Part shown: positions 1 through 64,000 of the stretch, one piece after another | How positions within the stretch are numbered: position 1 is the first letter of the stretch | Layout of the letters: each line of letters begins with the position of its first letter | Source: Larkinella rosea | Lineage (GTDB): Bacteria; Bacteroidota; Bacteroidia; Cytophagales; Spirosomataceae | Direction: 5' to 3' | NCBI RefSeq assembly: GCF_003858635.1 | Contig: NZ_RQJO01000008.1 | Coordinates: 310,001-374,000 of the forward strand | DNA: 64,000 bases | Program-made: the position numbers and the translations under genes | The notes under the pieces: model-generated | Database searches by the model: none | Told to the model about the DNA's origin: nothing | What the model saw: the letters and a program-made list of their open reading frames with translations, nothing else

Positions 1-96
1 TTCAATAGCAATAGAAGGCTCCTGAGCTAATGCTTTCATGCTCAGGATGCCTTGAAAAAATAATACAACTAAAAATTGGAATCTTAAAAATTTCAT
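1..96 (-). CDS. N-terminus of a secreted protein (cut by window edge)
   Basis: Reading leftwards from an ATG at 96-94 gives 32 codons open to the window edge. The peptide begins MKFLRFQFLVVLFFQG and continues to ALA-QEP, a normal signal peptide with a likely cleavage after Ala-Leu-Ala. Only the signal peptide and about seven mature residues are visible, so the function cannot be told. The protein is probably exported to the periplasm or beyond. Confidence 0.65.
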   Translation of the reverse strand, partial: MKFLRFQFLVVLFFQGILSMKALAQEPSIAIE

Positions 97-234
97 CTCT
101 AAATTTGAGCAACAAAAATAAGTAGAATGCGTTACAATTTTGGAGATGCCGACGGATGTTTTCCATTTCGTCGAACATCTTTCTAACGTGGAGTAGATCC
201 TCACAACTCTAACCAAAAAACCGTAGTATGAAGT

Positions 235-438
235 ATGGCAACAATGCTGGAGTACATCAAGACTATCCTTCAGAAAGTAAGCTTTGACAAGAAATTGTTT
301 GAGAAGGAATTAAAAAAAGCAATCGGTCTCCTCATCCCCGAGGAAGTGAAACAATTAAAATCCTGGTGTTACGAGAAATTTAGTAATTTATATCTTTCGA
401 TTCTGAACCGGTGTTTTTATAGGCGAAAGCTTGCCTGA
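235..438 (+). CDS. small conserved-looking hypothetical protein (67 aa)
   Basis: This is a short, lysine- and glutamate-rich, probably helical cytoplasmic protein. It begins MATMLEYIKTIL; the second ATG at 244 (MLEYIK) is an equally good start. Residues 1-50 alternate charged and hydrophobic positions (KKLFEKELKKAIGLLIPEEV), as in a small helical bundle, and there is no signal peptide. It ends just before a strong bidirectional terminator, which supports real expression. I do not recognise a named family; similar small proteins are common in Cytophagales, so I rate it as probably real. Confidence 0.55.
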   Translation: MATMLEYIKTILQKVSFDKKLFEKELKKAIGLLIPEEVKQLKSWCYEKFSNLYLSILNRCFYRRKLA

Positions 439-459
439 AAAAGGCGGAACAGGGTAACG

Positions 460-491
460 AAAAAAGGCCAGCTTCGAAGCTGGCCTTTTTT
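460..491. terminator. bidirectional intrinsic terminator
   Basis: A perfect 10-bp inverted repeat (GGCCAGCTTC / GAAGCTGGCC, 466-485) is flanked by an A-run on the left and a T-run on the right, so it can end transcription from both sides. It separates the small + strand gene from pyrC, whose stop codon starts at 494. Confidence 0.85.
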
Positions 492-493
492 CG

Positions 494-1828
494 TTACCGG
501 GCAAACCGCAATCGTTTACCAGACACGGATTCGTTAAACTGTCCGTCGGCATAGGCCAGATGTCCCGAAACAATCGTGTGCGTTATGGCTGCGCTAAAAA
601 CCGTTCCTTCCAGGGGCGACCAGCCACACTGGTAGTGAATGGTATCTTTGGCAACAGCGCTTTTCCGGTTTGCGTCGACCAGCACCAGATCGGCCCAGAA
701 GCCTTCGCGGACGTACCCACGCCGGTCGATCTGAAAACAGTCGGCGGGCGCATGGCACATTTTCTCCACCACTTTTTCCAATGTTATTTTTCCCTGCTGC
801 ACCGCTTCCAGCATGAGCAGCAACGGATGTTGCACCAACGGCAAACCGGACGGCGCCTGCCAGTAGGGCTGCTGCTTTTCGGCCCAGGTATGGGGTGCGT
901 GGTCGGTAGCGATGATGTCGAGCCGATCGTCGAGCAGCGCCTGCCAGAGCTGCGGTTTGTGGTGCGGAGCTTTGATGGCGGGATTGCACTTGATCAGATT
1001 GCCCAGCCGGTCGTAATCATCGGCATCGAACCAGAGGTGATGAACGCAGACCTCGGCCGTAATCCGTTTTTCCTTCAACGAAACCGCATTGGTAAACAAC
1101 GCCAGTTCATCAGCCGTCGAAATGTGGAGAATGTGCAGCCGGGTATTGTGTTTTTTAGCCAATTCGACCGCCAGCGACGATGATTTCAGGCACGCTTCCT
1201 CGTTCCGGACGAGCGGATGAATCTTCGCAGTTGCGTTGTCGCCGTACAATTCTTTATAGTGCGCCGTGTTCGCCCGGATGGTGGCTTCATCTTCGCAGTG
1301 CGTCGCAATCAGCATCGGGCTTTGCCGGAATACCGCATCCAGCACTTTTTCATTATCGACCAGCATGTTGCCCGTCGACGACCCCATGAATATTTTGATG
1401 CCGCAGACAGTTTCGGGATCGGTTTTCAGGACTTCCTCCAGATTGTCGTTGGAACCGCCCATGAAAAACGAATAATTGGCGAGCGACGTCCGGGCGGCAA
1501 TCTCGTATTTCTGGGCCAGCAATTCCTGCGTCAGCACGTTCGGAACCGTATTGGGCATTTCCATGAAACTCGTGACCCCACCGGCCACGGCCGCCCGCGC
1601 TTCGGAATGGATGGTGGCTTTGTGGGTCAAACCAGGTTCGCGGAAATGCACCTGATCGTCGATGACGCCCGGTAACAAATAGTTTCCTTGGGCATCGATA
1701 ACCGTATCCGCCGGTTTGGTCAGACCCGAACCGATCTGTTCGATAAAACCGTCTTTGCAATAAACGTCCGTTTCACGAATAGTTCCTTCGTTAATCAGAC
1801 GGGCATTCTGGATCAATAGTGTGCTCAT
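494..1828 (-). CDS. pyrC: dihydroorotase (amidohydrolase type)
   Basis: It catalyses reversible cyclisation of N-carbamoyl-aspartate to dihydroorotate, step three of pyrimidine synthesis, in the cytoplasm. The 444-aa length fits the class I family. Visible motifs: the metal strand DDQVHFREPG (57-66), MEMPNT (89-94), GIKIFMGSSTG with the lysine expected to be carboxylated, THCEDE, LHILHIS, and ATDHAPH with the catalytic Asp. The first histidine of the usual HxH pair is Gln59, which I recall as normal for a Bacteroidota subgroup of dihydroorotases. It lies 50 nt downstream of hemB on the same strand, so the two are probably co-transcribed. The ATG at 1828 follows directly from the conserved N-terminus. 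Confidence 0.93.
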   Translation of the reverse strand: MSTLLIQNARLINEGTIRETDVYCKDGFIEQIGSGLTKPADTVIDAQGNYLLPGVIDDQVHFREPGLTHKATIHSEARAAVAGGVTSFMEMPNTVPNVLTQELLAQKYEIAARTSLANYSFFMGGSNDNLEEVLKTDPETVCGIKIFMGSSTGNMLVDNEKVLDAVFRQSPMLIATHCEDEATIRANTAHYKELYGDNATAKIHPLVRNEEACLKSSSLAVELAKKHNTRLHILHISTADELALFTNAVSLKEKRITAEVCVHHLWFDADDYDRLGNLIKCNPAIKAPHHKPQLWQALLDDRLDIIATDHAPHTWAEKQQPYWQAPSGLPLVQHPLLLMLEAVQQGKITLEKVVEKMCHAPADCFQIDRRGYVREGFWADLVLVDANRKSAVAKDTIHYQCGWSPLEGTVFSAAITHTIVSGHLAYADGQFNESVSGKRLRFAR

Positions 1829-1878
1829 GCGGCAAAGGTAGAACCGGGAAGCCGAACCGCCTACCGGTTTTATGAAGT

Positions 1879-2862
1879 CTAGGATTTTCGAAGTTGGGCA
1901 ACTTCCTTCGCAAAATACGTCAGGATAATCTTGGCGCCGGCGCGTTTCATCGCCGTCAGGATTTCCAGCATGGCCCGGTCGTGGTCGATCCAGCCGTTGG
2001 CAGCCGCGGCCTTCACCATTGCGTATTCGCCACTGACATTATACGCGGCAATCGGCAAATCAAAATTATCGTTCAGCAATTTAATGATGTCCAGGTAGAC
2101 CATTGCCGGTTTTACCATCAGAAAATCAGCGCCTTCGGCATAATCCAGTTCGGCTTCGATCAGGGCTTCGCGGCTGTTGGCCGGGTTCATCTGGTAGGTT
2201 TTCTTATCGCCGAAACGCGGAGCCGAGTCGAGCGCATCGCGGAACGGGCCGTAGAACGCGCCGGCGTATTTGGCCGTATAGGCCATGATCGAAACGTGGG
2301 TAAACCCTTCTTTGTCGAGCGCTTCGCGGATGTAACCGATGCGGCCGTCCATCATGTCCGACGGCCCAATAATGTCGGCACCGGCGCGGGCCTGCGCCAC
2401 CGCCATTTTAGCCAGCACAACCAGCGTTTCATCGTTGACCACTTCAAAACCGTTCGGGCCTTCTTCGACAATTCCGTCATGCCCGTCGGAACTGTAGGGA
2501 TCCATGGCCACATCGGTCATCAGGGCAATAGCCGGAAACCGGGTTTTGATGGCCTTCACGGCTTGCAGATACAGTCCTTCGTGATTGTGGCTTTCGGTCG
2601 CGTATTTATCTTTTTTGCTTTCGGGCAGGTTGGGAAACAAGGCAAAGGTGCGCAATCCCAGATCGACACATTCCTGCATTTCTTCCAGCAGCAGGTCGAG
2701 CGAAAACCGGGCAACACCCGGCATGGACGTGATTTCGGAGCGAACGCCCTCGCCTTCCATCACGAACATGGGATAAATCAGGTCGTTGAGCGAGAGCGTG
2801 TTTTCCTGAACTAAATCCCGAATAACGGGCGATTTTCTATTCCTGCGGGGTCTTCGTAGCAT
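1879..2862 (-). CDS. hemB: porphobilinogen synthase (delta-aminolevulinate dehydratase)
   Basis: It condenses two 5-aminolevulinate molecules to porphobilinogen in haem/tetrapyrrole synthesis. The 327-aa length is usual. The two active-site lysines are visible as Lys198 (TAKYAGAFYGPF) and the Schiff-base Lys251 (FLMVKPAMVYLD). The metal region 117-130 reads DVAMDPYSSDGHDG: the cysteines of zinc-type enzymes are replaced by aspartate/alanine, which indicates the magnesium/potassium-type enzyme. A Bacteroidota-type -7 box lies about 120 nt upstream. pyrC follows after 50 nt. Confidence 0.95.
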   Translation of the reverse strand: MLRRPRRNRKSPVIRDLVQENTLSLNDLIYPMFVMEGEGVRSEITSMPGVARFSLDLLLEEMQECVDLGLRTFALFPNLPESKKDKYATESHNHEGLYLQAVKAIKTRFPAIALMTDVAMDPYSSDGHDGIVEEGPNGFEVVNDETLVVLAKMAVAQARAGADIIGPSDMMDGRIGYIREALDKEGFTHVSIMAYTAKYAGAFYGPFRDALDSAPRFGDKKTYQMNPANSREALIEAELDYAEGADFLMVKPAMVYLDIIKLLNDNFDLPIAAYNVSGEYAMVKAAAANGWIDHDRAMLEILTAMKRAGAKIILTYFAKEVAQLRKS

Positions 2863-2981
2863 AACGTAATATATTATTTACGAGAAAAAAGAAGAAAGAG
2901 AACCGACAAGCGACCAATGGCTAAAAGGCAACGAGTTGCTCTTTCCTCTATTCTCTTTTGTCTGACTATCTACTATTGCCA

Positions 2982-2989
2982 CAAAGATA
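2982..2989 (-). promoter_or_regulatory. candidate -7 box for hemB-pyrC
   Basis: On the minus strand this reads TATCTTTG, a perfect match to the Bacteroidota sigma-ABfr -7 consensus TAnnTTTG. It lies in the gap between the response-regulator gene and hemB. I do not see a clear TTG at the usual distance upstream, so confidence is moderate. Confidence 0.45.
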
Positions 2990-3002
2990 ACACACCGAAC
3001 CG

Positions 3003-3683
3003 TTACGCCATCAGTTTAAATCCCTCGCCGTGCAGGTTCACGATCTGAACCGACTCGTCGTCTTTGAGGTACTTGCGGAGTTTGGTGATGTAAACGTCCA
3101 TGCTGCGGGCGTTGAAGTACGAATCGTCACCCCAGATGAGCTTGAGGGCAAAACTGCGGCTGAGCGGCTGATTTTTGTTCTGGGCAAATAATTTCAGTAA
3201 GGCGGATTCCTTACTGGTGAGTTTGACGTCGGTGCCGTCGCGGGTCAGGAGCTGGTGCGCAAAATCGAAGGAAAAAGAGCCAATCTGGTACGTGGCGGGT
3301 TGCTGCGTTTCATCGGTTTTGTGATACCGCCGGAGAATGGCCTGAATCCGCAGCAGCAATTCTTCCATGCTGAACGGTTTGGTCATGTAGTCGTCGGCCC
3401 CGATCCGGAAGCCCTGAATCGTATCCTCCTTCATCGACTTGGCGGTCAGGAAAATAATCGGCACATCCCGGCCTGACATCCGCACTTCCTTCGCCAGTGA
3501 AAAACCGTCTTTTTTCGGCAGCATCACATCGAACAGGCACAGATCGTACGCGTGATCGACAAACCGTTGCCAGCCCTGATTGCCGTCGGTTGCCAGATCG
3601 GTATCGTATCCTTTTGCGCTCAGGTATTCCTGCAACAGCATCCCCAGATTCGGGTCATCTTCAACCAGTAAAATCTTCGGCAT
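3003..3683 (-). CDS. OmpR/PhoB-family response regulator
   Basis: This is the DNA-binding partner of the kinase encoded upstream. Residues 1-120 form a receiver domain with acidic pair Glu8/Asp9-Asp10, phospho-acceptor Asp52 (CLFDVMLPKKDG), the Thr/Ser switch (FLTAKS) and the Lys of MTKPF. Residues 127-226 form a winged-helix DNA-binding domain (ESALLKLFAQNK...DVYITKLRKYLK...GEGFKLMA). The 226-aa length is typical. It follows the kinase gene by 106 nt, a gap filled by a long hairpin. The input signal is unknown. Confidence 0.93.
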   Translation of the reverse strand: MPKILLVEDDPNLGMLLQEYLSAKGYDTDLATDGNQGWQRFVDHAYDLCLFDVMLPKKDGFSLAKEVRMSGRDVPIIFLTAKSMKEDTIQGFRIGADDYMTKPFSMEELLLRIQAILRRYHKTDETQQPATYQIGSFSFDFAHQLLTRDGTDVKLTSKESALLKLFAQNKNQPLSRSFALKLIWGDDSYFNARSMDVYITKLRKYLKDDESVQIVNLHGEGFKLMA

Positions 3684-3698
3684 ATTGTATTTTCCTCC

Positions 3699-3782
3699 GC
3701 TAAACTCCTTTTTCTCTGCTTAACTCTGCGAAACAAATAAAAAGCTATTTCGCGGAGCTAAGCAGAGAAAAAGGAGTTTAGC
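3699..3782. repeat. long inverted repeat between kinase and regulator genes
   Basis: Two 35-nt arms (3699-3733 and 3748-3782) are reverse complements at 33 of 35 positions, with a 14-nt loop. On each transcribed strand one of the two differences is a tolerated G-U pair. There is no T-run, so it is not a classical terminator. It may be a dispersed palindromic element or an intercistronic RNA hairpin that lowers or stabilises regulator expression relative to the kinase. Confidence 0.8.
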
Positions 3783-3789
3783 AAAGGGT

Positions 3790-5700
3790 CTAAGTGTGTT
3801 GGTATGGCAAAACTACTTCAAACGAACTTCCTTTTCCCAACTGGCTCTCGACCCGGATAGACCCGTGGTGTTCTTCGACCATTTTCTTGACGTAACTCAA
3901 CCCCAATCCGAAGCCTTTGACATCGTGCAGATTGCCCGTCGGAACGCGGTAAAACTTCTCGAAAATCCGGCTCACCTGATCTTTCGTCATGCCAATGCCG
4001 TGATCGGCGACGGTAACACTGATTCCGTTCTCCACATTCCGTGTCTGAATGGTAATATCCGGTTTTTCGGGCGAGTATTTAATGGCATTATCCAGCAGGT
4101 TATAGAGAATGTTGCTCAGGTGAACTTCGTCCGCTTCCACAATTTCGTCGGCGGCTTCAAAATCCAGGTGAACTTCGCCTTCTTTCTGCTCGATCTGCAA
4201 ACCGATCGTATTGAGAACGTTGCCAATGGCATCGTGGATATTGACCGACGACAATTTTAGTTTTACCGCACCTTTGCCCGCCGTGGCCCGGTCGAGTAGC
4301 GCCATTTGAAGCACTTTTTCGACGTGTGTACCCAGTCGGCGGGTTTCGTCGCGGATGATGCCCATGTAGCGGGTCAGGCGCGTGGCCGGTTCTTCGGCTG
4401 GTTCGAGACCGTGGCTGAGTTGTTCCTGCGCCATCTCAACCGCCAGCGAAATGGTTGATATCGGCGTTTTAAACTCGTGCGTCATGTTATTGATGAAGTC
4501 ATTCTTGATGTCGGCCAGTTTTTTCTGCCGCATGATCGTGTTGATCGCAACGTAGAAACAGGCCATAATCACCAGCACCAAAACCGCCGAACCCGCCAAC
4601 ACCGCGCTCATTTTCCGCAGAATAAACTGCTGCTGATCCGGGAAATAGATATATACGTAATTGCCTTTTTCCAGAAAATTGTTCGGGAACAAAACCGCTT
4701 TGTACACTTTCTTATTCTCCGAAAGCTGATTCTGCGAGTGCGACGCGAACAACAACTGCGGTTTGGCCAGCCCCACGCCTACGTTGGTCCGAACACCGTA
4801 TTCAAACGGAATGCTGATTCCGCGCTCGACAATGGCTTCTTTCAACAACGAATCCAGCAGGGTGCGATTGACGCGGCTTTCGATTGGGCGATTGGCAAAC
4901 AGCAAATCCCGCACTACGCCTTTCACCATTTCCGACTGTTGCTCGACTTTCTGCATGCCATCTTTGGAATCGGGTTGAACAGCGGGGACTACCGGAGCTA
5001 CCGGTTTTTGTTTCCGGCGAAACCGCCGGGTAATCTGTTCCTTTTTGATCGGATTCGATACGATCAGTGTACTATCCGGCTGCGCGTACATCAGCCGCAA
5101 CTGACGTTCAAAAACCTGATCGACCAGATTATTGAACTGCCGTTGCTGCTGCATCTGTAAATCCCAAAGTTCGTCCGGCCCCAGGGCATCCTGCTGCCGA
5201 ACCAGGTCTTCGAAATGCTTCTGCTGCACATCCGACAGTTTCTGCACATCCGAATGAAACGCGTCGGAAGGCGACACCTGCGTTTGCTGCCAGACATTCA
5301 TCGGAACCGTAGCGTTGCTTTCCGGCTCCGACACTATCGGATTTATTTCTTTAGCCCGATTTGCCAGATACGCTTCGGCGCGGGCTTTTTTAGAAAACCG
5401 GTTGGCTATTTTAGCCAGCTGATCGCGGGTGTTTGTCGACGGATTGCTAACCGTTGGCCGGGAAATGGCCATCAGTTGGCGCTGCTGCTGCTGCTGGTTC
5501 ATGCGTTGGCGGGTCAGGTACAGAATCTCCTGCCTTTCCAGCGTCCGAACCACTTCCTGCAAACCGTCGGTTACTTTATAATCAAACTGTTCTTTCTGCA
5601 ACGACAGCGCGTTGTCGATCCAGTAAAGTTGCAGCGAAATCAGCCCCAGCAAACCCACCGTCATCAGCACGGCAATCCAGCGGATGCGTTGTTTTGTCAT
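3790..5700 (-). CDS. membrane sensor histidine kinase
   Basis: A 636-aa kinase that autophosphorylates and passes phosphate to the regulator encoded just downstream. It has one membrane segment at about 7-29, a large periplasmic part (30-360) rich in Gln/Arg coiled-coil stretches, and a second membrane segment at about 363-390. HisKA follows with His408 (MTHEFKTPIS), then an HATPase_c domain with an N box (NILYNLLDNAIKYS), G1 (VADHGIGM) and G2 (GFGLGLSYVKKMV). The periplasmic sensor matches no domain I know. The gene is divergent from the secreted protein at 5876, a candidate target of the system. Confidence 0.92.
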   Translation of the reverse strand: MTKQRIRWIAVLMTVGLLGLISLQLYWIDNALSLQKEQFDYKVTDGLQEVVRTLERQEILYLTRQRMNQQQQQRQLMAISRPTVSNPSTNTRDQLAKIANRFSKKARAEAYLANRAKEINPIVSEPESNATVPMNVWQQTQVSPSDAFHSDVQKLSDVQQKHFEDLVRQQDALGPDELWDLQMQQQRQFNNLVDQVFERQLRLMYAQPDSTLIVSNPIKKEQITRRFRRKQKPVAPVVPAVQPDSKDGMQKVEQQSEMVKGVVRDLLFANRPIESRVNRTLLDSLLKEAIVERGISIPFEYGVRTNVGVGLAKPQLLFASHSQNQLSENKKVYKAVLFPNNFLEKGNYVYIYFPDQQQFILRKMSAVLAGSAVLVLVIMACFYVAINTIMRQKKLADIKNDFINNMTHEFKTPISTISLAVEMAQEQLSHGLEPAEEPATRLTRYMGIIRDETRRLGTHVEKVLQMALLDRATAGKGAVKLKLSSVNIHDAIGNVLNTIGLQIEQKEGEVHLDFEAADEIVEADEVHLSNILYNLLDNAIKYSPEKPDITIQTRNVENGISVTVADHGIGMTKDQVSRIFEKFYRVPTGNLHDVKGFGLGLSYVKKMVEEHHGSIRVESQLGKGSSFEVVLPYQHT

Positions 5701-5846
5701 TTTTTATTCCTCCTGTGCAACATTTTCGGTTTCACCAGCATCTATTGGTTGGTTATCCTCACCTAAAATTACAAAACCTTCGGCCTGCTGGCTAAAATAC
5801 CCATACCCTTTAACAAACTTTAACAACGAAACCATTCGATTTGCCC

Positions 5847-5854
5847 TAGGTTTG
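5847..5854 (+). promoter_or_regulatory. candidate -7 box for the secreted protein gene at 5876
   Basis: TAGGTTTG matches TAnnTTTG and lies 21 nt before the chosen ATG at 5876, which would give a very short leader. The -33 element is not obvious. Confidence 0.45.
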
Positions 5855-5875
5855 CAGTGTTTTCTGACCGTAAAA

Positions 5876-6745
5876 ATGATTAACGCAATGAGTATTCCAT
5901 CTGTTATCCGCTACCGCCTGATCCTGGCAGCCCTGCTGGCGTGCGGTTGGTCGGCCACGGCGCTGGCCCAATCCGACAAGAAAACAGACGCTGACAAAAA
6001 CAGCGTCAACGTGAAGATTATTGAACGCACCAACGCCGGTGAAGTTCGCGAAATCGAACGCAGCTATCACCTGGATGGCATGAGGGATGACGAACGGGAT
6101 GCGCTGGTAAACCGGCTGGTCGATTCGATCCGGACCAAACGCGGGAACAGCAAAGGACAAATCACGATTGTGATCGACGAGACCAACAATTCCAATAGTA
6201 ATTACAGTTACCGCGAAAACCGCAACGCCGACCGGATTACCAAACGCAGCGAGCGCGACATCACGGCGCGTCGGCCCAACCGCGCAACTGGCCCGAACTC
6301 GCCCGGCGGTCCGAGCGAGTTCCGGTATTACAAGGATGGCAAACTGCAAAACCGCTACCGCTTCGACTCCGACTCGCTGGTCGACCGGCTGAAACGCTTC
6401 GAATTCCACTGGCCGGAAAACTTCGGACAGCGCATGGAAGATTCGTTCCGCAACTGGAGTTGGTCGATGGACGACGAGAAAGCTCCGACCATCCGCAACC
6501 TCCAGGTATATTCGAACAACCCGGAAACCAACGAGTTAAACGTTCGTTTTACGGCACCGGCCAAAGGTGATATTCGCATTCGGGTTACTACCGCCGATGG
6601 CAAGGAAATTGCCAAAAAAGAGGTGAAGGACTTCTCGGGAAGCTACGCTGGTCAGATCGACATCGACAAAAAAGCGAAGGGTGTTTTCTTCGTTAACGTC
6701 ACACAGAAAGACGATGGAGCGGTTAAGCGGATTGTGATCCCGTAA
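5876..6745 (+). CDS. secreted protein with T9SS-like C-terminal domain
   Basis: I place the start at the ATG at 5876 (MINAMSIPSVIRY; MSIP at 5888 is possible) because a signal peptide follows at once, with cleavage near ALA-QSD; the open frame runs further upstream but without signal features. The mature protein is hydrophilic and Arg/Asn/Asp-rich. The last 80 residues (IRNLQVYSNNPETNELNVRF ... GVFFVNVTQ ... KRIVIP) have the beta-strand pattern of type A T9SS sorting domains. It is divergently transcribed from the histidine kinase. The function is unknown; it is probably periplasmic, outer-membrane or cell-surface. Confidence 0.75.
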   Translation: MINAMSIPSVIRYRLILAALLACGWSATALAQSDKKTDADKNSVNVKIIERTNAGEVREIERSYHLDGMRDDERDALVNRLVDSIRTKRGNSKGQITIVIDETNNSNSNYSYRENRNADRITKRSERDITARRPNRATGPNSPGGPSEFRYYKDGKLQNRYRFDSDSLVDRLKRFEFHWPENFGQRMEDSFRNWSWSMDDEKAPTIRNLQVYSNNPETNELNVRFTAPAKGDIRIRVTTADGKEIAKKEVKDFSGSYAGQIDIDKKAKGVFFVNVTQKDDGAVKRIVIP

Positions 6746-7000
6746 TTTCATCCCCTAAAACCGGCTGATTGTCGGACGACGAATGGATTTCGTCCTTTTA
6801 TTCAGATGGTTGATCGGTTGTTTTGAGCAGTTCAGCTACTTTTACTAAAAGATAGGAAAAAGACCGGCTACCTTTACGTTACCTTTTAAAGTAAACCGCG
6901 TCTTAAGGTAAGTTGGTTGTATCCAGTTTGGCAAGTCAATACCGTTCATCAATAAATAGTACCGTTTAAAAAGTTTTTCGAAAAAACAAGGTACTATGTA
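6746..7000. other. intergenic region without a recognised gene
   Basis: AT-rich spacer. The only structure seen is an 8-bp inverted repeat (ATAGTACC at 6956-6963, GGTACTAT at 6990-6997) just upstream of the promoter at 7001, possibly an operator. The open frames here are short and lack family-like features. Confidence 0.4.
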
Positions 7001-7032
7001 TTGCAAGGTACAAGAGAAAACCCATATCTTTG
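7001..7032 (+). promoter_or_regulatory. Bacteroidota-type promoter for the small secreted peptide
   Basis: TTG at 7001-7003 and TATCTTTG at 7025-7032 are 21 nt apart, matching the -33/-7 architecture of Bacteroidota housekeeping promoters. The ATG at 7062 is 29 nt downstream of the -7 box. Confidence 0.6.
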
Positions 7033-7061
7033 TAAAGAACTTAAGAAGGGGCAAGCCCGTG

Positions 7062-7295
7062 ATGAGTATGAAAAAATTAGTAATCTTCCTCCTGTTGATT
7101 GGTGCCGGTCTGAATGCTTCAGCCATGGGTCATCCGCACAACCTGTTTTCTGCTCACCGCAAGGCGAAGCAGTATAAGGCGGTTGTGTGCAAAACGACAA
7201 CGGTTACTGACAAGCGTACCCTCACAAATTGTGTCAAGGTGGCCGCTCCTTCCGTATTACAAACGTGGGTTCTGCTACGTAAGAAATTGGGTTAA
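7062..7295 (+). CDS. small secreted hypothetical protein (77 aa)
   Basis: Starting at ATG 7062 (MSMKKLVIF; a second ATG is at 7068) the peptide has a clear signal sequence up to about residue 21 (NASAMG). The mature part of about 55 residues is basic (HRKAKQYKAVVCKTT) with two cysteines that could form a disulfide. A good promoter precedes it and a strong terminator follows, so it is a monocistronic expressed gene. I do not recognise a family. Confidence 0.6.
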   Translation: MSMKKLVIFLLLIGAGLNASAMGHPHNLFSAHRKAKQYKAVVCKTTTVTDKRTLTNCVKVAAPSVLQTWVLLRKKLG

Positions 7296-7316
7296 GACAA
7301 ATTATAGCTGCATCGC

Positions 7317-7364
7317 AAAAAATAGCGGTGTCATGACCTCAGGTCGTGACACCGCTATTTTTTT
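7317..7364. terminator. strong bidirectional terminator
   Basis: AAAAAATAGCGGTGTCA pairs with TGACACCGCTATTTTTTT around a short internal pairing (GACCT/AGGTC). The A- and T-runs make it functional in both directions. It ends the small peptide gene. Confidence 0.85.
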
Positions 7365-7593
7365 ATGGCACAGGAATTGCCGGATTAATTGAGGGAGATA
7401 ACGGATCAAATCGCCCTTATTTTTCCCTAAACCAATTATTTCAGAATTTTATAAAGGTCAAACGGTTAAAATTTATGAATAAATAGGGGGTTTGTCGTGT
7501 GTTTTTATTAGGCATGTTTTCGTTATTTGGTTAACTTTATCGTTTGAATGGAATAAACTGTACAACCTGACGTAACTGTATTTCTTGACCAAA

Positions 7594-10500
7594 ATGCGTA
7601 CTAAAGTTGTCTCCCGGGTAGTGTTGGCTCTGTTGTTGGCCGTTTTTTTGACAGCTTTTGGGTGGAATCATTCCGGATTGGCCCGGCCTGTGTGGCAGGG
7701 TTCAGGCTGGCGTCATGCCTTACTATCAGCGAATCTGTTGACTTCGTTTTCAAAGGAGACACCGGCGCGCGTGGCCAAAGCTGAAGTATGGCACCACAAA
7801 ATAGCCGCTCATCCGGTTGAGGTGTGGGGCTCGGCTCCGCAGCAGCAACGGTGGGTCGACAGTGTTTTCCGCACCCTGACGCAGGCACAAAAGATTGGTC
7901 AGTTTTTCATGGTCGCCACGTTTTCCAATCGGGACGAAGCGCATTACCAATACATCGAAACGCTGGTTCGCCATTATAACATCGGCGGACTTATTTTCTT
8001 TCAGGGCGGGCCAAACCGGCAAGCTATTCTGACAAACCGGTATCAGGCAGCCGCCAGCATTCCACTGCTCGTTGGCATCGACGGCGAATGGGGTCTAGGC
8101 ATGCGGCTCGACAGCACGATGGATTTCCCGAAACAAATGACGCTGGGAGCCATCAACGACACCGCCGTGATTTACCGCATGGGTGCCGAAATTGGCCGCC
8201 AGTGCCAGCGCCTGGGCATTCACATTAATTTTGCCCCGGTTTCCGACATCAACAGCAATCCCTCCAACCCGGTTATTGGTAACCGCTCCTTCGGCGAATC
8301 GAAGGAAAATGTAGCGCTGAAAGCATCGGCCTACATGAAAGGGTTACAGCATACCCACGTCATCGCCACTGCCAAACATTTCCCCGGTCACGGCGACGCC
8401 AGTAGCGATTCGCACCTGACGCTTCCCACGATCAGCCGCTCCGTTACGCAATTAAACGACATCGACCTGTATCCGTTCCGTAAACTCATCGCGGATAGTT
8501 TGATGGGCGTTGTCACCGGCCATTTACACGTTCCGGTGGTCGATAACACCCCGCGCCTGGCCGCGACTTTATCCGAAAAAATTGTAACCGATCTGTTAAA
8601 GAAGGAATTAGGCTTCCGTGGACTAGTGTTCACCGATGCGCTCAACATGGGTGGAATTGGTAAACTACCGGCCGAGGAAATCAACCTGCGGGCCTTGATG
8701 GCCGGAAATGACGTGCTGTTGTACCCGGAAAATGTGCCCGACGCGGTTCACCGCATTGCCGAAGCCGTGGAGCAGAAGCGGATTTCGCAGGAACTGATCG
8801 ATGAAAAAGTTAAGAAAATTCTGCGGGCCAAGTATTGGGCCGGTTTGAACCGATACAAGCCGATTCAACTCGAAAACCTCAACCGCGATCTGAACTCGTC
8901 GGAAGCCCAGTTACTGAAACAGGAGCTTTGCGAACAGGCGGTTACGCTCGTTAAAAACACTAATAATTTATTACCGGTCAGTGCCCTGGATACATTACGC
9001 CTGGCTTCGGTTTCCATCGGAACCGATTACGGCAATGCATTCCAGAAAATGCTGGGACGGTATGCGCCGTTCAAGCAGATTACGTACGGAGAAAAACCGT
9101 CGGGCGATCAGAATGTGGACGAAATGCTGAGTCAGGTTGGCGATGCCAATCTGGTGGTGGTGAGCTTTCACCGGATGAGTCCGTCGGCCAAGTGGAATTA
9201 CGGCGTTACCAATGCGTCACTGAGTCTGATTAACCGGTTGAAGCAACGGGGCGTTCGGGTCGTTGTCTGCGCATTTGGCCCGGCCTACGCGCTCCGGCCG
9301 TTTGTCGGCACGGAAGCCGATGCGGTTTTGTGCGCCTACGAAGATGGGGAAGAAATGCAGCGCGTGGTGCCGCAGATCATTTTCGGGGCGGTCCCCGCCA
9401 AAGGTGTCATGCCGGTTACCATCGGCGAATGGCGCATCGGCAACGGATTGCTGACCGCGCCCAATCAGCGGCTGGCGTACAGTTTGCCCGAAAGCGTCGG
9501 CATGCGTTCGGGGCAGTTGAAACACATTGAAACCGTCGTTCAGAAAGCCATCCGCGACCACGCTTTTCCCGGTTGTCAGGTGCTGGTGGCGCGGAAAGGC
9601 AAAGTAGTTTTCGATAAAAGTTTCGGTACGCTGGCGTATAACAATGCCGAGCGCGTAACCGACGAAACCCTCTATGATCTGGCTTCGCTTACGAAGGTGC
9701 TGGCGACACTCCAGGCGGTAATGTTGCTGAATGAGCGTGGCGCCATCGACCTGAACCAGAAAGTAGCATTTTACCTGCCCGAATTTCAGAACAACAGCAA
9801 ACGGAATATGACCGTCAGCGACGTGCTGCTGCACCAAACCGGTTTGCCGGCGGGTTTATCGCGGGCCATCGAGCGGTCGAAATCACCGGCCATGTCGGCC
9901 TTCCGCTCCGTTCGCGACACGACCTATTCGTTGCAGGTTGGCCCGAATCTGTATGCTGCTCCGGCCCTGCGCGACTCGATCTGGCAATGGATTGTGCGTA
10001 CTCCCCTCACTGCCCGCGCGGATGAAGACGGTCGTTACAGTTATGTATACAGCGATTTAAGTTTCGTGATTTTGCAAAAACTCGTTGAACGGGTGGCCAA
10101 ACAACCGCTCGACATTTTCCTAAACGAAAATCTCTACAAATCACTGGGCATTTCGACGCTCTGTTTCAATCCGCTCCAATGCCACGCAGGATGCCGGGTT
10201 GCACCTACCGAGCAGGATACGTATTTCCGTAATTCGCTGCTGCAAGGAACGGTTCATGACCAGTTAGCGGCTTTACAGGGCGGCATATCGGGTCATGCCG
10301 GACTATTCGGCGATGCCAACGACATTGCCAAAATTCTGCAAATGAACCTGCAACGGGGGAATTACGGTGGTCGGCGGTTTTTGATGCCCGGAACTGTGCC
10401 GCTTTTTGTCCGCACCCAGAGTGATCGCAGCCACCGCGTCCTGGGTTGGGACAAACCCGAGGTGGATGGCAACAGCGTGTATCACGCTACGCAGGTTTCG

Positions 10501-10674
10501 CCCCGGTCGTTTGGCCATACCGGTTTTACCGGCAATGTGATCTGGGTCGATCCCGATTACGATCTTGTCTTCATTTTTCTATCCAATCGCGTCAACCCCA
10601 GCGCAGGTAATACCGTCATCAATACCCAAAAAATTCGGCGGCAAATTCACGAGATTATTTATCAGTCGATGTAA
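7594..10674 (+). CDS. GH3 beta-N-acetylhexosaminidase fused to a class C serine hydrolase
   Basis: A 1026-aa exported enzyme with two catalytic parts. I use the ATG at 7594 rather than an in-frame TTG at 7585 because the signal-anchor starts there (MRTKVVSRVVLALLLAVFLT). Residues about 85-420 are a GH3 NagZ-type domain: KHFPGHGD (261-268), SDSH (271-274) and nucleophile Asp348 (VFTDALNM). About 440-625 is a GH3 C-terminal-like domain. About 633-1026 is a CubicO/beta-lactamase fold with Ser698-x-x-Lys701, a YSD motif and HTG in place of KTG. The fusion is known in Bacteroidota and is likely to act on peptidoglycan sugars and peptides or esters. Confidence 0.9.
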   Translation: MRTKVVSRVVLALLLAVFLTAFGWNHSGLARPVWQGSGWRHALLSANLLTSFSKETPARVAKAEVWHHKIAAHPVEVWGSAPQQQRWVDSVFRTLTQAQKIGQFFMVATFSNRDEAHYQYIETLVRHYNIGGLIFFQGGPNRQAILTNRYQAAASIPLLVGIDGEWGLGMRLDSTMDFPKQMTLGAINDTAVIYRMGAEIGRQCQRLGIHINFAPVSDINSNPSNPVIGNRSFGESKENVALKASAYMKGLQHTHVIATAKHFPGHGDASSDSHLTLPTISRSVTQLNDIDLYPFRKLIADSLMGVVTGHLHVPVVDNTPRLAATLSEKIVTDLLKKELGFRGLVFTDALNMGGIGKLPAEEINLRALMAGNDVLLYPENVPDAVHRIAEAVEQKRISQELIDEKVKKILRAKYWAGLNRYKPIQLENLNRDLNSSEAQLLKQELCEQAVTLVKNTNNLLPVSALDTLRLASVSIGTDYGNAFQKMLGRYAPFKQITYGEKPSGDQNVDEMLSQVGDANLVVVSFHRMSPSAKWNYGVTNASLSLINRLKQRGVRVVVCAFGPAYALRPFVGTEADAVLCAYEDGEEMQRVVPQIIFGAVPAKGVMPVTIGEWRIGNGLLTAPNQRLAYSLPESVGMRSGQLKHIETVVQKAIRDHAFPGCQVLVARKGKVVFDKSFGTLAYNNAERVTDETLYDLASLTKVLATLQAVMLLNERGAIDLNQKVAFYLPEFQNNSKRNMTVSDVLLHQTGLPAGLSRAIERSKSPAMSAFRSVRDTTYSLQVGPNLYAAPALRDSIWQWIVRTPLTARADEDGRYSYVYSDLSFVILQKLVERVAKQPLDIFLNENLYKSLGISTLCFNPLQCHAGCRVAPTEQDTYFRNSLLQGTVHDQLAALQGGISGHAGLFGDANDIAKILQMNLQRGNYGGRRFLMPGTVPLFVRTQSDRSHRVLGWDKPEVDGNSVYHATQVSPRSFGHTGFTGNVIWVDPDYDLVFIFLSNRVNPSAGNTVINTQKIRRQIHEIIYQSM

Positions 10675-10746
10675 TTTGTACTTTTGGGTAAATAGTCAGA
10701 ATAATACGAAGTTAACCGACTTCGTTTCTCCTTAATTTGGTTCCGT

Positions 10747-13700
10747 ATGAATAGATCATTACGTCTGTATTGGCTTTTGCTGGTTGTGGTTTTGGGAAGT
10801 TTGGGAAAGGTATCGGCCCAGACCATTGCAACGGGGGCCTTATCCGTTTCTTCGGTTTGTGCGGGTGGTACCATTTCCGTTCCGTTCACAACGTCTACTT
10901 CATCAGGCACATTCGGAGCGGGAAATCAATTTAAAGTCCAGCTCGCCACCGCATCCGGAACCTTTAACGACATCGGCAGCGGAGCCACCAGCCCATTAAC
11001 CGGCACCATTCCGGGCGGAGCCAGTGGCGCGGGCTACCGGGTTCGGGTTGTCTCGACCAACCCGGCCGTAAACGGCAGCAACAGTTCAACGTCGCTCACC
11101 ATTACCGCCATACCGGGTCCTCCGGGCACTTCCGATTTGACTTACTGTCAGGGTGCTGCCCCGGGAGCCCTAACTGCCACAACAAGCCCAGGTGCAACAC
11201 TTAAATGGTGGGGAACAAGTCCTTCCGGTGGAAGTTCGTCATCAACAGCTCCAACACCCTCAGCGGCAGCCGTTGGTTCAACCAATTATTACGTCAGTCA
11301 GGCCATTGGAACCTGCGAAAGCACGCGAGCAGAGATTACGGTTACGGTTAGTGCGGTTCCGGCGGCACCCACCACCGGAGCCGCCCCGGTTTATTGCCAG
11401 AATGCCCCCGCTTCTCCTCTTTCAGCCACTGCATCGGCGGGTGCCAGTCTGAAATGGTACGGAACCAGTCCAACGGGCGGAACCGCTTCGGCAATTGCCC
11501 CAACTCCCTTAACCAATACCGTCGGTGCGGTTACGTATTATGTCAGCCAGGCCATCGGCGACTGCGAAGGACCGCGCACCAGCATTGTGGTTACGGTCAA
11601 TGCCAAACCGGCTCCTCCAACCGTTACCACGCCAGTTACGGTTTGTCTGGGCACAGCGGTTCCCGCGCTATCCGCAACGTCAGGCGGTGGGAACACGCTG
11701 ACGTGGTATGGAAGCAGTGCCACCGGAGGAACCGGTACAACAACAGCCCCAACACCGGCAACGACGACGGCCGGAACGATTAACTATTACGTGAGTCAGA
11801 AGAATGCGGGTGGATGCGAAAGCGATCGGGTTGCGATTGCCGTTACCATTAAGCCTATACCAGCGGCTCCGGGTGTTAGTCCGGTCGGTTTTTGCCAGAA
11901 TGAAACCGCATCCGCCCTGACGGCATCACCCACGAGCGGAGGCAGTCTGAATTGGTACGGAACGAATGCTTCTGGCGGAACCGCATCCGCAACGGCCCCT
12001 TCACCGCCGACCAGTGCAACAGGTACAACCACCTACTACGTCAGCCAAACCGTCGATGGATGTGAAGGGCCTCGTGCTTCACTGGTCGTAACGGTTAGAA
12101 ATATACCCGCAGCCCCCAATACGACCACACCTCCTGCTTATTGTCAGGATGTAGTGGCAACCGGTCTGGTTGCCACGCCCACGTCCGGTGGAACCTTGAA
12201 CTGGTACGGTACCAATGCCACGGGCGGAACACCTTCGGAAACCGCAAGCATCCCTGTGACCAGTGCCGCCGGAACAACCAATTATTACGTCAGTCAAACG
12301 GTGAATGGCTGCGAAGGTCCCCGCACCGCGATAGCCGTAACTGTCACGTCCAAACCTGCTGTTCCAACCGTTACGGCTTCGTTTAGTTATTGTCAGGGCA
12401 TGACAGCCAGCCAGCTAACGGCGGTGGTCGGAAGTGGCGGAACCGCGAACTGGTACGGTACCAACCCAACCGGCGGTACGTCAACGCCTGCCGGCCCTAC
12501 GCCTTCGACGACCAATCCCGGTACGACAACGTACTACGTCAGTCAAACCGTCGGCGGCTGCGAAAGTAACCGCGCCAGCATTTCCGTAACGGTCTACGCA
12601 ACGCCCACGATTCCGGCGGTTTCTCCGGTTTCGCTTTGTCAAAACATAACGAGTCCGGCACTCTCCGCAACAGTAACGGGTGTAGGGACTTTAAACTGGT
12701 ATGGGACGAGCGCAACGGGCGGCACCGCTTCCACGACGGCCCCCATTCCCCCGACGACTACCCCGGGAATAACTACGTATTATGTCAGCCAATCCATCAA
12801 TGGCTGCGAAGGGCCACGGGCCAGTCTGGCCGTAACCGTAAAACCGCAACCAGCGGCTCCCACAGCAGCAGCAAGCCTGAGCTACTGCCAGGCTTCGACT
12901 TCTGTGCCATTATCGGCCTCGACCAGCGGCAGCCTGAACTGGTACGGCACGAGCGCGACCGGCGGAACCGCTTCGGGGACAGCACCAACGCCATCGACCG
13001 ATGCGCCCGGAACATTTACCTATTACTTTAGCCAAACCGTCAACGGCTGCGAAAGCGAACGCGCCAACGTCGTGGTTTCGATCAAGGCCAAACCGGCCAT
13101 TCCCGGTGTTCAGGACATTCGGTACTGCCAAAGCGAAACCGCCGTTCCGCTGACGGCCACGTTCGAAGCTGGTGGTTCGTTAAAATGGTACAGTTCGGCC
13201 AGCGGCCCCAGCTCGTTGACGGCGGCTCCAACGCCCAGTACGCAGGCACCGGCCGATTTCACTTATTACGTCAGCCAGAACGGTGCTAACGGTTGTGAAA
13301 GTGATCGGGGAGCCATTAAAGTGAAGATCTTTCCAATTCCCGGCGTTCCGGGCGTTCCGACTGCACCCGAAGTTTGCCAGAATACATCACCAATCACGCT
13401 GGCTGCCAGTGGGGAAAGCCTGAAATGGTATAGTGGGCAAACCGGCGGTTCGGCGTTGGGAGGGGCTCCGGTTCAGAATACCAACACCGCCGGAACATTT
13501 ACATTCTACGTCAGTCAGACCGTTAACCTCTGCGAAAGCCCGCGCACAGCCGCCCGAGTTGTCGTGAAACCGCAACCCGCTCTGCCGGGTGTTGAAAACA
13601 AAAGTGTCTGCCAGGATGCGCCCGAACAAACGCTGGCCGCTAACGGCGAATCCCTCAAATGGTTCGATGCCAACGGCAATGGGTTGGGAGGAGCCCCCCG

Positions 13701-15132
13701 GCCCTCCACCAATATTGAGGAACAACGAGTGTATACCTATAGCGTGACGCAAACCAGCAACGGTTGCGAAAGCCAGAAAGCGCCAATCACGTTTACCGTC
13801 AACGTTACGCCCAAACCAACGACTGTAACGCCGGTTGTGTACTGCCAGAACGCAGCCGCAAAACCGCTGGAAGCCACGGGGCAGAATCTGAAGTGGACCA
13901 ATCCGTACGGCAACGTAACCACGACCGCGCCCACTCCGCCCACGACGAACATTTCCACCAAACCGGAAGGCGACTCCTACTTTGTTACCCAGACGGCGGC
14001 CAATGGTTGCGAAAGCCGGAAAACCGAGATCAGATTGATTGTCAATGCGCCACCGACGGCTAAAATTGAAGGCACAAAGACGGTAAATCTCGGAAATACC
14101 GTACCGGTCACGATCTCGTTTACGAGCATTCCGCCTTTTAGTTACACATTGTCCGACGGTACGACCGGCACCTCGGAGACCAACCAAAAGGATATTACGC
14201 TTTTACCGACCAAAAAAACCACTATTTATACCGTCACCAACATTACCAATTCCTGCGGTGCCGGAACGCCCGTTGGAACCTTTACGGTTAACGCGGTTAT
14301 TCCGGCCGTTACGACCAATGCCTTGTCGGTAACCACGATCTGCGTCGGAACTCAGGTTCAGGTGCCTTTCACCACCTCCGGGGAGTTTACGGCCGGAAAT
14401 ACGTACCGGGTCGAACTGGCTCCGGTTGCCGATACGGCTTTTGTTAATAAGGTCGAAATTTCAACGGGGGCGATGCAGAGCCCGATAACCGCCCCGATTC
14501 CGACCACGGTGGCGCAGGGGTTGTATCGCGTTCGGGTGACGGCCACCAATCCACAGGTTCCGGTTCCGGGTAGCAGTAGCCCAACGATTCTGAATATCCG
14601 CGCGCTGCCGACCGTTACGTTAACGGGTTCAAAGGACATTTACGACACCCAGGGTACGCCGATTTCCTTTGCCCTGACGGGTGATAGCCCCTGGACGTTT
14701 GAGTATTCGGACAGCCTGAAAACGACCAAAATAACGACCAGCACCAATCCGCACGTCATCACCGTAACGCCGATTAAATCCACGACGTATAAAGTGACGT
14801 CGATTTCCAATTCCTGCGGTACCGGTACCGCAACGGGAACTGCCGTTATTCGGGTGCTTCCGCTGCTCGGTCTGGAACCCGATCCGCTCATCACCGCCGT
14901 CAAGGTTTTCCCGGTTCCGACTCAGAATAGCCTGACCATCGACATTGATTTGCCGTTGCAGAAAGATCCGGCCAGGATACAATTGACCGATCAGAGCGGA
15001 CGAATCTCAAAAGAACTATCGACGCGCCAGCGGCAAACCAAGCTGGATTTAAGTCAGCAGGCCGCCGGTTATTACTTCCTGCAAATCCAGATTGGCGACC
15101 GAACCACGGTACGGAAAATCATGAAACAGTAA
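10747..15132 (+). CDS. giant repeat adhesin-like protein, T9SS type A target
   Basis: A 1461-aa secreted protein. A signal peptide ends near VSAQT. A first domain (about 25-120) is repeated in related form near the C-terminus (about 1185-1285): both contain ALSV..(S/T).C.G..(I/V).VPFTTS. Between them lie twelve Ig-like units of about 75-80 aa, each with a cysteine strand (YCQ), a LKWYGT or LNWYGT strand and a YYVSQ...GCES/GCEG strand, as in CHU_C-associated Ig domains. The end (VKVFPVPTQNSLTIDI ... YYFLQIQIG ... KIMKQ) is a T9SS type A sorting domain. It is probably a cell-surface or extracellular structural or adhesive protein; no enzyme domain is visible. Confidence 0.88.
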   Translation: MNRSLRLYWLLLVVVLGSLGKVSAQTIATGALSVSSVCAGGTISVPFTTSTSSGTFGAGNQFKVQLATASGTFNDIGSGATSPLTGTIPGGASGAGYRVRVVSTNPAVNGSNSSTSLTITAIPGPPGTSDLTYCQGAAPGALTATTSPGATLKWWGTSPSGGSSSSTAPTPSAAAVGSTNYYVSQAIGTCESTRAEITVTVSAVPAAPTTGAAPVYCQNAPASPLSATASAGASLKWYGTSPTGGTASAIAPTPLTNTVGAVTYYVSQAIGDCEGPRTSIVVTVNAKPAPPTVTTPVTVCLGTAVPALSATSGGGNTLTWYGSSATGGTGTTTAPTPATTTAGTINYYVSQKNAGGCESDRVAIAVTIKPIPAAPGVSPVGFCQNETASALTASPTSGGSLNWYGTNASGGTASATAPSPPTSATGTTTYYVSQTVDGCEGPRASLVVTVRNIPAAPNTTTPPAYCQDVVATGLVATPTSGGTLNWYGTNATGGTPSETASIPVTSAAGTTNYYVSQTVNGCEGPRTAIAVTVTSKPAVPTVTASFSYCQGMTASQLTAVVGSGGTANWYGTNPTGGTSTPAGPTPSTTNPGTTTYYVSQTVGGCESNRASISVTVYATPTIPAVSPVSLCQNITSPALSATVTGVGTLNWYGTSATGGTASTTAPIPPTTTPGITTYYVSQSINGCEGPRASLAVTVKPQPAAPTAAASLSYCQASTSVPLSASTSGSLNWYGTSATGGTASGTAPTPSTDAPGTFTYYFSQTVNGCESERANVVVSIKAKPAIPGVQDIRYCQSETAVPLTATFEAGGSLKWYSSASGPSSLTAAPTPSTQAPADFTYYVSQNGANGCESDRGAIKVKIFPIPGVPGVPTAPEVCQNTSPITLAASGESLKWYSGQTGGSALGGAPVQNTNTAGTFTFYVSQTVNLCESPRTAARVVVKPQPALPGVENKSVCQDAPEQTLAANGESLKWFDANGNGLGGAPRPSTNIEEQRVYTYSVTQTSNGCESQKAPITFTVNVTPKPTTVTPVVYCQNAAAKPLEATGQNLKWTNPYGNVTTTAPTPPTTNISTKPEGDSYFVTQTAANGCESRKTEIRLIVNAPPTAKIEGTKTVNLGNTVPVTISFTSIPPFSYTLSDGTTGTSETNQKDITLLPTKKTTIYTVTNITNSCGAGTPVGTFTVNAVIPAVTTNALSVTTICVGTQVQVPFTTSGEFTAGNTYRVELAPVADTAFVNKVEISTGAMQSPITAPIPTTVAQGLYRVRVTATNPQVPVPGSSSPTILNIRALPTVTLTGSKDIYDTQGTPISFALTGDSPWTFEYSDSLKTTKITTSTNPHVITVTPIKSTTYKVTSISNSCGTGTATGTAVIRVLPLLGLEPDPLITAVKVFPVPTQNSLTIDIDLPLQKDPARIQLTDQSGRISKELSTRQRQTKLDLSQQAAGYYFLQIQIGDRTTVRKIMKQ
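11107..14046 (+). repeat. twelve in-gene Ig-like repeats (CHU_C type)
   Basis: Each unit starts with a proline-rich linker such as IPAAP or KPAVP, then the YCQ strand, the WYGT strand with GG, an APTP loop, and the YYVSQ..GCE strand. Units 1-8 are close to one another; 9-12 are shorter and more divergent (WYSS, WYSG, WFDA, WTNP). The two cysteines per unit (YCQ and GCE) probably form an intradomain disulfide. Confidence 0.85.
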
Positions 15133-15133
15133 T

Positions 15134-15176
15134 TTTTGGTACGACAAATCCACGAACCGGTTTTGTCGTACCAAAA
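15134..15176 (+). terminator. stem-loop after the repeat protein gene
   Basis: TTTTGGTACGACAAA (15134-15148) pairs perfectly with its complement at 15162-15176 across a 13-nt loop. It starts one nucleotide after the stop codon and lies just before the deaminase start. The T-run after the stem is missing, so it may act as a processing or stabilising hairpin rather than a classical terminator. Confidence 0.6.
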
Positions 15177-15186
15177 CTCCAGCCGA

Positions 15187-15624
15187 ATGCTTGATGACGA
15201 TTACTTTATGGGAATGGCGCTTGACCAGGCCCGGAATGCGTTCGACGAAGACGAAATTCCGGTTGGAGCGGTTGTTGTCTGCCGAAACCGCATCATTGCC
15301 AAAGGTTACAACCAGACCGAGCGATTGACCGACGTAACTGCCCACGCCGAACTGCTCGCCCTGACTTCAGCCGCCCAGTTTCTGGGCTCCAAATACCTGA
15401 CCGATTGTACCTTGTATGTTACCCTGGAACCGTGCGTGATGTGCGCCGGAGCTTTGTTCTGGGCGCAGATCGGCCATATCGTCTTGGGCGCACCCGATCC
15501 GAAAAGGGGTTTTTCCAACGTAAAACCGTCACTGCTTCATCCCAAAACGCGCCTGACGACGGGCGTTTTGGCCAACGAAAGTCAGCATTTGCTGAGTAAC
15601 TTTTTTCGGGGCTTACGAACATAA
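15187..15624 (+). CDS. nucleoside/tRNA adenosine deaminase, TadA family
   Basis: A 145-aa zinc hydrolase of the cytidine/deoxycytidylate deaminase fold. The zinc motifs are visible: HAE (AHAELLAL) with catalytic Glu, and PCVMCAG with two Cys ligands. Length and the core sequence fit TadA, which converts A34 to inosine in tRNA-Arg, though the guanine deaminase branch is hard to exclude. I choose the ATG at 15187 (MLDDDYFMGMALDQ) because the upstream TTG at 15136 lies inside the stem-loop. Confidence 0.88.
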   Translation: MLDDDYFMGMALDQARNAFDEDEIPVGAVVVCRNRIIAKGYNQTERLTDVTAHAELLALTSAAQFLGSKYLTDCTLYVTLEPCVMCAGALFWAQIGHIVLGAPDPKRGFSNVKPSLLHPKTRLTTGVLANESQHLLSNFFRGLRT

Positions 15625-15690
15625 ATTAAAAAGTCGCTGTTATCGCGTTTGACAACTTAAACGTATGTCTAACTCTAACAGATTCATAAT

Positions 15691-16299
15691 ATGGCTTTTG
15701 AATTAGCTCCCCTGCCTTATCCGAGCAATGCGCTGGAACCCCACATCGATCAACAGACGATGGAAATTCACCACGACAAGCACCACGCTGCGTATGTGAC
15801 CAACCTCAACAACGCGGTGAAAGGCACCGATTTGGAAGGTAAGTCGATCGAAGAACTGGTGGCTGAAATCAGCAAATATCCGGTGGCGGTTCGGAACAAT
15901 GGCGGAGGTCATTGGAATCATACTTTTTTCTGGGGCATTCTGTCACCGAACGGTGGCGGTGAACCAACGGGTAAACTGGCGGAAGCCATCGATCAGAAAT
16001 TCGGCTCATTTGCGACTTTCAAAGAAGAATTTGCCAAAGCGGCTACCACCCGGTTTGGTTCGGGCTGGGCGTGGTTAGTCGTGACTTCGGCTGGTGAACT
16101 GGCCATTACGTCGACTCCCAATCAGGATAACCCGCTGATGGACATTGCCGAAGTAAAAGGAACGCCCATCCTGGGTCTGGATGTATGGGAACACGCGTAT
16201 TACCTGAAATACCAGAACAAACGCCCGGATTACATCGCGGCCTGGTGGAACCTGGTCGACTGGGCCGGTGCCGACGCCCGGTATTCGCAGGCGGTTTAA
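15691..16299 (+). CDS. superoxide dismutase, Fe/Mn type
   Basis: A 202-aa enzyme that dismutates superoxide. Metal ligands are visible: His in [12 protein letters not shown], His in NHTFFWG, and Asp and His in [19 protein letters not shown]. The N-terminus [17 protein letters not shown] is characteristic. There is no signal peptide, so it is cytoplasmic. The metal (Fe, Mn or cambialistic) cannot be settled from the sequence alone. Confidence 0.96.
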
Positions 16300-16306
16300 T
16301 GGCAAT

Positions 16307-16384
16307 GAATGAACAATGAATAATGAACAATGAATATTCTGATGTAAAAAATAGGGTTCATTGTTCATTATTCATTGTTCATTC
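16307..16384. repeat. perfect 28-bp inverted repeat, dispersed AACAATGAATAATGAAC type
   Basis: Arms 16307-16334 and 16357-16384 are exact reverse complements with a 22-nt loop. The same word family (AACAATTAACAATGAATAATGAA) recurs as a shorter inverted repeat at 32217-32274. Both lie in short intergenic gaps, which fits a dispersed intergenic palindrome or a small non-autonomous element. Confidence 0.8.
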
Positions 16385-16406
16385 CTTATCTTTGCAGTCC
16401 ATATAC

Positions 16407-16481
16407 GGAGGATGTAGCTCAGTTGGTTAGAGCGCCAGATTGTGGTTCTGGAGGTCGCGGGTTCGAGACCCGTCTTTCTCC
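16407..16481 (+). tRNA. tRNA-His (GTG anticodon)
   Basis: The cloverleaf is visible: acceptor from G16408 with the extra G(-1) at 16407 typical of tRNA-His, D-arm GCTC/GAGC, anticodon stem CCAGA/TCTGG around the loop with GTG, variable loop AGGTC, and T-arm GCGGG-TTCGAGA-CCCGT. The 3' CCA is not encoded. The 3' end is the attachment site for the element that follows. Confidence 0.95.
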
Positions 16482-16483
16482 CT
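16466..16483 (+). repeat. attL: 18-bp direct repeat in the tRNA-His 3' end
   Basis: AGACCCGTCTTTCTCCCT covers part of the T-loop, the T-stem, the acceptor strand and two nucleotides beyond. The same 18 nt are found again at 25804-25821. The flanking bases differ on both sides, so the repeat length is exactly 18. Confidence 0.92.
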
Positions 16484-16517
16484 AAACCCCTAAAACGACT
16501 TGTTTTAGGGGTTTTTC
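16484..16517 (+). terminator. terminator at the left end of the element
   Basis: AAACCCCTAAAAC (16484-16496) pairs with GTTTTAGGGGTTT (16502-16514), followed by T residues. It starts right after attL, so the element brings a terminator that replaces the native one of tRNA-His, now displaced to 25828. Confidence 0.8.
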
Positions 16518-16524
16518 TTCAAAA

Positions 16525-16539
16525 GGGACAAAAAGGACA
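16525..16539 (+). repeat. GGGACAAAA-type site near the left end (possible integrase arm site)
   Basis: GGGACAAAA-AGGACA lies between attL and the integrase. Near the right end GGGACAAAA-GGGACA occurs at 25746-25760, and an inverted GGGACAAAA at 25670-25678. Paired short words near both ends are what integrase arm-type or excisionase sites look like; this is inference. Confidence 0.4.
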
Positions 16540-16543
16540 TTTT

Positions 16544-16568
16544 TTCTTTGTTGCACTTTGGCAGGGTG
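16544..16568 (+). repeat. 25-bp direct repeat, copy 1 (upstream of integrase)
   Basis: A 25-nt sequence containing TTGTTGCACTTTGGCAGGGT is found identically at 24817-24841. Copy 1 ends 16 nt before the integrase ATG, so it occupies the integrase leader. It may be a regulator-binding site or a secondary recombination site. Confidence 0.85.
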
Positions 16569-16584
16569 TAGAGAAGAAGAAGAA

Positions 16585-17766
16585 ATGAAAACTCTTGAAA
16601 AGTCCTGTATTCAGCCACAGCTTTACACTCCAAAACGCGGTTCTAAGGACACGCGATGGTTTGTATATTTTTCTGTAGCCCATCCGGTTACTGGAAAACT
16701 TTCCCGAAAAAAGGTATACGACAATCTTAACCAGATTTCAGACGATAAAAAACGGATGGAGCGAGTGAAAGAATTGCTCAATTTCTACCGTAGAAAACTC
16801 AACAATGGTTGGAATCCCTACTTAGATAGTAAAAAGGTCTTATACAAGGAATCAGGGCCAAAAGAACCAGAGTTTAAGCAACCACAAATTACAATTTCCG
16901 AACACCTCTTTACTGTACTGAAGGATGAGCAGAAGAGAATTAGAAAAGGAACCTTTTCAGCCTATCAGTCACAAATCAGAATATTCCAGGAATGGCTACA
17001 AAAAAGTGGATATGGGAGCTTAGAAATTACTCAGTTGACGAAAGAGCATGCAAAGCAGTTTGTTGGAGAGCTAGAAAAACATAACACAACAGTAAACGCT
17101 TACACAGCTAATATGCGTCACTTGTTCCGCTTATTGATGGAGAAAGAGGTTATACTAACAAATCCATTTGTAGGTATTAAGAAACTACCCACTACCAAGA
17201 CTCCAAAACAGTATTTTTCTACCCTGCTACGGAATCAGCTACAAAGCCACGTTTCAGCTAAATATCCTGAAATGTGGCTTTGTATTCAACTTATTTACTA
17301 TTGCTTCATTAGACCAAAAGAAATCCGAGATTTGAGAATAGGTGATATTGATTTAGAATCAAATACAATTTTATTACGAGGTGAGATATCAAAAAATAAA
17401 AAAAGTGAGCAAGTTGTAATACCTTCCCAGCTTCGAAAAAATTTATTAAGTTGGGGGGTAGATAAATATCCAAGAGACTATTTCTTATTTGGAAAAGATG
17501 GTAAACCCGATAAATTCAGAAGGGGGAAAAATCACTTTGGTAATACTTTCCGCATTATAATAAAGGAGCTTAGAATTACTGGAAATTATTCATTATATAG
17601 TTGGAAACACACAGGAGCAGTAATGTTCTATCGGCAAACGAAGGATATAAAAACCCTTCAGTTACAAATGCGACATCACTCGTTAGAAGAAACTGACAAG
17701 TATTTAAAAGGCCTTGGGGCATTAGAAAGTGAAGCATTATTGAATTTTTTTCCAACAATTTCTTAA
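16585..17766 (+). CDS. tyrosine recombinase/integrase of the element
   Basis: A 393-aa integrase expected to insert and excise the element at tRNA-His. I use the ATG at 16585; the open frame to a TTG at 16558 runs through the 25-bp repeat. An N-terminal Arm/SAM-like region (about 100-200) precedes the catalytic domain: Arg in FIRPKEIRDL, Lys in NKKSEQVVIP, then LYSWKHTG, MRHHSLEETD and the nucleophile Tyr in DKYLKGL. The second box reads Y-S-W-K-H rather than H-x-L-R-H, a variant I believe is common in Bacteroidota integrases. It is adjacent to attL, as usual. Confidence 0.92.
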   Translation: MKTLEKSCIQPQLYTPKRGSKDTRWFVYFSVAHPVTGKLSRKKVYDNLNQISDDKKRMERVKELLNFYRRKLNNGWNPYLDSKKVLYKESGPKEPEFKQPQITISEHLFTVLKDEQKRIRKGTFSAYQSQIRIFQEWLQKSGYGSLEITQLTKEHAKQFVGELEKHNTTVNAYTANMRHLFRLLMEKEVILTNPFVGIKKLPTTKTPKQYFSTLLRNQLQSHVSAKYPEMWLCIQLIYYCFIRPKEIRDLRIGDIDLESNTILLRGEISKNKKSEQVVIPSQLRKNLLSWGVDKYPRDYFLFGKDGKPDKFRRGKNHFGNTFRIIIKELRITGNYSLYSWKHTGAVMFYRQTKDIKTLQLQMRHHSLEETDKYLKGLGALESEALLNFFPTIS

Positions 17767-17860
17767 TAAAAGGTTACGGTATTAAAAGCGGGTTTAATGT
17801 GTTTTTTATATTTATTGTTCACTTTATTTATGATTTCCGGGCGATTAAAATACAAAAATT

Positions 17861-18994
17861 CTATTGAAATCTTTTCTGTAAAATTAAATAATAATCATGT
17901 GCTTTTGCAATAGAGTTCAAAGCTTCTGCTTTTGTAACAGGCAAGACTCCTTCGCTTCCATGAATAATTTTATTTCTCCTGCCTTTAATTTTATCAATTT
18001 CCTTTATTATTTCTTTTTCTTCTTTTGTAAGGCTAAATAATACTGGAATTTCTAAATTAAGTTTATAGTTAAATGTTACCTCTGGTCTATCGAATTCTTT
18101 AATTATTTTTTCATCTATACCTGCTCTTATTTTAAACATCTTTATATATCTATATGTGACACTTTCGGCAAAAGTGAAAGCTTCTAATAGTGCATATTTA
18201 TAATTGTTATTTATATGAATTTCTCTCAATACTCTAGAAAAAATATCAGAAAGCTCTAATTTTCCAGCTGGGTCGTTACTACTTATCACAGCCATAAAAT
18301 TATTTTCTACATTAGGAGTTTCAATAGGAATATCTCTATTTATTTTGGTAAAAAATCCATTTTCATCAAATTGGCCTCTGTAGCCTTCAAATTTTTTTGT
18401 ACCATACGGATCATCTCCAAATCTTTTTCGCATTTCATTTTGTGAAACATTGGTGTCAAATATATATTCAACAATTTCGAAATATAATGGATCACCTGAA
18501 TTAGACATTGGTGTTATACGATAATCAGCAGCTGCCTTTATATAACTATCAATAGCTACAGTAAAGGCATTTTTATAAAATTTAATATCTATATCTGCAA
18601 GAGAATTATTTTTAGTATCAACATTAAATAAATAATGTAACAAAACTAATTCTGATTGATTTATATTAAATGATATTTTCCTAGCATTAGCCATAACACC
18701 TTTAATTGGGATCGGCACTTGAGCCACCATAGCAATTGACGAGTTATTAAATTTTCCAGTTAATTCAATTGTGCCTTCTGGAATAATTGAATTATTCGTT
18801 TTAATAGTATATGAGTCTCCATTTAGGCTATATTCTTTTTCATAATCAATAGTATTTAATGCTTTAAAATTTCTTAATATACCAAATTCAATTTTATCTT
18901 TTTTAATATTATCTAATGCATATAATTTAGAAGTAGGTAATTTTATTGTGCCTGCATAGAAACATGTTACTCTGCGCAATATGTTATTTTTCAT
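17861..18994 (-). CDS. hypothetical cargo protein with HEPN-like C-terminus
   Basis: A 377-aa protein starting at ATG 18994 (MKNNILRRVTCF; a TTG at 19003 also fits). The first 250 residues match nothing I know. The C-terminus has helices and a RxxxxH motif in GRRNKIIHGSEG followed by TKAEALNSIAKAHDYYLIL, as in HEPN nucleases or Apea-like HEPN proteins of defence systems. Codon use is strongly AT-rich. As cargo of an integrated element it is a candidate anti-phage or superinfection-exclusion gene; the function is inferred only. Confidence 0.7.
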   Translation of the reverse strand: MKNNILRRVTCFYAGTIKLPTSKLYALDNIKKDKIEFGILRNFKALNTIDYEKEYSLNGDSYTIKTNNSIIPEGTIELTGKFNNSSIAMVAQVPIPIKGVMANARKISFNINQSELVLLHYLFNVDTKNNSLADIDIKFYKNAFTVAIDSYIKAAADYRITPMSNSGDPLYFEIVEYIFDTNVSQNEMRKRFGDDPYGTKKFEGYRGQFDENGFFTKINRDIPIETPNVENNFMAVISSNDPAGKLELSDIFSRVLREIHINNNYKYALLEAFTFAESVTYRYIKMFKIRAGIDEKIIKEFDRPEVTFNYKLNLEIPVLFSLTKEEKEIIKEIDKIKGRRNKIIHGSEGVLPVTKAEALNSIAKAHDYYLILQKRFQ

Positions 18995-19057
18995 AAGAAG
19001 CAAAATTTATATTATGAGTTAAATTAAAAAACATGATTATTCAAGTACTTGTTGAAT

Positions 19058-19525
19058 TTATTTGGAAGGGTAATTATTGCTTTTTAACATACCTTCCAAG
19101 CTACTTTTAATTGTTATCAACGCTTGATTTGGGTTCATACACAAACAAGGGGTAGCCAATTTCACATACGGTTTATAAGTATGAGAAAGTTCTACATTCA
19201 GGCCATTATTAGCGACAAATCGAATGGATTCAATACTTGTGAATAGAATATATATGTAATCAGAATCTCGCGGATTTATACTAGAAGAGAACTTAAATGC
19301 ATCTGATCCTAAGAATTTCTCTTTCCCTGCAAAAAAGAGCGGTGTCATTGCATTATTTGAATTGCCCAGCTCTAAAACAGCTAAAGCGTATTGAGGACTG
19401 TAACATTTGAATGTAATAATGTATGTATTTCCGTCTGGACCTTTACCACTATAGATTGCTGATTGTTGCGCTATTGCGACAGACATACCGAAACAGAAGA
19501 ATATGATAGACAGATAGACTCTCAT
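19058..19525 (-). CDS. secreted hypothetical cargo protein (155 aa)
   Basis: The start at ATG 19525 gives a clear signal peptide MRVYLSIIFFCFGMSVAIAQQ. The mature part is about 134 residues and beta-rich with no recognised domain (SGKGPDGNTYIITFKCYS..., CLCMNPNQALITI). A longer open frame to 19609 has no signal features. It lies 63 nt upstream of the HEPN-like gene on the same strand, so they may form one transcript. The function is unknown. Confidence 0.55.
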   Translation of the reverse strand: MRVYLSIIFFCFGMSVAIAQQSAIYSGKGPDGNTYIITFKCYSPQYALAVLELGNSNNAMTPLFFAGKEKFLGSDAFKFSSSINPRDSDYIYILFTSIESIRFVANNGLNVELSHTYKPYVKLATPCLCMNPNQALITIKSSLEGMLKSNNYPSK

Positions 19526-19705
19526 TTGTTTTGGCTTTAGACGTTCAATTTGGGCAATATTACCAGAACTGCCGTAATGATACAAACTTATATAATTCAC
19601 TTGGGGCAAATTAGAAGGTCAAGTTGCAGTGTTGAAAATTTCAGCTATGTGATTGTCCGGACTATGGGCGTGATCGATAATTCACAGTTAACTCGGCCCG
19701 ATACA

Positions 19706-19740
19706 ACAAAAACCCCCAAGTAATTAGATACTTGGGGGTT
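19706..19740 (-). terminator. terminator after the 19771-20463 gene
   Basis: AACCCCCAAGTA (19711-19722) pairs with TACTTGGGGGTT (19729-19740); on the minus strand the stem is followed by TTTTTGTTG. It ends the membrane-anchored protein gene and separates it from the secreted protein gene. Confidence 0.85.
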
Positions 19741-19770
19741 AAAATCAATCATGGCAAATAATCAAAAAGT

Positions 19771-20463
19771 CTAATGGTTGGCAGTTTTATGCTTTTTATT
19801 ATAAATAATAAAAGATAATAGAATAATGAACATCGGCACTAAATTATCTAAAGCCTTATTTCCTGCTGCTTCTGATTCAATATCTTCCAATTCGATTTTA
19901 TATGCATTGAATTCAGCTTGCAAATATTCCATTTGTCCCGTTAAATAAGGTATAGCCTGCGCAGCTTCGCTTTGAGCTTCGCCTTGTTTAATTGCCCCAG
20001 TTCTAGACAACACGTAAGCAGCTCCTTTAATTAATAATCCGAATGGTTGCGCTAATTGTGCAGTTGTTCCAACGGTACCAACAATCGACCCCGCATAACT
20101 TTGCCAATTTGGGACTTGTGCTTTGTTCGCAACTCTGTCAATTTCTATGACATAGCGATCAGCTAAGTTTTTGATCCTTGTTAATTGTGCATTGACAAAT
20201 ACTTTACGATTTTCATACTTCCCTTTACCATAATCCATTTCTGCAATTTCATGCTGTTGAACAGGATCAATACCGAGTAAAGGCTTATAGAAAATTTGTG
20301 GATTTATAACCGTAAATGGATTCTTTTTATTAGCTGGATCAATAGTGGCAACAACAGTTCCACTTGCATCTTTTAAGGTAACTTTAGGGGCTTCTGGTTT
20401 GCTGAATATATCAGCAACTACTTTGCCTTTACCTATTTTCTTTCCAAACAATCGAATAGCCAT
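19771..20463 (-). CDS. hypothetical protein with C-terminal membrane anchor
   Basis: A 230-aa protein; the start is taken at ATG 20463 (MAIRLFGKKIGKGKV). Residues 20-60 are a beta-rich Asp/Thr/Val stretch, 70-110 contain an Arg/Asp-rich helical region, and about 130-160 are a hydrophobic Gly/Ala-rich stretch. The last 20 residues before the basic tail (NLVPMFIILLSFIIYNKKHKTANH) form a tail-anchor-like membrane helix. I recognise no family. A tail-anchored protein carried by such an element could act at the host membrane, for example in exclusion; this is speculation. Confidence 0.6.
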   Translation of the reverse strand: MAIRLFGKKIGKGKVVADIFSKPEAPKVTLKDASGTVVATIDPANKKNPFTVINPQIFYKPLLGIDPVQQHEIAEMDYGKGKYENRKVFVNAQLTRIKNLADRYVIEIDRVANKAQVPNWQSYAGSIVGTVGTTAQLAQPFGLLIKGAAYVLSRTGAIKQGEAQSEAAQAIPYLTGQMEYLQAEFNAYKIELEDIESEAAGNKALDNLVPMFIILLSFIIYNKKHKTANH

Positions 20464-20570
20464 GAATGTGATATTTAATGGACAAAAATAACACGTAAAT
20501 ATACAAATTTTCACAATTTTAAATAATTTACACTATTTTTATAATATCATTATTCGCAAATATCATACAT

Positions 20571-20774
20571 ATGAAAACAGAAAGTTTTATCTCTAAAGCT
20601 GGTCTTGTTCAACTATACTGCACAAACTATCATTCTTTTTCTTTAGCGATTGAGCCAATAAAGGAACAAATTGGGTGGAAAGAAGGGAAACAATTATTCT
20701 CGCCAAAGATTGTCAGGATTATATTCGATTATTTGGGAGAGCCATTAACAAGAGAGGAACTGATAATCAAATAA
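20571..20774 (+). CDS. small hypothetical protein (67 aa)
   Basis: An isolated + strand ORF with start ATG 20571 (MKTESFISKAGLVQLY) and end EPLTREELIIK. It is mixed charged/hydrophobic and could be a small helical regulator. It has no recognisable family. Its upstream 100 nt are shared with the divergent gene at 20463. Confidence 0.5.
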   Translation: MKTESFISKAGLVQLYCTNYHSFSLAIEPIKEQIGWKEGKQLFSPKIVRIIFDYLGEPLTREELIIK

Positions 20775-20967
20775 TTAATAGCGTTATCAAGTAAATTTTA
20801 GAGATTTCATCCAATATTTTTTAGTTGATTCAAAAATATTAAATTGTCTTAAAAGTTGACAATATTCCTTAATGAACTGATAACAAACACATTATAGCAT
20901 TACAAAGTATCAAAAATATTTGAATTCCAGTAAAATATATCCGATAACATTCTATTTTAGTAGAGAA

Positions 20968-21013
20968 AACTCTAAACTTTTTGATAGTTGTAGCTATCAA
21001 AAAGTTTAGAGTT
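20968..21013. terminator. long bidirectional terminator
   Basis: A perfect 20-bp stem (20968-20987 with 20994-21013) with a 6-nt loop, followed by T-runs on both strands. It ends the minus-strand recombinase gene at 21017 and any + strand transcript from 20571. Confidence 0.9.
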
Positions 21014-21016
21014 TTT

Positions 21017-22054
21017 TTAGACTTGTTTTGATTCAAACTCATTAATTAAGCGGTTTTCCCTGAGTCTTGCATATTTCTTGACATAATCAGTATCAGTATG
21101 CCCTAACATCAATGCTACCGATTCTAGCGTATAGCCTTCAGTATTTAAATAGTAATCTGTAAATGTATCTCGCGCTCGACTACAATATAGGTGTTTAGTG
21201 CTTGCAATTTTTCCAGCTTTTACAAGCAATTTATTATATGCCGATCCACGCGACGGAAAAGGCAATTTATCAATCCCCCCATAGTATCTTGCAATTGCTT
21301 GCGCTTGTTCAGAATAGGGAACGACGGCTAAAACAGCGGTTTTCTGTCTGTTTTTTTTAAGGTATTTTTGTCCGTTTTTCTCTATTATATTTTTATTAGT
21401 AAGCGATTTCGCGTCTGCATAATGGAACCCTGTATAAAGTTGAAACCAGAAACATTCTACAGCATCTCTCAAATCCTCTGGAAAATTAGTAGTGAACATT
21501 TTTAATAATTCATCGCTGGATAATGGCTCAGGCTCAGGGCGGGTAAACTTATCTGGCTTAAATCCTAGGATTGGAGAGCTTGGTAAAATATCGGTTCCAA
21601 CGGCATGATGGAAAACGGTTTTAACAAATGCGAGTACACTGTTTATTGTACTTCCTTCATAATTTTCACTTATCATCCATTCTGTAAACTTACGCATGAA
21701 ACCTGCCTTTAAATTCCTTGCAGGGACCAATTCCATACCTGATTTTTGGGCGTAAAAGGCAACTACATTTGCCCGTATACGATAGCCTTTTACAGTTGAT
21801 TCAGCACGTTTTACATTCCGTCGAGAGAGTATAAAATCATCCATCAAAGAAATGATCGTTGGCTCATTTGAAACAACTTCTGTATCTGGTTGCGTGATTG
21901 TGTCAGGAATTGATATTTGTCCATTAAGCAATTGCCGTAAACGATTGTCCATCGACTTCATAAATGAATTAATCTCTTGATAAATATTGACTAATTCGTT
22001 TGCAGAATTAGATTGAAATTGGGTGCTAGTCTGAATGGTGTTGCTAGTTTTCAT
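21017..22054 (-). CDS. second tyrosine recombinase of the element
   Basis: A 345-aa site-specific recombinase with an N-terminal coiled region, a SAM-like core-binding domain (about 75-175) and a catalytic domain. Visible: LYTGFHYADAKSLT, where the usual catalytic Arg I is His; KKNRQKTAVLAVVP; CSRARDTFTDYYL; LMLGHTDTDYVKKYAR with the Tyr nucleophile. Loss of Arg I is known in a branch of Bacteroidota recombinases. With a separate integrase at attL, this may be an invertase, resolvase or directionality factor, or come from an earlier element. The 22-bp iteron array lies directly upstream. Confidence 0.88.
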   Translation of the reverse strand: MKTSNTIQTSTQFQSNSANELVNIYQEINSFMKSMDNRLRQLLNGQISIPDTITQPDTEVVSNEPTIISLMDDFILSRRNVKRAESTVKGYRIRANVVAFYAQKSGMELVPARNLKAGFMRKFTEWMISENYEGSTINSVLAFVKTVFHHAVGTDILPSSPILGFKPDKFTRPEPEPLSSDELLKMFTTNFPEDLRDAVECFWFQLYTGFHYADAKSLTNKNIIEKNGQKYLKKNRQKTAVLAVVPYSEQAQAIARYYGGIDKLPFPSRGSAYNKLLVKAGKIASTKHLYCSRARDTFTDYYLNTEGYTLESVALMLGHTDTDYVKKYARLRENRLINEFESKQV

Positions 22055-22088
22055 GGTCTTTTTTGTAGGTTATGATTTTGCTTTCAAA

Positions 22089-22242
22089 ATGGTCGAAAAT
22101 AGTGCCCTAAAAGTGGTCAAAAAGTGTCCTAAAAGTGCCCTAAAAGTAGTCGAAAAGTGCTCTAAAAAGCGGTCTAAAAGCGCCTAAAAAGCGGTCTAAA
22201 AGCGCCTAAAAAGCGGTCTAAAAGCGCCTAAAAAGCGGTCTA
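22089..22242. repeat. 11/22-bp iteron-like array
   Basis: About fourteen 11-nt units of the form (C/T)CTAAAAG(T/C)G(C/G). The right part holds three perfect 22-nt units at 22162-22183, 22184-22205 and 22206-22227 and a partial fourth to 22242; the left part is more degenerate (TCAAAAAGTGT, CCTAAAAGTGC). One unit per helical turn places all copies on one DNA face, as in initiator-binding iterons. The last unit overlaps the primase stop codon (22240-22242). Confidence 0.88.
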
Positions 22243-23130
22243 TGTATTAGTGTAGCGCATTAGGAAGTCATTGAAGTCATTATACCCCGCATAAATCCCT
22301 CGGTGATCTATCACATTTACTCCCTTTTCAAGTAGTTTTTGATATGCACTATCACCTGCTTTATCGTTATCAAGAAAGCAATTGACTACCGGTGCAAGTT
22401 GTATTTGTTCCATTGCCCTGTTTAAATGAGTTGTGGAATTGAGAATGAGCGATGGATTGTGAAGCTGTTTAGTCTTGCAGTAAACCAGACACGACAGGAA
22501 GTCAAAGAATCCTTCAAATAAATTCAGTGCATTTGCGTTCACGCTGCTGGCTCCTTCAATAAAAGTGTAGTCACCTTTTCCAATCCAGCATTTGAACTTT
22601 TCGCTTCTGATTGCCCAACTGCCACAATTGGTCGAAAACCCGATACCAAAGCGTTTTTGTCCTTTACTTAGAAAATGTATCTCTTTACAGTAGTTCGATG
22701 CGTAGGCGTCAGGAATGCCGCGTTGATTTAGATATTTAAGTAATGCCTGGTGCTGGAGATGGATTATAGCGACGATTTCAAGTTTGGTTTCTGATTCGAC
22801 GCTATAAGAGTTTTGGCCGATAAGGAAAAAGTAAGGCTTATTCGAGTCTGCTTGTAAAGCGGCTACTGCTTGGGGAAAACTGAAGCGATTCAGCCGCGCG
22901 ACCAAATCAATAATGTCACCACCTAAATACCCATCTACTTTACCATAAGAAAAGTCTGCGAAGGTATTAGCAACTGGATCGACGTAAAAGGAAGCTGTTC
23001 GTTCATTTGTGAGTGGAGAGCGATAAAGAAACTTACTTCCAGTTGCAACCGGTTCATGTCCGAGCTTTTGTAAGTATGCAACGATTGAAATCTCTTTCTT
23101 AATTCTCGCTATTTCTTTTAATGAAATCAT
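22240..23130 (-). CDS. DnaG-like primase (CHC2-derived N-domain plus Toprim)
   Basis: A 296-aa protein. Residues 1-100 match the CHC2 zinc-finger fold region of mobile-element primases (YRSPLTNERTASFYVDPVANTFADFSYG...GGDIIDLVARL), but the cysteines are absent, as in primases of Bacteroides mobilizable elements. The C-terminal half is Toprim: the catalytic Glu in NLFEGFFDF and the DxD-type motif in NCFLDNDKAGDSA. It probably makes primers for replication of the excised element. The helicase gene lies upstream with the octamer cluster between them; the iteron array follows its stop. Confidence 0.85.
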   Translation of the reverse strand: MISLKEIARIKKEISIVAYLQKLGHEPVATGSKFLYRSPLTNERTASFYVDPVANTFADFSYGKVDGYLGGDIIDLVARLNRFSFPQAVAALQADSNKPYFFLIGQNSYSVESETKLEIVAIIHLQHQALLKYLNQRGIPDAYASNYCKEIHFLSKGQKRFGIGFSTNCGSWAIRSEKFKCWIGKGDYTFIEGASSVNANALNLFEGFFDFLSCLVYCKTKQLHNPSLILNSTTHLNRAMEQIQLAPVVNCFLDNDKAGDSAYQKLLEKGVNVIDHRGIYAGYNDFNDFLMRYTNT

Positions 23131-23296
23131 ATGAGTAATGCTAAAAGATTATACATGTTGATCGATGTAACTCAGAATGGAAATTTCCAAAAACCAATTC
23201 TTTTTTCTTATCGGCTAAATATTAGAATAATTCAATTATTAGTATTACATGAATCATTCTAGAGAATTAAAAATGTTCAAGTCATGCATACCACTC
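23131..23296. other. AT-rich spacer upstream of primase
   Basis: AT-rich DNA between the octamer cluster and the primase start. No gene or clear promoter is seen. Together with the cluster it forms a 394-nt non-coding stretch, a plausible unwinding region for a replication origin. Confidence 0.4.
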
Positions 23297-23481
23297 TTAC
23301 CACAGCCATTTCTGTTTGATAATCAGATATTTATATGTGGTAAGTGGGAAATTTCAAGTTACCACATTTAAAATTTCTCCTTCATTTGTGGTAAGGTTGT
23401 GGTAACTATGTGGTAGGTATAAGTTACCACATATTATACGTTAATAATCAAGCAGTTAAGATGTTGTGGTAACTGTGGTAA
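23297..23481. repeat. cluster of TGTGGTAA octamers, candidate replication origin
   Basis: Eight perfect copies of TGTGGTAA lie in 185 bp: forward at 23336, 23387, 23398, 23465 and 23474; inverted (TTACCACA) at 23297, 23359 and 23424; and a 7/8 copy at 23409. The 8-mer should hardly occur at all by chance in this length. The cluster sits between helicase and primase in AT-rich DNA, which fits an initiator-helicase binding origin as in satellites and P4-like elements. Confidence 0.8.
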
Positions 23482-23524
23482 GTATAAGTAAGTAAACTTT
23501 TAATTTTGGAAAGCAAGCTAAAAA

Positions 23525-24736
23525 TTACGTTTGAACTTGCTCAAGTAAATAGTATCCAAATGGGGTAAGTGGTCCAATTCTTTTCTTGTCTCTCTTTATA
23601 CCTAATTGTGAGAGTGCAGTTCCAATTGATTGGCTACCTAACTTTATCTTATTTTCGGTTTTGACCCTTAGATCAAGTTCAATTTCAGTAGCAGTCATAA
23701 ATCTGGCATTAGGAGTGTTTTTGTCTGCACCTATATAATATTTTGAGATCAAAACCATTTCATTTGTTTGGTTCTGATATTGTACGTTATTTTTTCCAGA
23801 GTATGTTATTTCATCTTGGGTTAAATTATACCTATACCCAGATTTAAGTAATCCCACCGCATGACTCCAAATTTTATTAATATCTAAAGAACAGTATCCT
23901 TGCGGACCTCCATTATCGTGTTTGATAGTTTTAACTTCAAATATTAACCATCGAACACTTCCAGTGCTATCAGTTAAAAATTCTTGCTGGTTTGTTGAAG
24001 CAAAAAAAGATGCTCTTCTTCTCATATAACTATCACTTTTATCATAAGGAAGTCGCACTTTTATTTGATCCTTTGTAAAATAAGATTTGGCTTTATTAAT
24101 ATCGTACTTACTAAAAGTTGCCAACTCGTCAAGATTAATAAATAAATTCTCAGCTAAAGACCGTTCACCGTCTTTACCCTCAAATTCAATATTCTCTTTC
24201 ATGTATTTTTTCAATTTAGGAGGGCATAAAAATCGAAAAAATGACGTTTTTCCGTCATTTTGTGGCCCTACAAGTGTGAAGCAATGTTTATTAAAACTTA
24301 TTTTATCTAATGCTAGTGCTACTACTCTTACAAGCATCATTTTAAATTGATGCTTAAAGAAATTAATCTCATCTTGATTATTACCAACTTCAATGTAATT
24401 TAATAATTCATCAATATAATCTGGCATTGTAGAATTCCATGCAGGTAAAGATTCAAAGTATTCTTTTATAGGATCGTATTTTTCGACCTCCGGACAAGTA
24501 ATAAGCGTAGAAAGCATTTTGTCAAATCCAGTAAAACCCATCATGTAAAGCTCATGCGATAGATGGGCAGGATTCATTACTTTCCATTCAATTTCTCCCT
24601 TCAATTTGTATTCAATATCAACTGATACTGAATTAAATCTTAAATCATATTTATCAAACAAATAACTTTGAATTTGCTTATATTTTAGAATTGGTCCTCT
24701 TTTGTTTTCTTGCGATTCATTATTATTTTTGCTCAT
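23525..24736 (-). CDS. VirE/D5-type SF3 replicative helicase
   Basis: A 403-aa P-loop ATPase. Visible: Walker A GPQNDGKTSF, Walker B-like LFINLDELATFS, then an arginine-rich sensor region YMRRRASFFASTNQQEFL and SVRWLIFEV, all typical of VirE (virulence-associated E) proteins of Bacteroidota mobile elements. The N-terminus lacks the separate primase domain of full-length VirE, and the element encodes a separate primase. The C-terminal 70 residues look like a winged helix (MTATEIELDLRVK...ALSQLGIKRDKKR) and could bind origin octamers. It is likely the initiator/helicase of the element. Confidence 0.85.
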   Translation of the reverse strand: MSKNNNESQENKRGPILKYKQIQSYLFDKYDLRFNSVSVDIEYKLKGEIEWKVMNPAHLSHELYMMGFTGFDKMLSTLITCPEVEKYDPIKEYFESLPAWNSTMPDYIDELLNYIEVGNNQDEINFFKHQFKMMLVRVVALALDKISFNKHCFTLVGPQNDGKTSFFRFLCPPKLKKYMKENIEFEGKDGERSLAENLFINLDELATFSKYDINKAKSYFTKDQIKVRLPYDKSDSYMRRRASFFASTNQQEFLTDSTGSVRWLIFEVKTIKHDNGGPQGYCSLDINKIWSHAVGLLKSGYRYNLTQDEITYSGKNNVQYQNQTNEMVLISKYYIGADKNTPNARFMTATEIELDLRVKTENKIKLGSQSIGTALSQLGIKRDKKRIGPLTPFGYYLLEQVQT

Positions 24737-24766
24737 TGTTTTGGGGTTATTGGTGAGTAATTAGTG

Positions 24767-24799
24767 AAGGCACTTGCTTAGGGGGCAAGTGCCTTTTTT
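24767..24799 (+). terminator. plus-strand intrinsic terminator in the helicase leader
   Basis: AAGGCACTTGC (24767-24777) pairs with GCAAGTGCCTT (24785-24795), followed by T residues on the + strand only. No + strand gene ends here; transcripts stopped at this point would be antisense to the helicase gene. On the minus strand the same hairpin lies 30 nt before the helicase ATG and could be a leader structure. Confidence 0.7.
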
Positions 24800-24816
24800 A
24801 TTTAATAATCACATAA

Positions 24817-24841
24817 TTCTTTGTTGCACTTTGGCAGGGTG
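24817..24841 (+). repeat. 25-bp direct repeat, copy 2
   Basis: Identical to 16544-16568 in all 25 positions. This copy lies 5 nt after the stop codon of the small HTH gene, in the region upstream of the helicase gene. One copy each before the integrase and before the replication genes would suit a shared regulator site. Confidence 0.85.
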
Positions 24842-24846
24842 CTTTT

Positions 24847-25062
24847 TTAAATTAATTCTGTGATACTGAATTTAAAGTGCGACGCTATTGCGCTAGCTTC
24901 TTTCAGCGTGGGAACTGTTTCACCACGATAAATTTTCGCAAACCGGTGCTTATTGATTTTTACCGATTCATAAAAGCTCTTTTGAGGCTTGAAATCAATT
25001 CCTTCGGGGAATTGTGATAAAATTGCATCTGCAATTTTACTGTGCGTATGTTGCGCAGTCAT
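24847..25062 (-). CDS. small HTH protein (71 aa), Cro/excisionase-like
   Basis: A 71-aa protein: MTAQHTHSKIADAILSQF... KHRFAKIYRGETVPTLKEASAIASHFKFSITELI. Residues 30-71 have the helix-turn-helix pattern of the lambda-repressor/XRE fold. It is divergent from the larger XRE regulator at 25177 and starts 5 nt from a perfect palindrome. The likely role is the early or anti-repressor arm of a two-gene switch, controlling the replication genes that follow on the same strand. Confidence 0.65.
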   Translation of the reverse strand: MTAQHTHSKIADAILSQFPEGIDFKPQKSFYESVKINKHRFAKIYRGETVPTLKEASAIASHFKFSITELI

Positions 25063-25066
25063 AGTG

Positions 25067-25100
25067 TTATGTTATTTAGATGTGGTGCTAAATAACATAA
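25067..25100. promoter_or_regulatory. perfect 13-bp palindrome, operator of the HTH switch
   Basis: TTATGTTATTTAG (25067-25079) and its exact complement (25088-25100) with an 8-nt spacer, located between the two divergent regulator genes. This is the expected size and place for a dimeric repressor operator. Confidence 0.75.
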
Positions 25101-25164
25101 TCACTACTTAATATGCAAATTATCGTAATGTATTTTGTCGTTTTATTTATAGGGGTGTCAAATC

Positions 25165-25172
25165 TAAATTTG
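25165..25172 (+). promoter_or_regulatory. -7 box immediately before the XRE regulator
   Basis: TAAATTTG matches TAnnTTTG. It ends 4 nt before the GTG start at 25177, so transcription should begin at or within the first codons, which suggests a leaderless mRNA. Confidence 0.5.
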
Positions 25173-25176
25173 CATC

Positions 25177-25650
25177 GTGGCAAACATCTACGAAAATATC
25201 CGCAGCTTTAGAGCTGAAAAGGGTCTAACTCAAGAAGATATGGCTGAGAAGCTTGGAATTAACCAAGGAAGCTATGCCCGATTAGAGAGAGGGGAGACAG
25301 AATTGACTCTAAAACGTTTAGACCAAATTGCGGCAATCTTTGAAGTAGATGGTACACAAATCATTCAAAAGGGAGAAAATCTTCTAGAAGAAGATCCAAG
25401 ACTACTCGTTGCAAAAATCCATTCATTGCAAAAAGAGAACGAGCGATTAAAAGCTCAAATCAAAGAATTGGAACTAGAAGGTAGTGAAGACATTAGTTCA
25501 TATCAAAAGAAGATTTCCGATTTAGATAAAGATCTTAAACACCTGAAAGGAATAAACAAGATTTTAGATGATCGGATTTTAGAAAAGGATAAACTAATAC
25601 TTGAGAAGACACAAATGATTGAAATTTTAATGAGCCTTGCAAAAAAGTAG
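25177..25650 (+). CDS. XRE-family repressor with C-terminal coiled coil
   Basis: A 157-aa protein starting at GTG 25177 (ANIYENIRSFRAEKGLTQEDMAEKLG). Residues 5-62 are an HTH_3 domain (LTQEDMAEKLGINQGSYARLERGETELTLKRL pattern, given here in part). Residues 75-150 are a long heptad-like coiled coil (LQKENERLKAQIKELE... DKDLKHLKGINKILDDRI). It is probably the maintenance repressor of the element, dimerising or oligomerising through the coiled coil. It is divergent from the small HTH gene around a shared operator. No protease (LexA-like) domain is present, so induction by RecA-type cleavage is unlikely. Confidence 0.8.
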   Translation: MANIYENIRSFRAEKGLTQEDMAEKLGINQGSYARLERGETELTLKRLDQIAAIFEVDGTQIIQKGENLLEEDPRLLVAKIHSLQKENERLKAQIKELELEGSEDISSYQKKISDLDKDLKHLKGINKILDDRILEKDKLILEKTQMIEILMSLAKK

Positions 25651-25669
25651 CAGATGTTAAATCTGTCTC

Positions 25670-25763
25670 TTTTGTCCCAAGACAACTCGTTGATTATAAA
25701 TATTTTACACTATAATAAGGGCTTAAAGAAAAACCTGTTTTTTAAGGGACAAAAGGGACAAGG
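25670..25763. repeat. GGGACAAAA sites near the right end
   Basis: One inverted copy (TTTTGTCCC, 25670-25678) and a tandem pair (GGGACAAAA 25746-25754, GGGACAAGG 25755-25763). They mirror the site at 16525-16539 near the left end. They may be arm-type sites for the integrase. The remaining sequence to attR holds only a short hairpin (25767-25788) and no gene. Confidence 0.4.
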
Positions 25764-25803
25764 AGAAAACCGCCTTTTTTGCGGTTTTAAAGGGGGTGTT
25801 AAA

Positions 25804-25821
25804 AGACCCGTCTTTCTCCCT
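25804..25821 (+). repeat. attR: 18-bp direct repeat of the tRNA-His end
   Basis: Identical to 16466-16483. It is followed by the terminator at 25828, which was presumably the native tRNA-His terminator before integration. Confidence 0.92.
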
Positions 25822-25827
25822 CTTATC

Positions 25828-25855
25828 GGCCCTGTTTTTTGACAGGGCCTTTTTT
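25828..25855 (+). terminator. displaced native terminator of tRNA-His
   Basis: GGCCCTGT (25828-25835) pairs with ACAGGGCC (25842-25849), followed by six T residues. It lies 6 nt after attR, the distance expected if it originally ended the tRNA-His transcript. Confidence 0.8.
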
Positions 25856-25902
25856 ACGTCTTTACCATTCGCGTTTCAGCCTTTTCCACCCAGAGCCCGG
25901 TC

Positions 25903-26550
25903 ATGCCCGATCGATTTTACCGCCCCGTGCTGACGCTCCTGATCCTGGCCTATACGGCTGGCATCATCGGTTTGCAAATGCCGTCGCTATCCCCGCTGTT
26001 CCGGAGTCTGGTGCCGTATAACCTGTTGGGTTCGCTTTTGTTGCTGTTGTTTTTTCATACCGACTGGAAACCGTCTTTTCTTTTTTACGGTATTCTGGCC
26101 ATCAAACTCGGTTTTCTGATCGAAGTATTGGGTGTTCATACCGGTTTTGTCTTTGGTAATTACGTTTATGGGGAAACGTTGGGCTGGAAACTGTGGGAGG
26201 TTCCAGTGGTGATTGGCTTCAACTGGCTTATGCTGACGTATTGTTGCGGGGTGATTTTTGACCGATTCCTGGTACCGGTTTATTTAAAGACGATTCTGGC
26301 GGCATCGTTGATGGTCTTGCTGGATCTGCTGATCGAACCCGTTGCCATTCGGCTGGATTTCTGGAACTGGTTCGGAGCCCCCGTTCCGATCCGGAATTAT
26401 TTGGGCTGGTGGATCGTATCGCTGGTTTTGCTGGCGATCTGGTACGGGTTACCGTTTCGGAAGCAAAACCGCCTGGCGTTGCCCTTACTCACTCTGCAAT
26501 TCTTATTTTTCGCGATTCTCAATGCACTCATTTTCCTGTCTGGAGACTAA
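25903..26550 (+). CDS. cruF: CruF-like carotenoid biosynthesis membrane protein (DUF422)
   Basis: A 215-aa integral membrane protein with about six or seven hydrophobic segments. Family motifs of the DUF422/CruF group are visible: EVLGVHTGFVFGNYVYG (about 75-91) and LLIEPVAIRLDFWNW (about 141-155), with conserved Glu, His and Asp. The family adds water to the psi-end of acyclic or monocyclic carotenoids (1'-hydroxylation). It sits next to a CarH-like light/B12 regulator gene, which fits carotenoid control. The product in this organism is not determinable from sequence. Confidence 0.85.
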   Translation: MPDRFYRPVLTLLILAYTAGIIGLQMPSLSPLFRSLVPYNLLGSLLLLLFFHTDWKPSFLFYGILAIKLGFLIEVLGVHTGFVFGNYVYGETLGWKLWEVPVVIGFNWLMLTYCCGVIFDRFLVPVYLKTILAASLMVLLDLLIEPVAIRLDFWNWFGAPVPIRNYLGWWIVSLVLLAIWYGLPFRKQNRLALPLLTLQFLFFAILNALIFLSGD

Positions 26551-26609
26551 ACAATTGGGAACTGCCTACAGTTATAAAGGGCTAAACAACGCTAGTTTCT
26601 TATTCGATT

Positions 26610-26640
26610 ATTACAATTCTAAATTAGTCACCATTGTAAT
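26610..26640. promoter_or_regulatory. inverted repeat upstream of the CarH-like gene
   Basis: ATTACAAT (26610-26617) and ATTGTAAT (26633-26640) with a 15-nt spacer, in the gap between cruF and the MerR-type regulator. It could be the autoregulatory operator of that protein; short arms keep confidence low. Confidence 0.35.
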
Positions 26641-26751
26641 CATATAATTAATCTTTAGGTATCTTGTACCGCATCTATGCGGTTTGCGGAATAACAATAG
26701 CCTCTTTTTAAGGACGCAGGATTTGGGATAACTATTATTTATGCAATTCCC

Positions 26752-27630
26752 ATGAGTAATTACTCAATTAAAGATTTGGAGCAACTTTCTGGAATCAAAG
26801 CCCATACGCTTCGGATCTGGGAGCAACGTTATAACATTATTTCACCCAAACGGACGGACACCAACATCCGTACGTATGATGACCTCGATCTGAAACTGGT
26901 TCTGAATATATCGTTGCTGAAGGACCACGGTTTTAAAATTTCCGAGATTTCGAAAATGTCGATGGTCGAAATGACCCGCGAAGTCGTCACGATCTCAGAC
27001 CGAAAACTAAATTATCCTGACCAGATTCACGCCCTGACCCTTTCGATGATCGATCTGGATGAAGATCGGTTTGAAAAAATCATCAGCACAAATATTCTTC
27101 AGTTTGGTTTCGAAAAGACGATGATTTACATCATCTATCCTTTTCTCAGCCGGATTGGTACACTCTGGGTAACCGGTTCCATCGGTCCGGCGCAGGAGCA
27201 CTTTATGTCGAACCTGATTCGCCAGAAAATCATTGTCGCCATCGACGGGCAGGTGCATAAACAACGACCGACGGGAAAAAAATACCTGCTGTTTTTACCG
27301 GAAGGTGAGTTACACGAAATCGGTTTGCTGTTTGCCAGTTACATGATCCGGGCGCGACAAAACCGGGTTATTTACCTGGGGCAAAGTCTGCCGCTGAACG
27401 AGTTGGAATTTGCGTACAGGCAGCACAAACCGGATTACCTTTTTGCGTCCATCACCTCTTCGCCAAGCAATCACGAAGTGCAGCCTTACGTGGATCGGTT
27501 AGCCAGCCTTTTTCCCGAAGCACAACTGCTGCTGACGGGCTATCAGGTCGTTGGGCAGGATATTCGTACTCCTTCCAATACGTTGATTATCAACACAACG
27601 GAAGATCTGATTCGCATTGCGAGTGCCTAA
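26752..27630 (+). CDS. MerR-type regulator with B12-binding photosensor domain (CarH-like)
   Basis: A 292-aa protein. Residues 1-75 form a MerR winged helix (YSIKDLEQLSGIKAHTLRIWEQRY). Residues about 90-165 are a helical bundle containing W139-x9-E149-H150, the Wx9EH signature of CarH/CarA light sensors. Residues 175-292 are a cobalamin-binding Rossmann domain with E186-x-H188-x-x-G191 and later LLTGYQV. The family binds adenosylcobalamin as a tetramer on DNA in the dark and releases when light breaks the Co-C bond, switching on carotenoid genes. Its neighbour cruF supports that role. Confidence 0.88.
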   Translation: MSNYSIKDLEQLSGIKAHTLRIWEQRYNIISPKRTDTNIRTYDDLDLKLVLNISLLKDHGFKISEISKMSMVEMTREVVTISDRKLNYPDQIHALTLSMIDLDEDRFEKIISTNILQFGFEKTMIYIIYPFLSRIGTLWVTGSIGPAQEHFMSNLIRQKIIVAIDGQVHKQRPTGKKYLLFLPEGELHEIGLLFASYMIRARQNRVIYLGQSLPLNELEFAYRQHKPDYLFASITSSPSNHEVQPYVDRLASLFPEAQLLLTGYQVVGQDIRTPSNTLIINTTEDLIRIASA

Positions 27631-27684
27631 AAACAGCACCATTTTCTACATAAGGTTCGACGGATGCCGGTTTTTAAAAATGGC

Positions 27685-30600
27685 CTAGCGGTTCATCAGT
27701 TCATCGAACGTCAGCGAAACATAGTACATTCCGCCCACACTCGGATTGCCCCACGCCTGCGTATACAGCTTGCCGAGTACATTCGTGCCACCCACTTTCA
27801 GAATGGATTTGATACCCGGAATGCGTTTGCTCACCTGGGCGTCGAGCGAACCGAATGCCGGTATGGTGGTTTGCTGGCGCAGCGTCGCTTCTGTATTGGC
27901 GTAGCTCGACTCCCACAAAAATCCGTCCTGATGCCGGTAAAGGATGTTGAAGCCAAAACCGCTGTTGCGGATATTTCGGTTACCGAATGACAGGTTATAC
28001 CGGTATTTGGGCGTATTGAAGAACGTGACAAAACCGCTCGGTAAGGAGCCGCGATTGGCCAGATCATTGAACGACACGTTGCCACCGATCGTAAAATGGC
28101 CCGGCAGCAGGTAATCGGCGCTAACGGCCCAGCCGTGGTTTTTGACCTGAATGGGCGCATTCACGTAAAAGCTGTAGATCGTACGGGTTGTTCCGCTGAC
28201 GAGTTGCTGCAACGAAACCGGGTTGTCGATCGTGGCGGGTTGCAGGCCCTGCACGACCACCTGCGCACCCTCGAAATTCAAAAACCGGTTGTAATAATAA
28301 TAGGCATCAATAAACAGTTTGTTGCTCAGTAATCCCTTATAGCCGACTTCGTAGGTTTCTACCCGCTCCGGGCTCCACTCTTGGCGCTGGTATGGCTGCA
28401 GCGACTGAGCCGCCACCGGCACAGCCGCTCCGCCCTGCAAAGCTGCGCCGAACGCCCGAACCGATTCCAGCGTGTAAACCGGGTTGAACGCAAAATTATA
28501 TTTCTGCTGAAACGTCGGCAAACCCCCAATCAGGTGGCTGGTAGGCGTGTTGAGGTCGATGTATTGCGCCTGAGCGGTCGGAATCCGGAAACCGCGCTGA
28601 AACGACGCCCGGATGTTATGGATTTTCGCCAGCGTTAAAACCGCCGACAGACGGGGACTAAACTGGGCTTTGAAATTCATGTTTTTGTCGTACCGAACCG
28701 AACCCGTCAGTTTCAGAATGTCGGCAATGGTCTTCGCGGCCTGGGCGTAGCCGCCGTATTCGGTGATGTTGTATTCCTGTTTTTTTTCGTCCAGCGCAAA
28801 AATGGTTCCCCCGGAATTCAGTGCGTATTGCCGGTAATTACCCCCAACGAGCAGTTCAACGGTTTTGGGGTCGATTAGCTTGCTGAAATTATACATAAAC
28901 TCGCCGTGGTAAAGGCTCGTCTTGTCGAGAAATTTAGCTCCCAGATTTGGCAGGGTGCCGGGCAGCGGCCGGCCGGAAACCGTGGCGGCTGCCTGGTCAA
29001 ACTGCGGTGTCCCCGGCAAAAACCGCCCCTGATCGGCGGATGCGCGGGCGGCCGTGTGGAGGTTTGCCGATACCGAATTAACGGCATTAACGGCCGTCTG
29101 GTAGGCCGTTGCGGGATTTGTTGCCAACGCCTGCTGCAGTGCCGTGCTGAACGTTTGCAAAGCACCACCGGCGTACGTAAAGGCGTATTGCGGAAACCAG
29201 GACCCCACTAAATTGTTCGCGTCCAGACTTGGTTTCCAGGCTTCGTTGATGCCTTGCCCCAAAATGCCAATGGAAAACGAATCGCCGGAACGCTCCTGGG
29301 TGGTATAGCCGCGCACAAAAAAGTTGGAACCGCGCAATTCGGCCTTGTACTGACCGATGCTGAACCCTTTGATGTAAAACCGGTCCTGCCCCGTATAGCC
29401 CGTCGTGCCCGTTCCCCAGTTGGCTTGCAGAATAGCCTCCAGATTGTCGTTGATGCGGTAATGCAATGCACCATTCAGTTTCAGGCTACTGACTTTGTAA
29501 TTAACCAGCTGACTCTCCGAATAGCCCGTCCGGGAAACCGTTACGTTGGGCAACAACACATCGTTGATGATTTGGGTTGCCGGAATTTTCGTGGCTGCGG
29601 AGAGCTGATTGACTCCCCCGATGATCTGGGCCAGATCCGGCGAAATGAGGGCGATCTGGGCCGGAGGAAGCTGCAAAAGCTGCGCAACGGTGCTCTGGAA
29701 GGCGCTCAAATTGGCGCTGGCATCGCCGTAGGTATTGATTCCGTCGTAACCCGGATTATTCTGGCGGTTACCGGTCCCGAGTGTAAATCCGTTGGCAAAA
29801 CCCTGATCGCGGGTGTCGCTGGCCTGCCAGTCGTCGGCACTGATGTAGGATGCGCTGAGTTTGAAAGCCAGCCGGTTGCCGAATGCTCTGGCGTACCGAA
29901 TGCCCGCGTCGTAGAACGGGGTGGTTGCTTTACTGCGGTTGCTGGCCGACATAATACCGGTTTTGGCATAGGCGCTCAGGCCCTGATACTGAAACGGATT
30001 CTTGCTCGTCATCAGCAGCAAACCGTTGATCGCGTTCGGACCGTACAGCGCCGAAGCCGCACCGGGCAGCAATTCAACACTTTCGACATCCAGTTCGGAG
30101 AGACCCGCAATGTTTCCTACGGAGAAATTGAGCCCCGGAGCCTGATTGTCCATTCCATCGACCAGCTGCACCACCCGCGTATTGCCGTTGGCACTGAATC
30201 CGCGCACGTTTACCGAGCGGAACATCAGACTTTGAGTGCTCATATCCACACCTTTCATGTTGAGCAGAGCGTCGTAAAAGGTAGCGGCTGGCGACGATTG
30301 AATGGTTCGGATGTCCATTTTCTCGACCGAAACCGGTGATTTCATCACGCTTTCTTCCACCCGCGACGCCGATACAACCACTTCTTGCCCCAGCATTACC
30401 TGTTCCTGAAGTTCAATGGCCAGAGCCGACTGGCTTTGAACCGCCACTTCCCGGGTTTGAAACCCGACCGACGAAACCACCAGCGTCAGCGGCAACGGGG
30501 CGGTGGTGGTTAAGGCGAATTGGCCCTGGTTGTCGGTAATGGTGCCGGCAACGGTGCCTTTTACCGTTATGCTCACCCCAATCAGCGGTTTTTTGGTGGT

Positions 30601-30705
30601 ATTTTCGGTGACACTTCCGGTAATTTTTGTTTGTGCATAGCATTCTATGCACGTTACGAGAACTAACCCAACAAAAAGGGCGATGCGGGTATATCGTTTT
30701 TCCAT
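27685..30705 (-). CDS. TonB-dependent receptor with carboxypeptidase-regulatory N-domain
   Basis: A 1006-aa outer-membrane beta-barrel transporter. The signal peptide ends near CYAQ; residues 25-100 are a CarboxypepD_reg-like domain (ITGSVTENTTKKPLIGVSITVKG), followed by a TonB-box-like stretch and plug (EVVVSASRVEES ... SELDVESVELLPGAASALYG ... NAINGLLL). The rest is barrel, ending at GGMYYVSLTFDELMNR. No SusD-like partner is adjacent, so it is probably a siderophore, cobalamin or other small-substrate receptor rather than a polysaccharide SusC. The B12-sensing neighbour makes corrinoid uptake an idea, but nothing in the sequence proves it. Confidence 0.9.
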   Translation of the reverse strand: MEKRYTRIALFVGLVLVTCIECYAQTKITGSVTENTTKKPLIGVSITVKGTVAGTITDNQGQFALTTTAPLPLTLVVSSVGFQTREVAVQSQSALAIELQEQVMLGQEVVVSASRVEESVMKSPVSVEKMDIRTIQSSPAATFYDALLNMKGVDMSTQSLMFRSVNVRGFSANGNTRVVQLVDGMDNQAPGLNFSVGNIAGLSELDVESVELLPGAASALYGPNAINGLLLMTSKNPFQYQGLSAYAKTGIMSASNRSKATTPFYDAGIRYARAFGNRLAFKLSASYISADDWQASDTRDQGFANGFTLGTGNRQNNPGYDGINTYGDASANLSAFQSTVAQLLQLPPAQIALISPDLAQIIGGVNQLSAATKIPATQIINDVLLPNVTVSRTGYSESQLVNYKVSSLKLNGALHYRINDNLEAILQANWGTGTTGYTGQDRFYIKGFSIGQYKAELRGSNFFVRGYTTQERSGDSFSIGILGQGINEAWKPSLDANNLVGSWFPQYAFTYAGGALQTFSTALQQALATNPATAYQTAVNAVNSVSANLHTAARASADQGRFLPGTPQFDQAAATVSGRPLPGTLPNLGAKFLDKTSLYHGEFMYNFSKLIDPKTVELLVGGNYRQYALNSGGTIFALDEKKQEYNITEYGGYAQAAKTIADILKLTGSVRYDKNMNFKAQFSPRLSAVLTLAKIHNIRASFQRGFRIPTAQAQYIDLNTPTSHLIGGLPTFQQKYNFAFNPVYTLESVRAFGAALQGGAAVPVAAQSLQPYQRQEWSPERVETYEVGYKGLLSNKLFIDAYYYYNRFLNFEGAQVVVQGLQPATIDNPVSLQQLVSGTTRTIYSFYVNAPIQVKNHGWAVSADYLLPGHFTIGGNVSFNDLANRGSLPSGFVTFFNTPKYRYNLSFGNRNIRNSGFGFNILYRHQDGFLWESSYANTEATLRQQTTIPAFGSLDAQVSKRIPGIKSILKVGGTNVLGKLYTQAWGNPSVGGMYYVSLTFDELMNR

Positions 30706-31130
30706 AAGCGGGGAGCCGTTACGATCAATCAGGGAATCAGTATGATGGGAAGAAAATTACGATAATTGCTAAAAACTACCACCGGTGTACCCGTAAAATG
30801 ATTGGAAATATTCGTTACGATTTGGCTTTCAATGCATTAATTTTCGTGAAGCAGGAACAAGTGTAGCCGGTTCTGTCTGGTTCTACCCGATCGGGCTTTC
30901 CCGATGCTGATCAGTCCCGCCGGTTTTAATGAACAAACCCTTGACCTTTTCATTTCCGAACAAATTACCCGATTTGATACCTTTGTGTCATTCATTGCTT
31001 CAAAAACCGTTTTGACCGGCGGTTTTGATAAGAAATTGATTCTATCTCTAACTTTTTAGTGCATTCGTTAGTAGTTTAGGAACCCCTTTTTCAATTTAGC
31101 AGGTTAAGGCTGTATACGAATTTCTTTTTT
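30706..31130. other. 425-nt intergenic region between divergent genes
   Basis: It separates the TonB receptor (minus) from the guanylyltransferase gene (plus). The only signal seen is TACCTTTG at 30978-30985, a -7-type box 145 nt before the + strand ATG. No ORF or strong hairpin is visible. Confidence 0.5.
30978..30985 (+). promoter_or_regulatory. candidate -7 box for the guanylyltransferase gene
   Basis: TACCTTTG matches TAnnTTTG. A -33 TTG at the usual distance is not seen. The leader would be about 140 nt. Confidence 0.4.
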
Positions 31131-32204
31131 ATGAACCATACCTATGTAGTAATTATGGCGGGCGGAGTTGGAACCCGCTTCTGGCCATTTAGTCGCACGA
31201 ACAACCCCAAGCAATTTCACGATGTTCTCGGAACCGGTAAGTCGCTGCTGCAACAAACGGCAGATCGTTTTGACGGTATCTGTCCTCAGGAGCATATTTA
31301 TGTGGTAACAAGTACCGAATATCAATCCCTGGTCAAAGAGCAGCTTCCCTACCTCAGCGACGACCAGGTTTTGTGTGAACCCGTCCGTCGCAATACCGCA
31401 CCCTGTATTGCGTACGCAGCCTATAAAATTGCTCAGCAGGATCCGGAAGCCAATATAGTGGTGGCTCCCGCCGATCACATCATTCTGAAAGAAGAAGAGT
31501 TTCGGGACACAATCCGCATTGCCCTGGAAGCCACTGCCCACCAGAACGTTCTGGTTACGCTCGGTATTCAGCCCAGCCGTCCGGACACCGGCTACGGTTA
31601 CATCCAGTATATTCAGGACGCCAGCGAGCAGCGCATCAAAAAAGTAAAGACGTTTACCGAAAAACCGCACCTGGAACTGGCCCAGCAATTTCTGGATAGT
31701 GGTGAGTTTGTCTGGAACGCCGGGATTTTTGTGTGGAACGTGCAGGCCATCCGCCAGGCGTTTGAAAGCTTCATGCCCGAAACGGCAGAGATTTTTGCGG
31801 AGGGGAATGAGTGGTATTTTACCGAAAAAGAACACGCATTTATCAATAAGGCCTACTCGCTTTGCAAAAACATCTCCATCGACAACGGCATTATGGAGAA
31901 GGCCAAGAATGTGTACGTTGTGCTGAGTGACTTCGGCTGGTCGGATCTGGGAACATGGAAATCGTTGTATGAAGTATCCGAAAAAGACGAGAACGAAAAC
32001 GTCACGGATGGCACCCACATGCTGTACAATACCAATAACAGCATCATCAAAACGCCAAAAGGCAAGCTCGTCGTGATCAGTGGATTAGAAGGGTTTATTG
32101 TTGCCGAGTTCGACGGTGTTCTGATGATTTGCCCCAAAGATGAAGAGCAGAAAGTAAAAGAATTCGTCGCCGATGCCAAGCATCACGGGACGCACTTTGT
32201 GTAG
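31131..32204 (+). CDS. manC: mannose-1-phosphate guanylyltransferase
   Basis: A 357-aa nucleotidyltransferase making GDP-mannose from mannose-1-phosphate and GTP. The N-terminal signature IMAGGVGTRFWPFSRTNNPK (8-27, GxGxRxWPxSR..PKQF) is clear, with VVAPADHIILKEEEF, KTFTEKPHLE and FVWNAGIFVWN further on. The length is that of the short form without the C-terminal isomerase/cupin domain. GDP-mannose would feed the glycosyltransferases at 43-56 kb. It converges with thiL. Confidence 0.93.
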   Translation: MNHTYVVIMAGGVGTRFWPFSRTNNPKQFHDVLGTGKSLLQQTADRFDGICPQEHIYVVTSTEYQSLVKEQLPYLSDDQVLCEPVRRNTAPCIAYAAYKIAQQDPEANIVVAPADHIILKEEEFRDTIRIALEATAHQNVLVTLGIQPSRPDTGYGYIQYIQDASEQRIKKVKTFTEKPHLELAQQFLDSGEFVWNAGIFVWNVQAIRQAFESFMPETAEIFAEGNEWYFTEKEHAFINKAYSLCKNISIDNGIMEKAKNVYVVLSDFGWSDLGTWKSLYEVSEKDENENVTDGTHMLYNTNNSIIKTPKGKLVVISGLEGFIVAEFDGVLMICPKDEEQKVKEFVADAKHHGTHFV

Positions 32205-32216
32205 ACAAATAAAATG

Positions 32217-32274
32217 AACAATTAACAATGAATAATGAACCGCAGGCGCGCTCAATCATCCATTGTTAATTGTT
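32217..32274. repeat. 14-bp inverted repeat of the AACAATTAACAATG family
   Basis: Arms 32217-32230 and 32261-32274 are exact complements. The left arm continues into GAATAATGAAC, the word also found in the palindrome at 16307-16384. It lies between convergent genes and could serve as a terminator substitute. Confidence 0.7.
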
Positions 32275-32281
32275 TATTCCC

Positions 32282-33316
32282 TTAAAAGTGTTTCCACCCC
32301 TGGGCTTTAATATCGGTATATTGCCCGGCTTTGGTGGCCAGCAAAATCGATTCCGGTTTGTCGGTGAGGTAGCCGATGGGCGTGATGCGGGCGTGGTTTT
32401 TTAGTTTCTCAAACTCCTGCGGCCGAACGGTAAACAACAGTTCATAATCTTCTCCACCGTTCAGAGCCGCCGTTATGGGACTGATATTCAATTCGGTAGC
32501 CGCCAGATAGGTGGCGTCGTCGATGGGCAGGTTTTCATCGAAAATAACCGCTCCGGTTTTGGATTGCTTGCAGATGTGAATCAGTTCGGAGGCCAGTCCG
32601 TCCGAGATATCGATCATGGCCGTCGGCACCACGCCGAGGTCCTGAAGTTCGTAAACAATGTCGGTGCGGGCCGAAGGCCGAAGCTGACGTTCCAGCAAAT
32701 AAGCCTTTTCTTCGTTGATTTCCGGTTGCATGCTTGGGTCGGCCAAAAAAACCTGTTTCTCGCGTTCGAGTACCTGCAATCCGCAGAAAGCCGCACCTAA
32801 ATCACCCGTTACGCAAAGGACGTCGTTGGGCTGGGCGGTACTCCGGTAGGTGATCTTATCTTTGGCTACGCGCCCCGTGGCCGTTACGGAAATAACCAAA
32901 CCAGAGCGGGAAGACGTCGTGTCTCCGCCAATCAAATCAACCTGATAGGCTTCGCAGGCGGCTTTGATTCCGTCGTATAACTCTTCCACGGCTTCGACCG
33001 AAAACCGGTTGCTGAGGGCGACACTGACCGTAATGTGCAGGGGCGTTCCGTTCATGGCGGCAATATCCGAGACGTTGACCGCAACGGCCTTGAAACCGAG
33101 GTGTTTCAGCGGTGAATAGGCCAGGTCAAAGTGAACGCCTTCCAGCAACATATCGGTCGAAATGAGCCAGTAGTCGGGGCCGCCGGTATCGATTACGGCG
33201 GCATCGTCGCCAATGCCGCGCACGGTTTCGGGGAGCGACGGGGAGCCAAAAGTCTGGTTAATGCGTTCGATCAGGGCAATTTCACCCAACGAATCCAGTT
33301 CAGTACGTGTATTCAT
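32282..33316 (-). CDS. thiL: thiamine-monophosphate kinase
   Basis: A 344-aa ATP-dependent kinase that makes thiamine diphosphate from thiamine phosphate. Visible: IGDDAAVIDTG (metal/ATP binding), STDMLLEGVHFDL, KAVAVNVSDIAAMNGTP, DLIGGDTTSSRSGL, VTGDLGAAFCGLQVL, and IDISDGLASELIHI, then ALNGGEDYELLF. All are hallmark PurM-like ThiL motifs. It lies 78 nt downstream of a lipoprotein gene on the same strand. Confidence 0.95.
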   Translation of the reverse strand: MNTRTELDSLGEIALIERINQTFGSPSLPETVRGIGDDAAVIDTGGPDYWLISTDMLLEGVHFDLAYSPLKHLGFKAVAVNVSDIAAMNGTPLHITVSVALSNRFSVEAVEELYDGIKAACEAYQVDLIGGDTTSSRSGLVISVTATGRVAKDKITYRSTAQPNDVLCVTGDLGAAFCGLQVLEREKQVFLADPSMQPEINEEKAYLLERQLRPSARTDIVYELQDLGVVPTAMIDISDGLASELIHICKQSKTGAVIFDENLPIDDATYLAATELNISPITAALNGGEDYELLFTVRPQEFEKLKNHARITPIGYLTDKPESILLATKAGQYTDIKAQGWKHF

Positions 33317-33394
33317 AGCGATATAAAAGCAAAAAAGCCGCCTTCGGTTCGAAAACGGCGAAATTTATACGGCAAAAACCGTTCGGCGGTTTCC

Positions 33395-33841
33395 TTACGG
33401 ATTGGCCAACGTGTATTTATTGGTGGTGCCACCGGTTTTACGATCCGCCGTTGTCCGGGTGATTTCCAGCGAATTATCCGTAACGGTGCCAATCGTAAAC
33501 TCAATCGTTGGGCCATCGGTGGGGGCCGGGCTCAGGCTTTTCAGAATGAGCTTCGTATCACCCTGTAATTCATATTGGCCGGTCGAGGTAAACCCATCGA
33601 CCTGTTTGATAACGACCGTGGGCGGGTTGCTCAGATCCAGCGAATATTGCGAATAACCCGGTTTTACGTTATTGGCTCCTCCTTTGGTATAAACCGTCAC
33701 ATTGTTTTCCTCCACTTTCTGCGCCGTCCAGGCCTTTTTAATCCGGTCCGAAAGCGGTGCCGTCTTTTTCTTGCTACAGCCGGTCAAAACCGTGAAGAGT
33801 CCCAGCACGGCAAAAAAGGCGATAAGAGTAGTTCTTTTCAT
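33395..33841 (-). CDS. hypothetical lipoprotein (148 aa)
   Basis: MKRTTLIAFFAVLGLFTVLTGCSKKK is a lipoprotein signal with the lipobox LTGC (Cys22). The mature part is beta-rich and ends in a repeated strand pattern (TIEFTIGTVTDNSLEITRTTADRKTGGTTNKYTLANP), like lipocalin-type small lipoproteins of Bacteroidota. It is probably on the periplasmic or outer surface of the outer membrane. The specific function is unknown. Confidence 0.8.
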   Translation of the reverse strand: MKRTTLIAFFAVLGLFTVLTGCSKKKTAPLSDRIKKAWTAQKVEENNVTVYTKGGANNVKPGYSQYSLDLSNPPTVVIKQVDGFTSTGQYELQGDTKLILKSLSPAPTDGPTIEFTIGTVTDNSLEITRTTADRKTGGTTNKYTLANP

Positions 33842-33918
33842 AAAAAATAAAATTTATAGACTCGATTCCTGTTCATTAGTAAGCGGATAAAGTTAAGCGT
33901 TTTTACGAAAACCCTATT

Positions 33919-33926
33919 CAAACTTA
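33919..33926 (-). promoter_or_regulatory. candidate -7 box for the lipoprotein gene
   Basis: On the minus strand this reads TAAGTTTG (TAnnTTTG), 78 nt before the ATG at 33841. The -33 element is unclear. Confidence 0.4.
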
Positions 33927-33963
33927 TCCGTAAAGTTGCATTTTTGCTGACTGAACTGTTTAA

Positions 33964-34224
33964 ATGCCCATGTATATCGGTAATAACGATCGGTTAAAAG
34001 AATACACCCGCTCGCAACTGGCGCTTCGCAACGGTTCCGACCGCGACGAAATCTGGTGTGCTTACCAGGGTATTATTTACGATGTTTCTCCGAGTCGGCT
34101 CTGGCGCAATGGCAAACATTACGAACACTGGGCCGGTCAGGATCTCACCGACGAACTGCCCGATGCGCCCCACGGAGAATGGGTTTTCGGGCGTTTCCAG
34201 GCCGTCGGAAAATTAATCAGTTAA
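33964..34224 (+). CDS. small cytochrome-b5-like haem-binding protein
   Basis: An 86-aa protein without signal peptide. IWCAYQGIIYDVSPSRLWRNGKHYEHWAGQDL and DELPDAPHG form the pattern of small cytochrome b5-like domains (shown in parts; His in KHYEHW and in APHG are the likely axial ligands). It is 22 nt before the kinase gene on the same strand, so co-transcription is likely. The redox partner is unknown. Confidence 0.8.
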   Translation: MPMYIGNNDRLKEYTRSQLALRNGSDRDEIWCAYQGIIYDVSPSRLWRNGKHYEHWAGQDLTDELPDAPHGEWVFGRFQAVGKLIS

Positions 34225-34246
34225 CCCGCAAATTCCAGTCCGAAAA

Positions 34247-35092
34247 ATGATACTCATTGCAGATAGCGGCTCCACCAAAACCGATTGGCGAACCATCGAC
34301 ACCCAGGGCCAGGTCAATCAGGCCCGAACCATTGGTTTCAACCCGTATTACCAGGATAGTGCCGCGATTGCTGCCGAATTGCAAACCGCTCTGCTGCCAA
34401 CCGTTAAAGAAACGGTAGCAGAGGTTTTTTATTACGGCACCGGTTGCAACAGTGTCGATTCGTGCGGGGTGGTCGAGCAGGCGATTCGGACGGTTTTTCC
34501 GGATGCGCAGAATGTGCAGGTCAACAGCGATTTGCTGGGCGCGGCCCGGGCCTTGTGCCACCACGAAGCCGGGATTGCCTGTATTCTGGGAACCGGTTCC
34601 AATGCGTGCCTGTACGACGGACGCGATATTGCCCAACTGAGCGGTTCGCTGGGTTTCTGGCTGGGCGACGAAGGCAGTGGCGGGTATCTGGGCAAGACGC
34701 TGGTGGTGCGGTTTTTACACGACCAGTTGCCCGTTGAACTGGCGGAGAAATTCCGGAAACGGTTCCCCAAAGTTGATCGGATCACGGTGATGGAGCAGGC
34801 TTATAAACAGCCCTTTCCGAACCGGTATTTTGCTTCCTTTTCAAAATTTCTGTTCGATAACCGCAGCCATCCGGTGGCTTACCAGCTGGTTCACGACGCT
34901 TTCTCGCTGTTTTTCGACACGTATATTCGCAAGTTTCCGGATGCGGCCCAACTTCCGATTCACTTTGTCGGTTCGGTGGCGTTTTATTACAGCGATATCT
35001 TGCGGCAAATTGCCAACGACAAAGGATTGACGGTGCGTCGAATTCTGGAAACGCCCATCGCCGGATTGACGCTCTATCATCAGGATGCCTAG
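34247..35092 (+). CDS. N-acetylglucosamine kinase-like, BadF/BcrA ATPase family
   Basis: A 281-aa ASKHA-fold kinase. The phosphate-1 motif LIADSGSTKTDWRTID is at the N-terminus; the adenosine-binding stretch is CILGTGSNACLYDG; WLGDEGSGGYLGKTL follows. In Bacteroidota this family includes kinases of GlcNAc/MurNAc used in peptidoglycan recycling, which could work with the GH3 NagZ-type enzyme encoded at 7.6 kb. The substrate is inferred from family only. Confidence 0.82.
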   Translation: MILIADSGSTKTDWRTIDTQGQVNQARTIGFNPYYQDSAAIAAELQTALLPTVKETVAEVFYYGTGCNSVDSCGVVEQAIRTVFPDAQNVQVNSDLLGAARALCHHEAGIACILGTGSNACLYDGRDIAQLSGSLGFWLGDEGSGGYLGKTLVVRFLHDQLPVELAEKFRKRFPKVDRITVMEQAYKQPFPNRYFASFSKFLFDNRSHPVAYQLVHDAFSLFFDTYIRKFPDAAQLPIHFVGSVAFYYSDILRQIANDKGLTVRRILETPIAGLTLYHQDA

Positions 35093-35138
35093 TTGTTGCC
35101 AGGAAACATAATTTCTCAAAAACTGCTTTTCATCCCAC

Positions 35139-35177
35139 AAAAAAAGACTTTACCCGAAACTGGATAAAGTCTTTTTT
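35139..35177. terminator. bidirectional terminator between convergent genes
   Basis: AAAAAAAGACTTTA (35139-35152) pairs with TAAAGTCTTTTTT (35165-35177). It serves both the kinase gene (+) and the giant protein gene (-). Confidence 0.88.
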
Positions 35178-35209
35178 CTAACTTCTCGTATCTATAATAT
35201 CCTAAGAAA

Positions 35210-38200
35210 TTACTGTTTCAGCACTTTAATCACTTTCAAAACGCCCCCTTCGCCCAGAACCTGGAGGAAATATAAACCGGAGGGCAGATGGAGGTTTTTG
35301 ACATCAAGTACGGTTTTAAGCTGGCTGGAATCGACGTGATTTCCCTGTAATTCCCACTGATTTCCCGTTGCGGACGACAAGGAATACCGGTAGGGCGTTG
35401 CCGAACCCGACCGATCGGGGAGCGTCAGGTTGATGACATCCCGAACCGGATTCGGATAAACGTTCCAGACATCACCCGGTTTTTCGGCACTGGTCAAATC
35501 GCTCTGAACGCCAATCCGGCCACCACCCGGCACAAACGAGAAGGCGATGTTCCGGGTAATGATCAGCTCTCCGCTACCGTTGGCCCCCGTGAAAGCCGAA
35601 AGCCGAAGCACATACGCGCCGGTCTGGGGCTTGAAACCATCGTCGTCACCAAACAATCCAAACGGTGCCTGATTATCGACGTAATTATTCGGCGTGCTGC
35701 CCGTCAATTCAAACGAGATACTGCCTACCGGCACATTGGACGTACAGAAAAAATTGATTCTCTCGGGCAAATTAGTAATACCAATCGAGCTGTTGTCGGT
35801 CAGTTCCTGAATAATCTGGCGGGATGCGGCATTGCCCGCTTTCATCATCTGAACGGTCAATTGCGGCTCCCGCACGGTCAGTCTGAACGTAATGCTGCTG
35901 CTTTTCTGATCAGAGCCCGTGCTTTTTACCGTCACCGTATAATCCCCGGCAATTTGCGGTTTTCCACTCGCGGTCCGGTTCGAAGCATTGAAATTGATTC
36001 CGTCCGGCAATCCGCTTACCTCCAGCTGATTGCCGGCACCCGGTTCGGGCAAGGTAAACGTATAGAACAAGCCTTTGGTAATGACCTGATCGCTGATGGG
36101 GCTTTTGCCATCACTACAAGCCGTGGTATACGTGTATTTGGCAACCTTCTGGCCCTGCCGGGCTTCAATGTCGAACGTGCTTCCCTTCCGCATCGTCAGG
36201 TAAAGGGTCTGGGTTGCATTCGTCGTCCAGTCGGTTACACCTGCGGCCCGGTATTCAATCGGCGTATTATCTCCTCCGCTCGTCCGGAACGTGATGCGGC
36301 CCGTCTGACAATCGTAATCAGGCGCCAGCACAACCAGATCCGGTGTGGTGGGCGTCGTTGATGCCGGATTGACCGTCAGGGTGATTTCGACGCTGGTTTT
36401 GGCTCCCTGATTATCCGTGGCTGAATAGGTCAGTTTGTACGTTCCCGACGTGGCAACCGTTCCCGCCAATCCCCGGCTTACCGGATCAAAATTTAGACCA
36501 GCGGGCAAACCGCTAATGGTATACGTTAACGCTCCATTCTCGGGATCGGTGAAAACCGGTAAAACCGTTTGATAAGCTACCGTCGCGGTCGCGGTCAAGC
36601 CCGCAACAGTCGGGGCCACCGGCGGCTGATTGGTCGGCGTAGAGCCACCCGGTGCGGCATTCACCGTTAGCGTTATGTCAACGCTGGTCTTGGCGCCCTG
36701 ATTGTCCGTTGCGCTGTAAGTTAATTTATAGGTTCCGGCCGTGGCAACCGTTCCGGCCAAGCCCCGGCTGATCGCATCGAAATTCAATCCGGCGGGTAAA
36801 CCGGTCATGGTATACGTCAACGCTCCTCCCTCCGGATCGGTGAAAGCCGGGATCATGGTCAGGTAAGCCACATTGACCGTCGCCGTTAAGCTGGTCAGGT
36901 TCGGAGCCACCGGCGGCTGATTCGTCGTCGGATTTGAGCCACCCGGAGCGGCATTGACCGTTAAGGTAATATCAATACTGGTTTTGGCACCCTGATTATC
37001 CGTGGCGCTGTAGGTCAGCTTATAGGTTCCTGCCGTAGCTACCGTACCGGCCAAGCCCCGGCTGATCGCGTCGAAGTTTAGGCCCGCGGGCAAACCGGTC
37101 ATGGCATACGTCAAGGCACCGTTCTCGGGATCGGTGAAAACCGGCAGCGTTGTTTGGTAGGCCACCGTCGCCGTGGCGGTCAGGCCCGCAACGGTCGGGG
37201 CTACCGGTGGCTGGTTGGTTGGCGGGGTGGTGGTAGAACCCGCGCAGGTCAGGGTTTTGGGTGCGCCTTTGAGTAAGTAGGTCGAACCCTGCACCCGTGC
37301 CCAGATCGAGTATGTCTGGTTATCCTTCAGTTCGTTCGGGGTATCCCAGCTGTAGCCGTGGTTTCCGTTTCCTTTGCCATTGTCGCGTAGATCCTGCCGG
37401 GAAATGTTGGCGACCACCGAACCCAGCAAGCGAGCCGACGCCAGGGTGGGTCCTACCAGAAACTCAACGGTCAGGGGGGTATTGGGCAGGTTGGCATCCC
37501 AGACCCAGCCCGAAATATTCACGCAGCTTAACTGATCGAGATATCCTTCGAAATTACCGGTAACTACGGTCGTGGGCGTCGTCGGGGTGGTTCCACCCGG
37601 AGCGGCATTGACCGTTAAGGTAATATCAACGCTGGTCTTCGCTCCCTGATTATCCGTGGCGCTGTAAGTCAGTTTATACGTTCCTGCCGTGGCAACCGTT
37701 CCGGCCAATCCCCGGCTTACCGGATCGAAATTCAATCCGGCGGGCAAACCGGAAATTGCATACGTCAAGGGGCCGTTCTCAGGGTCGGTGAAAACCGGCA
37801 ACGTTGTTTGGTAGGCTACCGTCGCCGTGGCGGTTAAGCTTGGTGCAGTCGGTGCGACTGGCGGCTGATTCGTTGTCGGATTTGACCCACCTGAAGCATT
37901 CACCGTAAAAGTAATATCGATGCTGGTTTTAGCTCCCTGATTGTCCGTGGCCGAATAGGTCAATTTATAGGTTCCGGCCGTGGTAACTGTCCCGGCCAAG
38001 CCGCGGCTGATCGCATCGAAATTCAATCCGGCGGGTAAACCGGCCATGGTATAAGTCAACGCTCCTCCTTCCGGATCGGTGAAAGCCGGGATCATGGTGA
38101 GGTAAGCCACATTGGCCGTTGCCGTTAAACTGGACAGATTTGGGGCTACCGGTGGCTGATTTGTCGTCGGATTCGTTGGCGTGGTGGTCGAACCGGTACA

Positions 38201-41200
38201 GGTCAGGGTCTTGGGTGAGCCTTTCAGCAAATACGTCGACCCTAACACCCGGCCCCAAATTGAGTACGTCTGGTTGTTCTTCAATTCATCCGGCGTTTCC
38301 CAGCGATAACCGTGGTTGCCATTGCCTTTGCCATTGTCGCGCAAATCCTGACGGAAAATATTGGAAACTGTTGAGCCAACTAAACGGGCCGACGCCAGGG
38401 TGGGACCTACCAGAAACTCAACGGTCAGGGGTGTATTGGGCAGGTTGGCGTCCCAGACCCAGCCCGAAATACTGACGCAGCTTACCAAATCCAGGAATCC
38501 TTCGAAATTACCGGTAACTACGGTTGTGGGCGTCGTCGGGGTAGTTCCGCCCGAAGTCGTATTCACCGTAAAGGTAATATCGATACTGGTTTTCGCGCCT
38601 TGATTATCCGTTGCGCTGTAAGTTAATTTATAGGTTCCGGCCGTGGCAACCGTTCCGGCCAAGCCCCGGCTGATCGCATCGAAATTCAATCCGGCGGGTA
38701 GACCGGTCATGGTATACGTCAACGCTCCTCCCTCCGGATCGGTGAAAGCTGGGATCATGGTCAGGTAAGCCACATTGACCGTCGCCGTTAAGCTGGTCAG
38801 GTTCGGAGCCACCGGCGGCTGATTCGTCGTCGGATTTGAGCCACCCGGAGCGGCATTGACCGTTAAGGTAATATCAATACTGGTTTTGGCTCCCTGATTA
38901 TCCGTGGCGCTGTAGGTCAGTTTATAGGTCCCTGCCGTAGCAACCGTACCGGCCAAGCCCCGGCTGATCGCATCGAAATTCAATCCGGCGGGCAAACCGG
39001 TCATGGCATACGTTAAGGCGCCGTTCTCGGGATCGGTGAAAACCGGCAGCGTTGTTTGGTAGGCTACCGTCGCAGTGGCGGTCAGGCCCGCCACGGTCGG
39101 GGCTACCGGTGGCTGGTTGGTTGGCGGGGTGGTGGTAGAACCCGCGCAGGTCAGGGTTTTGGGTGCGCCTTTGAGTAAGTAGGTCGAGCCCTGCACCCGT
39201 GCCCAGATCGAGTATGTCTGGTTATCCTTCAGTTCGTTCGGGGTATCCCAGCTGTAGCCGTGGTTTCCGTTTCCTTTGCCATTGTCGCGTAGATCCTGCC
39301 GGGAAATGTTGGCGACCACCGAACCCAGCAAGCGAGCCGACGCCAGGGTGGGTCCTACCAGAAACTCAACGGTCAGGGGGGTATTGGGTAGGTTGGCATC
39401 CCAGACCCAGCCCGAAATACTGATGCAACTCACCAGATCCAGAAAGCCTTCGAAATTACCGGTAACGGGGGTTGTCGATTTGGAAACGACGATTAATTTA
39501 AAAGTAAGCGACCCAACCGTATTTCCCTTGTCGTCGGTTGCCCGGATGCTCACGGTGGTTGTACCGGTTTGCGTTGGTGACCCCGAGATGGTACGATTCG
39601 CGGAAGCATACGCTAACCCATTGGGCAGACCGTCAACTTTGTAGGTAATCCCGGCGCCAGGGTCTGGTAATGTATACGAGTATGATTCGCCAATGTAGAT
39701 CGTCTGGTCGGCCAGCGTCGACGAACCGGGGGGCGAGCAAGTGGTCGTATACGTGTAACTTACTTCGCGGTCGCCCTGACGCGCCAGTAATCGGAGCTCG
39801 GTTCCGCTCAATTTATCCGCCCCAATGGTAAAGGCCGGGTTGCTGTTCCAGTCGGCTATTCCCGGAATCGAATACGTGATGGCGCTGCCGTTGCCGCCGG
39901 TGGTGTTGATCGTCAACCGGCCGGTTTGGCAATTGAGCGTTGGTGCGGTGATCGCCAGGGGAGCGGTGCCATTGTCGCGAATGGTCAGCACAAACACATC
40001 TTCTACTTTAGCCCCCCGATCATCGGTTGCGGTCACGGTGATGGTTGTCACACCCGCTTTGGTAGGCGTACCCGAAATGGCATCGGTACCGACATCGTAC
40101 GCAAGACCTTCGGGTAAGGCGCTCACGAGTACGTTCAGCGGTGTTGAACCCAGAAACGTTTCCGGCGGAATTTTAAGGATAAAGAACTGACCTACCGGGT
40201 AAGACTGATCGGCCATCGGTTTGGCAAGCGTCGGTGGCTCGTATCCTTTACAAGGGGTCGTATACGTGAATTTGATTTCTTTGCCGCTTTGCCGAGCCTG
40301 AATATCGAAGGTCGAGCCGTTGCGGAGCCAGGGGGCAATGGTAAAGCTGGTATTGGCGGTCCAGTCGTTCGTAATACCAACCACCTTGAATTCGATCTTC
40401 GTGCCATCTCCTCCGCTGGTCCGGAATTTACTTTCACCGGTATTACAATCGACCGTTGGCTCCAGAATCGCCAGTTGTTCCGGCGATGTTGCAGGATTAA
40501 TGGTAAACCGGAATTCGGTGGTGACGCTGGCTCCCTTGTTGTCGTTGGCTTTCACCTTCACGGTGATTGTTCCGGCCGTAACGGGGGTTCCTCTGATCGT
40601 GCGACTGTCGGCGTCGTACGTTAGCCCGTTGCTGAGTCCCGTAACTTCCAGGCTCGTAATTTGCCCATCGGGGTCAGAAAACGTCTCGTTGGAAATGACA
40701 TAGCTAAAATTCTGGCCAACCGTAGCGGTTTGGGCGGGAATGGGTTTGCTGACAACCGGCGGTTTGTTTACGTCATCCTGCTTCGTAACCGTTAGCTTAA
40801 AGCTGGTCGAAACACTGGTTCCTTTGTCGTCAGTGGCTTTCAGGTTGATGGTCGAAACGCCTTCATTGGTCGGTTTGCCGCTGATCGTCAGTGTCTGAGT
40901 ATCATAGGCAAGCCCCACGGGCAAGTCGGAAACGTTGATACTCACAATGCGTCCATCCGGGTCTTTGAAGGTTTCGTCCGGAATCCGGTAGGAGTAATTC
41001 TGGCCGAGTACGGCCGAACGGTCCGCAATCGGTTGATTGACAACGGGTGCCTGATTCGAATTGGGCCCCTGTACCGTTATTTGAAACTGCGTCGATACCG
41101 ACGAGTTCTTGTTGTCAAAGGCGCGAACCGTGACCGTGAACGTACCGGTTGCGTTGGGTGTCCCGGAAATCGTTACGCCATTGGCCGAAAGTCCCATTGC

Positions 41201-42778
41201 CGGCAAACCGGATGTAATTTCTACTTTGGTAATGGAACCGTCCGGGTCTTCAAATGTAGCGGTTGGAATGTTGAACTCAAATGCTTTTTCGACGTAGGCT
41301 GTCTGATTCGGAATCGTCTTCACCACCCGGGGGTCCTGATTGGCATTGTCTTCCAGCCAGTCTTCGTTGATGACAATATTGACCGGTCTCCGTCCATTCT
41401 GGGCGTATTGTCTCGACCACTGATCACTGGCGCGATCCGGATCGGTGACGTCGTCCCGCACCATCGACGACAATTTATAACTGGTGCTACTACCGGTTTG
41501 TACCTGTGTAACCGGCTGAGACAATAACCCCCGGCTCACCACTTGTTGAATGAGTTGATTCAGCGATGGACGGGCATCCCAACCTCCGAAGTTGGCGAGG
41601 GTCACTAATCGGGCACCGTGTTCGAAACTTTCGGCAACCTGATCATAAAAGCGGCCTACAGACACACTATTACTGAACAAACCGTCTACCTCATTACAAA
41701 CCCAGCCTCCTGCCCGAATATTACTCCGGACAACGTCCATCGAATAGCGGTGATTGTAGTCGGGCCCGTCGTTGATTTTCAGGCCATCGGCGTTTTGGGC
41801 GAGACTTTTCAGGCCGAATGTCCCCCGCAAACCGCTCTGACGATCCCAAACGCAACCGTGCTGGTTGACAACCGGTATGGAACCGTTCACTTCTTTAACG
41901 GTCCGGGTGGTTTCGTCGATAAACCGCTTCAGCATCAGGTGACGGAAAACGTACCAGTCTTCACCCCAACGTCCGCGGTTAAAGGAAATGTACGGATCCT
42001 GCTGATTGTAGGGAGGAGGAACTACGGATTCCCAGCGGCTGAAATCACTGCCCCAGCGCCGGTTGAGAGCCTCCAGCGAAAACCGCCCCTGTAACCATTG
42101 CCGAAAACCCTGTTTCATGGGGTCGCTGTAATCGAACGGGATGGGATAGGACGGCCCGAATCCGTTCCGTTCGTTGCGGGGGGAATATTCGGCTTCCTGA
42201 ATGGGAGATGCCGTGACGGACATAAACAGCAATTGGTCCTGCTGCTGCAGGTATTGGAAATGTTGGGAAACCTGCCGTACAAAATCTTTGGCCAACTCAA
42301 GCGTAGGTTGGTGAGCAAAACTGAACTGAACCGCTCCACCAAAGCTCATTTTGCTATCATCACCGCCCTGCATGGTTTGTTCGGGATTCCAGAACCCATT
42401 GACCCGGTTTGGTTCCCGGGCCACCTGAATCCGGATGGCAACCTTCATTCCCATTCGCAAAGCCGTATTGACGTGAGAATCGACCACCCGCCAGTTGGGA
42501 GCACTGTTCCGGGTCGGATACACCTTGTCCCAGTGCACGGAAATTTCAGCCGCATTACACCCCATTCGACCCGCATTCTCGATCCGTTCGTCGTCTACCT
42601 GCGGATCATCTTCGTAATTGAAAACTACAATGGCGAGATAACGTTGACGTTCGGGAAGCTTGGGGGCAAAAGCAGGGCCTGTCGACGGTTCGGAGCCACC
42701 GAATGCTATTGCGTTCGTATAAACCAGGCTGAAAAGCAATAAAAACCTACTAAATGTTACGGTTAATGTCCTGATCAT
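35210..42778 (-). CDS. giant secreted protein: glycosidase-like head plus Ig/cadherin-like modules, T9SS target
   Basis: A 2522-aa protein. The signal peptide ends near AIAFGG. Residues about 40-470 look like a TIM-barrel glycosidase of the GH42 type (EISVHWDKVYPT, ASPIQEAEYSP with a possible acid Glu, GGWVCNEVDGLF with a possible nucleophile Glu). Then follow He_PIG/cadherin-like units (PDGSI, PDGRIVS, SGTP), two 80-aa units beginning LxxP.xxCxTG, and three copies of a module starting GNFEG(F/Y)LD, containing GWVWDANLPNTPL and ending KTLTC (about 1105-1215, 1420-1530, 1740-1852), interleaved with seven 95-aa NQPPVAP units. The end (VWNVYPNPVRDVINLTLP ... VIKVLKQ) is a T9SS type A tail. Likely a surface polysaccharide-binding or -degrading protein. 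Confidence 0.88.
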   Translation of the reverse strand: MIRTLTVTFSRFLLLFSLVYTNAIAFGGSEPSTGPAFAPKLPERQRYLAIVVFNYEDDPQVDDERIENAGRMGCNAAEISVHWDKVYPTRNSAPNWRVVDSHVNTALRMGMKVAIRIQVAREPNRVNGFWNPEQTMQGGDDSKMSFGGAVQFSFAHQPTLELAKDFVRQVSQHFQYLQQQDQLLFMSVTASPIQEAEYSPRNERNGFGPSYPIPFDYSDPMKQGFRQWLQGRFSLEALNRRWGSDFSRWESVVPPPYNQQDPYISFNRGRWGEDWYVFRHLMLKRFIDETTRTVKEVNGSIPVVNQHGCVWDRQSGLRGTFGLKSLAQNADGLKINDGPDYNHRYSMDVVRSNIRAGGWVCNEVDGLFSNSVSVGRFYDQVAESFEHGARLVTLANFGGWDARPSLNQLIQQVVSRGLLSQPVTQVQTGSSTSYKLSSMVRDDVTDPDRASDQWSRQYAQNGRRPVNIVINEDWLEDNANQDPRVVKTIPNQTAYVEKAFEFNIPTATFEDPDGSITKVEITSGLPAMGLSANGVTISGTPNATGTFTVTVRAFDNKNSSVSTQFQITVQGPNSNQAPVVNQPIADRSAVLGQNYSYRIPDETFKDPDGRIVSINVSDLPVGLAYDTQTLTISGKPTNEGVSTINLKATDDKGTSVSTSFKLTVTKQDDVNKPPVVSKPIPAQTATVGQNFSYVISNETFSDPDGQITSLEVTGLSNGLTYDADSRTIRGTPVTAGTITVKVKANDNKGASVTTEFRFTINPATSPEQLAILEPTVDCNTGESKFRTSGGDGTKIEFKVVGITNDWTANTSFTIAPWLRNGSTFDIQARQSGKEIKFTYTTPCKGYEPPTLAKPMADQSYPVGQFFILKIPPETFLGSTPLNVLVSALPEGLAYDVGTDAISGTPTKAGVTTITVTATDDRGAKVEDVFVLTIRDNGTAPLAITAPTLNCQTGRLTINTTGGNGSAITYSIPGIADWNSNPAFTIGADKLSGTELRLLARQGDREVSYTYTTTCSPPGSSTLADQTIYIGESYSYTLPDPGAGITYKVDGLPNGLAYASANRTISGSPTQTGTTTVSIRATDDKGNTVGSLTFKLIVVSKSTTPVTGNFEGFLDLVSCISISGWVWDANLPNTPLTVEFLVGPTLASARLLGSVVANISRQDLRDNGKGNGNHGYSWDTPNELKDNQTYSIWARVQGSTYLLKGAPKTLTCAGSTTTPPTNQPPVAPTVAGLTATATVAYQTTLPVFTDPENGALTYAMTGLPAGLNFDAISRGLAGTVATAGTYKLTYSATDNQGAKTSIDITLTVNAAPGGSNPTTNQPPVAPNLTSLTATVNVAYLTMIPAFTDPEGGALTYTMTGLPAGLNFDAISRGLAGTVATAGTYKLTYSATDNQGAKTSIDITFTVNTTSGGTTPTTPTTVVTGNFEGFLDLVSCVSISGWVWDANLPNTPLTVEFLVGPTLASARLVGSTVSNIFRQDLRDNGKGNGNHGYRWETPDELKNNQTYSIWGRVLGSTYLLKGSPKTLTCTGSTTTPTNPTTNQPPVAPNLSSLTATANVAYLTMIPAFTDPEGGALTYTMAGLPAGLNFDAISRGLAGTVTTAGTYKLTYSATDNQGAKTSIDITFTVNASGGSNPTTNQPPVAPTAPSLTATATVAYQTTLPVFTDPENGPLTYAISGLPAGLNFDPVSRGLAGTVATAGTYKLTYSATDNQGAKTSVDITLTVNAAPGGTTPTTPTTVVTGNFEGYLDQLSCVNISGWVWDANLPNTPLTVEFLVGPTLASARLLGSVVANISRQDLRDNGKGNGNHGYSWDTPNELKDNQTYSIWARVQGSTYLLKGAPKTLTCAGSTTTPPTNQPPVAPTVAGLTATATVAYQTTLPVFTDPENGALTYAMTGLPAGLNFDAISRGLAGTVATAGTYKLTYSATDNQGAKTSIDITLTVNAAPGGSNPTTNQPPVAPNLTSLTATVNVAYLTMIPAFTDPEGGALTYTMTGLPAGLNFDAISRGLAGTVATAGTYKLTYSATDNQGAKTSVDITLTVNAAPGGSTPTNQPPVAPTVAGLTATATVAYQTVLPVFTDPENGALTYTISGLPAGLNFDPVSRGLAGTVATSGTYKLTYSATDNQGAKTSVEITLTVNPASTTPTTPDLVVLAPDYDCQTGRITFRTSGGDNTPIEYRAAGVTDWTTNATQTLYLTMRKGSTFDIEARQGQKVAKYTYTTACSDGKSPISDQVITKGLFYTFTLPEPGAGNQLEVSGLPDGINFNASNRTASGKPQIAGDYTVTVKSTGSDQKSSSITFRLTVREPQLTVQMMKAGNAASRQIIQELTDNSSIGITNLPERINFFCTSNVPVGSISFELTGSTPNNYVDNQAPFGLFGDDDGFKPQTGAYVLRLSAFTGANGSGELIITRNIAFSFVPGGGRIGVQSDLTSAEKPGDVWNVYPNPVRDVINLTLPDRSGSATPYRYSLSSATGNQWELQGNHVDSSQLKTVLDVKNLHLPSGLYFLQVLGEGGVLKVIKVLKQ
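36708..37517 (-). repeat. 810-bp direct repeat, copy 2 (inside the giant gene)
   Basis: Near-identical to 38610-39419 with a constant offset of 1902 nt and only scattered single-base differences. It encodes one GNFEG module plus parts of the flanking NQPPVAP units. 1902 is a multiple of three (634 codons), so recombination between copies keeps the frame. Confidence 0.88.
38610..39419 (-). repeat. 810-bp direct repeat, copy 1 (inside the giant gene)
   Basis: Partner of 36708-37517. The middle GNFEG module (about 38190-38520) is clearly more divergent than these two, so the duplication was of a block of at least two modules, followed by drift or gene conversion. Confidence 0.88.
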
Positions 42779-43285
42779 CAGTGCGATGGGGTATATTTTA
42801 CATGGGTTTCCAGCCTGATGAGACTACACGAAATCTTAATACGGAAATCCATCGTTTCCGTACCATCCACTCGGGTATTCATCTCAGGCTTGCTTCGGTG
42901 GATCAATCTTAAAAAGAGAAAGAATCTCTGTCTGATAAACCGAATGAAAGAATTGATTAGCAGTCAGATTATCGATTAATCTGCCGTAATTCGACTTTGA
43001 TAAGTATGAAAGACAAAAATCATTCCAATGTAGTTGGCACTATGGAATGAAACCCGAATGGACCCTGTCCGTTGCGAAAGTTGAAAGCTAACGAATGGAC
43101 AAATGAGGGATCTGTTATTGGTATAAAATAGATACCAATAAAAACACTGCCATTATATGGCATACATCCGCTATTTGGTGAGCGAAGAATGTTTCCAAAA
43201 ATTGTGCATCCGGCGCTCGAATTTATTATACGGTAGCAAAATCGTAAACTTTAAGTTTGCATAATGTTAGTAAGTGGTAACATAA
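42779..43285. promoter_or_regulatory. 507-nt region upstream of the giant gene with two palindromes
   Basis: AT-rich, without a convincing ORF. It holds a perfect 10-bp inverted repeat with 7-nt spacer (43115-43124 / 43132-43141, TTATTGGTAT and complement) and, 6 nt away, the palindrome TGCCAT-TAT-ATGGCA (43148-43162). These look like regulator sites for the giant gene (minus). Neither is followed by a T-run, so they are not good terminators for the gene at 43286. Confidence 0.5.
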
Positions 43286-44395
43286 TTAGAGCGTCAGAAT
43301 GGTTTTTTGCCATTTTTTGACCTGAATAGCCGCATCGAACTGGTGACTTCGCTCGATCAGCAGCTCAGTTTTGTAGGAATCCGGATTGTTCATTATATAC
43401 AGCATGGCCTTGCGGAACAGCTCGGGGGTTGGATAATCGACCAGTTCGCCCATTCCCGGCACAATAAACTCCCGGGCTCCGCCCGCGTTGGGCGCCACCA
43501 GCGGTTTTCCGAGCGAGGCCGCTTCGGTCATAATCTTACCGAACGGTTCTTCGCGGGAAGTCATCACCAGGCCATCGGAGAGTTGCAGGTAATTGTAATA
43601 GTCGTCGGTCTGCACATCGACGAAGCTCATGTTGGGCAGGTTCAGGGCTCTGGTCTGGCAATCGACGAGGTAGTTCAAACCGGTTGGGGTTGAGTTGCCC
43701 ATCCAGATGAAGTGACACGGAACATCGGCCAGCGCCTGGGCGATAAACGGAAAAAGATCGACGCCTTTCCGGTAAATTCGCGTGCCCACCATCGTCCAGA
43801 CAAAGGCTCCCGGTGCGATATTGAGTTTTTGCCGGAGTTCAGCAACGCGCTGTTCCGAAATATTCTTCTTGCTCAGGTCGACAATCGGGTACAGCAAAGC
43901 GGTTTTTTTGGCTCCCATCACCGTTGCCAGATCACAGATTTGCTGCGCTACCCCGATCACCAGATCCGAATACGTCATGGAATGCGCCATGGAATCGTAC
44001 GAAATCGACTCGAAAGAGGAATGCAACTCGTGAATCTGCGAAATCACTTTCACGCCCAGTTGCTCGGCCAGTTTCGAAAGGGGAAACATGAGGACGGTAT
44101 TCAGATACCAATAATCGGCCTTAAACTCGTTCTGAACTTTCCGGATGTAGTTTTCGTATACTTTTACGCCCATTGCGTGCGTCACTTTGGAGTAAACCTT
44201 CCGGGCAAATCCGCGCTTGAAAGGCGATATAAACAGCGGAATATCAGCTGGTAATTCGGCCGTCAACGGCCCCCGTTCCTCGCTGAACAGAGCTGCCTGG
44301 ATTTGTTGTCGATCAAAATTTTTCAGGTACGTCCACAACACAACTTCCGAACCGGTAAACGAACCGTAGGGCGTAAAGAATAGTATTTTTTTCAT
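43286..44395 (-). CDS. GT4-family glycosyltransferase
   Basis: A 369-aa GT-B fold enzyme. The N-terminus MKKILFFTPYGSFTGSEVVLW fits an acceptor-binding domain with a Gly-rich loop. The C-terminal half has the GT4 donor signature: MVGTRIYRKGVDLFPF, then SREEPFGKIMTEAASLGKPLVAPNAGG with the E-x7-E motif. There is no signal peptide; it acts on the cytoplasmic face. Donor and acceptor are unknown. It is a single gene, divergent from the reductase at 44635. Confidence 0.85.
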   Translation of the reverse strand: MKKILFFTPYGSFTGSEVVLWTYLKNFDRQQIQAALFSEERGPLTAELPADIPLFISPFKRGFARKVYSKVTHAMGVKVYENYIRKVQNEFKADYWYLNTVLMFPLSKLAEQLGVKVISQIHELHSSFESISYDSMAHSMTYSDLVIGVAQQICDLATVMGAKKTALLYPIVDLSKKNISEQRVAELRQKLNIAPGAFVWTMVGTRIYRKGVDLFPFIAQALADVPCHFIWMGNSTPTGLNYLVDCQTRALNLPNMSFVDVQTDDYYNYLQLSDGLVMTSREEPFGKIMTEAASLGKPLVAPNAGGAREFIVPGMGELVDYPTPELFRKAMLYIMNNPDSYKTELLIERSHQFDAAIQVKKWQKTILTL

Positions 44396-44634
44396 GTATC
44401 GAAAGGTACTTCGGATGCGAATATCCGCCTAAAAAAACAGAAACCGGCAATGCAAACGGAAATTTGACCCAAAGAACGGCAAACCGGAACCGTCAACAAT
44501 TTGTTACCCGAACGATTGACAATTCAATCGTATATTGCGGTTTCGTTGTTACACCGGTTTTCTGACTGGTTTCCTGCACTGATGTGTACCGCCGATAAAT
44601 CAAGAATAGTAATCGCTCCGGCGATAATGGCATT

Positions 44635-45699
44635 ATGGCAAATCGTTATTTTCTGAAAGTAAAAGAAGTGGTTCGGCAAACCCCGGACGCTATTACCATT
44701 CATTTCTGGCACCCACTCAATGAAGTCATCCGGTATCAGCCCGGCCAGTACCTAACTTTTATTCTGCCTTTTGATGGCCAAAAAGTGCGTCGGTCGTATT
44801 CGATGTCTAGCTCTCCGCATACGGATGTGTCGCTGGCTGTGACGGTTAAGCGGCTTCCGGGTGGAACGGTTTCCAATTTTCTGTGCGATACCGCAAAACC
44901 AGGCGAAACCTACGAAACCCTCGAGCCGCTGGGCACTTTTGTACCGAAACTGGACCCTAAAAACCAACGTCGGGTCGTTCTGATCGGGGCCGGAAGCGGA
45001 ATCACTCCCCTGATTTCGATGATCAAATCCATTTTGCACGTGGAACCCCGAACGCAGCTCTGGCTGATCTACGGCAATCGAAACCGCTCGTCGATCATTT
45101 TTGAAAAAGAACTGAACGAACTGGTTCGGCAATCGGGCGGGCGGTTTCGGGTAACCTATATGCTGAGCCAGCCGGAAGCGGACTGGACCGGGCTGGCAGG
45201 CCGTTTGAACCAGTCGGCTATGCTAAAATTACTGGAAGAACTGCCAATTGATGATACGCGCCAAACAGAATTCTATATTTGTGGTCCCGACGGTTTGATG
45301 GACGAAGCCCGCGGGGCGCTCAAACTGCTGAATGTACCGACCGATCAGGTGCATAAAGAAAGTTTTGCAACGTCTCCGCACGAACCGCACGGTTCCGTTG
45401 TCGAAGAAGAAACCGCTCCTATGTCGAGTCCAGAAGTTACCATTTTATACGAAGGCAGTGAATACAAGTTTACTGTAGAACCGCACCAGACGATTCTGGA
45501 AGCCGCCCTGGAATTGGACATCGACCTGCCTTATTCCTGCCAGGCGGGCATGTGCACGGCCTGCATGGGCCGGTGTTTATCGGGCAAAGTGCACCTGGAC
45601 GAAGAAGACGGTTTGGCCGAATCCGAACTGAGTGCCGGTTATATTCTAACCTGCGTGGCGCATCCCCTCACCAATGACGTCGTAATTGAAATCGAATAA
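44635..45699 (+). CDS. PaaE-type flavin/2Fe-2S oxidoreductase
   Basis: A 354-aa reductase with three domains: FAD-binding (1-100, RRSYSMSSSP), NAD(P)-binding (105-235, LIGAGSGITPLISMI and YICGPDGLMDEA), and a plant-type 2Fe-2S ferredoxin (265-354, PYSCQAGMCTACMGRC ... LTCVAHP with four Cys). It passes electrons from NAD(P)H to an oxygenase, as PaaE does in phenylacetyl-CoA epoxidase. No oxygenase component lies nearby, so the partner is unknown. The stop overlaps the next start by one nucleotide (TAATG), so translation is coupled to the peptidase. Confidence 0.88.
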   Translation: MANRYFLKVKEVVRQTPDAITIHFWHPLNEVIRYQPGQYLTFILPFDGQKVRRSYSMSSSPHTDVSLAVTVKRLPGGTVSNFLCDTAKPGETYETLEPLGTFVPKLDPKNQRRVVLIGAGSGITPLISMIKSILHVEPRTQLWLIYGNRNRSSIIFEKELNELVRQSGGRFRVTYMLSQPEADWTGLAGRLNQSAMLKLLEELPIDDTRQTEFYICGPDGLMDEARGALKLLNVPTDQVHKESFATSPHEPHGSVVEEETAPMSSPEVTILYEGSEYKFTVEPHQTILEAALELDIDLPYSCQAGMCTACMGRCLSGKVHLDEEDGLAESELSAGYILTCVAHPLTNDVVIEIE

Positions 45700-47486
45700 T
45701 GGAACCTGTTTTAGCAATTCCGGCCCGCCCGGCCCGGCCATTTATTGGCGAAGATTTTGTCCTGAACACCTGGAATGATGTAAAACCGCTCTATGACAAC
45801 CTCGTGGACCGGCCGATCAAAAACGCAGCCGAATTGCGTCAGTGGCTGGCCGACCGGAGTGAACTGGAGTCGTATCTGTCCGAAAACTTTGCCTGGCGGT
45901 ACATCCGGATGACCTGCGACACGTCCGATGCCGACCTGATCGACCGGTTTAATTTTTTCATTACCGAGATTCAGCCGCAGTTGTCGGTCTACGAGAATAC
46001 GCTCGACCTGCGAACCGTCGAAAGTCCTTACCTGGCCGAATTGAAGGACGAAGGGATTGCTATTGCCCTGCGCGGCATGAAAAAAGCGATCGAGATTTTT
46101 CGCGACGAAAATATTCCGCTGCAAACCGATATTCAGTCCGAACAACGCAAGTACGGAGCGCTGGTCGGCGCCATGACCATTGAGCTGGAAAATGCGGACG
46201 GGGTGCCGGAAGAAATCACGCTGCCGCAGGCCAGTACGCTGCTGCAGTCGCCCGATCGGATTCTGCGCGAAAAAGTCTGGCGGAAAGTTCAGGAACGGCG
46301 GTATGAAGACAAGGCCTCGCTGGATGAGTTGTACGACCGCCTGGTGGATTTGCGGCATCAGGTGGCCGTCAATGCCGGTTTCGCTAATTTCCGCGATTAC
46401 ATGTTTGCTGCGATGGGCCGGTTTGACTACACCCCGCAGGACTGTTTCGATTTTCACACCTCGGTTTCAAAAGCCGTCGTGCCACTGCTGGATCAACTCG
46501 CGCTGGAGCGTCAGCAGAAGCTGATGCAGACCGATCCGTCTTTCGATGTGCTGCGCCCCTGGGATGCCAAAGTGGATCCCGACGGTTTTCCGGCCCTGAA
46601 ACCGTTTGAAACCGGCACTGAACTGCTGAACAAAACCATCACCTGTTTCAGCCGGCTCGATGCTGCCGTCGGCCATTCGTACCTGAGTAACTGCCTGCGT
46701 ATCATGAAGGCGATGGGCCACCTGGATCTCGAATCGCGGAAAGGAAAAGCACCGGGCGGTTACAATTATCCGCTGGAGGAAATTGGCGTTCCGTTCATTT
46801 TCATGAATGCAACCTCGAGCCTGCGCGATCTGGTGACGATGGTGCACGAGGGTGGCCACGCGGTCCACTCGTTTCTGACCCGCGATCTGCCGCTGAAACC
46901 GTTCCGCAATCCGCCGATGGAAGTGGCCGAACTGGCGTCGATGTCGATGGAATTGCTGACGATGGATTACTGGGATGTGTTTTTTGAAGATCCCGAAGAA
47001 TTGAAACGGGCTAAAATCCAGCATCTGGAGTCGATCATCGAAACCCTGCCGTGGGTGGCCACCATTGATAAATTCCAGCACTGGGTGTATGAAACAGCCG
47101 CCGGGCCCGCAGCCGCGCAACCGGATGAAGAGCGCCAAACGGCCTGGATGCGCATTTTTGAAGCCTTTTCGGATACGGTTACCAACTGGGAAGGGCTGGA
47201 AAAATACGAAGCGTGTAGCTGGCAGAAACAGCTGCACCTATACGAAGTGCCGTTTTATTACATCGAATACGGCATTGCTCAACTGGGTGCGATTGGCGTC
47301 TGGATGAATTTTCGCCAGGACAAACAAAAAGGACTTCAGGGCTATTTGAATGCGCTGAAACTGGGGTATACAGCGCCCATTCGGGAAATCTACCGGGCCG
47401 CCGACGTTCCCTTCGATTTTTCGGAGGAACACATCGGACGCCTGATCCGGTTTGTCTGGGCCGAAATCGAACGATTGAAAAACTAG
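45699..47486 (+). CDS. M3-family oligoendopeptidase (PepF-like)
   Basis: A 595-aa zinc metallopeptidase. The active-site HEGGH is visible in MVHEGGHAVHSFL, and the third ligand Glu lies in the EVAELASMSMELL helix about 25 residues on. There is no signal peptide, so it is cytoplasmic and likely cleaves short peptides. Length fits the PepF branch. It is translationally coupled to the reductase gene upstream, an odd functional pairing that I cannot explain. Confidence 0.92.
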   Translation: MEPVLAIPARPARPFIGEDFVLNTWNDVKPLYDNLVDRPIKNAAELRQWLADRSELESYLSENFAWRYIRMTCDTSDADLIDRFNFFITEIQPQLSVYENTLDLRTVESPYLAELKDEGIAIALRGMKKAIEIFRDENIPLQTDIQSEQRKYGALVGAMTIELENADGVPEEITLPQASTLLQSPDRILREKVWRKVQERRYEDKASLDELYDRLVDLRHQVAVNAGFANFRDYMFAAMGRFDYTPQDCFDFHTSVSKAVVPLLDQLALERQQKLMQTDPSFDVLRPWDAKVDPDGFPALKPFETGTELLNKTITCFSRLDAAVGHSYLSNCLRIMKAMGHLDLESRKGKAPGGYNYPLEEIGVPFIFMNATSSLRDLVTMVHEGGHAVHSFLTRDLPLKPFRNPPMEVAELASMSMELLTMDYWDVFFEDPEELKRAKIQHLESIIETLPWVATIDKFQHWVYETAAGPAAAQPDEERQTAWMRIFEAFSDTVTNWEGLEKYEACSWQKQLHLYEVPFYYIEYGIAQLGAIGVWMNFRQDKQKGLQGYLNALKLGYTAPIREIYRAADVPFDFSEEHIGRLIRFVWAEIERLKN

Positions 47487-47622
47487 GGCTTTTTACCCAA
47501 AAACCAGTACAGGAAACGGGGATGCGCTAAAGCCGGAGGTAAAAAAGTACCTTTGTGATTATAAAATGGGATAGACCGGGAAAAGCCGATCATTCACAGA
47601 ATGATAAAAGTTTGAAGTATTA

Positions 47623-47653
47623 TTGGCGATTTGACCGCTTGTCTATAGTTTTG
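47623..47653 (+). promoter_or_regulatory. Bacteroidota-type promoter for the small lipoprotein
   Basis: TTG at 47623-47625 and TAGTTTTG at 47646-47653, 20 nt apart; the ATG at 47678 is 24 nt downstream. Confidence 0.6.
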
Positions 47654-47677
47654 TACTAAATTTTGTAAATCGATTGT

Positions 47678-47914
47678 ATGAAAGGTCTTTTGAACATAGG
47701 CGTATTTTTGCTGGTTGCTGGTTCGCTGGCATCCTGTGATTACCAAAAATATAACACCATCCGCCAGAAAGATGTCCGGGCGGGCGATTCGTATGTTTAC
47801 GGCCCCGGCCTTGACTCAGCCGCCGTTCAGACGACGTATAAATACGCTTCCCGTCCTGAACTGGCTGATCGGACCAACAAGATTCGTCAGAAATTATTCA
47901 GCCCGGGCAAATAA
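47678..47914 (+). CDS. small lipoprotein (78 aa)
   Basis: MKGLLNIGVFLLVAGSLASCDYQ is a lipoprotein signal with lipobox LASC (Cys20). The mature part of 59 residues is hydrophilic (KYNTIRQKDVRAGDSYVYGPG ... RTNKIRQKLFSPGK). A good promoter precedes it. There is no recognised family. Confidence 0.7.
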   Translation: MKGLLNIGVFLLVAGSLASCDYQKYNTIRQKDVRAGDSYVYGPGLDSAAVQTTYKYASRPELADRTNKIRQKLFSPGK

Positions 47915-48038
47915 GCAGGCCGCTTTCCAGTTATAATATCCACACGTGTGTTCTCTATCCGACCAGCAGCCGCTACCGGCTCTTCCTACATTCATAAGCC
48001 TTTAACCGTGTTCAAAAACAAAACCAGCGTTTTGGCTT

Positions 48039-48779
48039 ATGTATAATGGCAAAAAAGCAGTCGTAGTGTTACCGGCCTACCGGGCTGCACTGACGCTTGA
48101 ACGAACCTTCCGCGAAATTCCGTTCGACCTGATCGACGAGGTGATTCTGGTGGACGATGCCAGTCCCGACAATACCGTTGAAGAAGCCCGTCGGCTGGGC
48201 ATCCGGCACATCATTCGGCACGAAAAAAACCGGGGATACGGCGGTAATCAGAAATCCTGCTACGGCAAAGCCCTGGAGTTAAATGCCGACATCGTGGTGA
48301 TGTTGCACCCTGATTACCAGTATACACCCAAACTCATTACGGCCATGGTCAGTCTCATTGGCAATGAGCTGTATCCCGTCGTTTTCGGTTCGCGGATTTT
48401 GGGAAAAGGAGCGCTGAAAGGCGGTATGCCCCTTTATAAGTACGTCGCCAACCGGTTTCTGACCTTCACCCAAAACGTGCTGATGAACCAGAAACTGTCG
48501 GAATACCACACCGGTTACCGGGCGTTCTCGGGCGAAGTACTGCGCAGCCTCGACTTTACGCACAACTCCGACGACTTTATCTTCGACAACGAAATGATTG
48601 CCCAGATTTTTTACAAGGGCCACGAGATTGCCGAAGTAACCTGCCCCACCAAATACTTTGAAGAAGCCTCTTCCATCAATTTCCGGCGGAGTAGTATTTA
48701 CGGTTTAGGCGTGCTGAAAGTATCCTTGTTTTACCGACTGACAAAGTGGGGCCTGATGAACTGGAAGGTGCTGAAATAG
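48039..48779 (+). CDS. GT2-family glycosyltransferase (DPM1-like)
   Basis: A 246-aa GT-A fold enzyme: KKAVVVLPAYRAALTLERTF, VILVDDASPDNTVEEA (nucleotide-binding Asp pair), NRGYGGNQKSCYGKAL and VVMLHPDYQYTPKLI, where the usual DxD-like Asp is in HPDYQ. FGSRILGKGALKGGMP and YHTGYRAFSGEVL are typical of dolichyl/undecaprenyl-phosphate glycosyltransferases and their relatives. No C-terminal membrane segments are present. It starts the glycan gene group 48-55.6 kb. Confidence 0.88.
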   Translation: MYNGKKAVVVLPAYRAALTLERTFREIPFDLIDEVILVDDASPDNTVEEARRLGIRHIIRHEKNRGYGGNQKSCYGKALELNADIVVMLHPDYQYTPKLITAMVSLIGNELYPVVFGSRILGKGALKGGMPLYKYVANRFLTFTQNVLMNQKLSEYHTGYRAFSGEVLRSLDFTHNSDDFIFDNEMIAQIFYKGHEIAEVTCPTKYFEEASSINFRRSSIYGLGVLKVSLFYRLTKWGLMNWKVLK

Positions 48780-48847
48780 CCGCCTGATGAACTTTTATCC
48801 GGTTATTATTTTTGTGTGATAACAAGACCGTTTTTAGGGAACGGGCA

Positions 48848-48876
48848 TTGTGCATACCTAAAATGCTCTAACTTTG
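48848..48876 (+). promoter_or_regulatory. Bacteroidota-type promoter for the epimerase gene
   Basis: TTG at 48848-48850 and TAACTTTG at 48869-48876, 18 nt apart; the ATG at 48994 is 117 nt downstream. Confidence 0.6.
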
Positions 48877-48993
48877 CGAACCATTTTGTTGTAAATCAAG
48901 GGTCAAAGGCTGCTACTTGTTTCTAGAATCCAAGATTTTCAGCACCAGACCATATTCTCACGTATTGTACTTTTTCTGTAAACACCGACTTTT

Positions 48994-50067
48994 ATGAACA
49001 TAGCCTTAGTAACGGGTTCCGCCGGATTAATTGGCAGTGAGTCAGTGGCGTTCTTCGCCGACAAGTTTGATTTAGTCATTGGAATTGATAACAACCTGCG
49101 TCAGTATTTCTTCGGAACCGACGCTTCGACCGAATGGAACCGGAATCGGCTGGCAGAGGCCTATCCGAACTACGAACACTACACGGCCGACATTCGCAAG
49201 GTGGAAGAACTGGAGCCGATTTTCAAGAAATACGGCACCGACATCACCCTGATCGTGCATACAGCCGCTCAGCCCAGCCACGACTGGGCCGCCCGCGAAC
49301 CGTTCACGGATTTCTCCGTCAACGCCACTGGCACGCTGAACATGCTCGAAATGACGCGTCAGAATTGCCCGGAAGCGGTTTTTATCTTTACCTCGACCAA
49401 CAAAGTTTACGGCGATAACCCAAACTACCTGCCGCTGATCGAAACCGAAACCCGCTGGGAAATCGACGAAAATCACCCGTATTTCAAAAACGGTATCGAC
49501 GAGCAAATGTCCATCGACCACACCAAGCACTCACTGTTCGGTGCGTCGAAAGTGGCTGCCGATATTCTGGTACAGGAATATGGTCGGTATTTCGGCATGA
49601 AAACCGGTATTTTCCGGGGCGGCTGTTTGACGGGCCCCAACCACTCGGGCGCGCAGTTGCACGGTTTTCTGTCGTACCTGATGAAATGTGCGATTACCGG
49701 TAATCACTACACCATTTTCGGTTACAAAGGGAAACAGGTTCGCGACAATATTCACAGCTACGACCTGGTGAACATGTTCTGGCATTATTACCAAAACCCA
49801 CGGGCGGGCGAAGTCTACAACGCCGGGGGGGGCCGGTACGCCAACTGTTCGATGCTGGAAGGCATTGCCATTTGCGAAGAAATTTCGGGCAACAAAATGA
49901 GCTACAGCTATTCCGAAACCAACCGCATCGGTGACCACATCTGGTACATCTCAGACTTATCGAAATTCAAAGAGCATTATCCGGGCTGGAACTGGACGTA
50001 TGACCTGAAACAAACGCTCGTGCAAATCCACGACGGTATGGTGCAACGGCTGCAGCTCCAAAAATAA
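48994..50067 (+). CDS. NAD-dependent epimerase/dehydratase, CDP-paratose 2-epimerase-like
   Basis: A 357-aa extended short-chain dehydrogenase. GSAGLIGSE (8-16) is the NAD-binding loop. [25 protein letters not shown], and [26 protein letters not shown] cover the active site. The usual YxxxK is FGASK here, so the catalytic Tyr is Phe; I recall this as shared by relatives annotated CDP-tyvelose/paratose epimerases. [18 protein letters not shown] is the sugar-nucleotide binding part. It probably converts a nucleotide sugar for surface glycan synthesis. A terminator follows. Confidence 0.85.
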
Positions 50068-50079
50068 ATGGAATGACCC

Positions 50080-50117
50080 AAAAGCAAGTGTGTCAGTTTT
50101 GATGCACTTGCTTTTTT
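50080..50117 (+). terminator. intrinsic terminator after the epimerase gene
   Basis: AAAAGCAAGTG (50080-50090) pairs with CACTTGCTTTT (50105-50115), followed by T residues. Confidence 0.85.
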
Positions 50118-50178
50118 ATGAATAAAACCCCGAAATTGCGCCGGACTGCCGTCCGCTTTTGATCTTAATCAACCGACC

Positions 50179-51846
50179 ATGCTTGCCGTAAATTTGTTAA
50201 AAACGCCCATTTTCTGGGAACTGGCAGGTTGGCTCGCATTTCTGGTCGTTGGCGGTTTATGCATCCTCAGTGATTTCCGGCGGCAACTGCCCCGCTGGCA
50301 GCAAATCGGATTGCTACTGGCCCTGGTCGGCTTTTTAGTTACTAACCGCCTGCTGCTGCTCTTCTTCAACCGCGAACTGAATCCCGACGAAAGCCAGTTG
50401 CTGTCACAGGCAATTACACTTTTTCACCACCCGGTTTACTGGCAATCGACCGATGGCGCAACGATGGGGCCGCTGAGTTCCTATTTTGCCTCGCTTCCGG
50501 CCTATCTGGGCCATCCGCTGGATTACATCGCCCTGCGCCGAACGGCTTTTTTCTGTCTGTTGGTCACGTTGATCAGCGGTTATTTCACGATTGAGAACCT
50601 CTTCAATCCACGAACCGCCCGGCTGGCGTTGCTTCCCGGGTTTGCGTTTCTGGCCTTTACCTACAACCACGACTTTCTGCACGCGACCAACGAACAACTC
50701 TCGCTGGCCCTGCTCGGATTGACTTTCTGGCAATATTCGCGACTCTGGCGCAAACAGACGTTCGATTCGGTGGGCGGCATGGCGGTTTTGAGTTTCATCA
50801 GTAGTCTGATTCCGTTTGCCAAATTGCAGGGCGTCCCAACGGCGCTGGTGATTGTCGCGGCTGGGCTCCTCGGTTTGTGGAGTCAACGCCAAAAATTGAC
50901 TGCTCCCCGGTTTTGGTCGGCGCTGGTTGGGCTGGTCGCAGGCGGTGTAGCATTTCCGCTGCTGGTCGTTTTCCTGACGTGGCAGTTCGGTGTTTTCGAA
51001 GATTTCAAGCAGTTTTATCTATTTGGCAACCTGAGCTACAGTGCGGGAGCCAGCTTCTGGGATTACCTGATCCGGTTTCCGGCTTTTGTGATTCGTACCA
51101 CCGACTTTCTGGTTTTTCTGATTCCAACCTTTGGCCTGCTGATTGCCGGCGTCCTGTTGGGCCGAAAAGACGAGAAAAAGAACGGGCTGCTGGTATTCAT
51201 TCTGGCGTCGCTGGTGGCGAGTGGGTATGCGGTCATCAAACCGGGGAGCGAGTTTATGCACTACCTGCTGTATCTGGTTACCCCGGTTTGTCTGCTGAAT
51301 GCCTGGTTCATCGACCGGCTTATGTCTCCGGTTTTTACCGGTGCCTGGGTTGCGCTGATTGGCCTTTGTTTTGGCGTAAACGCTGCGATGCAGCACGGTA
51401 AATTGGCGCTGGAACCCTTGAACGCGTACCGGCTGCAACCGTTTCAGTTGCAGCAGCTATTCATTTCACCCACTTCGCAGGCGGTTCAGAAATACGCCCG
51501 ATCGGGCGAGGATCTGGTGGTGTGGGGTTGGGCACCGCGCTACAATGTCGAAATGCAGATGCCACAGGGGGTTTGCGACAATCACACGATCCGGTGCATC
51601 ATTGGCGGAGCCGAAGCGCAGAAAATTCACCGCGCCCGATACATACGAAATATTACGGCTTCGCGCCCACCGGTGTTTCTGGATGCAGTTGGCCCGAATT
51701 CGTTCTGGCTCAGCGATCGGGCCACGCAGGGCTACGAGAATTTTCCGGAGTTACGAAACTTCATCGATACGAATTATCGCTTTGCCGGTGAAACTGATAA
51801 AAACCGCATTTACATCCGCACGGATCGGTTGAGTCAGCAAAACTAG
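50179..51846 (+). CDS. membrane glycosyltransferase-like protein (PMT/ArnT type, GT39/83 fold)
   Basis: A 555-aa polytopic membrane protein with about ten to twelve hydrophobic segments (first at about 14-33, then 45-62). An early loop contains RELNPDESQLLSQA, where Asp-Glu matches the catalytic DE of lipid-linked sugar GT-C enzymes. The C-terminus is a soluble periplasmic domain (VVWGWAPRYNVEMQMPQG). It probably transfers a sugar from a polyprenyl-phosphate donor in the periplasm. It sits among glycosyltransferase genes. Confidence 0.75.
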   Translation: MLAVNLLKTPIFWELAGWLAFLVVGGLCILSDFRRQLPRWQQIGLLLALVGFLVTNRLLLLFFNRELNPDESQLLSQAITLFHHPVYWQSTDGATMGPLSSYFASLPAYLGHPLDYIALRRTAFFCLLVTLISGYFTIENLFNPRTARLALLPGFAFLAFTYNHDFLHATNEQLSLALLGLTFWQYSRLWRKQTFDSVGGMAVLSFISSLIPFAKLQGVPTALVIVAAGLLGLWSQRQKLTAPRFWSALVGLVAGGVAFPLLVVFLTWQFGVFEDFKQFYLFGNLSYSAGASFWDYLIRFPAFVIRTTDFLVFLIPTFGLLIAGVLLGRKDEKKNGLLVFILASLVASGYAVIKPGSEFMHYLLYLVTPVCLLNAWFIDRLMSPVFTGAWVALIGLCFGVNAAMQHGKLALEPLNAYRLQPFQLQQLFISPTSQAVQKYARSGEDLVVWGWAPRYNVEMQMPQGVCDNHTIRCIIGGAEAQKIHRARYIRNITASRPPVFLDAVGPNSFWLSDRATQGYENFPELRNFIDTNYRFAGETDKNRIYIRTDRLSQQN

Positions 51847-51944
51847 GTTCTTATTTAGAGCTTATCGTTTAAGGTCAACGCTACAAATGATAAACTTTAT
51901 ACCAGAAACGCTAAACTAAATACTTAAAAACGGTTTACCTGTTT

Positions 51945-52895
51945 ATGTGGATTAAAAAAGGATTGATTTATAAAACCGACGGCCAGATGCCGTTCAGCCG
52001 TACGCACGCGCAGGTTCCGTTTGCTTTTCCGCTCGACGACCAGCGGCTGCGGGTTTATTTTGCCACCCGCGATGAAAACCGCTCATCGTCTACTTCCTTC
52101 GTTGAACTGGACGCCAACGATTTTTCGAAGGTGCTGTACGTGCACGACAAACCGTGTCTGAGCAAAGGTGCCGTCGGCATGTTCGATGAAACCGGGGCCA
52201 TGCCGTCGTGGTTTATCAAACGCGGAGACGAAATCTGGTTGTATTACACGGGCTGGAATAAAAGCGAAACCGCCTGGTATCGGCTGGCCATTGGTCTGGC
52301 CATCAGCCGCGACGGCGGTTTGACGTTTGAACGCGCTTTCGACGGACCCTTGCTCGACCGCTCCATCTACGACCAGGTCTGGATTGCGCAGCCCTGCGTG
52401 ATGGTCGAAACCGACGCCGATGGCACCGAACGCTGGCGGATGTGGTACCTGTCGTGTACGAAAATCGAAATCATCAACGGCCACCCGGAACCGTTTTACA
52501 ACGTTAAATACGCCGAGTCGAAAGACGGGATTACCTGGGAGCGAACCGGTATTACCTGCGTTGGTTACAATGAATTTACGGACGCCATTGGTCGCCCGGC
52601 AGTGGTTAAAGACGGGGATTTGTACAAAATGTATTACTCCTACCGGAGCGCAACTGACTTCCGGACGAGCGTGGAGAAAAGCTACCGCATCGGATATGCG
52701 GAGTCGACGGACGGAATTACCTGGGACCGGAAAGACGACCAGGCCGGAATCGACCGCTCGGCGGAAGGATGGGATTCGGCGATGATGGATTATTGCCATC
52801 TTTTTCAGCATCAGGGCCAGTGGAATATGCTCTACAACGGCAACGGATTCGGCGCTTCGGGCTTCGGATACGCCGTTCAGGAAAGCGAACAATAA
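51945..52895 (+). CDS. five-bladed beta-propeller glycosidase-like protein (GH43/GH130-like)
   Basis: A 316-aa protein without signal peptide. Repeated blade motifs are visible: IWLYYTGWNKS, RLAIGLAISRDGGLTFER, NVKYAESKDGITWER, YKMYYSYRS and IGYAESTDGITWDRKD, as in GH43/GH32/GH130-type propellers. Located in a glycan-synthesis group and cytoplasmic, it is more likely a phosphorylase-like or sugar-modifying relative than a digestive enzyme. Catalytic residues cannot be assigned by eye. Confidence 0.65.
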   Translation: MWIKKGLIYKTDGQMPFSRTHAQVPFAFPLDDQRLRVYFATRDENRSSSTSFVELDANDFSKVLYVHDKPCLSKGAVGMFDETGAMPSWFIKRGDEIWLYYTGWNKSETAWYRLAIGLAISRDGGLTFERAFDGPLLDRSIYDQVWIAQPCVMVETDADGTERWRMWYLSCTKIEIINGHPEPFYNVKYAESKDGITWERTGITCVGYNEFTDAIGRPAVVKDGDLYKMYYSYRSATDFRTSVEKSYRIGYAESTDGITWDRKDDQAGIDRSAEGWDSAMMDYCHLFQHQGQWNMLYNGNGFGASGFGYAVQESEQ

Positions 52896-52970
52896 GGAAT
52901 TGTGCCATAACCGCTTACCAGCCGAAAGCCTTAAAAACGGTGTTCATTTACTAAAATGCCGCTGATTAAG

Positions 52971-53001
52971 TTGACATTACCACCAAGGTACGGTACCTTT
53001 G
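52971..53001 (+). promoter_or_regulatory. Bacteroidota-type promoter for the PhyH-GT-GT operon
   Basis: TTG at 52971-52973 and TACCTTTG at 52994-53001, 20 nt apart; the ATG at 53066 is 64 nt downstream. Confidence 0.65.
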
Positions 53002-53065
53002 TTACTATCGATTCATATATTGCAAATTAGTATAGTACTATTTTTCAATCATATTCATACCTGCC

Positions 53066-53881
53066 ATGTCATCACTGCGCGAATCCTATAAAGAGAACGG
53101 ATATGTTTTGTTGAGAAATTTTCTGGACAAAGACCTGATTCAGGCCATCCACCGGGAGGGGCGTCAGATCTTTGCGTACCAGATTCAGCGCACCTTGGGC
53201 GAATCGGTGGATATTGACGATCTGCCTTCGTTCGAGCAGGCGATGTACCGGTTTTTTGCCGCCGACTTTACGGCTTTTGCCAACACCGGCAAGCAGGTTC
53301 AGCACATGGTTTCGCTGCACCGGTTGGGTACGGATTCACGCATTACCGATACGCTGAAAGAACTCGGACTCGACTATCCCGTCATCGGCGTTCGGCCCGC
53401 GATGATGTTCAACAGCCGCCACTTGGCCAAACGCGACGATTACTGGCGGTTGGGCGCCCACCAGGACTGGCGGACCGGCCAGGGGTCGCTCGACAGCGTG
53501 GTGGTTTGGTTTCCGCTCGTACCGGCCGGATCTGATCTGGGTGCGCTGCAAATTCTGCCCGGTAGCCACAAGAAAGGCTTATACGACTCTACTTCCGTCG
53601 ATTATATCGGCACGATCCCCGACGAACTGCTGACGGACAATTGGCAGCAACTGGAATTCGAAGTGGGCGACGTGCTGTTTTTCTCGGCGTTTCTGGTGCA
53701 CCGCTCCGGGCTTAACTCCACGGAATCGGTACGGTGGTCGGTACAACTTCGGTATAACAACTTATTGGAAAACACCTTCATCGAACGCGGCTATCCATTA
53801 GCCTATATTTACAAACCGCAGGCCGAGCTGATTACACCGGATTTTCCGGCGGTTAATCAGATGAATGAAATCTTCAACTGA
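53066..53881 (+). CDS. phytanoyl-CoA dioxygenase (PhyH) family Fe(II)/2-oxoglutarate oxygenase
   Basis: A 271-aa double-stranded beta-helix enzyme. The iron ligands are visible: HxD in LGAHQDWRTG and the distal His in FLVHRSGLN, with Arg in RWSVQLRYN for 2-oxoglutarate. In glycan loci such proteins hydroxylate or epimerise sugars or lipids. The stop (TGA 53879-53881) is one base before the next ATG, so it starts an operon with two glycosyltransferases. Confidence 0.85.
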   Translation: MSSLRESYKENGYVLLRNFLDKDLIQAIHREGRQIFAYQIQRTLGESVDIDDLPSFEQAMYRFFAADFTAFANTGKQVQHMVSLHRLGTDSRITDTLKELGLDYPVIGVRPAMMFNSRHLAKRDDYWRLGAHQDWRTGQGSLDSVVVWFPLVPAGSDLGALQILPGSHKKGLYDSTSVDYIGTIPDELLTDNWQQLEFEVGDVLFFSAFLVHRSGLNSTESVRWSVQLRYNNLLENTFIERGYPLAYIYKPQAELITPDFPAVNQMNEIFN

Positions 53882-53882
53882 G

Positions 53883-54854
53883 ATGAAGGTCAGTGTTTCC
53901 ATCGTCACGTACAATCACGCGAAGTTCGTTCGGCAGACGTTAGACAGTGTGTTGTGTCAGCAGACGAATTTCGACTTTGAAATTATTGTAGGCGACGATC
54001 TGTCCAAAGACAATACCCGCGAAATTCTGGCGGAATACCAGGCTCGTTACCCCGATAAAATCCGGTTGTTGCTGCATCCGCAGAATATGGGCAATAACGG
54101 AATGTATAACGCACTGGCGACCTTCAAGGAAGCGCGGGGCGAATACATTGCCCAGATGGACGGGGACGACTACTGGATCAATCCCCATAAATTACAAAAA
54201 CAGGCCGACATGCTCGACCAGCATCCGGAGTATTCGGCCTGTTTCACGAATGCCCTGAAAGTGTTCGAAGATGAGCAGTATGAGCCGTTTGTGCTGGTCG
54301 ATGAGAAAAAACCGTTCTATACCGTCGACGATCTGATTGGTGAGGAGGAGATTTTTTTCATGGCTACTTCCAGTATCATGTTTCGGAAAAATGCCATTCC
54401 GGAATATCCGGCCTGGTACTACCAATCCCAGAGTGGCGACATTCCGCGGAATGTGTTGCTGGCCAAGGCCGGGCCGATTGGGTACATTGACGAAACCATG
54501 TCGGTTTACCGGAAAAACCGGGCCGGAGCCAGTTATTCGGATAATGAAAAAGACCGGGCGTTTCTGAATAACCGGATTTTGATGTATTCCAATATCAATC
54601 AGGAACTGGATTACAAGTATGATAAGTTGCTGCGTAAGAACATTGCCCGTTATTATAAGCTGATGCTTGAAGCCAATCAGTACAAGGATAGTTATTTCCG
54701 GCGGGCGGGCGTGGCGTTAAAGTACCTTTATCTGGGCAAACCCAAACCGGAAGTAGCCAAGGAGATCATACAAAATTATATTTTACCGGCTCCGGTCATG
54801 AAGTTATACAGCGCCATCCGGTTAATGCCTCATCGTTTAATGGATCGATCATGA
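53883..54854 (+). CDS. GT2-family glycosyltransferase
   Basis: A 323-aa GT-A enzyme: MKVSVSIVTYNHAKFVRQTL, IIVGDDLSKDNTREIL, and YIAQMDGDDYWINPHKLQ with the metal-binding DGDD. The start at 53883 directly follows the PhyH stop; an in-frame ATG at 53865 would overlap it. The C-terminus is helical without clear membrane segments. It overlaps the next gene by four nucleotides (ATGA). Donor and acceptor are unknown. Confidence 0.88.
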   Translation: MKVSVSIVTYNHAKFVRQTLDSVLCQQTNFDFEIIVGDDLSKDNTREILAEYQARYPDKIRLLLHPQNMGNNGMYNALATFKEARGEYIAQMDGDDYWINPHKLQKQADMLDQHPEYSACFTNALKVFEDEQYEPFVLVDEKKPFYTVDDLIGEEEIFFMATSSIMFRKNAIPEYPAWYYQSQSGDIPRNVLLAKAGPIGYIDETMSVYRKNRAGASYSDNEKDRAFLNNRILMYSNINQELDYKYDKLLRKNIARYYKLMLEANQYKDSYFRRAGVALKYLYLGKPKPEVAKEIIQNYILPAPVMKLYSAIRLMPHRLMDRS

Positions 54855-55615
54855 AGCTAAGTGTAGTTATTCCCGCATATAACGAACAGGATTCCATTCC
54901 GGAAACGCTGCGGTCGTTGTACGTCACGCTGTCGAAATACGGTATTCCGCACGAAATTTTCGTTACCAACGATAACTCCAAAGACCGCACGGCCGAAGTA
55001 CTGGATCAGTTGATGCTCGAAATTCCGACGCTGGTTTACCAGACCAATCCCGGTCCGAACGGTTTCGGGTATGCGGTTCGTTACGGCCTGGAGCGGTTTT
55101 CGGGCGACTGCGTAGCGGTTTTCATGGCCGATATGTCCGACGATCCGGAGGATCTCGTGAAGTTCTACAACAAAATGCTGGAAGGCGATTATGATTGCGT
55201 TTTCGGCAGCCGCTGGAACAAGGGCGGTAAAGTGGTCGATTACCCGCAATTGAAGAAATACATCAACCGGCTGGCTAATTTCATCATTCGGATAACGATG
55301 GGCATTCGGTACAACGACACCACCAACGCCTTCAAGCTCTACAAACGGGAGACGATGGAAGGGCTGAAGCCGTTTCTGTCACCGCACTTTAATCTTACCG
55401 TTGAATTACCGTTGAAAGCGATGGTGCGCGGCTACACCTTCGCGGTGGTACCCAATAGCTGGACCAACCGGAAATACGGCGAATCGAAGCTGAAAATCAA
55501 GGAGATGGGTAGCCGGTATTTCTTCATTCTGATGTACTGCCTGATCGAGAAATTCTTCTCGCGCGGGGATTTCCGGAAAAAAACCGCCAAGCCAAGCGTG
55601 CCGGTAAGCCGATAG
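54851..55615 (+). CDS. GT2-family glycosyltransferase, dolichyl-phosphate-mannose-synthase-like
   Basis: A 254-aa enzyme: MKLSVVIPAYNEQDSIPETL, IFVTNDNSKDRTAEVL, VAVFMADMSDDPEDLV with the DxxDD metal site, and SRWNKGGKVVDYP, NDTTNAFKLYKRET, SWTNRKYGESKLKIKEMG. It has the layout of polyprenyl-phosphate hexose synthases and could use GDP-mannose made by ManC to supply the membrane GT-C enzyme at 50179. It is the last gene of the operon that begins at 53066. Confidence 0.87.
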   Translation: MKLSVVIPAYNEQDSIPETLRSLYVTLSKYGIPHEIFVTNDNSKDRTAEVLDQLMLEIPTLVYQTNPGPNGFGYAVRYGLERFSGDCVAVFMADMSDDPEDLVKFYNKMLEGDYDCVFGSRWNKGGKVVDYPQLKKYINRLANFIIRITMGIRYNDTTNAFKLYKRETMEGLKPFLSPHFNLTVELPLKAMVRGYTFAVVPNSWTNRKYGESKLKIKEMGSRYFFILMYCLIEKFFSRGDFRKKTAKPSVPVSR

Positions 55616-55657
55616 TTTTGATTTCACTATTTCTAACCCTCTGTCTTTACTATTCAA

Positions 55658-56701
55658 ATGTCTGTTTTAAATCTTGTGCCCGTTCTGGCTGGAGCAGGAC
55701 TGCTTCTGTTTTCCTGTAAGCCTTCTTCTGAGGACTCGGCTATTGTTCCCACAACCAAAAATCCTGATCAATATTCGTACTCATACAGCACATTAACGGG
55801 TGGAAAAGCTGGGTTGGTCGACGGGAAACTAGCGGATGCGCTCTTTAACAAGCCGGGCGCTTTGGCTATCGATTCGAAAGATAACCTGTATCTTGTTGAT
55901 CAGGGAAATTATGCCATCCGGGTCATTTCTCCCGATGGCACCGTTAACACCCTGAAAAATAATCTGGGTAAAAAACTAGATATCAATTACAGTACCAAAG
56001 GTGCAGTAATTGGAAAAGATGGCACTTTGTATCTGGCTGAAGGTACGAGCGTTGCTAAAGTTACCAAAGATGGGGTTAAAACGACGCTCAGCGGGACTAC
56101 CATCGGCCTGGAGCCGGGTGGATACAAGGATGGTAAAGGTGAGAATGCCCGTTTTCGCACTTTGAATGGGATTGCTTTCTATGGTGATGAATTACTGGTG
56201 ACCGACACTGATAATCAGGTGATTCGAAAAGTAACTCTGGATGGAACCGTTACCACCTTTGCTGGGATTGCAAACAAGAACGGTTTTCAGGAAGGGCCTG
56301 TTGACAAGGCTACTTTTTATTATCCAGCGGGTATTGGGCTGGATAGTAAGAAAAATGTATATATCAGTCAGCATTTTGGAAACGATATCCGCAAAATTTC
56401 GACGGACGGAAAAGTCCAGCGATTCACTGGTAACGGAGTAGGTGGTTACAATGACGGCGATAGTAAGAATGCCAGTTTCAATTCTCCCATCGGTTTGTTT
56501 GTAACTCCAGCTGGCTTTTTGCTCGTAGCCGACGTTATCAACAGCAGCATTCGTCTTGTATCTCCCACCGGCGATGTTACGACCTTATACAAAGGGAAAA
56601 AGGGACTTGACGCCCTCGATGACGTTGTTATGGATTCTAAAGGGAACATCTATTTTACGGAGCCCGGTACTAATTCGATCGGCAAGCTGACAGCTAAATA
56701 G
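55658..56701 (+). CDS. NHL-repeat beta-propeller lipoprotein
   Basis: A 347-aa protein with lipoprotein signal (VLAGAGLLLFSCKPS). Six or so NHL-type blades follow, recognisable as NKPGALAIDSKDNLYLVDQGNYAIRVIS, RTLNGIAFYGDELLVTDTDNQVIRKV, FYYPAGIGLDSKKNVYISQHFG and similar (shown in part). NHL propellers on the cell surface bind proteins or glycans; some have lactonase-like or lyase activity. No specific function can be named. Confidence 0.82.
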   Translation: MSVLNLVPVLAGAGLLLFSCKPSSEDSAIVPTTKNPDQYSYSYSTLTGGKAGLVDGKLADALFNKPGALAIDSKDNLYLVDQGNYAIRVISPDGTVNTLKNNLGKKLDINYSTKGAVIGKDGTLYLAEGTSVAKVTKDGVKTTLSGTTIGLEPGGYKDGKGENARFRTLNGIAFYGDELLVTDTDNQVIRKVTLDGTVTTFAGIANKNGFQEGPVDKATFYYPAGIGLDSKKNVYISQHFGNDIRKISTDGKVQRFTGNGVGGYNDGDSKNASFNSPIGLFVTPAGFLLVADVINSSIRLVSPTGDVTTLYKGKKGLDALDDVVMDSKGNIYFTEPGTNSIGKLTAK

Positions 56702-56765
56702 CGGTTTTACCAGGGATGAACACCTTCGCTTATCTGATTTTCTCTTTACTGAACAATCCAGGCAA

Positions 56766-57575
56766 ATGGTTAGCGATGCGTCGACTCCCGAACAGCTTCT
56801 TGACGAAAATTTCAATCGGCACGTCCGGTTTTTCCCATCCCAAACCGCGGGCATGGATGTTCGGGTCATGAATGATATCCTGGTGGTCAATTCGCAGTTG
56901 GCGTCCGACACGTTCAATATTGTTCATATTCCGAACGCTTCTCGGCCCGGTTTGGCCGATCTGAAAACCGTTGTCGATTACACGGTTCATTCAGGGCTTC
57001 CCTTCTGTTTCTGGCTCAGTGAAACCGCCGCGACCGAAACCACCGTCGCGAATTTACGGCAACTGGGTGCGGCTTGCGTGGGTCAGGACCCGGGCATGAT
57101 TCTGTCGCTCGACGCCTATATCCCGATTGATAATGAGCATCAGGACGAAATCAGAATTGTAAAAAACCGGAAAGAACTGGCCGACTTTGCTACCGTGATT
57201 GCCCAGAACTGGAAACCGGCAGATGAGAACGTACTGCGTTATTACCAAAACGTGGCGCCGGTTTTGTTAGCTGCTCCGGACACAGTTTTGATGGTTTGTT
57301 ACCGGAATAGCCAACCCGTTTCCGTTATTGAATTATTTCCGACCAACAATCAAATCATTGGCATCTACAGCCTGGCGACGCTCCGGGAATTTCGGGGGCA
57401 GGGAATTGGGACGGTTTTGATGCGCCACGCGCTCAATTACGCCAAACAGACCGGTTATAAAACCGCCTTGCTCCAGTCGTCCGAAGACGGTTTCCGGATT
57501 TATCAGAAGTTTGGTTATCGGGTTGTGACGATGTATTATGAGTATCAGCTTGTCGGATCAGCCGCAGCAAATTAG
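56766..57575 (+). CDS. GNAT-family N-acetyltransferase
   Basis: A 269-aa protein; residues about 150-265 are a GNAT domain with the acetyl-CoA loop REFRGQGIGTVLMRHAL (Q/RxxGxG/A) and the C-terminal FRIYQKFGYRVV. The N-terminal 140 residues are a degenerate half with similar fold and no acetyl-CoA motif. The substrate is unknown. Confidence 0.82.
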   Translation: MVSDASTPEQLLDENFNRHVRFFPSQTAGMDVRVMNDILVVNSQLASDTFNIVHIPNASRPGLADLKTVVDYTVHSGLPFCFWLSETAATETTVANLRQLGAACVGQDPGMILSLDAYIPIDNEHQDEIRIVKNRKELADFATVIAQNWKPADENVLRYYQNVAPVLLAAPDTVLMVCYRNSQPVSVIELFPTNNQIIGIYSLATLREFRGQGIGTVLMRHALNYAKQTGYKTALLQSSEDGFRIYQKFGYRVVTMYYEYQLVGSAAAN

Positions 57576-57643
57576 CCGTTTGCTCCAATTACCATTCCTT
57601 TAATTTTATTTCGTTGATCCGGTAATCAACCGAAAAAGTAAAA

Positions 57644-57687
57644 CCTGAAAGCAGCGGGTAGAGCAAACCGTTTTACCCGCTTTCAGG
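57644..57687 (+). promoter_or_regulatory. stem-loop in the cysE leader
   Basis: CCTGAAAG-CAG-CGGGTA (57644-57660) pairs with TACCCGCTTTCAGG (57674-57687) apart from a three-base bulge. It ends 20 nt before the cysE ATG and lacks a T-run. It could be a leader RNA structure or a weak terminator for the GNAT gene. It does not match a riboswitch I know. Confidence 0.45.
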
Positions 57688-57707
57688 AGTGTTAATGCAT
57701 CGCAGCC

Positions 57708-58523
57708 ATGTCAACTGTCAATACTTTTATCGATTTACTCCATCAGACGCACAAAGCCGAATGGGAAGCCACGCCCAAGATTCAGGATGCCATTGCCTGG
57801 CTGGATAATCTCTTTGAGTTTCTGTTTCCCAATAACCGCTTACACAAAAAGGAAACCTACATCGGTATCCTGAAAAAGAACCAGATCGATCTGGAGAATA
57901 TTCTGCTGAGCTATCTGGACCCGGAACAGGTTGATATTGAAGAAACCGTAGCGGCTTTTTATGAGTCGCTGGAAACGATTTACAAGAGCCTCCGGCTGGA
58001 TGCGAACAAAATCAATGAATTTGATCCGGCATCGACCAGCGTTCACAAAGTAATTGTCTCGTATCCCGGTTTTTACGCCATTGCCGTGTATCGGATTGCG
58101 CACCGGCTGACGGAATTGAACATCCCGGTTCTGCCCCGAATCCTGAGTGAAAATGCCCACCGCAACACCGGCTCGGACATTCATCCGGCGGCCCGGATTG
58201 GCGTTCCGTTCATGATCGACCACAGTACGGGTATTGTCATTGGCGCAACGTCCGTCATCGGCAATAATGTCTCGATTTATCAGGGTGTGACGCTGGGCGC
58301 GTTGCAGGTTGCCAAAGACCTGGCCGAAACCAAACGCCATCCGACGGTGGAAGACAACGTCATTATTTACGCCCGCACCACGATTCTCGGTGGCAAAACC
58401 GTCATCGGCAAAAACAGCGTGATCGGCGGCAGTGTGTTTTTAACCAAAAGTGTGGCCCCCAATTCGCAGGTATTCAATACGCACCAGCTTCGGATTGAAG
58501 TTAAACAACCCCTTCTGGACTAG
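57708..58523 (+). CDS. cysE: serine O-acetyltransferase
   Basis: A 271-aa left-handed beta-helix enzyme that makes O-acetylserine for cysteine synthesis. The hexapeptide repeats are visible (DIHPAARIGVPFMIDHSTGIV, IGATSVIGNNVSIYQGVTLGA, ILGGKTVIGKNSVIGGSVFL), with the catalytic His in MIDHSTG and the His in RIAHRL. The N-terminal alpha domain is long, as in EpsC/CysE forms of Bacteroidota. Confidence 0.93.
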   Translation: MSTVNTFIDLLHQTHKAEWEATPKIQDAIAWLDNLFEFLFPNNRLHKKETYIGILKKNQIDLENILLSYLDPEQVDIEETVAAFYESLETIYKSLRLDANKINEFDPASTSVHKVIVSYPGFYAIAVYRIAHRLTELNIPVLPRILSENAHRNTGSDIHPAARIGVPFMIDHSTGIVIGATSVIGNNVSIYQGVTLGALQVAKDLAETKRHPTVEDNVIIYARTTILGGKTVIGKNSVIGGSVFLTKSVAPNSQVFNTHQLRIEVKQPLLD

Positions 58524-58524
58524 G

Positions 58525-58545
58525 GCGGTTTAACAGAACCGCTTT
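58525..58545 (+). terminator. weak terminator after cysE
   Basis: GCGGTT (58525-58530) pairs with AACCGC (58537-58542) and is followed by only three T residues. Confidence 0.4.
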
Positions 58546-58720
58546 ATCCGCGCAAATTCTGATACCAATTAAGCACTGAAAACCACCCGTTGTGCCTTCA
58601 AAGCAGCCGGTTAAAAGTTCACGTTTAACGGAGGGTATTCGTATACCTACCTTTACGCTACAATTGCCGAATGGAGTTGAATCGGCACGTTATACACACG
58701 ATAAACTGGAAATTTAGAAA

Positions 58721-59113
58721 ATGAAAACGTCAGCTGCCTTCGTAGGCGCTTCATGGGTTGCCCTGGGCATGGGTATGTTTGGTTATTTGATCGGACTTTG
58801 GCGCTCCGAAATGCTCCTGAACGAAAAAGGATTCTATTTTACCGTTCTGATGTTCGGCCTGTTCTCGGTGGTATCGCTGCAAAAAAGCGTCAGAGATCGG
58901 CTCGAAGGCTTCCCCGTAACGGATATTTATTACGGACTCAGCTGGTTTTCGACCCTGCTGTCCATTACCCTGCTGACCATTGGCCTCTGGAATGCGACGC
59001 TGTTGCCCAGCGAAAAAGGGTTTTATGCGTTTGCCTTTATGCTGGGTTTATTCGGCGCCATCGCGGTACAGAAAAACACCCGTGACAACCAGGAATTCAC
59101 GAAAAAATCCTGA
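58721..59113 (+). CDS. yiaA: YiaA-type inner-membrane protein
   Basis: A 130-aa protein made of two repeats of the YiaAB two-helix module: [21 protein letters not shown] ... [28 protein letters not shown], then [21 protein letters not shown] ... [29 protein letters not shown]. The matching EKGFY and KxxRD motifs make the duplication plain (shown in parts). Four membrane helices are expected. The function of the family is not known. Confidence 0.88.
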
Positions 59114-59325
59114 GCCGATAACGTATAATCGTTCCGTCGGCGGTTTTTGGAAAGTAGAAAAAGCCGCTTCCGCCGTTTGTTAATTACCCGCCGATTTGCG
59201 TATAAAACTCGATTGACCGGTCGATACAGGCTGCCAGTCAGTCGGGTATTTTACTTTTCATGGCGTTTTACAACCTTTGCGCTGCAAAACGGGTCTTCAA
59301 ACGGATTAAAATACACGGTTTTACG

Positions 59326-60603
59326 ATGAAACGCTCCCTTTCATGGCCACTCTTGGTTTTGCTGACGCTGATTATTTCCTGCAAACCGAAAACGGTGGTT
59401 GATCCGGCCAAACGAGTGCGACCCGTTGGTTTGCAGATTTCGGTATCGGGCGCCAACTATGACCTGAGTTGGGAACCCATTCGGATTGTTTGCGTTACCT
59501 CGCCCTGCCCCGATATTGCCGATGTAGAAGCGGAAGAGTATGAGGTTCAGGTGGCCAGCAGTGAGTTGGGGGCGTTTCGGAGCTACCGCGTAATTGGTGC
59601 CGGCGAAAAATCAATCCGCATTCCTGCCGCTGAGGTTGGTGACCAGTTGGTGGCCCGGATCGTTTCGAAAAACAAAACGGCACCCTCCGTCAATTCCTAT
59701 CCGGTTATGGCCAGCGTTGCGTTTGTTTCGCAATCGGCTTATTACCCCGGTTTTGGCGAGTTTTCGACGGACGTTTTTGGTGGCGATGTAACCTCGGATG
59801 GCACAAAATCAACCTACTCCACCCAGGTTCAGGAAACGCCCGGTACGTATGTCTATCCGCTGTACGTTTCCGATCTGCAAAATGAGCAGGTTGTTACCAC
59901 CAAACTCGTAAACCGCCTGGGCGGAGGAGCTACGTTTTCGTCGGATGGCAAACAGCTGGCTTACACTTCCCGAGCGGAGAATGGAATTATCATCCATGAT
60001 TTGGCAACCAAGACGAGCCGGACGCTGCCCGTTGCGGATGCAACCTGGATCTGGTCGATAGCCTGGTCGCCGGATGGCAAATGGCTGGCTTACAGTACGG
60101 TTTCTAATGACGAATCCCGCTTGTGGAAAATTTCGACTTCGGGCGGTGCGGCTACGGCCCTCACCCCGGTTTTGCCCCTTCGCGAATCCAACTACATCCG
60201 GCAAAGCAGCCTCGACTGGTCGCCCGACGGCCGGTTTATTGCCGTGTCGCGCGCCCGGAACGACAATTCCAATGACAAATGGCGGGCGACGATCTCTTAT
60301 TATTCACCGGAAGGAACTGGGGAAGTGAGCTTTTTTGAAACCCAGCCTTCCTGGATCGATACGCAACCGTCGTTTTCGCCCGACGGCAAACAACTGGCTT
60401 TTCTGAGCTCCCGAACGAACCAGGCCGGAACTACGTATACCCTCTGGGTCCGGGATCTGACAACGGGCAAGGTTCGGCAAATCAAGTTGCTGCCGGGTCT
60501 GAATCCTTCCAGCGATTACGCTCCGCGCTGGGTTGGCAATGAGCGGCTAATCTTTATGGCTTTTGTGCAAAACAAGAAGAATTATTATTCGGTGTTTTTG
60601 TGA
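59326..60603 (+). CDS. TolB-like (PD40) beta-propeller lipoprotein
   Basis: A 425-aa protein. I use ATG 59326 because a lipoprotein signal follows at once (MKRSLSWPLLVLLTLIISCKP); the frame is open to 59260 without signal features. Residues 25-130 look like a fibronectin-type domain (LQISVSGANYDLSWEPI ... YEVQVASSELG). Residues 150-425 contain PD40 blades: FSSDGKQLAYTS, WSPDGKWLAYST, WSPDGRFIAVSR, FSPDGKQLAFLSS. Surface or periplasmic protein, probably a binding scaffold. Confidence 0.85.
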   Translation: MKRSLSWPLLVLLTLIISCKPKTVVDPAKRVRPVGLQISVSGANYDLSWEPIRIVCVTSPCPDIADVEAEEYEVQVASSELGAFRSYRVIGAGEKSIRIPAAEVGDQLVARIVSKNKTAPSVNSYPVMASVAFVSQSAYYPGFGEFSTDVFGGDVTSDGTKSTYSTQVQETPGTYVYPLYVSDLQNEQVVTTKLVNRLGGGATFSSDGKQLAYTSRAENGIIIHDLATKTSRTLPVADATWIWSIAWSPDGKWLAYSTVSNDESRLWKISTSGGAATALTPVLPLRESNYIRQSSLDWSPDGRFIAVSRARNDNSNDKWRATISYYSPEGTGEVSFFETQPSWIDTQPSFSPDGKQLAFLSSRTNQAGTTYTLWVRDLTTGKVRQIKLLPGLNPSSDYAPRWVGNERLIFMAFVQNKKNYYSVFL

Positions 60604-60628
60604 GAGCAGGATGTGTCCGCAGTATCCC

Positions 60629-61093
60629 TCACTTCTTCAAAAAACCGTTCCCGCCAAAGCGGTTGACTAATTCCGGCAGTTCGTAGATCGCCAGTGTAAA
60701 GACAATGCCCCAGAACAGGGCACTGATCAGCATGTAACTGAAAATCAGAGAGCGGTTTACCTTAAACGAAACGGCCAGAATGGTGCCGCCGATGGGCGTC
60801 AGAATCAGGGGGGTCAGGAACGCAATGCCCGCCATTCCGGCCCGTTTCCAAACCTTCACTGCCAGCCGCGTCCGCGAACTGAACCGTTTCGGTGTCGACT
60901 TCCGGAAGCGAGCCCAAAGTGCCTGCAAACCAGCCCCGGCGTAGCTAACCAGCACCACGCTCGCCATCATTCCGGCCACGGTTGACAGCCAGGTTTCGGT
61001 CCAGTTAAGACCCAGCGCAATGCCGGTTATGGGACCCCCTACAAACTTCAACATACTGGCTACTAAAACCGATAAATACTTCGCAATTGCCAT
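60629..61093 (-). CDS. small integral membrane protein (hypothetical)
   Basis: A 154-aa protein starting at ATG 61093 (MAIAKYLSVLVASMLKFVGGPITGIALG). Four hydrophobic segments are visible: about 5-25, 35-52, 88-108 and 118-138, with a basic loop FRKSTPKRFSSRTRLAVKVWKR between. It resembles small membrane proteins sometimes annotated as small multidrug export-like, but no defining motif is seen. It converges with the gene at 59326. Confidence 0.65.
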   Translation of the reverse strand: MAIAKYLSVLVASMLKFVGGPITGIALGLNWTETWLSTVAGMMASVVLVSYAGAGLQALWARFRKSTPKRFSSRTRLAVKVWKRAGMAGIAFLTPLILTPIGGTILAVSFKVNRSLIFSYMLISALFWGIVFTLAIYELPELVNRFGGNGFLKK

Positions 61094-61157
61094 AACGGGA
61101 ACCAACCAGACTAAATTTCGTTAAAAGTAACAGCATAAACGACTAAATGGTTACGGC

Positions 61158-62129
61158 ATGCCGGTTCTTCGACAGTCTTCTTACCCCGGAGCGCCCCGGT
61201 ATTTGATCAACGGCCATTTTCAGACCATTGTTCCCAGCGTTTTTCGTAAAATTGAAGGCGTAGTTTACGAACGGGAACGTTTGACGCTGGCCGACGGCGA
61301 CTTTGTGGACCTCGACTGGGTCGACCGCAAAAGGGATAAAATTGCCATCATGACGCACGGACTGGAAGGCGACTCCAACCGGCATTACATCAGAGCAAGC
61401 GCGAAACTCTTCGCCCAACAGGGCTGGGACGTGCTGGCCTGGAATTGCCGGTCGTGCAGTGGCGAAATGAACCGGGCGTTCCGGCTCTACAACCACGGCG
61501 AAATTGGCGATATCGCCGAAGTGATCGACCACGTTTTGCGGACGAGGTCCTACCGGGAAGTGGCCCTGATTGGCTTTAGCATGGGCGGAAACATTACGCT
61601 GAAATATGCGGGCGTTCACGGAAAAACCGCCCCGGATGTGATCAAAAAAGTGGTGGCCATTTCGTCGCCGACCGATCTGGAAGCCAGCGCGAAACAGCTT
61701 GATTTGCCCAAAAACCGGTTTTACCGCAATCGGTTTATGAAGAAACTGATCATTAAATTACAGCAGAAATCCGACCGGTTTCCGGGCAAGCTGGACATGA
61801 CCAGGCTGGATCAGGTGCGGCTCTGGCGCGATTTCGACGAGCTTTTTTCGGCACCCGTCAACGGCTATCGCGACGCCGACGATTTCTACGCCCAGGCATC
61901 GGCGGTTAACTACATGGCTGGAATAGCCGTTCCTTCGCTGCTCATCAACGCCGAGAACGATCCGCTGCTGTCGCCCGAATGTTCGCCCGCGTGGCTGGCC
62001 GAAAAACACCCGAATATTTATCTCGAAACACCAAAAACCGGTGGACACGTTGGTTTTGGCGTGCGTGGTGACGAATTCTCGTGGGCCGAGCGTCGGGCGC
62101 TGGAGTTTGTTCTGCGTTCAAAACCGTAA
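61158..62129 (+). CDS. YheT-family alpha/beta hydrolase
   Basis: A 323-aa hydrolase without signal peptide. GHFQTIVPSVFR, THGLEGDSNRHYIR, WDVLAWNCRSCSGEMNR, and the nucleophile elbow GFSMGGNITLKYAG are hallmarks of the YheT/ABHD group; the catalytic His is in TGGHVGFGV and Asp in NAENDPLLSPE. The substrate is unknown in most members, probably an ester or lipid. Confidence 0.9.
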   Translation: MPVLRQSSYPGAPRYLINGHFQTIVPSVFRKIEGVVYERERLTLADGDFVDLDWVDRKRDKIAIMTHGLEGDSNRHYIRASAKLFAQQGWDVLAWNCRSCSGEMNRAFRLYNHGEIGDIAEVIDHVLRTRSYREVALIGFSMGGNITLKYAGVHGKTAPDVIKKVVAISSPTDLEASAKQLDLPKNRFYRNRFMKKLIIKLQQKSDRFPGKLDMTRLDQVRLWRDFDELFSAPVNGYRDADDFYAQASAVNYMAGIAVPSLLINAENDPLLSPECSPAWLAEKHPNIYLETPKTGGHVGFGVRGDEFSWAERRALEFVLRSKP

Positions 62130-62177
62130 TACCAACGCATTTTAGCGTTATCTTTCGGCGTCATTTAACCTTTACCC

Positions 62178-63131
62178 ATGAACCTCGTTTACGCTGACGC
62201 CTACACGCTCAACCCCGGCGATCTGGACTGGTCGCCCATCACCTCACTTGGCAGCGTGACGCTGTATGACCGCACGGCACCCGATCAACTGATCGAGCGG
62301 TTGAAAGACGCCGATATGGTGCTGGTCAATAAAGTAAAAATAAACCGCCAGACGCTCGAACAACTGCCGAAGCTGCGGTACATCGGTGTAACGGCAACGG
62401 GCTATGACATCATCGACGTGAAGGCGGCCCGGGAACAGGACATCGTGGTGACGAATGTAAAAGGATACGGGTCGGCGTCGGTGGCGCAGCTGACGATTTC
62501 GCTGCTGCTCGAACTGACGAACCACGTGGGGTTACACGCCGACAGTGTTCGGGCGGGCGACTGGGCGCGGAATCCGGATTTTTGTTACTGGAAAACCCCA
62601 TTGGTCGAACTGGCCGGAAAAACCCTGGGCGTGGTTGGTTACGGCGACATCGGGAAAAGTGTAGCCGCCATCGGCCTGGCCCTCGGAATGACGATTTTGG
62701 TCAACCGCCGACATACCGACGAGCAGCCGCCGGAAGGCATTCGCTACGTCGATCAGGCCACCCTTTTTGCCGAGAGTGACGTCATTTCGCTCCATTGCCC
62801 GGTCACTGACGAAAACCGGGCGTTTGTCAACCGCAGCTTGCTGAACCAGATGAAACCGACGGCTTTTCTGATCAATACGAGCCGGGGCGCCCTCATCAAC
62901 GAACCCGACCTGGCCGATGCGCTGAACGAAGGCCGGATTGCCGGAGCCGGACTGGATGTGCTGACCGTTGAACCGCCCTTGCCGGATCACTCGCTGTTCT
63001 CGGCCCGTAACTGCCTCATTACTCCCCATTTAGCCTGGGCTACGCTGGAGTCCCGTCAGCGGCTGCTACACGAAACCGCCGAGAATATCCGCGCCTTTTT
63101 TAGCGGAAAACCGCGAAACGTGGTGAATTAA
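62178..63131 (+). CDS. D-2-hydroxyacid dehydrogenase (glycerate dehydrogenase type)
   Basis: A 317-aa NAD-dependent dehydrogenase. The NAD loop is VVGYGDIGKSVA; active-site Arg is in INTSRGALINEPDL, Glu in DVLTVEPPLPDH and His in LITPHLAWAT. The length and the substrate-domain motif VTATGYDIIDV fit the hydroxypyruvate/glycerate dehydrogenase branch. It is the last gene before a terminator. Confidence 0.9.
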   Translation: MNLVYADAYTLNPGDLDWSPITSLGSVTLYDRTAPDQLIERLKDADMVLVNKVKINRQTLEQLPKLRYIGVTATGYDIIDVKAAREQDIVVTNVKGYGSASVAQLTISLLLELTNHVGLHADSVRAGDWARNPDFCYWKTPLVELAGKTLGVVGYGDIGKSVAAIGLALGMTILVNRRHTDEQPPEGIRYVDQATLFAESDVISLHCPVTDENRAFVNRSLLNQMKPTAFLINTSRGALINEPDLADALNEGRIAGAGLDVLTVEPPLPDHSLFSARNCLITPHLAWATLESRQRLLHETAENIRAFFSGKPRNVVN

Positions 63132-63168
63132 AAACCGCTCCGTAGAAAAACCGGTAAAACCCACTTCG

Positions 63169-63195
63169 GCCCCGCAACACTTTGCGGGGCTTTTT
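63169..63195 (+). terminator. intrinsic terminator after the dehydrogenase gene
   Basis: GCCCCGCA (63169-63176) pairs with TGCGGGGC (63183-63190), followed by TTTTT. Confidence 0.9.
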
Positions 63196-63317
63196 CGTCT
63201 TATACAATGTTACCGTTCTGTCAATTTTGGTAATATATTGATTCTGACTTCGTATATTTTCAGTACGGACAAAATACTGATTCTGTTCTATGCTTTCATT
63301 TTCTACGAAACCCGCTT

Positions 63318-64000
63318 ATGGATGTGTTGTTGGGCCGATTCACCTCAGGTGTTCCGGTGTTTCGGGGGCTTTGGGTTGCCGGGTGTAGTTTTCTTCTGGC
63401 GTTACTAACGCTGCCGGATGGTTTCGGAAAACACATCTATGGTGGCGAAATGAGCGTTCGTGTCACGAATCGGGCGAACTATTATAATCTGAAACTGACG
63501 CTGTTTTTCGACCAGGCCACGTCGAACGCCGATACGTACGAACGCACGATTCAGCTCTATATTTTCCGCAAAAGCGATAACGCTCTGACCGACGAAATCA
63601 CGGTTAATCAGACGACATCCCAGCAGGTGCGTTACGACAACCAGGCCTGCGCCAATCTGCGAAACCTGAAGGTGCTGGCGATGTATTACAGTAAAGACAT
63701 TTATTTGAATCCCGCCGTTTACAACGATCCCGGCGGTTATTACATCGTCTGGGACCGCTGTTGCCGCAGTGCCGACATTAGCAATATTCAAAATCCGGCG
63801 GGCGAAGGCATGTTGTTTTACATGGAATTTCCGCCCGTCGTGCGTAATGGTGCCGCCTTCATCAATTCCAGCCCGGAATTCAGCTTTCCGAATGGCGAAT
63901 ACATCTGCGTCAACAAGCCGTTTAAACTAAACTTCAACGCAACGGACACCGACGGCGATCAGCTGCGTTACTCGCTTGTGACGCCACTGGCCGGTTTTAC
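63318..64000 (+). CDS. N-terminus of a large surface protein (cut by window edge)
   Basis: From ATG 63318 the frame stays open for 227 codons to the window end. A signal-anchor-like start (MDVLLGRFTSGVPVFRGLW...LLALLTLPDGFG) is followed by HIYGGEMSVRVTNRANYY, a pattern typical of large T9SS surface proteins of gliding Cytophagales. Later stretches (YYIVWDRCCRSADISNI, FPNGEYICVNKPFKLNFNATDTDGDQLRYSL, in parts) look like the N-domain and first Ig/PKD-like unit. The rest lies outside. Confidence 0.75.
   Translation, partial: MDVLLGRFTSGVPVFRGLWVAGCSFLLALLTLPDGFGKHIYGGEMSVRVTNRANYYNLKLTLFFDQATSNADTYERTIQLYIFRKSDNALTDEITVNQTTSQQVRYDNQACANLRNLKVLAMYYSKDIYLNPAVYNDPGGYYIVWDRCCRSADISNIQNPAGEGMLFYMEFPPVVRNGAAFINSSPEFSFPNGEYICVNKPFKLNFNATDTDGDQLRYSLVTPLAGF

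Follow-up and report, generated by a model that had tools for sequence, protein, structure and literature searches.

A 9.4 kb integrative element in a tRNA-His gene of Larkinella rosea, possibly a satellite-like hitchhiker, with a backbone mostly common to provirus-like elements

The window analysed here, a 64,000 bp stretch of Larkinella rosea contig NZ_RQJO01000008.1, includes 9.4 kb of mobile DNA (16466–25821) that lies in the tRNA-His gene and is bounded by an 18 bp repeat of the tRNA 3' end, as had been predicted originally from the sequence. The repeat, AGACCCGTCTTTCTCCCT, is the att core. When the downstream DNA was permuted in two-base blocks, the longest tRNA-derived match in 200 shuffles was 13 bp. 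In seven of the eight other Larkinella genomes, both flanks are conserved around tRNA-His and the element is absent; in the eighth (L284) the right flank alone matched, and there was no tRNA in the stretch examined. These empty sites show directly that integration occurred at the 3' end of tRNA-His. The GC content is 48–60% to the left of the element, 26–42% within it and 39–49% over the first kilobase to the right, and the tRNA was the sole Rfam match above threshold. The features are as follows.

16408–16482, + strand: tRNA-His(GTG), the attB target, its 3' end restored by the element (ARAGORN, Rfam, empty sites)
16466–16483, + strand: attL core repeat, 18 bp
16484–16518, + strand: terminator-like hairpin carried by the element and adjoining the tRNA (read by eye; self-inverted match)
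16523–16539, + strand: paired GGGACA repeats, left end, probable integrase arm-type sites
16544–16568, + strand: 25 bp direct repeat, copy 1, in the int1 leader
16585–17766, + strand: int1, tyrosine recombinase of a tRNA-targeting family (Pfam PF00589, 9e-12)
17861–19003, − strand: HEPN-domain protein with an RNKIIH (Rx4H) motif, cargo (PF18735, E 1.7e-4, below the curated cut-off)
19058–19609, − strand: g3, small cargo protein with a signal-like hydrophobic N-terminal stretch (hydrophobicity)
19771–20463, − strand: g4, protein with a C-terminal hydrophobic stretch, distant kin of a first operon gene of provirus-like relatives (kind B, see below)
20571–20774, + strand: DUF4248 protein (PF14053, E 1e-6)
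21017–22054, − strand: int2, second tyrosine recombinase, short N-terminus (PF13102, E 2.5e-6)
22084–22242: 11/22 bp tandem array upstream of int2 (repeat analysis)
22240–23130, − strand: CHC2 zinc finger/TOPRIM primase (PF01807, PF13155)
23298–23480: iteron region, nine TACCACA in both orientations, predicted replication origin
23525–24736, − strand: VirE/VapE (SF3-type) helicase (PF05272, E 1.6e-32)
24766–24796, + strand: terminator-like hairpin with a T-run on the + strand (terminator scan)
24817–24841, + strand: 25 bp direct repeat, copy 2
24847–25062, − strand: hthS, small HTH protein (PF13443, E 0.036, weak)
25177–25650, + strand: hthL, HTH repressor-like protein, divergent from hthS (PF01381, E 1.7e-14)
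25744–25760, + strand: paired GGGACA repeats, right end, probable arm-type sites
25804–25821, + strand: attR core repeat, 18 bp

All ten genes of the element are open. Pfam confirmed the integrase, primase and helicase named in the original prediction, and both of the repeat arrays that it listed are real. The larger member of the divergent HTH pair was likewise confirmed, and the match of the smaller is weak. Not reported there were int2, the DUF4248 gene, g4, the GGGACA repeat pairs and the 25 bp direct repeat.

The hairpin beside attL was not flagged by the terminator scan, which does list the original host terminator, now to the right of attR at 25828–25849. Similar hairpins, and pairs of short repeats, were seen by eye in many leaders of int1-family genes, and a tRNA lies beside the gene in 17/29 loci of int1 homologues. 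The GGGACA pairs just inside both ends are probably integrase arm-type sites; a third copy, 82% alike, is at 20477–20493.

The two copies of the 25 bp repeat are identical, 8,273 bp apart, and the only occurrences of its 16 nt core in the genome at up to one mismatch. A conserved integrase leader was considered and rejected, as the relatives compared yielded one match with six mismatches (L049), and near matches to the core elsewhere in the order fall in unrelated genes. The repeats and the presence of two recombinases could instead indicate two nested elements, with an inner unit (16544–24841) carried by an outer tRNA-His element. However, both recombinases and the entire replicon would then belong to the inner unit and the outer one would have none, and the second copy is located between hthS and virE, the place of the integrase in capsid-free relatives. 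As the repeat also has no copies in the relatives compared, save that in L049, we regard nesting as very improbable.

The HEPN-domain protein, whose RNKIIH motif was read by eye, is a candidate abortive-infection RNase; PADLOC returned no match for it or for the other three proteins of the cargo region that were searched. No family match was found for g3 in Pfam, PHROGs, NCBIfam or PADLOC. In int2, the position of the ArgI residue is occupied by His in the alignment.

The nine TACCACA sites, all of the exact copies in the element, lie in the virE–primase gap. This gap holds iterons with lineage-specific sequences in every one of the 17 regions tested (the window and 16 relatives, which have 4–10 copies), the motif for each region being the commonest word from an earlier 7-mer count. 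The array opens with two forward copies 8–16 bp apart in 15/17 regions and ends with a reverse copy in 17/17. In the window, copies in mixed orientation lie between the end sets, directly 3' of virE. Each gap taken whole, the AT content is 64–75%. By the cruder 7-mer count, four of the 17 regions were not above shuffles at 5%. Because position and layout are conserved among the relatives, we read the gap as the replication origin.

Homologue searches matched further genomes, in which chosen loci alone were examined in full, and these relatives fall in two kinds. The first are capsid-free tRNA islands, 6–13 kb long where the ends could be located. Several of them carry defence genes, and their cargo includes Pycsar-, GmrSD-, HD-CE- and nSTAND3-Mrr-like proteins among others. 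The second, here named kind B, are provirus-like elements of 16–22 kb that carry lysis genes and encode numerous small membrane proteins. No terminase was recognised in them, and their being viruses at all is inferred. Kind-B elements, found in Spirosoma, Fibrisoma and relatives, among them Spirosoma terrae and Fibrisoma limi, share with the element the iteron replicon, DUF4248, the int1 or int2 families and a distant g4 relative, but they also have roughly 15 genes in a row, mostly small, that are missing from the element; these include a lytic transglycosylase or endolysin and, in some elements of the kind, spike-like proteins. When families from this operon (c0, c4–c6, c9–c16, c20 and c21) were searched against the 16 ORFs of the element with hmmsearch, none scored below E 0.004; the best, c5 against hthL (E 0.0046), was judged to be chance.

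That the backbone is mostly common to provirus-like elements was not visible from the sequence of the window alone. The best-scoring relatives of six genes (int1, g4, DUF4248, int2, primase and VirE) are in kind B, with 61% identity to the DUF4248 protein of G033 and 47% to the primase of G072; the best match to int2 is in G010, and the preference of VirE is narrow (373 versus 369 bits). Those of the HTH pair are in capsid-free islands, hthS being 52% identical to its homologue in L154. VirE also matches PF19263 (DUF5906; E 1.5e-7). In a tree it groups with six kind-B replicons with support of 97/99, but its branch is long (0.8) and the placement less sure than the support suggests. The B label in this tree is by replicon: G188 carries it without the operon, and B_G101 falls elsewhere. 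The similarity of g4 is weak, at about 25 bits (phmmer 3e-6 to both L271:4626-5237 and L134:9786-10424), and none of the operon-family profiles matched it, c16 included (best E 0.03). It adjoins the DUF4248 gene, as does its relative in G033; the homologue in G010 is at the opposite end of the operon.

As most of the backbone is common to provirus-like elements, a real rival to the satellite reading is that the element is a kind-B provirus stranded by deletion, which still integrates and may replicate but has lost transfer. The six backbone genes, the distant kinship of g4 to a first operon gene and the lack of a visible helper in the genome would all fit such a history. Simple decay sits less well with ten open genes and exact att repeats, and HTH genes from another source together with unshared cargo point to module exchange. 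The operon families are, moreover, absent from 36/44 VirE loci, though some of the 36 are short contigs (L031, L036, L039, L041 and L046) where absence says little, some genomes were counted twice, and L140, which has no VirE, was left out. The gene block is thus not always embedded in a full prophage, and the form without operon genes seems to be maintained. We consider a deletion remnant somewhat unlikely. In one pair, G188 and the provirus-like element of G206, the regulators, VirE and iterons are 86% identical in DNA over 2.6 kb, and in G188 the operon families are all missing from the DNA within 15 kb of VirE.

As originally predicted, no relaxase (Pfam) and no terminase, portal or capsid gene (PHROGs) was recognised among the ten proteins. 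Their PHROGs matches were to families of integrases, primases/helicases and regulators; in addition, int2 weakly matched a connector family (E 0.008). The genome as a whole has no match to PF03432 and no convincing large terminase, and we rejected both a relaxase-bearing mobilisable element and an ordinary tailed prophage. The kind-B marker c4 was found in none of the nine genus genomes, that of L. rosea included; the same profile matched 22/222 family genomes. Searches of the ten proteins for PICI genes of the interference or terS type returned no match in Pfam, PHROGs or NCBIfam, whose models miss some interference genes, and no packaging gene or signal was identified in the element. Of the predicted satellite or in-trans mobilised element, a site-specific, probably replicating element without recognised transfer genes therefore stands, and no helper was found.

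Conjugation from its own oriT, with a relaxase supplied in trans, would also account for an element in which virion genes are not recognised. Integrative elements with only an oriT exist, according to the excerpted text of PMC11389934, and PF03432 relaxases are present in 3/9 genus genomes, on other contigs than the capsid-free islands there. However, L. rosea itself has no such match and, among the loci read, the closest replicons and the g4 relatives are in elements with lysis genes. We judge this route quite unlikely.

P4 integrates at tRNA-type sites, a likeness to the element. Further likenesses to P4-like satellites, as portrayed in part of PMC8628076, are primase-helicase replication and a cargo hotspot. 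Psu, delta, AlpA, epsilon and alpha families are absent from the Pfam matches of the ten proteins at E 0.1, and membership was rejected. Like PICIs, in the sections of PMC6092414 consulted, the element has a site-specific integrase, a divergent regulator, a primase and replication initiator, accessory genes, and iterons in AT-rich DNA that follow the initiator gene directly on its 3' side; its specific attachment site is the 18 bp att in tRNA-His, empty in 7/8 other genus genomes. The PICI origin described there lies 3' of the initiator and consists of AT-rich DNA with a set of iterons on either side; the array of the element starts with a forward pair and finishes with reverse copies, with mixed copies between. 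The element differs in its initiator–origin–primase order, VirE/VapE-type initiator, lack of a terminase match and phylum, Bacteroidota. PICMIs, in the portion of PMC10803314 available, are likewise small and without capsid genes, with an integrase, a DUF5906 replication gene, short direct repeats and, in some members, defence cargo. They are defined by an integrase, AlpA and primase next to fis, and the element, at tRNA-His, with no AlpA match, a separate primase, a length of 9.4 kb versus 6.1 kb and a host from an unrelated phylum, was rejected as a member.

Kind B resembles FLiP (Finnlakeviridae, MF361639) in its lytic transglycosylase, which matches the FLiP lytic structural protein (E 8e-44), though enzymes of this family have matches in many tailed phages as well (302 records). 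From the part of PMC5894146 used, FLiP too has small membrane-anchored proteins and no recognisable packaging ATPase. The FLiP capsid protein had no convincing counterpart in kind B. Neither c4 nor c14 matched isolated phages, and c14 and c10 gave nothing useful against solved structures; with its profile, c4 picked up annexin repeats (E 2.6e-7). In IMG/VR, a single VirE sequence found no relative and a VirE alignment found 223 distant ones, while c4 led nowhere in either form.

We give about an even chance to the reading of the element as a site-specific integrative, satellite-like hitchhiker, which probably also replicates. Int1 would join it to, and separate it from, the 3' end of tRNA-His, and the divergent layout of hthL and hthS suggests that they keep it quiet. 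After derepression, VirE and the primase would copy the circle, starting at the iterons that separate their genes, as the conserved position and layout of the iterons suggest. Because no particle or conjugation gene was recognised, exit from the cell would be in trans. The most likely vehicle would be the particles of a related provirus rich in membrane proteins, namely kind B, with which the element has in common the replicon, DUF4248, recombinase families and a first operon gene. One might speculate that g4 is what the element keeps to engage that particle. The cargo (the HEPN protein and g3) probably protects the host against other phages.

More broadly, the element may belong to an undescribed, phylum-wide class of Bacteroidota satellites that share one replicon (VirE, lineage-specific iterons and primase) with tail-less, membrane-protein-rich proviruses, pass between capsid-free and capsid-bearing forms by module swaps, parasitise those proviruses and carry defence genes, but we think this unlikely. 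Such elements in Bacteroidota were not described in the titles and abstract openings of the open-licence papers searched. If the satellite reading is true, capsid-free hitchhikers form a widespread family in Bacteroidota, with defence genes present in several, and their likely helpers are provirus-like elements without a recognised capsid protein or terminase. The shared replicon with its lineage-specific iterons offers testable helper–satellite pairs. G188 is without the provirus operon that G206 has, but their regulators, VirE and iterons are almost the same, which makes the two a natural comparison.

The 3' end of the tRNA-His gene is exactly duplicated as an 18-mer at the two ends of the 9.4 kb element (16466-25821), confirming the direct repeats of the original prediction. 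The longest tRNA-derived match seen by chance in 200 shuffles was 13. The repeated features are as follows.

16408-16482: tRNA-His(GTG), identified with ARAGORN
16466-16483 and 25804-25821: the two 18-mer copies of the tRNA-His 3' end
16544-16568 and 24817-24841: perfect 25 bp direct repeat, one copy in the leader of int1 and the other between hthS and virE

When the right flank was used to query the nine genomes of the genus, an empty site was found in seven of the eight other genomes, where the left flank with tRNA-His adjoins the right flank and the element is absent; the eighth returned a match to the right flank only. The left flank includes tRNA-His and a gene that, by eye, is superoxide-dismutase-like. 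The original tRNA-His terminator is now to the right of attR, and an element-borne hairpin, seen by eye but not flagged by the terminator scan, lies beside attL. The anatomy of the element and its integration are well supported. Inspected by eye, a 1461-aa frame further left (10747-15132) has numerous domain repeats and, at its C-terminus, a sorting-like domain.

Relatives of the element's VirE at E ≤1e-80 were found in 40 of 222 family genomes, its own included. Two kinds of relative were distinguished, namely capsid-free tRNA islands (kind A) and unnamed provirus-like elements with lysis genes and an operon of small genes (kind B). All 14 kind-B operon families are missing near VirE in 36 of 44 VirE loci, and at least three are present in eight; at least two are present in 5 of 80 named phylum loci, a set that overlaps the 44. 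Kind A islands are frequently at tRNA-Asn, -Val or -Ser, measure 6-13 kb in those cases where flanking tRNA-derived repeats were located, and usually have the order hthL / hthS, integrase, virE, primase. Proteins of kind A matched Fic, Pycsar-like cyclases and effector, GmrSD, HD-CE ATPase, nSTAND3-Mrr, AbiEii-like and astacin families, and no relaxase, terminase or capsid family was found among the 30 proteins scanned (six loci and two proteins of a seventh, including two integrases and one flank gene). One locus, L037, encodes a ClpP-like serine protease, a fold that occurs also in phage head proteases. In genome G176 (L145, 4819-18242), two capsid-free islands are in tandem with other genes in between, and their VirE proteins are nearly identical (end branches 0.005 and 0.007).

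Kind B elements are 16-22 kb, and seven of the ten read are at tRNA-Ala or tRNA-Phe. They include a run of approximately 15 mostly small genes, with lytic transglycosylases (SLT match; family c0, often in two copies) or endolysins, and some elements add a beta-helix or tail-fibre-like protein. Many of the proteins have a hydrophobic stretch (11/16 in Spirosoma terrae). Neither a terminase nor a major capsid protein could be recognised in kind B; one protein from genome G101 weakly matched a 'virion structural protein' family (E 6e-4). The lysis and spike-like genes suggest that kind B is a virus. The c4 profile, which marks kind B, matched in 22 of the 222 genomes of the family and in none of the nine from the genus. 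The kind B elements in G033 and G010 encode a Rep_1 replication protein, with the G010 match falling short of the curated cut-off, and VirE was seen in neither. A conserved membrane-anchored kind B protein (L147:2785-3453 and relatives) matches annexin repeats of solved structures (E 2.6e-7), and a recombinase of the G033 kind B element (L133:9757-12110) is interrupted by an IS3-like insertion with 88- and 265-aa frames (by eye).

The best relatives of the element's genes, ranked by score, are listed below.

int1: kind B, G101, 34% identity
g4: kind B, G033, 21%
DUF4248: kind B, G033, 61%
int2: kind B, G010, 29% over 349 aa (a kind A homologue, 31% over 238 aa, scored lower)
primase: kind B, G072, 47%
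VirE: kind B 49%, kind A 48%
hthS and hthL: kind A, 52% and 42% (kind B matches not useful)

No relative of the HEPN protein or g3 was found in this comparison. As the best relatives are split by gene between kinds B and A, we conclude that the element is a mosaic. In a VirE tree of 38 rows it clusters, on a long branch, with six kind B replicons (support 97/99). A profile search found none of the kind B operon families in the element. g4 matches ORFs in G033 (L271:4626-5237) and G010 (L134:9786-10424) at approximately 3e-6 (2651 ORFs searched). The G010 homologue in turn matches L138:1420-1953 in G101 (4e-6), and the G033 homologue, though not g4 itself, matches c16, the profile of the first operon gene (E 3e-7). 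In G033 and G101 the g4 relative is the first operon gene and is divergent from DUF4248, the layout seen for g4 in the window. Two points speak against this link, the lack of a c16 match for g4 and the placement of the G010 homologue at the opposite end of the operon.

Nine exact copies of TACCACA are present in the element, all in the gap between virE and the primase gene (mean 0.02 when the gap was shuffled). In 16/16 relatives, the same gap holds 4-10 copies of a lineage-specific related motif (TACTACA, TACAACA or the six-base TACTCG). Motifs were picked from the commonest word in each region, and the commonest-7-mer count was not above shuffles at 5% in 4 of 17 regions (the islands of G002, G001, G005 and G003). 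The array opens with two forward copies 8-16 bp apart in 15 of 17 (exceptions, the islands of G003 and G065) and ends with a reverse copy in all 17, with intervening copies in both orientations. PMC6092414 describes the PICI origin as two iteron sets flanking an AT-rich region, immediately 3' of the initiator gene. The virE-primase gap is alike in form and is a predicted origin. Across 2.6 kb comprising the regulators, VirE and iterons, the DNA of relatives G188 and G206 is 86% identical, and across an additional 0.4 kb it is 88% identical; the intervening primase genes did not align in the same search. No kind B operon family was found within 15 kb of VirE in G188.

In the recombinase family of int1, a tRNA (Ser, Ala, Phe, Leu, Arg, Pro or Gly) is beside the gene in 17 of 29 fetched homologue loci, and the leaders, inspected by eye, frequently combine a hairpin with paired short direct repeats. 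The element has a repeat pair, AAGGGACAAAA(A/G)GGACA (family D3), close inside each end, with a third copy of 82% similarity at 20477. The D3 pairs are probably integrase arm sites. By eye, alignment indicates that the short N-terminus of int2 lacks the arm-type domain present in kind A integrases, that the ArgI position of int2 is His, as in the G010 relative, and that the box II Arg, later His and Tyr are retained. Between DUF4248 and int2 (20966-21015), a perfect 22 bp inverted repeat followed by a T-run is a strong terminator candidate. The 16 nt core of the 25 bp repeat has only the element's two copies in the host genome (≤1 mismatch). As int1 is transcribed in the opposite sense to hthS and virE, transcripts of its leader and of the spacer between hthS and virE would be complementary over 25 nt. 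P4 immunity works through RNA pairing and, speculatively, the complementarity might link excision with replication in a similar way.

The predicted absence of a relaxase gene held, as neither a Pfam search of the ten element proteins nor a PF03432 search across the host genome returned a relaxase match. In G002, G003 and G007, PF03432 matches are on different contigs from the islands. The phrog_2 family, which we take to be the large terminase, matched the host genome only at E 5e-5, in a stretch also matched in all eight sister genomes. As PF03432 and c4 are absent and the phrog_2 stretch is common to all sisters, no resident helper is visible. The absence of recognised transfer genes and the kinship with provirus-like elements make a satellite, a capsid-free hitchhiker leaving the cell in trans and most likely in kind B particles, the best single explanation, to which we give an even chance. 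A satellite is one of the two readings originally proposed, and no sign of packaging was found.

Isolated Flavobacterium and Cellulophaga phages have VirE relatives at 33-35% identity among the matches listed (377 records in total). The best IMG/VR relative (37%) is in L173, an environmental viral contig of 19 kb. Besides VirE, L173 encodes DUF4248, a lytic transglycosylase resembling that of FLiP, a P-loop ATPase and, by eye, a possible coat protein of 189 aa; the contig perhaps represents a distant, free relative of kind B. In three further IMG/VR entries classed as viral (L177, L180 and L181), the VirE element has a tandem pair of tyrosine recombinases at one end, and the stretch examined contains no kind B operon family.
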